DNA of 64,000 nucleotides from Luscinia megarhynchos (taxonomy: Eukaryota; Chordata; Aves; Passeriformes; Turdidae). Shown here in pieces: positions 1 through 64,000 of this stretch (position 1 is its first letter; each line of letters starts with the position of its first letter). Position numbers and translations under genes: made by a program. Location: NCBI GenBank assembly GCA_034336665.1, contig CM067592.1:37637889-37701888 (forward strand), in the 5' to 3' direction. The notes below the pieces were generated by a model. That model did not search any database. It was not told the DNA's origin and saw nothing but the letters and a program-made list of their open reading frames with translations.

Positions 1-31712
<31,712 letters not shown>

Positions 31713-34700
31713 CTGATGGATAAATATGAAGCACTTTGCATTAGCCAGTAACCAATCACCTGCTTATTCTGCATTCTCTTGATGAGCACTCTCCAGCCAG
31801 AAAACCCTGGCTGTGTGCAGGGCCCATTCTTTCCCGATCTGATCACAGTAACTCTTAAACTAAGAGCAGCTTTTAGTATCTCTGAAAATACCCCACATTC
31901 CTCATTACAATACCTTAACTGCTACTATACTGAAACATTGATGCATAAATCGGAGCCTCTGTTTTTTCTACATTATAACCAATATCCCATGTGTAAAAAT
32001 TTAAAAAAGAGAAAGAAAAAAGGAAAAACTTTACCTGGCAGACCAGAAGAAATATTGTTACACTTTCTTACACTTGTATAAAAAGTCCGCTCCAAAAGCA
32101 CATTTCAAGATAAATGGCTTTAATTTACACTCTTCTACTAAATAATTTGGCAAAGATAGAAGGTAAATGTTTCTCTTTGGTTAAAAAAAAAAAGGGGGAG
32201 AAGGGAAAGAGTAAGTGAGCAGAAGTATTTCTTTCAGCCTTATAAAAGAAAAAAAAAAGGAAAAAGAAAAAATGCCAAATACATATAAAGAGATGCAGTT
32301 TGAGTGTAGCAGAAAGGTCTGTCTACAGCTAATTTACCCCAGTGGCCCAATACCTGGCTTAACATGCTGTGATGCAGGAGATTGTTCATGTGCAACATCT
32401 GCTTCTGAACCAACATGAGCTGAACGGTGTGCTCCGTATTAAAACATGGTAGGGGGAAAAAAAGAAAGAAAAGAAAAAAAAAAGGCAGAGCGAGACTGCG
32501 GAGTCGACAGGCTCTAGAGGGAGCCATGCACAATTTGCCTTGCCAGAAAACGTTGCATAAGAATGGAAAACTGTCTTCCCTTCTACAAAAACCCCAGTCA
32601 GCTTGAGTTCATATACTTTATGTAACCTCCTCTGTAGTCTCCCTAGCCAACACATGTGGGAGGCAATGTCAATTAATTCAGCCTATTAGCTGAATCAAGA
32701 CCACAGCCAGATGAGGAGGACAAGAATGTAAATCCAAGCTACAGATCTGGTCCAATTTGTTACATTTTTCTCAGTCCTCATAAGCTTAACACTGGTGATC
32801 TGAATTACTGCCAAAACTGAGTTCTGCAACACTGTGAACAGAAATTAAGCGCATATATTTATTTCTTCCTAGGTCATATAACAGAAGACTGATCCCTAAC
32901 CAGTTGGCAGAGTGGGAGATGAGATTCCCGAGCCCTAACACGGACATACTTTTTCAATCACTTTGGGCCCTCAACCCATCCGTAACACCCCTGGGGCTAA
33001 AACGACCACCAGGCAAGAAGCTGGGGCCCTGCATGCATAAAGCTGTCAGAATGAGACCCTCAACAATTAAACCATACAGACATTCTGGCACGAAGCATTG
33101 CTTAATTTCTTATTCAAGAATTCTTTGAAGAAATAAGTGTTTCTACAGCACACCCAATTTTTTTTCAGCCTGTCACATGTGGGATTACCTCCTTTATATC
33201 ATGTAACAGAGACTAGCACACAGTACACAAAACAAAACAATCTAAGTACAACCTTTTACCTAGAGTCTCTTCAGAACTTTTTAATATCACTCTTACTACA
33301 GCGACAAGAAAGGACATACTATCATTGAGGCTGCATTTGAATGGTAACAAAAAGCAATTGCTAATTCTTATCAAGATTTAAACTCTAAAAATATTTTCAT
33401 TTATCAGCCCCATGTTTATGTTCACTGCTGTCTCCCCATAGTATTCCACCAACCAGTAGTCCTTGATACTTGAATTTTACTTAATCTTTCAGGAATATGG
33501 GAAATAAGGGAGCAGAGTTATCCTCATCTGAATGTCTTGTAACCAGACCTTTTTTTCACAATCCTTCACAATGCAAGTGCTTCAAAGACAAAATTACTCT
33601 CTCCCTCTTTTGTCTCTCAATGCCAATCAAGACAATAAAGCCCCAATGTTATGAAGACTGTGGAATCTACCCATAAACTTCTACTCCCATTCCACCCACA
33701 CTTTCCTTTTGAATTTAACCAGAATTTGAACCAAAAAATCATACTTCATGCAAGACAAAGGGCGTCAGACCCATCTCTGCTGAAAGTGACCAACTGTTTA
33801 CTATCAACAGAGATGATCGCTTCCTAATCAAGGTCCTGTCAAACCACGTTAACTTCACTGAACAAGGCAGATCTAGCTAATCAAAATTGCATCATGCGAG
33901 TCAGTCATCAGAACAGAAGCTGTTTTTTCCCTTTCTAACATTTCAACCAGGAGTAGCAAAACCACCCAAGAAGCTGGGTACAGATTCCAGAACACAGCAG
34001 CAGATCTGCTTCACGTTCTTCTTAAGGCATTACACCATTTAACTATTCCTTTGATGGGTCCATTATCTACATTTTTTCAGCCAAACATAGTAAAAGTAAC
34101 TCCAAATATTGCAAATATTTTATACAACATATAAAGTACCAGTCAGGTACAAAAAAATCATAAATATACATTGACAGAACTTTTGTCTGCAAAGCCAGGT
34201 TATGTTAAAACATGGACAGACCAGAAGCAAGTGGACACATCAATGGTCTTTCAACATATTAGAAATAAAAGAGAGCAAAAGGGAAGGAAAAAATATAATA
34301 GGGGAAGTTTCTACCAGTTATGTCTCAGTTTATCTAAAGTAAAAGTTTGCAAAGACCACTGAAGGCTGCCATACTCACATCTTCAACCTACATAATCAGC
34401 ACAATTTACCAAACATGCATTATTTTAAAATCAAGCCTCTCATTGTTTTTTGGTTTTTTTTTGTTGTTGTTTTTTTTTTTTCTTTTTCCTCTGGATTATC
34501 CACAAGTAGTGCAAAGACCTAGGAGAGAAACAACTAAAAATGTCATGGAAATGTACCTGAAGCCTCTGGCCTAACTGTGCTGGATATGTACTACTTGCAA
34601 GACTCACACATTCTGCAGAAAGTCATTCCTTACACTTGTTCAAAAAAATTAAAAAAAAAAGAGGCATTATAGTCATGATAGTATTTCCATACCACAGAAT

Positions 34701-37700
34701 GAACACTATAATATAATATATGATCAATGGAAAAAATACAGGTGTTTTGTGGTTTTCCTACATGGATTCTGTTTTCTCTTGCTTGATGACAATAACATTT
34801 TGCACTCAAAATGCTGCTAACAGAAATTTTATGTACGGCATACATACTTCCAATTCTGTTTCATATCAAAGACAGACAGAACCATCTCACTTAAATATTC
34901 TGATGAAAAAAATCCACATATCTTCTTTTGATATACCAAAAGCCACTTGATGGCATTCTCGTCTTTTATTACATGATTTCTTATGATTAAGTACTGCGAT
35001 GGCCAAGTTAGTGGCAAAAATTCCCATAACCCAAAGATGATTTAAGCAGCAGGGCAATGCAGTGGCTCATGGCTGGTGGTAACACAGTGCTTGTACACTA
35101 CCCTTTGAGCAGTGTCATGGATGTCTGCCTCCTACAAACAAGATACCATGCCATCTGTATGATTCAGGCACAACTAATAGGAAAGCAGTGACACCAGTGT
35201 CCTGGCACTATTTGTCATTTAATGTATCAATTTTTAATCCTCATGAATGTATTTGAAGGCCATTGCTCAACATGAAAGAATGTAACTGACAGCATCTCTA
35301 TTGCTGAGGGTTAGTTATTGCTAAAAAGCTGTTTTTCCAGAGAAAATTGTCTTCCTCCTCCCTACCCTCTCTGATATCCACAGGCTTCCCTCTTAGCTCT
35401 TTGCCAGAACACTTCAGATGTGCCTAGAGCAAGTCATAATCCTGTAACATCAAACACACTGCTGCTCCCCCTGAGCCTCCCCACCAACTGGAACAGAAGC
35501 TGGTCAAGGTAATTCTTTGCCCTTTTGAAGGGCCTGAGGTCAGCAGCAATTGCTACTGTGGATGTTGGATTGCTAAGAACCGTGTAAGGACCAGTGTCTC
35601 TCTCCTCCAAGAGCTGTCAGGTAGTAACAAGTTTTAGCCATCCTTAACTTGAGGCAGACCTGAACCTGTAGGTGAAAGGCTCTAGAGAGCCCAACACTGC
35701 AGTCACAGTCCTAGTGTTTCGGTCATCACACATTAAAATGTTTCAGTACATGCTTGAGAAGCACTCAGAAAACCAAAACTGCTTGTCTCTGGCGTGTATT
35801 TGCACTAAGACTGGTGCATAACACTGATGCACCCTTCAATGACGTAAGAATGAGACTGTGTTTGTTTTCATTGGCACAATTTTTGACACATTTCCTTCCA
35901 CTGACTTAGTACCCATTTTGAAGTTCCTGTGTCATCCAGCTCATGTGCACATTTCCACTGAGAATGTCAGTCTAACCTAGACCTTTCTCTCAACCAAAGT
36001 AAAAATTTACATGGCATTATATTAATGTGTTTACAAAGAAGTCTAGAATCCACCACTGCAGTCCCTTCCACACTAAGTAGTCTGAGGAGTAAATGTGACC
36101 TCTGTCACACTTAGAGATCAATGCCGTGAGTGATACCAGAAGTCACTGCTCATTAACTCACTGTCCAGTGGCTCTAAAGGCAGGAAATAGTTATTTTTCA
36201 GGGTGTCTTATAATGTTTCATTTCAGTTTACTGGAATTGCATCACATAGCCCTAGGTTTGTGTCTTTTTCTTGGACATGAACACTACCTCTATTAACCAT
36301 TCAGTAGTTACCTTGTACACAGCCACACAACCAGTATCTTAGCAGGCAGCAAGTTCTCTCTAGTTGTCTCTGAGAGACAAACATTTGGGATAAAGATGCT
36401 TGCCTACCAATGTGAAGGACAGACTTTGAGAAACCAAAGCCAAGTTTCCTTTTCGAAACTACTGGTTTTGGAGCCAAAGTTCTAGGACAAATTTTAGGTA
36501 CATGAACAGAATTTTCTGGAGAACCTCCGTTCTGAAGACTTTGGGCCTCAAGGTGTTTCCATTTAAGCACCTGAGGGGCAGACACAGATCTGCTTTGTGT
36601 GAGCAACAGCACCTTTTACATTTTTTTCAGGACTGTAAATGTGTGGCATTATAGCAATTCAGCAACATTTGGCAGTGACAACTCAAAGCAATAGAATCAC
36701 GCCTAATAGTCATGGACATCTTACACAAACAATGCTTTTATTTTATGTCTTCAGAAGATGCTCACCTTTTTGATAAATCATGTGTATGGAAAAGTATCCC
36801 TTGCAGTGCTTGCTTTATGGCCTGAGCAATAGCAAAGGCAGAGAACCTCTGCAATTTGCAATAGCTGTTATCACTACAACAGGAGGTATAGGAGATAAAA
36901 CCCCCTTATGACTCAATGACCACATATAAAGACTGATTAACATTCCAACGTGTTCACCTGTATCTTAGCCTTCAACAGCTAGCACTAAAAGCAGCAGTGT
37001 ACAGAGAAAAATGCCAGACTTACATGGAGGACAGACATCCCACCTCCATCCTGCCTTCTCACCCTTCAGCATCCTCTCTCTGCCATGATGGGAACCAGAA
37101 AGGGATTCATACCTGACACCCTGCACAGCCCATCTCCCTCAGCTTTGACTGCCAAAATGGGCTTTCTTCTACCCCACTTCCTCATGGAGCGCTGCTCCCA
37201 CATGCATCTCTGCAACACGTGTATACAGGTGGTACTCACACACTAAGCAATGAAGCTAGTTCCAGTCCATCACAACGGAACACAGATAAGCCAGTGAGTG
37301 AGACACAGCTCTGCCTCCCCACCCTAACGGGGTACCAGGCCACAAGCACTCACACCCACCACAAAGCAGAAGGCAGTACCTAATGGCACCAGTGACAATC
37401 GCCGTTTTTACTGATAAAGAACACAGACTTCATGAGAAAAAAACACAGCAGCCAAATACTACTCACATGGGATTGAAACCTCCTATTAAGAAACTGGTAT
37501 AAAGAGCTGAAGTGCTACGGCAGATATGAATACTATCCTGTCTCTTACTGGGCACAGAAAAATAATGGCCTTTTGATTTAAAGCTTCCTGTTGCTCTCTA
37601 GGGAGTTCTGTCTTCCATGTTCTCTCGGATGTTTGAGCTTGTCTGGTGCTGCTCTTTGTCAGCAACAGAATATAGTTTTTCTGCACACAGACAGTTTTAG

Positions 37701-39114
37701 TCAGCATCCTGACAGAAGAACAGGGAAGACAGCACCTTCCTCAGAATTACCATTCTCTAGGCCTGACAGAAAAAGCCATTTGCTGGGAGAAAGTGAAAAA
37801 CACCTTCTGGAACAAGTTTAGCCAGTAGCAGAAATGAGACTGGTTGGAATATTCACCTCTTTAAAACTTTTAAAATGCTTTCTGCTTGTAGACTCGCAAT
37901 CGTTGTGATTGATCTCTGAATGTACTAACTTCCTGGGATATTGTATATCATGCATCTAATGATGCTAAGGATGACTCTTATAAATCCATCAGGATTACAT
38001 TATAAAAACGTAATGCAAAGTAAAGACTTCACAGAAAGTGAATGAAACAGACCTAGCAAAAAAATCTGTTGAGAAATGGTGAGCTTACAAGAGCTACAAC
38101 ACAGCTGATTGGCTAACAACCAGCATCTTAAAGAGATTACATGGTCATTCAGTGGGCTGTGCAGCAGCTCCATAAAAAAATATCATATTAATCATGTAAC
38201 TTGATGTGATCTGTGCCAGCACTGCACTACAGGCAGTCAGAAATTGATGCTGTGTCTGTCTAAGTTTTCTTGCACCGCATTTGCAGAATACGCATTTCTT
38301 CATCTGTATAGCACACATGAAGCAGCTGTTGTGCCTGCCCAGGTTAAAACAGCCTGCATCCTACCATCTCCCTTCCCAACACACAGGTGGACACTACACT
38401 TACCCTTCTCCCCAGTTACACTGTCCAACAAAAGGACACCATCTAGATCATCATCACATCCCAATGAGAAGATATAACTGATATCAGTATCTCTTTAGTG
38501 CCAAAGACGTTAGGACATTCTAAAAGCAATATGGCCATCTCAACCATTTCTATCACACTGAAATAAGATAACACCAGGTTCTTCAGTTTCACTTTAAAGG
38601 GGGGAGGGGGTGTATCTTAAAAAAAGGCAAAGATAAAAACCTACAGATGCAAGCTAACAAAAACCCACCCAAAAACAATGCACTTCAAAAGGCTGCTTTT
38701 TATCTCTGAAGCCATCATATGACATGAATTAAGTTACTCTTTACACATGCTGGGGATGACTCCAGTGTTGCTGTTACAAATTTTGTTAATGCTGACACAA
38801 TTATGAACAGCAAAAATAAAAACACACATCAAAGTTGCCTTTTCATTCTGTCACAGTATGACAAAGTTTAGATCTGTGACAAGGACACAAAGCCGTCTGA
38901 ATACTCAGGAAGACGGCCCAACAACAGCTGCCACTACTTGTAGTAGGAAACCTTCCCTGCAATTGTAGGAGATAAAGTTTTAAAATTTTATAAGCTTTTT
39001 TTTCTAAAAATCAGCTAAAAGCTGGTTTTACATGTATACATCTGTACTGCCTGTAGGCAGAAAGATATTCTTTCTGATTGGGTAAAACATATAGATGGCT
39101 AAAGAAAAAAGAGT
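31713..39114. other. PTCH1 intron 2 (partial), up to the assembly gap
   Basis: At least 7.4 kb of AT-rich non-coding sequence upstream of exon 3. I looked on the minus strand for exon 2 (TM1; human has KLGCYIQKNCGKF and ETNVEELWVEV) and did not find it. Simple-sequence tracts occur near 32,240-32,275 and 32,455-32,485 (A-rich) and 34,444-34,488 (T-rich). Open frames on both strands have no recognisable product. Confidence 0.75.
34444..34488. repeat. T-rich low-complexity tract
   Basis: Runs of T interrupted by G in the partial intron 2. It could be the antisense poly-A tail of an old retrotransposon, but no element body is visible beside it. Confidence 0.7.
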
Positions 39115-39214
39115 NNNNNNNNNNNNNNNNNNNNNNNNNNNNNNNNNNNNNNNNNNNNNNNNNNNNNNNNNNNNNNNNNNNNNNNNNNNNNNNNNNNNNN
39201 NNNNNNNNNNNNNN
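39115..39214. other. Assembly gap, exactly 100 N
   Basis: A run of 100 N, the usual placeholder for a scaffold join of unknown length. Sequence to the left is clean PTCH1 intron. Sequence to the right is the noisy fold-back arm. The order and orientation of the two contigs rest on scaffolding evidence that is not visible here. Confidence 0.99.
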
Positions 39215-42200
39215 GTAAGTCATGCATGATTTGGGAGAGCAACAGTTGTCATGCGCATTCGACTTTACTCAGTTCATCGTCATAACCGAACAACATTCTG
39301 AAGTTTCGACATCAATCTCATGTCTTCATTGGGATAACTTCTGAAGACTTCGTTGAATATATGAGCTGAAGAGCTCATGTGATAACGGCGTTCATTCTGA
39401 TGACTCAACCCCCAGTCTTCCGTATATCCGAACGTGCCATTAATAGCGTTTTTAAAACCTTCGAGATAGTATTGGCCAGCAAAGTGCAGTTTGTGTATGA
39501 CTTCAGTAGTTAGTGCCCGAATAATTACCTTCGCCCGGTGATCAGATAACATCACCGGTAATAAGAGGAAGTTTATTTAATAGATGCAGGCATTGATGGA
39601 GCCGTAAATATTTTGAGTGAATGATCATTTCAAACTACATCCATTTCGCAGATCGCTGATCATAGTTTGCATAGTTCTTGGTAATAACCACTGGCTTTGC
39701 GACGCATAGAAACAGGTTAACGTTACCTTTCATTGTTTCTCTGACAGCAATATATTTTCTGTTTTAGCTCGACTACTCAAGTCAAAGTATTGCAACATAC
39801 GTTGTTTACCCGTTTATCTGTATCGGTCAACAGCAGTTAATAGGACCCGATGCTGTTCGAATGAAGAAAGTCAAAGTCACCTCCTTTAATGATTTTCCAT
39901 TCCCGCCGTTTAGCTTTAGGCATGCTCCAGTTAACTGGAACCATTAGTAAACACGTAATACCGGGTTTAGAGCCACGTTTAGTAACTCATTAGCCGACAA
40001 GTTGTTATATAGGGTCGACTTCGAAGTTTTAAAATAAATAAATATTAATACGCACTTCCAGCTCAGTTTAACAGGATTCTCGCTCATTGGGGAGTGAAAG
40101 CCGATTCTCCAGAAATTTCCAGAGGCCCAAAAACAGGCACCACTTTCGTGTTTGTTACCGTAATGAAAGTAATCATGAATGAACGCCGAGCCAAAGAGTG
40201 ATGCATGCTTGTTATTATGCCATTATATTAAGCTCGCAGTAAACGTAGCCGTTACGAACAATAGCACTTATCAGTGAGCCTGCTCCGTTTGTAACCTTCG
40301 CTTTAAAAGAATCCTCCAGTCATGGAATGCTCTGAATGCACGCACACAGCAGCAGATGAAAGAAGCCATTTAAGAAACTCACCGGTTTCAATATCATCCC
40401 GATTAAAGTGGTTAAGCCAGCCACGCCGCGTTAAAGCCGTTGTTCTCAAACCAGTGTCGAAAGCGAGACAATGGATCGCACATGCAGCCTCAAAGTTCCT
40501 CCTTCCTCCGGCACAGGTTATACTACTTTCGTGGGGATCGTATGAAAGTGAAATTAACATCGCAACAAGTTGAAAATTACCTTTAAAAATCCAAATTAAA
40601 ACACGTTTTGACCCGATAACCTCGATTACTTTGAATTACGGTTCCACGAACACTGAATTTATCAATACCAAAGCGACAGAAAAATGAAAGCAAAGGAAAG
40701 AGCGCCAATACCGAGAAATTGCGCGCGTAAACCATGAAAGAAAATCAATCCGATATAGTTGTTTCCAGATTTTGGGATCGTATTGGGGAAGTCGAGAGCG
40801 AATTTTGTTCCTTTCAGTAAGAAATTGGTATATGATAGCAGCCGCCAGAATCAAACACTTTACATTCCTTCGTTGTCGAATTCTTCATAAGGTTGAAGTT
40901 TGTGCCAACAAAGCTTCCGTAATACATGGGAATACGAGGATTAAAAGGATGAATTTGAAGGTGATAAAATTATTTTCATTTCGCATCACCTGAAAAAAGA
41001 AAGTTCATTGCGTTGATCTCGAGAAATAGCTTCAATATCTTCTGACCAGTGATACCGAATCTTTTACCCTCGACAAGAAAATAAAGGGTGCTGAAATGAA
41101 ATTGATTCGCTATGATGCATTCAATAATTCAACTTCCTGAGCTCTCGGGACTTCACTTTAAAGTCTCCTCCAACAGTCTCGATGGTCGATAGAACAAACA
41201 TTCCTTCCGGACAGACAATAATTCAAATTCAAAATATCGCTGGGAGTTGAAATTCATGGTTACGCCCACCCGTAACTGCGAGCGAAGCTGAGTCAAGAGC
41301 GACAGCAGCAGATTGCGTTAAACCGATGCGAGTGATGGTTAAAGAAATGCGCTTTCTGCCCGCATCAAACCCAACTAAATCGCCCGGTATAGCCGGGTTG
41401 TATTATACCGATACCCCCTCAAAGAAAACCAACTTTCAAGCATTCACAGCATCCAGCCAATTGCCAATACGCAGTGTCAGTGATTTCAAATAGTATTTTC
41501 GTATGATTTCAACGAAGTCTTCACCGACCAACCCTTTCTGCGTAGAAATTCAGAAACAGTCAATATAAGTCGTTTCGCATCATTTCAGTTCCGCGATCAC
41601 CGATTGCGACATTTAAAAGCAGTTTACCTCCATGCAGCCCCATTTTATACCGCATCAATTATCATGTTTCACAGAGCCAGTTCTGTTGTCACATTCAGCT
41701 ATCGCCAGAGAAAGTGATCGATGAAAATTCGATGTTCTTCTGGTCATAGAATCCTTACAGATTCATCAGACATGTTTAGACAGGTAACTTTTAAAGTTCG
41801 AAAGGTAGTTGGCAATGGGGTTAGTGTCAACAAAGACAGGTAGGCCGTAACGAAAGACTAAGACAGTATGCCCCCGAACCTTCCGCCGTTGATTTCGACC
41901 ACGGAATGATATGAACTGCCAGGTCTTCGAGAATTTAGTCAGTGCCGAACGTAATTTTAGAGGTCACGTGAGCAAAGGAACACTGAGCCGTTCAATATTA
42001 AAGTATACTAAACACATAGAGTTGGTCGTTATTTTCATCGTTACCGAGGATTTTCCTAAAAACAAATTGGCCTCAATAAAGATTCAGTAATGAATGCGGA
42101 GTTTTAACAGAGAGACTCTGAAGAAATATCGCCTATATTGTTTTGCTTTACCCACTTCATACTACCATAACACGAACATGTTGCTCCAGTACCAGTTCAC

Positions 42201-45200
42201 GCAATAAGCCAGCTCAATATTCGTAGTTATTACGACTGCGCAAGAGAATTTCGCTCAATTCCATTATTTGGGATGAGAGTCAGCACAACCGAAGCCGCCG
42301 ACAATACGAGCCCCGCAGAGACAATTGAATCATTTTCGCCAGCAAAGAACTTGGGAGCCAAACCTGTTCTGCCCACACTGAGACTCCGTGGTTACCATAC
42401 ATACACATGCCAGCAGCATCGCTTTATCGTCCACAGTAACATAAAGCAGGGAGATCAGCTTCGCAGGGCAGAATTCAGGTTCACAGGTGACCTACCTCGC
42501 GGGACGTTTCACCAAATTCACAGCTCAGGCCCTGGCGGCCAGGCCGCTGATCAGATTACCACAAAGATGATTTCGCACTTTACTGCATTTTGCAGTTAAG
42601 GAATGAGTGCTAAACTAAAGTTCATCAGAGAAAAACTAATGCCGTCTTCACAGTTATTCTTTCAATCCCGCTTCAAGGACCACGAGCTCTTACTCTGGTT
42701 TCTTCGAGTAGGAGAGGTTCACGATTTTACCAGATTTAGATTAATGTAAGATGAAATATGCTCAAAACCATTTCATTAAAGATCATCGCATTCGTCGTCT
42801 AATCCGGCGTCAGAATGGAGATTGCTTCCAAGTCATCTGCAGAGTATAAAGACAGCATCAGCAACACTACCCCTTCCATAAATAAGTGATTTTCTTCTCA
42901 TTTAAATTTTAAGGTTAATGTTAGGTATAATCGTTGTTCCCGATAGCCAGCCGGAGCACTCGAAAAGTTTGTTGATTTGATTACATTATACGCTTCGCAC
43001 AATTTTTCGTCAGCTTCGATAAAAATTTTCATGCTTTTCGCCAGGTGAAAATCTTCCGTTAGCCACTGATTGGCCATATTCCCCATTTCTTTCATGAGAG
43101 AATACAATAATGGACACGCACTACTTCTTCGGGCGAGCTTTTAGCGCAGAATCTGTCGACACGAATAATTCATAAACCCGCAGTATTCACCATTCATCTA
43201 CCACACGCAGGTAATACAGTACGGATGTAATTTTTGATCGGGAGAATAACCCTTAGCCGAAAACAATGGCCGCTGGTAGCTTAAACAAGGTTAGTTCTTT
43301 AAGCTCTTTCGTTGCTTTCGAACACAATCCATGACAGTTCACAAATCACCGAATTTAGCGGCTAAACAGACGGCTCCTTCCGATGCAGCGTCATTATTCT
43401 TCTCCTCCGATTCTTCGACATTGCACCATTCACCAGCCCAGGCTCTCTGCTTCAAGTCGTCTCGCCTTTCGCTGCTCGGACCGCCAGTTTCCGGTTCGCG
43501 TTAAACAGACCGATTCGGTTGATCGCGAACAGAAACAGTGGTTATGAGTCCAGTTCGGCTTCGTTAACAAATTTCGCACTGTTCACCGGTGTCAGCAGCC
43601 GAGTCGGCACGACATTGCCATCGCTGCCGCCTTTATTGTGACGCCTGATATCTTCGCAGATATCGCAGCCGCGTCAGCTCACATGAACCATTTCACATTT
43701 CACCACGCTCTGAACAGAACTTTTTGCATCATACCCCCTGCTTCAGTTCGCCGGTATCAACGCTGGAGAGAAAGAACCGCGTGACGCCACGCCGGTTCTC
43801 GCCAGCTTCCGTTCTATGAAAGCCATTTTCGCAACCATCTCCAATAGACGCGGGTCTTCATTGCAGACATATCGCAGCCGCCAGTAAATTTTAGAATCGA
43901 TCACATGAAAACAAGATGTTCGAGTCAGTAATAGAAAAGAAAGGCCAACTTGAAACTGGCGTTTTGCAACCCCATCGTAACCTCAACAATTTTGACCTTC
44001 ATTCCCGATTTTAGAACATATAAACCATCATTTAAATCGAATCGTTATTTCAACATTTTGTAATTCACCAAAATTATCCATTGAGCGGCTAACGAATAGT
44101 ATTGAACAACATTTGCATGCATCACACCCGTACCGTACCGTAAGGGCGGAGTGCATACACGTTCATACATAGAATTGTCACCAATTCCCACTCGTCATCT
44201 CGATAATAGACATCCCCGTTAATCATTAGCCAGCCGGAAGAACAGAACAATCGAAGCAGGAAAGTCATTTTCCGAGAGTGTTACATACAGACAAAACCCT
44301 CTTCGAAAGAATATTGTCGCAGGGCCCCCAATTTTAAATGTTTATTGATTATTCAATATGAAATCTCAGTAAGAATTAAAGAAGACGAGATCAAAAGAGC
44401 TGGAAAACTGGCCCGATTCGTGAACTTTCGTTTTCAGACCAGAAAAATGTCGATTAAACATGTTTACGTCGTCGCTTACCGATAAATTCTGAACCCTCAC
44501 CGATTTTAAAAGCCGTCAAAGGTGAACAGAGCATTTACCAAAATAAATGCCGATTGTTCATTTATCATATAAGCTTCAAAATGTCATCTAAAGCGGGAAG
44601 TGGTTCATAGTTTAAAAGCAAGCAATCAATACCAGTGCTGCGACCGGTAAGTTCAATAGTTGGTAGCGTAGTAGCGCTCGCATCTGAAAATACAGTACTT
44701 GTCTAGCTGCGTATAGATTTGTTGTTAAAGAAATAATAATCTGGAGAATATCAGAATCGATTTTAATGCCGACCACGCACGAAAGGCCTTTGATATCGAC
44801 CAGCATGGCCCTTTGCTTCAAAGAGACGTCAGGTCTTTGGTTGCCAAAAGAAGCAACAACTCATTGAGTTTGTTATGATTGCAGCAATCACATCCATTTT
44901 TCCTCTTACGACCGACTGATAGTTGAGCTGCTTGAAAGACAGGAAGCTCCATCATTGGTCATAGTGTTTATTCTCCTTCGCAAAGATAAGATCCTTCGCC
45001 AGTGTCTAGAACGGCCTAAAAATGCCGTCCTTCACCACTTAAAGAACTCCCCTTCCTCCCATAAATTCCATACCAGGTGCTTCTGCCATTTAGCAAAAGC
45101 AGAAAATCACGAAAATCATTCAGTCGGGCCAAATAAAGGAACATTGATCAAAGTTTTTCGGACACCTGGCAGACCCAATCTCTGGTTATTTATCGCCTGT

Positions 45201-48200
45201 TTGCGGGTTGCCCGTTCCAGTCAATCACAGAAACAATTCTCGCCAGTCAACAATCTCGTAAATGCTGGCAGCCAGACAACACAAAGTCAAGCGCCGCCGC
45301 GTTCGAACGCAATCGTTTATCCATTGTTTCTTCGTTTCCCCAGTTACGCCGATTCCTCGCATATACTGCGGTCGTCGCAGTTAATCGAAGAAAACCCAGT
45401 AGAAAGGAACAGAACATGGTATCAATAACCGAAGCGCCCAGTTTTCAGAAATGAAAGAGAATTGGTCAATACTAAATTAACATTCACATATCGGTCGTAA
45501 TAGTTTCGGTTTATTTAGCCGTAAAATGAAGAAACTCAATAAAGCGTTGGCAACGCAAAGAAAGTTCAACCTCAGATTATCAATTGGCTTTCAACATATT
45601 GTGGAATACCAGTCATAATAGCTTGCGTCGTAGGCAGACCGTAACTCTTCAAAGAGACAGCAGCGAAAGTAGAAAGGTCCTCAAGAATATCTCCGTCCTT
45701 CCCAGCGCAACTAAAAGAGAGAAGCGTTCATTTGTTCGCGAGACAGCACAGCCGAAATAAGCCAAAAGCTGAAACGCCATAAACTCAGATTCGACAAGCG
45801 TTATCAAATCACTCACTCAATAATTCACTTAGTACCTAAACGATAAAAGACAGACCAGCGTTCGAAAACGAAAGATTTTCATTCTCAACCGAATATTTTG
45901 TTCATCGTTACTTCAAGCGTCTAAATTCCCTCACGGCAGACGCTAACAGTCGTCTCGATGTCATTGAATCGCCTTTAGTATCAGCACCGTTTCATATCGT
46001 GAAGAAAATGCGAGCAGACCGCATCTTTTCTTCATGACCGACCAACACAGGTTCCGGTCAACAGCCATAAGCCGCCGCCTAATTACAGCAGTTACCACGA
46101 ATTTATTGAATTAGCTTGCCGGTGTATTTCCTGGCTTCTTTCACGTACGCCCGTTCCAAAGACATTTACACAGCAAGAAAGCCAACAATACCCCTGCGAT
46201 ATAGTTTCAGGATCACCCGTTTAGCTTCATCGAAAAGAAGAAACAGTTATGAGGCAGGTGCCGAAATCTGGTAACAAGCCCAGAGCAATAAGAAATCTCT
46301 CGTAAACGGTCAATGTTCAATAAAGCAAATCATACAAGAATTAAACCACCATTCGTTACATACGTCTCTGCGGAATTCTGGAACATTTTCGTCTTATCGA
46401 CGAAGCCGAAATAGAGCGGATTAGTTTTCCTCCCGGTGAAGTAATCATTATAAAGGCGATTACTTTAAGAAAAGCACGTAAGTCAACAAAACAAAGAAAT
46501 GGCCCTCGACTTCAATTTATCAATCACTTTTGTGCCTGTTGACGACAAGCAGTAGAGCGGGAATAGTATCGGGTTTTCATTACAATTCGATTATCGTTAT
46601 AATTCAGCACCATACCGTAATATGTTCACTCGATGGGTCAGACTTCATTCTGACTATCAATGTTATTCGTTAGCGCTCTGAAAGACCCACGCCCGCTTTC
46701 CTTCCGATCAATAATTACAGGAGCCGTTCCAGGCCGTCAAATCTTCTCGATGGCCGATAGTATTTAGCCATGGTACCGTTACCGTAAAAAAGTATTCCCG
46801 AGAAAGGAAATTTATTTTCTGCAGTCAAATTCATAATCCGACAGCAGCGGCTTCGTTATTTCCTCTCAATAAGCAATCATCAGTCATGCCAAGAAGTGTC
46901 ATGGCTTCAGTGCCTTTGACGATTGTTAGGCAGTCGCAGACGTTGACAAAGTTTCGGGTGCTACAGCAATAAGCAATGTCGCACTGGCGTAGTTGCCTGG
47001 CCTCAGCTCACAGTGTTTCATATAGATGTAGCAGGTATCATACAAAGGCGTCCTCGCAAAGCAAACTTCAAATCAAAGCCAAAATGTTGAAAGAAGAAGT
47101 TCGAATTTTAAAACGAAAGCCGCGTTACTTTATTGCTTTGAAAACAAAGTAATGAGCTCTAATCAGCCTCATAATACTAAAGACATTGATGATGGAAAAG
47201 CCTGTTGAATGACAGCCAATCACGTTAATCGCGCAATTCGGTGACAGTTACCACAAAGCCGGAATAAGCTTCCCACAATTACGCAGGCCGCACAAGCTCG
47301 ACAACGCCACTTCTGGCACCAAACCAGCCGCGTCAAAAGTGCCAGCCTTCCATCAGCAGAAGCGAACATCTAACCCAGTACGCAAACACCAACCAGGTGT
47401 CTTCGCATTTAAAGCGGGATTCTCATTATTTGCTCGTTTGTTGCAGAGGCTCGGCGCCGTGCGAGTAGTGATCACCAAAATCAAAGCAACAGCCAGTGCA
47501 TTGCAGTTATAGCAGTTCATAATACCTTGTGAAGTTACCACTGCCGGGATTAATATCGCGTTTTCCAGCCAGCCGTCCAGAAATAATGGTTTCTTTCAAA
47601 TAAAAGACAGCAGCATATGTTAAAAATTCAGTCAGGTACAAACATAGATTTATAAATATGAAAGTTGTGACGCTGCATTTTGTCCGGTTCAGCCACAGAT
47701 GCACAGAACGTTCACTGAACATCGAACATCACTTCGGTCACAAAGATTCTTTATTGTTTGGTGTTAATAGAGAATATTGATTGTTGTTAGTGAGTGTTAA
47801 GACTTTGATTTTGTTATTTTATAAATAATATTAATAAAAGAAAGAATAAAACCGATAACAAATGCAAAAATTTGACAGACGCTATTTATTCTGAAAGAAG
47901 ATACCGCTTTGCGCATCTCTCGCTTTCGCAATAATAGCGTTCTTTTTCCACGTTACAATATAATTAACATATACCTGGCAATATTCGGTGCAGAAGAAGC
48001 GTTAATCGTCGTTTCTCAATGAACATGAAATAGCCGACAAACAAAGCAAAGAAATGGTCAAGGAACACAAGGCCGAGGCACATGTGTCACGGAGAGAAAA
48101 CTTATAGTTAACCTACATGACAAAAATTTTCAGCAATTCGTCGAATAATACCTGGGGATTTTGAATGAAAGAACGCGCGACAAGAGCCAGATTGTCCTCG

Positions 48201-50026
48201 ACACTTGCCGTGCTGGAATACCTGGCGTTAAAAATAATGAGATTTGACATCGAAACATGGCCGAACTGCCAGTTTGTTAAAAACGGAAGATGTGAAGTCA
48301 GATAAAGGGGCTTTGCTGTTCAGCTTCAAAGCCGATTGCGCTATGCAAAACTCCCCTTCACTGGGAGCGAAGCCAGCAAAGGGAATATCAGAAACTCAGA
48401 CATTCGGTACACTTGCGTACAGATAAGATGCATAAAACCTCTCTTCCCCTTTTCCTCCAGTTCCAAAACGCCTACCAGCAATAACCGTTTTCATTGAAAG
48501 ATTTAACCTTCTCTGCCTGCGTCAGTCACCTTTCCTCCTCATTTCAACAAACTCAGATACCAATACGTTATTGCTTCAACACAACCTGAAATTATCTTCG
48601 CCACGTTCAGACTTCCAGTTGTTCATCTCTGTTCTCAATTTATTGAAAATCAATGTCCAATAAAACAATTACGAGCATAGCCAGTCAATACGCATCCCTC
48701 AATTCATCCAACACAACTTCCGTTTTGAACAGCGAGTCGTCATGGTTGTGCAGGAAGGATTTACACTGAAGTCCGGAAACATCGGAAAACTTCCAGAAAG
48801 ACCAGAGAAGAGCACAGCCAGCCCCGAAGAATTCCCTTCGATGCGGCAGGTAGAAGTTAAAACAGTTAGAATGGCAAGATTTGCCTTGCCATAATATATT
48901 TACCTCTTTAAAGACGAAATTTGTAAGACAAGGCAGGCTCAAAACTCAAAAGATACAAGAAGAAATTTATTAATAGCTACGTACCAGAATAAGATTCCAG
49001 ACAGCTCATTCATATTTACCGGTCATCAGAAGAATACCAACCACCAGTCAATCGCTTCAGTTCACCGTTCCTTTTAGTTGGTATTGGGGCCTACATTCGG
49101 GAATATATTGCAGATTGCACTTCCTCCCCATTTCGTTTTTCCGCGCCATGGGTTGTTGCATCTTCATCTTCTACCGGCAGGCCGTAATTGTACCATCTCT
49201 TCCTCTGTCAACGTTCAGCACTTCAACGAGAGCTTCGTTAGTATTCAATACTTAGTGAAGCGTCACGCCAGCCCACAAAAGGCCACCATCAGCCGCATCT
49301 CGTTTTCCCACTGCGGCATCTTCAGTCTCCACCGGCCTTCGTAGTTCTTATGTTAATTTCGAGACGATACCCATCCGAAAGAGTTACAGTTGTACTGTAT
49401 CCAGATCATGAAGAAACACACGGGCAGCGCCGAAGCCCTCTTCGTCATTTGAGGCGAGCCCAGGCGGTTCGTAGATGGCAGCCGGGTCACGCAAATAAAG
49501 CGGTTGGTGCCGGGAAGTCACCGTGGAAGTCAGGGGATCGAAATGCCAGTCGTACGGGCCGGCCTCGAGCTCTGAGTTGGGCCAGTTACCGTATTACCAA
49601 CGCGAAAGAATGAAAGTTGCTGACCATTCGGTGATAGAGCATTGTTTTCGAGCTGTTCATCAACGGTTTTCGGTGCCGTTAAAGTCATTGTGTGAAGTTC
49701 AGAACTCCAGTTCGGAAAGCCGCCCGAGGCGAATCCGTTCTCTCACGTGAAATCAATGGCGAGGCTTATCTGTTCAAGTGATTCTTCACGTCACTCTCCG
49801 GATGAGCGCCCCACAGAGAATCAGTCGCTGCAGTAGAAACAGTTGTTTTGTGGATTGGTACCACCTTCTACCTGGGACCCTCATATCACGACAGTTTTCA
49901 CCAGACATTGATAAATGACAATCATTCAGAGATAAAGCTTCTGGAGTTGCATCATTACAATTTTGGTTCTGATGGAAGGCTTGTTGTTTAGAAAATGTAA
50001 GATCAACAAAAGGTCATATATGTGTG
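39215..50026. repeat. Noisy left arm of a fold-back palindrome: low-quality reverse complement of about 50,027 to beyond 64,000
   Basis: The stretch looks foreign (many CG dinucleotides, no repeats, only short open frames), but it aligns in reverse complement to the sequence right of 50,027. Exact block pairs: 49,396-49,417 with 50,888-50,909 (22 bp); 48,951-48,977 with 51,546-51,572 (27 bp); 48,926-48,946 with 51,578-51,598 (21 bp); 47,640-47,661 with 53,219-53,240 (22 bp); 39,657-39,675 with 63,960-63,978 (19 bp). Block 42,388-42,413 pairs with 60,241-60,267 with one missing base. Between blocks there are dense substitutions and deletions. Distance from the axis is 0.74-0.75 of the partner distance at 47.6, 42.4 and 39.7 kb. 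Bases 39,215 to about 39,640 must correspond to sequence beyond the window. I read it as unpolished sequence from one chimeric fold-back read. None of its open frames should be called genes. Confidence 0.95.
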
Positions 50027-50056
50027 CCACTGTACATGACCTTTTGTTGATCTTAC
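49997..50056. repeat. Hairpin at the axis of the fold-back palindrome
   Basis: Bases 49,997-50,017 and 50,036-50,056 are perfect reverse complements (21 bp), separated by an 18-nt loop at 50,018-50,035 that is itself imperfectly symmetric. The symmetry point is about 50,026. Beyond the stem the symmetry continues, but with errors on the left side only. It marks the turn-round point of the read rather than a biological terminator or attachment site. Confidence 0.93.
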
Positions 50057-50409
50057 ACATTTTCCTAAACATAGCGCAAAACATCTCCATGGGACCAAAG
50101 ATTTCATGTGGTGCAGAAAAGTTCCAGAAGCAGCACCGTATCTCTGAATGGTTGTCAGAAATTTATCTGTGTCTAAGAAACAGAATCACACCTTGTACCC
50201 ACTGAAACTGTCGTGATTAATGAGAGGGTTCATGTTTAGGTAGAGGTGTTGGAGTGGGTACCAGTCTACAAACAACTTGTTTCTACTGCAGCATTTCCCA
50301 GTTCTATATATCTCTGTGGGAGAGAGGGTGACAGCTCATCCAGGAGAGTCTTGGAATGTTGTGAAGAATCCCCTTGGAACATGAGAACTAGTGGCTGTGG
50401 TAAGCCATG

Positions 50410-51650
50410 TGTGTTGGTTTCACGTGGTAAGGGGGAAGGGGTGGATTCGCCTCAGGGACGGCTCCAGGGGGCTGGGGAGTGGGAGGGACTCTCCCGTCTC
50501 TGGGAGCTTCCCCTGTGAGCTGCTGGCACCAATCAGAGAGCTCATTTGGTGATGGACAGCTCGGGAAACCAATGAAAAGTTATTTCGCTTTCACAAATCA
50601 CAGTGGATCGGGTTGGCTGCTCGGTCTTTCGGTTTCCGGCTCCCGGGGGTGAGGTGGCTCTGGCCGGGGCACCGGCCCTGGCCCGGCTCCGGGCTCGGCG
50701 GGGGGAGCCCGGCCCGGCACGGCCTGGCCGCGTGGTCCTGGCCCCTCCGACCGCATGGCCCCGGGTGACCCCAGCACCGGCCACATGGCCCCGGCACTGG
50801 CCGCGTGGCCCCAGCCCTGCCGGCTCTGCTGGGCTCGCCTGGGCTCGCCTCTCCCCGTGGCAGAAAAGGCCTCCAGCTGCCCATGTGGTTTCTTCATGAT
50901 CTGGATACAATTTTAACTTCTTAATGCCTGGATAAGATTCTCGATCTCCTGAGCTCCCATGAATGAGAAGAAATTAAGCATAGAGACTACAGAGGCCAGT
51001 GGAATGAAGATAAAGTTCCTGGTGGGAAGAGAATGAAAAGATGCAACTGATAAGTAGCTGAAAACCTTTTTGTGGGCTAAGGGGATTGTGACTTCACTAA
51101 AATTCCTTTAAACTGTGAAATATACTTAGGGAGGTTTGGATGCTTTGTTTGCCTCGGGGAACTTGAGCTCTCTCTGTTCTGGGACTGGAATATGAACAGA
51201 GACATTTGATAGAGGAAGAGATGAAGACAATTTTGTTTTTCGGCAGCCTGCCTTTAAAAGTGGTACACCAAGTGTGTAACATAACCCATAGCACAGCTCT
51301 GGAAGGACTGTGAAAGAATGGGAGGAGAGTCATAATCTGCAATATATTCCCAGGCGGATGTAGATTGTGAAGGTGAAGACACCCCCCCAAGCCATAACTA
51401 AAAAAGGAACTTTTCTCTCTTGAGTGAACTGAAATGATTATTTGGGTGGATAACTGACTGAAGTGTTCTCTGTATTGTTGGTAAGAAATATGGAATGAAG
51501 GGAGAGGGAACAATCTAGGAATCTTATTCTGAATTTTTTTTTTGTGCTATTAATAAATTTCTTCTTGTATCTTTTTAAGTTTTGAGCCTGCCTTGTCTCT
51601 ATTCCTATATTCCTAAATTTCATCTTTAAAGGAAAATTAAATATATTAAA
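50410..51650 (+). mobile_element. LTR-like element, probably a songbird endogenous-retrovirus solo LTR
   Basis: It begins with tgtgttggtttcacgtgg, an opening I associate with passerine LTRs. CCAAT-type boxes follow near 50,530 and 50,573, then a very GC-rich block at about 50,630-50,880. An AATAAA sits at about 51,551 in ctattaataaatttc, and the stretch ttttgagcctgccttgtct follows, like an R/U5 end. No coding frame for viral proteins is visible. The right edge is uncertain (51.6-51.65 kb) and I could not confirm a target-site duplication. Its mirror image at about 48.9-49.75 kb in the noisy arm is the same copy read twice, not a second insertion. Confidence 0.5.
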
Positions 51651-51950
51651 ATTGGCAAAACCCAAGTCACACCCTGACACCGTGGAACTCTGCTACTGTT
51701 TTGCTGACAAGTCGTTCCTACCTGCCTGCCACATGAAGGAGTATTATACAAGGGCTAAACAACCTGCTCTTCTCCCTGTAGTGCTTCCTAGGACACCAGT
51801 GGTCACCAGGACTGAGGTGATTTCCTATGCCATCCCTTCCTACTAACCATATTTGACTCCACTCTTAAAACAGAGTGAGAGTTGTGTTGGGATGTTGGGG
51901 GTCACATGTGGCAAAAATATGCTCATGGGTGGTTTGGTAAGTTGTGGTGA

Positions 51951-51967
51951 TTTTTTTTTTTTTTTTT
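51951..51967. repeat. Poly-T run
   Basis: Seventeen consecutive T followed by a T-rich tail, in the clean right arm. Low complexity. Confidence 0.85.
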
Positions 51968-53503
51968 CTTTTAATAAATTGAAACAAGTGGAATAGCTGG
52001 AAATCTAGGCAAAGTCATTGGTACGCAAGTATTTCTTCAGCTCTGAAGGAGAAAAATGAATTTCAAGGTTACATGCATGTTAGAAGCAATGCCCATGAAT
52101 TGAATTATCTGGAGTTTATTTAGAAATGAGAGGAAAGGTATTTGAGCCTCTGGAATAGAGAGGAGTTAAGAGGTTTATCTTCCAATATTGTTTAAAAACA
52201 GGAATTTATTGCCTAGGGAGTGCACAGAGGTTTTTGGAAGGAGCTGGAGGAGAAAAGGGAAGAAAGTTTTTATGCATCTTATATACACACTTAAGTGTGC
52301 CCTAACCTGCCAAATAATCTGGGATTTCTAATGTCTTCCCTTTTTATGACTTTCAGCTCCCAAGTGCATAATTTGAAGGGAGTTTTTAATAACTGAAGGG
52401 CATCTGCACCCAAAAGCTGTCCTTTTTAATCCAGCTTACAAGCTGAACTAATAAAAATTGCTATCTCTGACTTCACATCTTTCCATTTTAACAAACTAGC
52501 AGTTCAGCTACAAGGAAGTCCATGTTTCTGAATGTCAAAATGCTCATTATTTTTCTTTATAGGTATTTAGTTGCTTGTGTCTAGGTGTCAGGACAGAAAT
52601 CTGTCTTGTCCTTTGCGATATGTTCAAATCCCAAGGTGTGAGAATTGTTAGATTGCTTTTGAAATTTTGTCATAGCTAGGTTAGCTATAGAGTTTTTCTC
52701 TCCTGATAAACGCCAGCCATGTGCCTCAGTATCATGATAAAGCTGTGTTTTGTATTATTTCTTTGCCTTTTTGTTTTGTCCAGTACTTTCATGTTCCATT
52801 GGGGGAAAAGCAGCCAGTTAACCTTCTCTACTGTATTTAATGAGGCTGGGTAAAAATATTGCCAAGACACTCTTATGGTGGAGTATATTTCCTCTTAAAT
52901 AGCAATGGAAAAAATTTGCCTATTATTTTGCAAAGCAGGGGAGGAATGCACAAAGCAATTATCATTCTCCAAGAATCATGCGTCACAATAGATTTTTTGC
53001 ATTTATTTTATCAGTTTTATTCTCTTTATTAATGATATTTACTATAAAGTAAATGCGTAAATAAAGTCTTAGCACTCACTATGCTATTACACTAAGTAAA
53101 TATTTTCTCAATGCCTGAAACTTAATAAAAGAATCTGTGTTAGTGATGTTCAGTGGTGTGTTTTGAGAATTCTGTACTCATCTGTAACAAATTGGACAAA
53201 AAGTCTAGCATTCACAACTCATATTTATAAATCTATGTTTAATGTTTACTTGTGTTTTTGTATATTTTCTTTCTTGCTATTAGTGCCACTGTGCTTTATT
53301 TTGAAAAAAACCATTATTTTTTTCTCTGGACAGCTGGCTGGAACTTTGCAAATGGCTAAATCCAGCTTGTACTGGTAGTAGTGGTAGCAGCTCTTCAGGT
53401 TCACTGATGACCTATGACTTATTTTCTCTTCTAATGCACAATATTGCTGATTTTGGGAAATGCTTGATTTCCTTCACTTCACACAACGCCAGGAGCCCCT
53501 CTG

Positions 53504-53526
53504 CAAACAAACAAACAAATAAACAA
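53504..53526. repeat. (AAAC)n / (AAAT) microsatellite
   Basis: Five to six tetranucleotide units in the clean arm. The same locus in the noisy arm, at 47,418-47,449, keeps the flanks but is garbled and shorter, a clear example of repeat collapse by read error. Confidence 0.9.
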
Positions 53527-56500
53527 GAATCCACTTTAAAATTCTGGGCCTCACATAGGAAAGTTGAGTGTTTGCATGCAGTTAGATATTCATGCTTCTA
53601 AAATAGCTGAGTGGAGGTAACTTTTTGTACAACAATTTGGGTGCAAATTGAGGCGACATGATATTTGCATGGAAGAGCTTAGAAAAATGCAGCCTGCAAT
53701 AATTGTGGGCTTATTTCCAGCTGTGTTGTCTTCTCTGAGAATTGCTTTTGAATAACATGGTGCTGTGGAGTTATTCAACAAAATTTTTCCATCAGTGTGT
53801 CTTAGTATTATGAGCTAATTAAAGAGCTCATTGCTTGTTTTCAAAACTAATAAAAATTCTTACCTGCTCATGGATCCTGCAAGAGTCACAATTCAGAATT
53901 TCTTCTTTTTCTTATATTTTGTTTGGGGTTTGGAGTTTGGGTTTTTTTGCAGAGTTTTGGGGATTTTTGCAAACCAGGTGCCTGTATGATACCTATATAT
54001 CCTATATAGAACCTGTGAGGGCTGAATGACACATGGTAAAACTTTAGGCAACTACATAGTGCATTGTGCTGTACTGTACTTTGAAAACTGTCTTTGTCTG
54101 CTGACCTATGTAAAATCATTAAAACTTCTAAACCATATTTTCTTGGCATATTACACCAAAAGAATGCTTAACAACGTGAATTGCTTTAGATAATTAAAGA
54201 GAAATGTAAATGCTTTTTGTCATACTGCTGTGGATTATAGATTTGGCTACAGAAAATAAATTTCTTTCTCAGAATTACTTTTTTTTTTTTTTAATTCTGC
54301 TGTTAATTGGGAAGTACCATGGCCTAAAATACTATCAACCATCAGAGAAAGGTTGATAAAATTAGACAACCTGGAGAAACAGCTCCTGTAGTGTGGTGTC
54401 AAGAGGAAAGCTTAGGCTTTCATTAAGGTAAATGCTCTCAGCACAGAGCCTTGTAGGTGAGAATAACTGTGATAGTAGGAATAGGGAAATCTGACCCATC
54501 AGGTATAATGAAACCTGTACAGTTCTATGGGTGCTAAGTGTCTTTTGGGTCGAGATTATAACAGCTTGATATCAAAGTCTGTGCAGTTGCTGTAGCTTGA
54601 AGAAACCAAACCTCTCCCTATTCTTCCCACTCCTACTACCCCTTACTTTGTCATTAGGAAATGCCCCTGGAAAGCAAACAAAAGAATGGTGTCTCATTAG
54701 TGGGAGATGTCAGGGAGCCACATTTCTTTGGCTTTGTTGACACATTGCTTTCTTAAAAGTAATCACCTTCAGCTATAATGGATTACTTCACCAGGAGGAA
54801 AACTAATCCTCCTCTTCAGCTGTCAATCAGGGCCAAAGAATGTTCCAAGAATTCCACAAGATGACACTCTTAGCAAAATAAGAGTAGTTTGGGAAATTCT
54901 TAGCCTTGGTTGCCTTGTGAGGCAGTAATGATTTACAGGGGTTTCTTATTGCTCTGGAACTGTTACCAAGATTTCAGCACCTGCCTCATAACAGCAACCC
55001 TGTTTTTTTCTTCTTTCATTAAGGAATACGCTGTTGATCCACAAACGGAGCAAAGCTGTCATGGAGGTTATATATATATCACTAGGGAGTAATTGTTAAC
55101 TCTTGCTATGTAATAAATGTCTTTTTGGAACAGGCCCTTCTTACGTGAAAAAAAGTAGGAAATACACCAAGCAAAAAAATGCATTCAAATCTAGAATTCG
55201 TGGTAGCTGCCATATTAGGCAGCAGCCCACTTGGCCGGCTGAATCACCCTGACATTTGTATGAGACCAAAAGGAAGCCTAAACTTGTGTTTCCTAATGTT
55301 AGTCAGTCATGAAGAAAAAAAATGCAGATATATAATACTCCTTATTTTTCTTCCACAATACTTAAGAAACAGAAGTACTACAATACTAAAGCCGAATTCA
55401 GTGTGGCATGTAAGTCTTCAGAGGACATTTGGTAGATCTATACCGTGAGGGAGGAATTTAAGACACTGAGAGCTCTTGGGGTAACCGATGGGCAAATAGT
55501 GGTTAAGTGAAGAATCTTTCATTTTCAGACACTGGTCTGAAAAAACATCTTTGTGTTTAGGTACTAAATTGAGGTGTAGAACAGGTATTATCTATAGGGG
55601 TTTGATAACACTTGAAAATGAATTCAGATGAAAGGATCTGAGTTTATGGCGTTTCAGCTTTTTTGGCTTATTTCAGCTGTGCACAATCTCACTGGAGACC
55701 AAATGAACCTTCCTCTCTTTTAGTTTGCACATTTTCAGGATGAATTAAGATGCTGTAGAGCACAGCTTGACAAAGAGTTGGAATATTCTTGGGGACAGCT
55801 TTCCTACTTTACCTCTAATGAAGCTTTTTCCTTATATCCTCTTTAAGAGAGTTACAGTCCTGCCTACATTTTTAAGCTATTACAATATAACTGAGTACAT
55901 TACAACTATGTTGAAGCCAATTGATAATCTGAAGGTTGAAAGAGACTCTTTTGCAGTTTACTTAACCTTGTGGGATTTCTTCATTTTGCCACAGCATAAA
56001 TAAATAAAAATAATAATACATTGATATGTGAATGTTAATTTGAAATATTGACAATTCTCTTCAGTTTGTAAAACTAGGCTGAAAAACTGGTGTGTGCCAT
56101 GGTCCACAGGAGTTTTCTGTTGCTTCTGATTAGGCAAACAGTTCTCTATAAACAGGTTTTCTTATGTTCTTTCCCCATTTCCAATTACAGTCTCTGCAGG
56201 AATCAGAACATACAGCACTAGGGGGGGAAAAAAAGAGAACAAGAAGATGAAGAAAACAATGGAATAAAGCAATTGCAGTCTTTCAGACTGCCAGCAATGC
56301 TTGCTTTGAGCTTGTATTTGTCCTGAACTCCAGCTCTGCTTACAATTTTGGGTGTGACACAGCTGAAGGAGGAGGGGGAGATATCAATTGTTTTCTGTGG
56401 TGAACAAGGCAATAGATTTCAAGGGCAAAACCCACCAAAAATAGAGGTTTCCTAGGCGTCATATTAGGATTAGGTCCTAAATTTAGGTGTCAAAAAGAGC

Positions 56501-59500
56501 TGATCAATGTTATATTTGGCCGGCACTGGTTGAGTGGTTTTCAGTGATTACTTCTGCTTTTTGCTTCATGAAACTAAAATGCTTTGTAATTTTAAATAAC
56601 ACCTAGTAAACATAGAGTACTATAGGAGGAAGGGTTCTTTAGGATTAATTGAGGACTCATTAAACATTTTTTAAATTGTTCTAAGACTTTTCTTGAAGGA
56701 TCTTATCTTTGAAAAGGGAAAAGTATTTTTTCTGTGTATTAAGGAGCTCCTGTGTAGGAATACTGGCTCTTCAACTATAGTCAGTCATAAGGAAAAATGG
56801 ATGTGATGTACATCATAACAAATAATGGAGTTGTTTACTCTTTAGCAACCAAGACCTGTTGTCTTAGTAAAAATTCTATGCTGAAGTCCATTTTATAAAG
56901 GCCTTTCATTGCATGGTCAAGCATTAAATGTTCTATTAAATGTGCTCTCAAGATTGCTCATAGCTTGTGTTCTGTTATGTAGAGACCAGATTGGTATTTC
57001 TTTAGCCTGGTACTTAAATCTATACCTACACAGCTAGACCAAATTCTGTATTTTCAAAGATCTGGGCTTTCTGCAGTTCCTTCTGCCTGATCATTGAATT
57101 TAATGCTGTGACCACCCAGTGCAGCTTTGTGTGGTTAGCACTTTTAAAACTATGGGAAACCACTTCCCGCTAAGATTGTTAAACGTAAAGGGAAGCATTT
57201 TAAAAACATATAATCATGGAATAATCCAAGCATTTAACTTATTTTTAAGTAAAAAATACTCTGTTCACCTTTGACAGCTTTTTTAAAAAATCAATTGAGT
57301 TAGAATTTATCCAGTTAAACTGACAGCATGCAGGCTATGTTTAATCTGAAACATTTTTTCTGAGTCTAAAACAAATAGAAAGTTCTGAATGTTGAAGTTT
57401 TTAGCTCTTTGAGTCTCATCTTTCTTAATTCTTACTAGAGATTTCCTCTTAAATAATCAAATAAGCATTTAAATTAAATTTACGACAATATTCTTTCAAA
57501 GAGGAGGGTTTTGTGTATATAACACTCTCAGAAGCATGTGGGCCAGACAGTGGCACCACAAAAAGCCCCTGATTGTTCTGGTCTTCCAGCTAAGCTGTAA
57601 TTAATAAGGGGATGTCTATTGGTTGCAAGACTTCAGATGGCAAATTTAGGGTGAAACTCCAGACTAGCCTCTATTGATGGTGGCTGTAATTCAGACAATT
57701 CTATGTAATTCTATGTAAGACATTATTTATCACACTCCACCCCCTTACAGTTACAGTACAGGTTGTGATGCATACAAAATGTTGTTCAAATACTATTCAT
57801 TGTGCCATAGTACGTTAATTTTAATTGGAATTACAAAATGTTGGGAAATATTTTGCTTTGTTATATGAATTATGAACCTACATTTAAATGATAGTTTATA
57901 TATTTCTAAAATCAGGAATGAAGGTCAAAAATTTACATTTAATTTGGTTTTTCTTGAGGTTACAGTAGAGTTTTAAAACATAGTTTCAAAGTTGTATTTC
58001 TTTTTTCATGCAACTCGAACATCTTATTTTCTTATATGATATCCGAATTCTAAAATTTAACACATACTGAGTACGCTGCAATATGTCTACAATAAGAAGA
58101 TTGCATCCTATTAGAATGAGATTTTAGAAAATATTCTTCCTCTGAGAGCAGAGCTAAGCAGAGGTAATAAAATATGTATCCACACCTTTGAAATTGGTTT
58201 CTTCCTCTCAAAAAGCATTGGCAGAAAAGTCAATTCACCAGCAGACTGAAGTAAAGTTATGGCTACAAAAAGTTCTGTTCAAAAGGAAACATTGAACAAG
58301 AAATGTTAGGAAAATAAGCGTTCATGTGACTGAGCCTTGCAGCTCTTGCAGTCCTATAGTACGAAGGTCAGTCCAAGGGCACCATCTAATCACAGAGCAT
58401 GGCTTAAAGCAAGGTAAGCAAGCATGTGTTCTTGAAATAACTGCTCAGCTTTTGAACCAGGTAAGACCTGAGAACTTATTACAGCAAGCCAGACAAAGAA
58501 AAGTTTCTGAGGACTCATAACCAGTTTTTCTTCCTGTTGCGATTACCCCTCAACCAGATCAGTGATCTGTTTCACTGTGTAGCTGTACAGGCACCAGAGC
58601 TGGCACAACAAATGGTCCAGAGCAAGGACAAAGGCCTAGGATGGCCCACCAACAGCAGCCCAGAGCAGAAGCCTGCGTGGTGATGAATGGGTACAGGTGG
58701 GAATCTGAATATCCAGGAGGCTGATATTAAGTCAGAGGAGAAAGAAATGTAGCCTTCATCATCTATCTTAAGGAAAGGAGCCAATCCTGTTGCCCTTAAA
58801 ATGGTGTTGCTGGTTTTCAGTGTAGACCTGATCATGTGGATTGTGTCCAGAAATAGCAAAAGAACTTAAAAGAATTCTGCTGTTTTAAATACCAAGACTT
58901 TATAAACCAACCATTGTTTTCAGCTAAGGACTCATTCTCCCGTCAAAAATTATTAAGAACATCAGTACCCCCTAATATTACCTACCTGCAGTGTAGTTCA
59001 GAATGGAATAATTAATTTTCTGGGATTTATGAATTATTCATTAATATTAGATTCTGCACTTCTAAAATCACCCAGAAATTAGTGCATTATTCCATTATTG
59101 TATTCTCTCGTCTCCTTTTATTTTTATCGTGTGCTAAGAGAAATAGGGAATACTTGTGAAAATCAAGTGTTTCACTCTAACACAAGAAGGTAGCAGACCA
59201 CCATGAGGAGAATTTTCCTGTAGAAAAAGCATAGAAAATCACAATTTTTATCAAAGCTGGCAGAAGAGAAAAATTATGCAAGCAGCATAATGTAGTAAAT
59301 CAACAAGAAACTTTTCAGGTGCTCCCGAGCAATTTATCAGAACAACCAGTTACATACCTATTTTTATTAACCTTTTAAAAATTTAAATGAGAGAAAATCT
59401 ACTTATTTGCCATCTATGGAAGGAGTAGTGTGCCTGTGCAAAGGCTGTCTTGCCTTCCCCATACTTTTTCAGAGCCTCACTCTGCAGATGAGAAGCAAAA

Positions 59501-62500
59501 CATCTCCATTCTGACTGCACCAGTTAGATGACAAATGCAGTGTCTTTGAAAATGGAAATAAACAAGCTACTCTATTCAATTGAGTACTAATGAATCTTGG
59601 TTTCCCAGACATATTTCACTCTTGCAAAACACATTGAAATCTAAATCTGTTTAAAATCAGTGAACAGCTAAACTATATAATTCTGTTCTTCCCATTTCCT
59701 CAGAAAACCAAATTAAAATCATGTAGTTATCTTCCTTAAGAGACAGGATTGAAGAATGCTTTGTAGAGACAGCATTAGTTTTGTACAGTTTGGTCTCTGA
59801 CAAGGCGAACTATTAGATCCATTTTTTGCACAAAATTTTTTCTTTCTTGCACTCATTTCCCCTTAACTGCAAAAGCTCTGTGTTACCAAACAAGATGCCT
59901 GAGAATGGTTGTATGTCCTTTGTGGTTAATCTGCACAGTCAAAAGTACAGCTACTCACTGAGACCACCTTCTCCAGGACCTGAGCTGTAGACTACTGAGA
60001 TGTGTGCAGAGCCTTGGTCAATAGCAGCCACAGGAACAAAGGAGTCACACCTGCTGAAGACCTGGAGTATTTCACTGTGTGGCTGCTTCTGCCAATGGGG
60101 ATTTCACAGGTGTTTGGAGCTGCTGTGTGCCAGCCCCGAAGGCCTCTGGATGTTTGTTCTTGGTCTCCTGCTTTTATGTGGGCTTACTATCCCAAATACC
60201 ACTGTGGACACAGGTAGCAAGCCACAGGTGGCAAGTAGGACTGGCATGTGTATGGTATGGTAACCACAGGTCTCAGTGTGGTTTAATGGGCAGAACTGGG
60301 TTTTACACAACTTGCACAGCTCCCAAGTTCAGTTCTTGCCGCAGAGGATGGTTGATTCAGTTTATGGGTGGCTCTCTGTTCACAAACTGCCTTATTGCAG
60401 AGGGCTCTGTGTGTCTTCCTGACAGCTGAGGTTGTGCTGATGACTTCTCATCCAAATAATGAAGTGGGCAAAGGTAGCCCCATCTTGCCTGAGTCATAGC
60501 CTATTCTTTTTTCCCAAGATCGTCTCTACACAGTGTGAGCTGAAAAAATCTAATTAGGGGAGGGAGGGTTTTGTGGGCAGACTTTAGGAGCAACATGATT
60601 CATTGTTATGAAGTAAATATGGAAGATAAGGTTAAAAAATAAACAAAACAGAAAGCTATAAGAGGCGATATTTAGATTTCTTCCAAGTCTCTGTGTTAAA
60701 ACTCACACATTCATTACTGAAAATCTTTATTGGGATTAATTTGTTTTTTAGGAAAATCCTCAGTAATAAATCTTTCAAGTATAGCTCTTTGACCAGATTG
60801 CTCTATGGTGATTTAGTATACTTTTATGTGAAAACAGCCTCAGTGTTCCTTGCCTCCATGTACTTGATTTCCAGAGCTGATATCCCGGACCTCTAAAATT
60901 ACCGTTCCAGTACTGGCTGAAAGTGAACACTGAGCTAAATTCTCAAGATCTAGACCTGGCAGTTCATATCATTCCATGTGGATGTACAAGAATCCAGATT
61001 TGAATGCTTGGCAGGAAAGTTCAAGGAGCACTGCAGAATACGGCTATAAACAATGTTTCATCCTTCCTTCTCTGTCTCGTCTTTTGCAATCGTTGCAGCC
61101 TGCCAGCTTCACTACCTGAGGCTGTCTAAACCTTTGTTGACCTTCTCACTAACTTTACATTGCCAACTACTATTTTCTTTCTGCCTACTGTCTCAAAGTG
61201 AGGCTTTTAAAAGTTACCTGCTCCTAAAACTTCTCTGATGAGAGATCTGTAAGGATTCTGTCGAAGAACATCAGATTTTCATCAATCCACTCGTTTCTCT
61301 GGCACATTAATACACTGAATGTGACCAAGAAAACTGGGAGCCTGATGCCACCAGGCTTTCTGTGGGGCTTGCTGGATTCAAACATGATCATTGATAAGTC
61401 AGCATGGAGTGTGCAGTATAAAATAGAATACTGCATGGAAGACTAAAGCAAAGATTTTTTTAAATGTCCTGTCAGTGAAAGTCTTCGGGACTAATTGTTT
61501 AAAATGATGCAGAGAACGGACAGCAAAAAGCTTATAATTATTTCTTTCTGAATTTCTACACAGAAGAGGTTAGTCAGTGAGACTTGTTGAAATCATACAC
61601 ATCAGCTATGTGGAAAATACTAATATTTGAAAATCACTTGACACACGTATTAGCAATTAGCTACAAGATGCAAATATGAAATACTTGAAAAGTTGAAGTT
61701 TTCTTGGGGGTATGGTATAATACAACCCAGCTTTACATACCAGGCATTTAGTTAGGTTTTGATGCAGGCAGAAGCACTATTTCTTTTGCTTTTCCCTTCC
61801 CTCCACCACACTGCCATCAATGGGTGGAGGGATTTGTGCCTGTGCAGTGGTGCAGGGTGCTGTCACTCTTGGCTACTCAAGCTTCATACTGGTTACAGAA
61901 ATTAGGCATAGCACTTAGCAAACTCCTGTTTGCCTGCAGGTCCCTATTTTCTGGCTTTCCCAGCAGGTGTACTACCTGTGCCAGGATTTACAGATGTGAT
62001 TGAGTGCTGTCTATTTTCACACTCAGGATAATTTGTTCTCTATCGGCCTACATGGGATATTGGAAGGGCTTTAAAAGTAAGTCCAAAGGAAACAGAGAGG
62101 CTCAAGGAGTTAGATTGTGAATGCATCACTACTTGAATAATTTCATTTCAGCACCCTTTCATAACACTTATTTTCTTGTCAGGGAATTAAAAAGAATTCA
62201 GTCAACATGTAGAACACTAATGCACTAGTCAAGAAGTGAATGTGGAAAAGAGAATGCAGGAGTTGATTGTGAAAATATTTTTCTCCGAGATCAACTTAAT
62301 GAACTTTCTTTTTTTTCAGAGTGATGCAAAAAATAAAAATAATTTTTAAAATCACCTTCAAAATTCATCTACTTTTAATAATCTCTAATATTCCCATGTA
62401 TTACAGGCTTGGTAGCACAAACTTCAACCTTATGAGGGTGATTTGTTAACCTTGAAAGGAATTATAAAAGTGTTTGATTCTTTAGCCACCATCTAAACCA

Positions 62501-63540
62501 ACTTTTAAGGGTTCTTTAGCCTTTCTAAATATATCACTCTCTGAATTTCTTACTAGAAGGAATAAGAGAATTCACAATATAAAAACCCCCAAACATTAAC
62601 TGATCCCAAAAAAATCACAAAACAAATACCTATGGATTGATTTTCTTTTCCACATGGTTTACACTTGCCTGTTTCTCAGTGGCCAAGTCATGTAAGCATC
62701 TTCCACTTGCTCATTTTTCTGTCCTTTTGGTGGTGTCAGTTCAAGTGTTCATGGAACCATGAGATAAAGTAATCAGGTTAAAAACATCCAGGTTAAAAAC
62801 AATGTTTTGTTTTCGTTTTTTTTAAGGGCAATTTTCAACTTGACACAGTCATTGTCTCATTTCACTCATACAGTCCCACAAAGAGTAGTACCAGCATAAC
62901 CTGTGCCAGATGGGGCCAGAGGGAGGAGGAGAAACCCCTCCAGATGCCAAGGGAAACACATGTGCAGTCCATTGGCTCCTCTGCTCCCTGCCCACGGGAG
63001 CCACTGGGACAGGGCAAAGCAACTGCCTGGCATGAAGCAAACTTGGCTCCTTTTGAAATCCCAGGATGGTGTAAGAGCCAGTGGGGTTTCTTTAAATGAA
63101 ACACACCCACAGGCACTGCTCATCTGCTGCTGTGTGCATTGCATTCCAGAGCATTCACCTCTCCAAGCCTGCAAGTGACTGGAGGAGGATTCTTTAAAGC
63201 AGAAGGTCAACACAGAGGCCCATATCCAGAACCAAATGCTTTCCTGAATACTAAGTGCTATACATGGCAGTTGTTCATGGCAGCTACATTTTTATGCATT
63301 TGCAGGCTTAATATAGTAAGCATAATGTAAACATGCATCACTCTTTTGGCTCAGCGTTCATTCATGATTACTCTCATTGCAATTGTAGAGCTGCAAAGTG
63401 GTGCCTGGTTTTCTCTTACAGACACCTCTAGAGTAATTTCCTTAGGAAGTCAGCTCACTCTCCCCCATGGAAGGGCTTTCAGAGAACGGGGGAAATCCTT
63501 TCAATGCCAGCCACTGAAGGCTGGGCTGGAGTGCATGTGC

Positions 63541-63560
63541 TTATTTATTTATTTATTTTA
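63541..63560. repeat. (TTTA)n microsatellite
   Basis: About five TTTA units near the right edge of the window. Simple repeat only. Confidence 0.85.
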
Positions 63561-64000
63561 AACTCCAAAGTATTTCTCTGTAACAACTTGTCAGCTAATG
63601 AGTTCTGTTTAAACGTGGCTCCTAAACAGTGTACACGGTATTGTTTTACTAATAGTTTCCAATTAATAGGCACTATAAAAATATAAACAGCAGGAATGGA
63701 AAAATCATTAAAAGAGTGGCTTTTGGCTTCTTTCATTCAGGCAAAATAAATGGGTTATATTGCTGCTGTTATTACTGATACAAGACATAAAGCAGATTAA
63801 AACAACATATGTTTTTAATACTAAATGCTGACTTGAGATGTGCATGGATGCAGGCTCAAAACAGAAAAAATATATTGCTGTCAAATTGTGAAAAGGGCTG
63901 CTTATTTAACAGCCCTGTTTCTGTACATCACAAAAAACAGTGGACAGCATTACCCAAGGACTATGCAAACTATGATCAACGATCTGCAGGAGAGGTGCAA

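What the first reader, a model, noticed from the sequence alone, without database searches (positions are those of the whole stretch)
39215..64000. A 25-kb fold-back palindrome: the foreign-looking 10.8 kb is a noisy mirror of the 14 kb to its right
The stretch 39.2-50.0 kb passes at first glance for bacterial or phage DNA. Read in reverse complement it tracks the sequence right of 50,027 along the whole length, from the hairpin at the axis to the last bases of the window. Exact anchors of 19-27 bp (see the feature entry) occur in strictly mirrored order. Substitutions and deletions fill the spaces between them on the left side only. The simplest explanation is a long read that runs through template and then complement, kept at a contig end next to the N gap and never polished because accurate reads map to the clean arm.
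Basis: partly seen in the sequence, partly recalled or inferred. Interest (0 to 1): 0.88.

Follow-up and report, generated by a model that had tools for sequence, protein, structure and literature searches.

The report
Nanopore fold-back read in chromosome assembly
A 10.8-kb stretch beside a gap in this animal chromosome assembly is an error-filled mirror copy of the 14.6 kb next to it, and is most likely one badly read nanopore fold-back molecule rather than real DNA; it lies on the side where exon 2 of the gene PTCH1, which a search did not find in the assembly, would be expected.

Summary
Window 39,215-50,026 (10,812 bp) is an error-filled reverse complement of 50,027-64,626 (14,600 bp; 626 bp lie past the window end). 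45 of 45 exact anchors (15-30 bp) are collinear; global score 6420 against at most 478 in 10 shuffles. The mirror ends on the last base before the 100-N gap.

The left arm lost 31% of bases in steps of at most 29 bp; homopolymers of 6 or more fell from 39 to 2; CpG observed/expected rose from 0.19 to 1.14; substitutions are strand-asymmetric, A>G 293 against T>C 93. That fits base-calling noise, not vertebrate divergence. A shorter, worse second arm is the published nanopore signature of self-complementary molecules (PMC7229812).

Consequence: PTCH1 exon 3 onward lies left of the gap, but PTCH1 exon 2 was not found in the assembly, only a paralogue's. Real sequence is probably missing where the artefact sits.

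Known artefact class, low biological interest. Raw reads, which would settle it, were not available.

The parts
39115..39214 (.). 100-N scaffold gap; the noisy arm begins at the next base
39215..50026 (-). Noisy arm: error-filled reverse complement of 50,027-64,626; likely the second half of one fold-back read
49996..50057 (.). Axis: perfect 22-bp stem (49,996-50,017 / 50,036-50,057) with an 18-nt loop (50,018-50,035)
50027..64000 (+). Clean arm (template); the mirrored part runs on to 64,626, 626 bp past the window
1551..31734 (-). PTCH1 exons, residues 125 to 1102 of a recalled PTCH1 sequence; exon 3 is the one nearest the gap (31,734-31,522). Exon 2 was not found.
   Evidence: exon 2:

Best explanation
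The stretch 39,215-50,026 is an error-filled reverse-complement copy of 50,027-64,626 and is most likely the second half of one nanopore read of a fold-back molecule that an assembler kept as a contig end. Inferred steps: during library preparation a DNA end probably folded back at the axis near 50,026 and was joined to, or copied into, its own complement. The read would then run along the minus strand from right to left, through the true sequence (the clean arm, later polished by other reads), round the hairpin, and through the complement. Re-annealing of the two arms behind the pore would pull the second half through too fast, so that bases were skipped or miscalled. No second molecule would have covered that overhang, and accurate reads would map to the clean arm, so it was not corrected; the scaffolder then set it beside a 100-N gap. 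The true DNA at this place, probably including PTCH1 exon 2 and perhaps exon 1, would be unassembled. Shown: mirror geometry, error spectrum, position at the gap, and no PTCH1 exon 2 in the searches made. Inferred: platform, single molecule, reading direction, cause of the fold, failure of polishing.
For: Mirror geometry: 45 of 45 anchors collinear, score 6420 against at most 478 in 10 shuffles, ending on the last base before the gap, turn within an 18-nt loop. Error spectrum over the full arm: 63.0% matched, 6.2% substituted, 30.8% deleted, 4.9% inserted; in the window part deletions are at most 29 bp and insertions at most 8 bp, homopolymers of 6 or more fall from 39 to 2, CpG o/e from 0.19 to 1.14, A>G 293 against T>C 93 (p 9e-28), G>A 119 against C>T 41 (p 1e-8). 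CA read as CG: 141 of 628 aligned A after C, complement 32 of 829. Only 4 of 105 template CpG became TpG or CpA. 7 of 7 left-arm windows and 0 of 108 other windows of the region show CpG o/e of at least 0.8 with at most 0.7 long homopolymers per kb. Loss is even along the arm, 24.6-39.0% deleted in each of the 13 full kilobases. Fold-backs are about 0.55-0.6% of nanopore genomic reads and were virtually absent from HiFi (PMC12870357); second arms of self-complementary strands are read too fast, with missed bases, and come out shorter (PMC7229812).
Against: No reads, depth or quality values were available. PMC12870357 saw no notable change of signal at the breakpoint in eight artefactual or control cDNA reads and thinks that such molecules likely pass the pore without issue, so a bad second arm is not a rule for fold-backs. 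Of six complementary substitution pairs, three show no significant asymmetry (A>T/T>A p 0.30, C>A/G>T p 0.59, C>G/G>C p 0.13). I found no paper in print describing the CA-to-CG bias. No second fold-back was found among 10 contig starts of 10 kb.
Confidence: 0.93

Rival explanations
1. A real inverted duplication (near-perfect palindrome) lies here in the animal sequenced, and only its letters are wrong because nanopores read second arms badly.
For: PMC7229812 shows that true inverted duplications give the same noisy, shortened second arm; the geometry alone cannot tell them apart.
Against: Reads entering a real palindrome from the left would read the left arm first and cleanly, so it could be corrected; here the whole arm has raw-read quality and ends at a contig end. 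This is an inference without reads.
Confidence: 0.04
2. An old inverted duplication whose left copy diverged by mutation.
For: Identity over alignment columns of 60% would fit an old copy in amount.
Against: CpG rises instead of falling, 4 of 105 template CpG went to TpG or CpA, substitutions are strand-asymmetric, homopolymers vanish and no indel exceeds 29 bp; the other arm keeps the composition of its surroundings.
Confidence: 0.01
3. A PacBio read with a missed adapter.
For: Missed adapters also give template-then-complement reads (recalled).
Against: The 18-nt loop is shorter than the 45-base adapter; best ungapped match of the recalled adapter within 49,000-51,000 is 22 of 45, no chance control run. 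Both arms would be equally noisy in such a read, and PacBio errors lean to insertions (recalled), whereas deletions exceed insertions 4502 to 714.
Confidence: 0.01
4. Foreign (bacterial, phage or plasmid) DNA inserted or joined by contamination.
For: High CpG and few homopolymers give it a bacterial look.
Against: It tracks the right arm along its whole length. 41,000-48,000 has no match in phage or plasmid records. The 10 longest of 29 left-arm frames of at least 75 aa have no PHROG match up to E 0.1 and only two Pfam matches, E 0.0078 and 0.031, both under Pfam's cut-off.
Confidence: 0.01

Closest known systems
Fold-back artefacts in long reads: Heinz, Meyerson and Li 2026, PMC12870357 (parts 1-3 of 5 read, which hold the main text)
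   Same: Second segment is the same place on the opposite strand, turning within 200 bp, with little or nothing between the segments; known from nanopore genomic libraries.
   Different: Here only an assembled trace is seen, not the read; the second arm is far noisier, whereas that paper saw no notable signal change at breakpoints in the eight cDNA reads examined.
Nanopore failure on inverted duplicates: Spealman, Burrell and Gresham 2020, PMC7229812 (parts 1-3 of 4 read, which hold the main text)
   Same: First arm of ordinary quality, second arm full of miscalled and missed bases and consistently shorter.
   Different: Their cases were real inverted duplications in yeast; here a library artefact is the likelier source. 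Current and quality could not be seen.
Palindromic nanopore reads that yield palindromic contigs: plastome study, PMC7092973 (passages only)
   Same: Unsplit palindromic reads carried their error into assembled contigs.
   Different: Those reads came from long-range PCR and plastomes; the library here is unknown and the genome is a 1.09-Gb animal one.

Membership tests
Fold-back long-read artefact (PMC12870357) | Second segment maps to the same location on the opposite strand, within 200 bp of the breakpoint | tested here: met
   Mirror from an 18-nt loop outward
[quoted passage not shown]
   The read is not held; called arms are 10.8 and at least 14.6 kb
Fold-back long-read artefact (PMC12870357) | Other reads cross the place without a break | not testable with these tools
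   No reads available
Nanopore second-arm failure on self-complementary strands (PMC7229812) | Second arm shorter than the first, with missed and wrong bases starting at the junction | tested here: met
   10,812 against 14,600 bp; 30.8% deleted, 6.2% substituted; high error from the first kilobase on
Nanopore second-arm failure on self-complementary strands (PMC7229812) | Raised current, fewer samples per base and low quality scores in the second arm | not testable with these tools
   No signal or quality data
Nanopore second-arm failure on self-complementary strands (PMC7229812) | First arm of ordinary quality in the same read | tested here: inconclusive
   The right arm has normal composition, but it may be a consensus of many reads
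Real, diverged inverted duplication | Divergence of a natural kind: CpG decay and strand symmetry | tested here: not met
   4 of 105 template CpG to TpG/CpA; CpG o/e up to 1.14; A>G against T>C p 9e-28
PacBio missed-adapter read | Adapter, or room for it, at the turn | tested here: not met
   18-nt loop; best match of the recalled adapter 22 of 45, ungapped and without a chance control

The most novel reading that the evidence does not exclude
The animal sequenced truly carries a 14.6-kb near-perfect palindrome on the 5' side of PTCH1 that displaces or replaces its exon 2, and the nanopore failed on the second arm.
Probability: 0.04. Interest if true: 0.5.

Novelty: not a real feature. Interest (0 to 1): 0.15.

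Why it matters
It is not a biological feature but a clear trace of a known sequencing artefact inside a chromosome-scale scaffold. Its composition (CpG depletion and long homopolymers gone) can pass for inserted bacterial DNA, and its geometry for a palindrome. It lies on the 5' side of PTCH1, whose exon 2 was not found in the assembly, so annotation of that gene from this assembly would probably be truncated. The signature (CpG o/e near 1, almost no long homopolymers, reverse-complement self-match up to a gap) might help to screen other assemblies, with the caveat that simple arrays and contigs of extreme G+C also pass parts of it.

Tried and rejected
Foreign DNA: phage and plasmid searches with 41,000-48,000 gave no match. 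The 10 longest of 29 left-arm open frames of at least 75 aa gave nothing in PHROGs up to E 0.1 and two Pfam matches, E 0.0078 and 0.031, both under Pfam's cut-off.

A second example: of 10 small-contig starts of 10 kb, 8 had no minus-strand self-match; C1000 had one of 89 bp at 76%; C500 had three that come from a degenerate CGAT array. C500 also passes the CpG/homopolymer signature in 5 of 6 windows for that reason. Of 20 further contig starts of 1.5 kb, two (L036, L037) pass both thresholds but have G+C of 0.24 and 0.67, where the signature says little. No base rate follows from so small a sample.

Another copy of the clean arm near the axis, which could show the true continuation: the search of window 50,027-51,300 in the own genome did not complete. 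The end left of the gap, 37,800-39,114, has no other copy found; 39,215-40,500 matches only itself and its mirror.

Weak matches against a missing PTCH1 5' end: residues 3-80 at 172,831-173,070 of the extended stretch (27% identity, E 0.047, in G+C-rich low-complexity sequence 109 kb to the right) and residues 77-108 at 48,192-48,103 in the noisy arm (41% over 32 aa, E 4.4, 0.13). Both were taken as chance. (PDB search with L028:1001-1195) used wrong coordinates and says nothing; one search gives the match at 1,501-1,695, minus strand. In one search, 12 of 13 PDB sequences are patched homologues and one is an unrelated carboxypeptidase (E 6.3e-5).

Six literature searches were answered. Those for fold-back reads at contig ends, palindromic chimeras and an A-to-G bias gave only PMC7092973 as useful; PMC12667832 holds none of four terms sought.
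Full report
What was checked. The window is 64 kb of a 74.4-Mb scaffold (C36) in a 1.09-Gb assembly of 1,235 sequences. It has one run of N, 39,115-39,214. Self-comparison on the minus strand shows that 39,215-50,026 mirrors 50,027 onward. 45 exact runs of at least 15 bp, the longest 30 bp, are all collinear; 170 shared 15-mers compare with a mean of 0.48 in 50 shuffles and none in the direct orientation. A global alignment scores 6420 against 362-478 for 10 shuffles. The mirror goes on past the window: the last 413 bases of the left arm align to the next 626 bases of the scaffold (score 264 against 35-66 in 17 controls), and the alignment ends on the last base before the N gap. The arms are therefore 10,812 and 14,600 bp. 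At the axis stands a 22-bp perfect stem with an 18-nt loop.

What kind of differences. Over the full arm, 63.0% of template bases are matched, 6.2% substituted and 30.8% deleted, with 4.9% insertions. In the window part, deletions are 1-29 bp and insertions 1-8 bp; runs of 6 or more equal bases fall from 39 to 2, and CpG observed/expected goes from 0.19 to 1.14. The 39 kb left of the gap have 0.17, so the right arm is the ordinary one. Substitutions are not strand-symmetric: A>G 293 and T>C 93 (p 9e-28), G>A 119 and C>T 41 (p 1e-8), T>G 82 and A>C 47 (p 0.006); the other three complementary pairs show no significant difference. The largest single source is CA read as CG: 141 of 628 aligned A after C, against 32 of 829 for the complementary change; these 141 are nearly half of the 299 A>G of that count. 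Natural methyl-CpG decay is nearly absent: 4 of 105 template CpG became TpG or CpA. Loss is spread along the arm, 24.6-39.0% in each of the 13 full kilobases. With CpG o/e of at least 0.8 and at most 0.7 long homopolymers per kb, 7 of 7 left-arm windows and 0 of 108 other windows of the region stand out. These are the marks of a base-caller on one strand of one molecule rather than of mutation in a genome. Alignment pairs some bases by chance, so true substitution rates are probably higher than counted; simulated noise aligned the same way (four settings) gave similar figures.

How it most likely arose. Template-then-complement reads make up about 0.55-0.6% of nanopore genomic reads and were virtually absent from HiFi data (PMC12870357). 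In nanopores the second arm of a self-complementary strand is read too fast, with miscalled and missed bases, and comes out shorter than the first (PMC7229812). Here the supposed second arm has 74% of the length of the first. Against a simple union of the two: PMC12870357 saw no notable signal change at breakpoints in eight cDNA reads, so not every fold-back need be read badly. The reading direction that fits is from right to left on the minus strand, clean arm first; the contig then ends where the read ends. That one read was kept as a contig end, and that polishing failed because accurate reads map to the clean arm, is inference. The loop is too short for a PacBio adapter. Palindromic nanopore reads have been reported to produce palindromic contigs in plastome assemblies (PMC7092973, passages).

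Rivals. A real palindrome with a badly read arm is the only rival with some weight (0.04): it explains the errors but not why the left arm was never read cleanly from the left. An old diverged duplication is contradicted by the error spectrum. Foreign DNA is contradicted by the mirror and by searches without matches. The bacterial look follows from the errors themselves, which remove CpG depletion and long homopolymers.

Verdict. The feature is a sequencing and assembly artefact of a known kind. Added here: the true extent of the mirror, the strand-specific error test that separates base-calling from evolution, and the PTCH1 exon 2 that the searches did not find. No reads were available, so the final proof remains to be made.

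Noticed in passing
window 1551-31734 (- strand); C36 in general: PTCH1 on this scaffold lacks a findable exon 2 (and exon 1 nearby), while a paralogue with exons 2-5 is present on C12:18,187,417-18,197,706 and just downstream (L028, L029). The scaffold may be a bird Z chromosome (recalled, untested).
   Followed up: partly
L021 (C500) 6-7500, followed by 2,500 N: A 7.5-kb degenerate CGAT tetranucleotide array (76% matches, 14% indels) at the start of a 65-kb unplaced contig, CpG o/e over 4; real satellite or another assembly artefact is open.
   Followed up: partly
window 50545-50973: A G+C-rich spot (64% G+C, CpG o/e 0.69) in the clean arm about 0.5 kb from the axis, in a region otherwise depleted of CpG; might be an element on the 5' side of PTCH1.
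   Followed up: no
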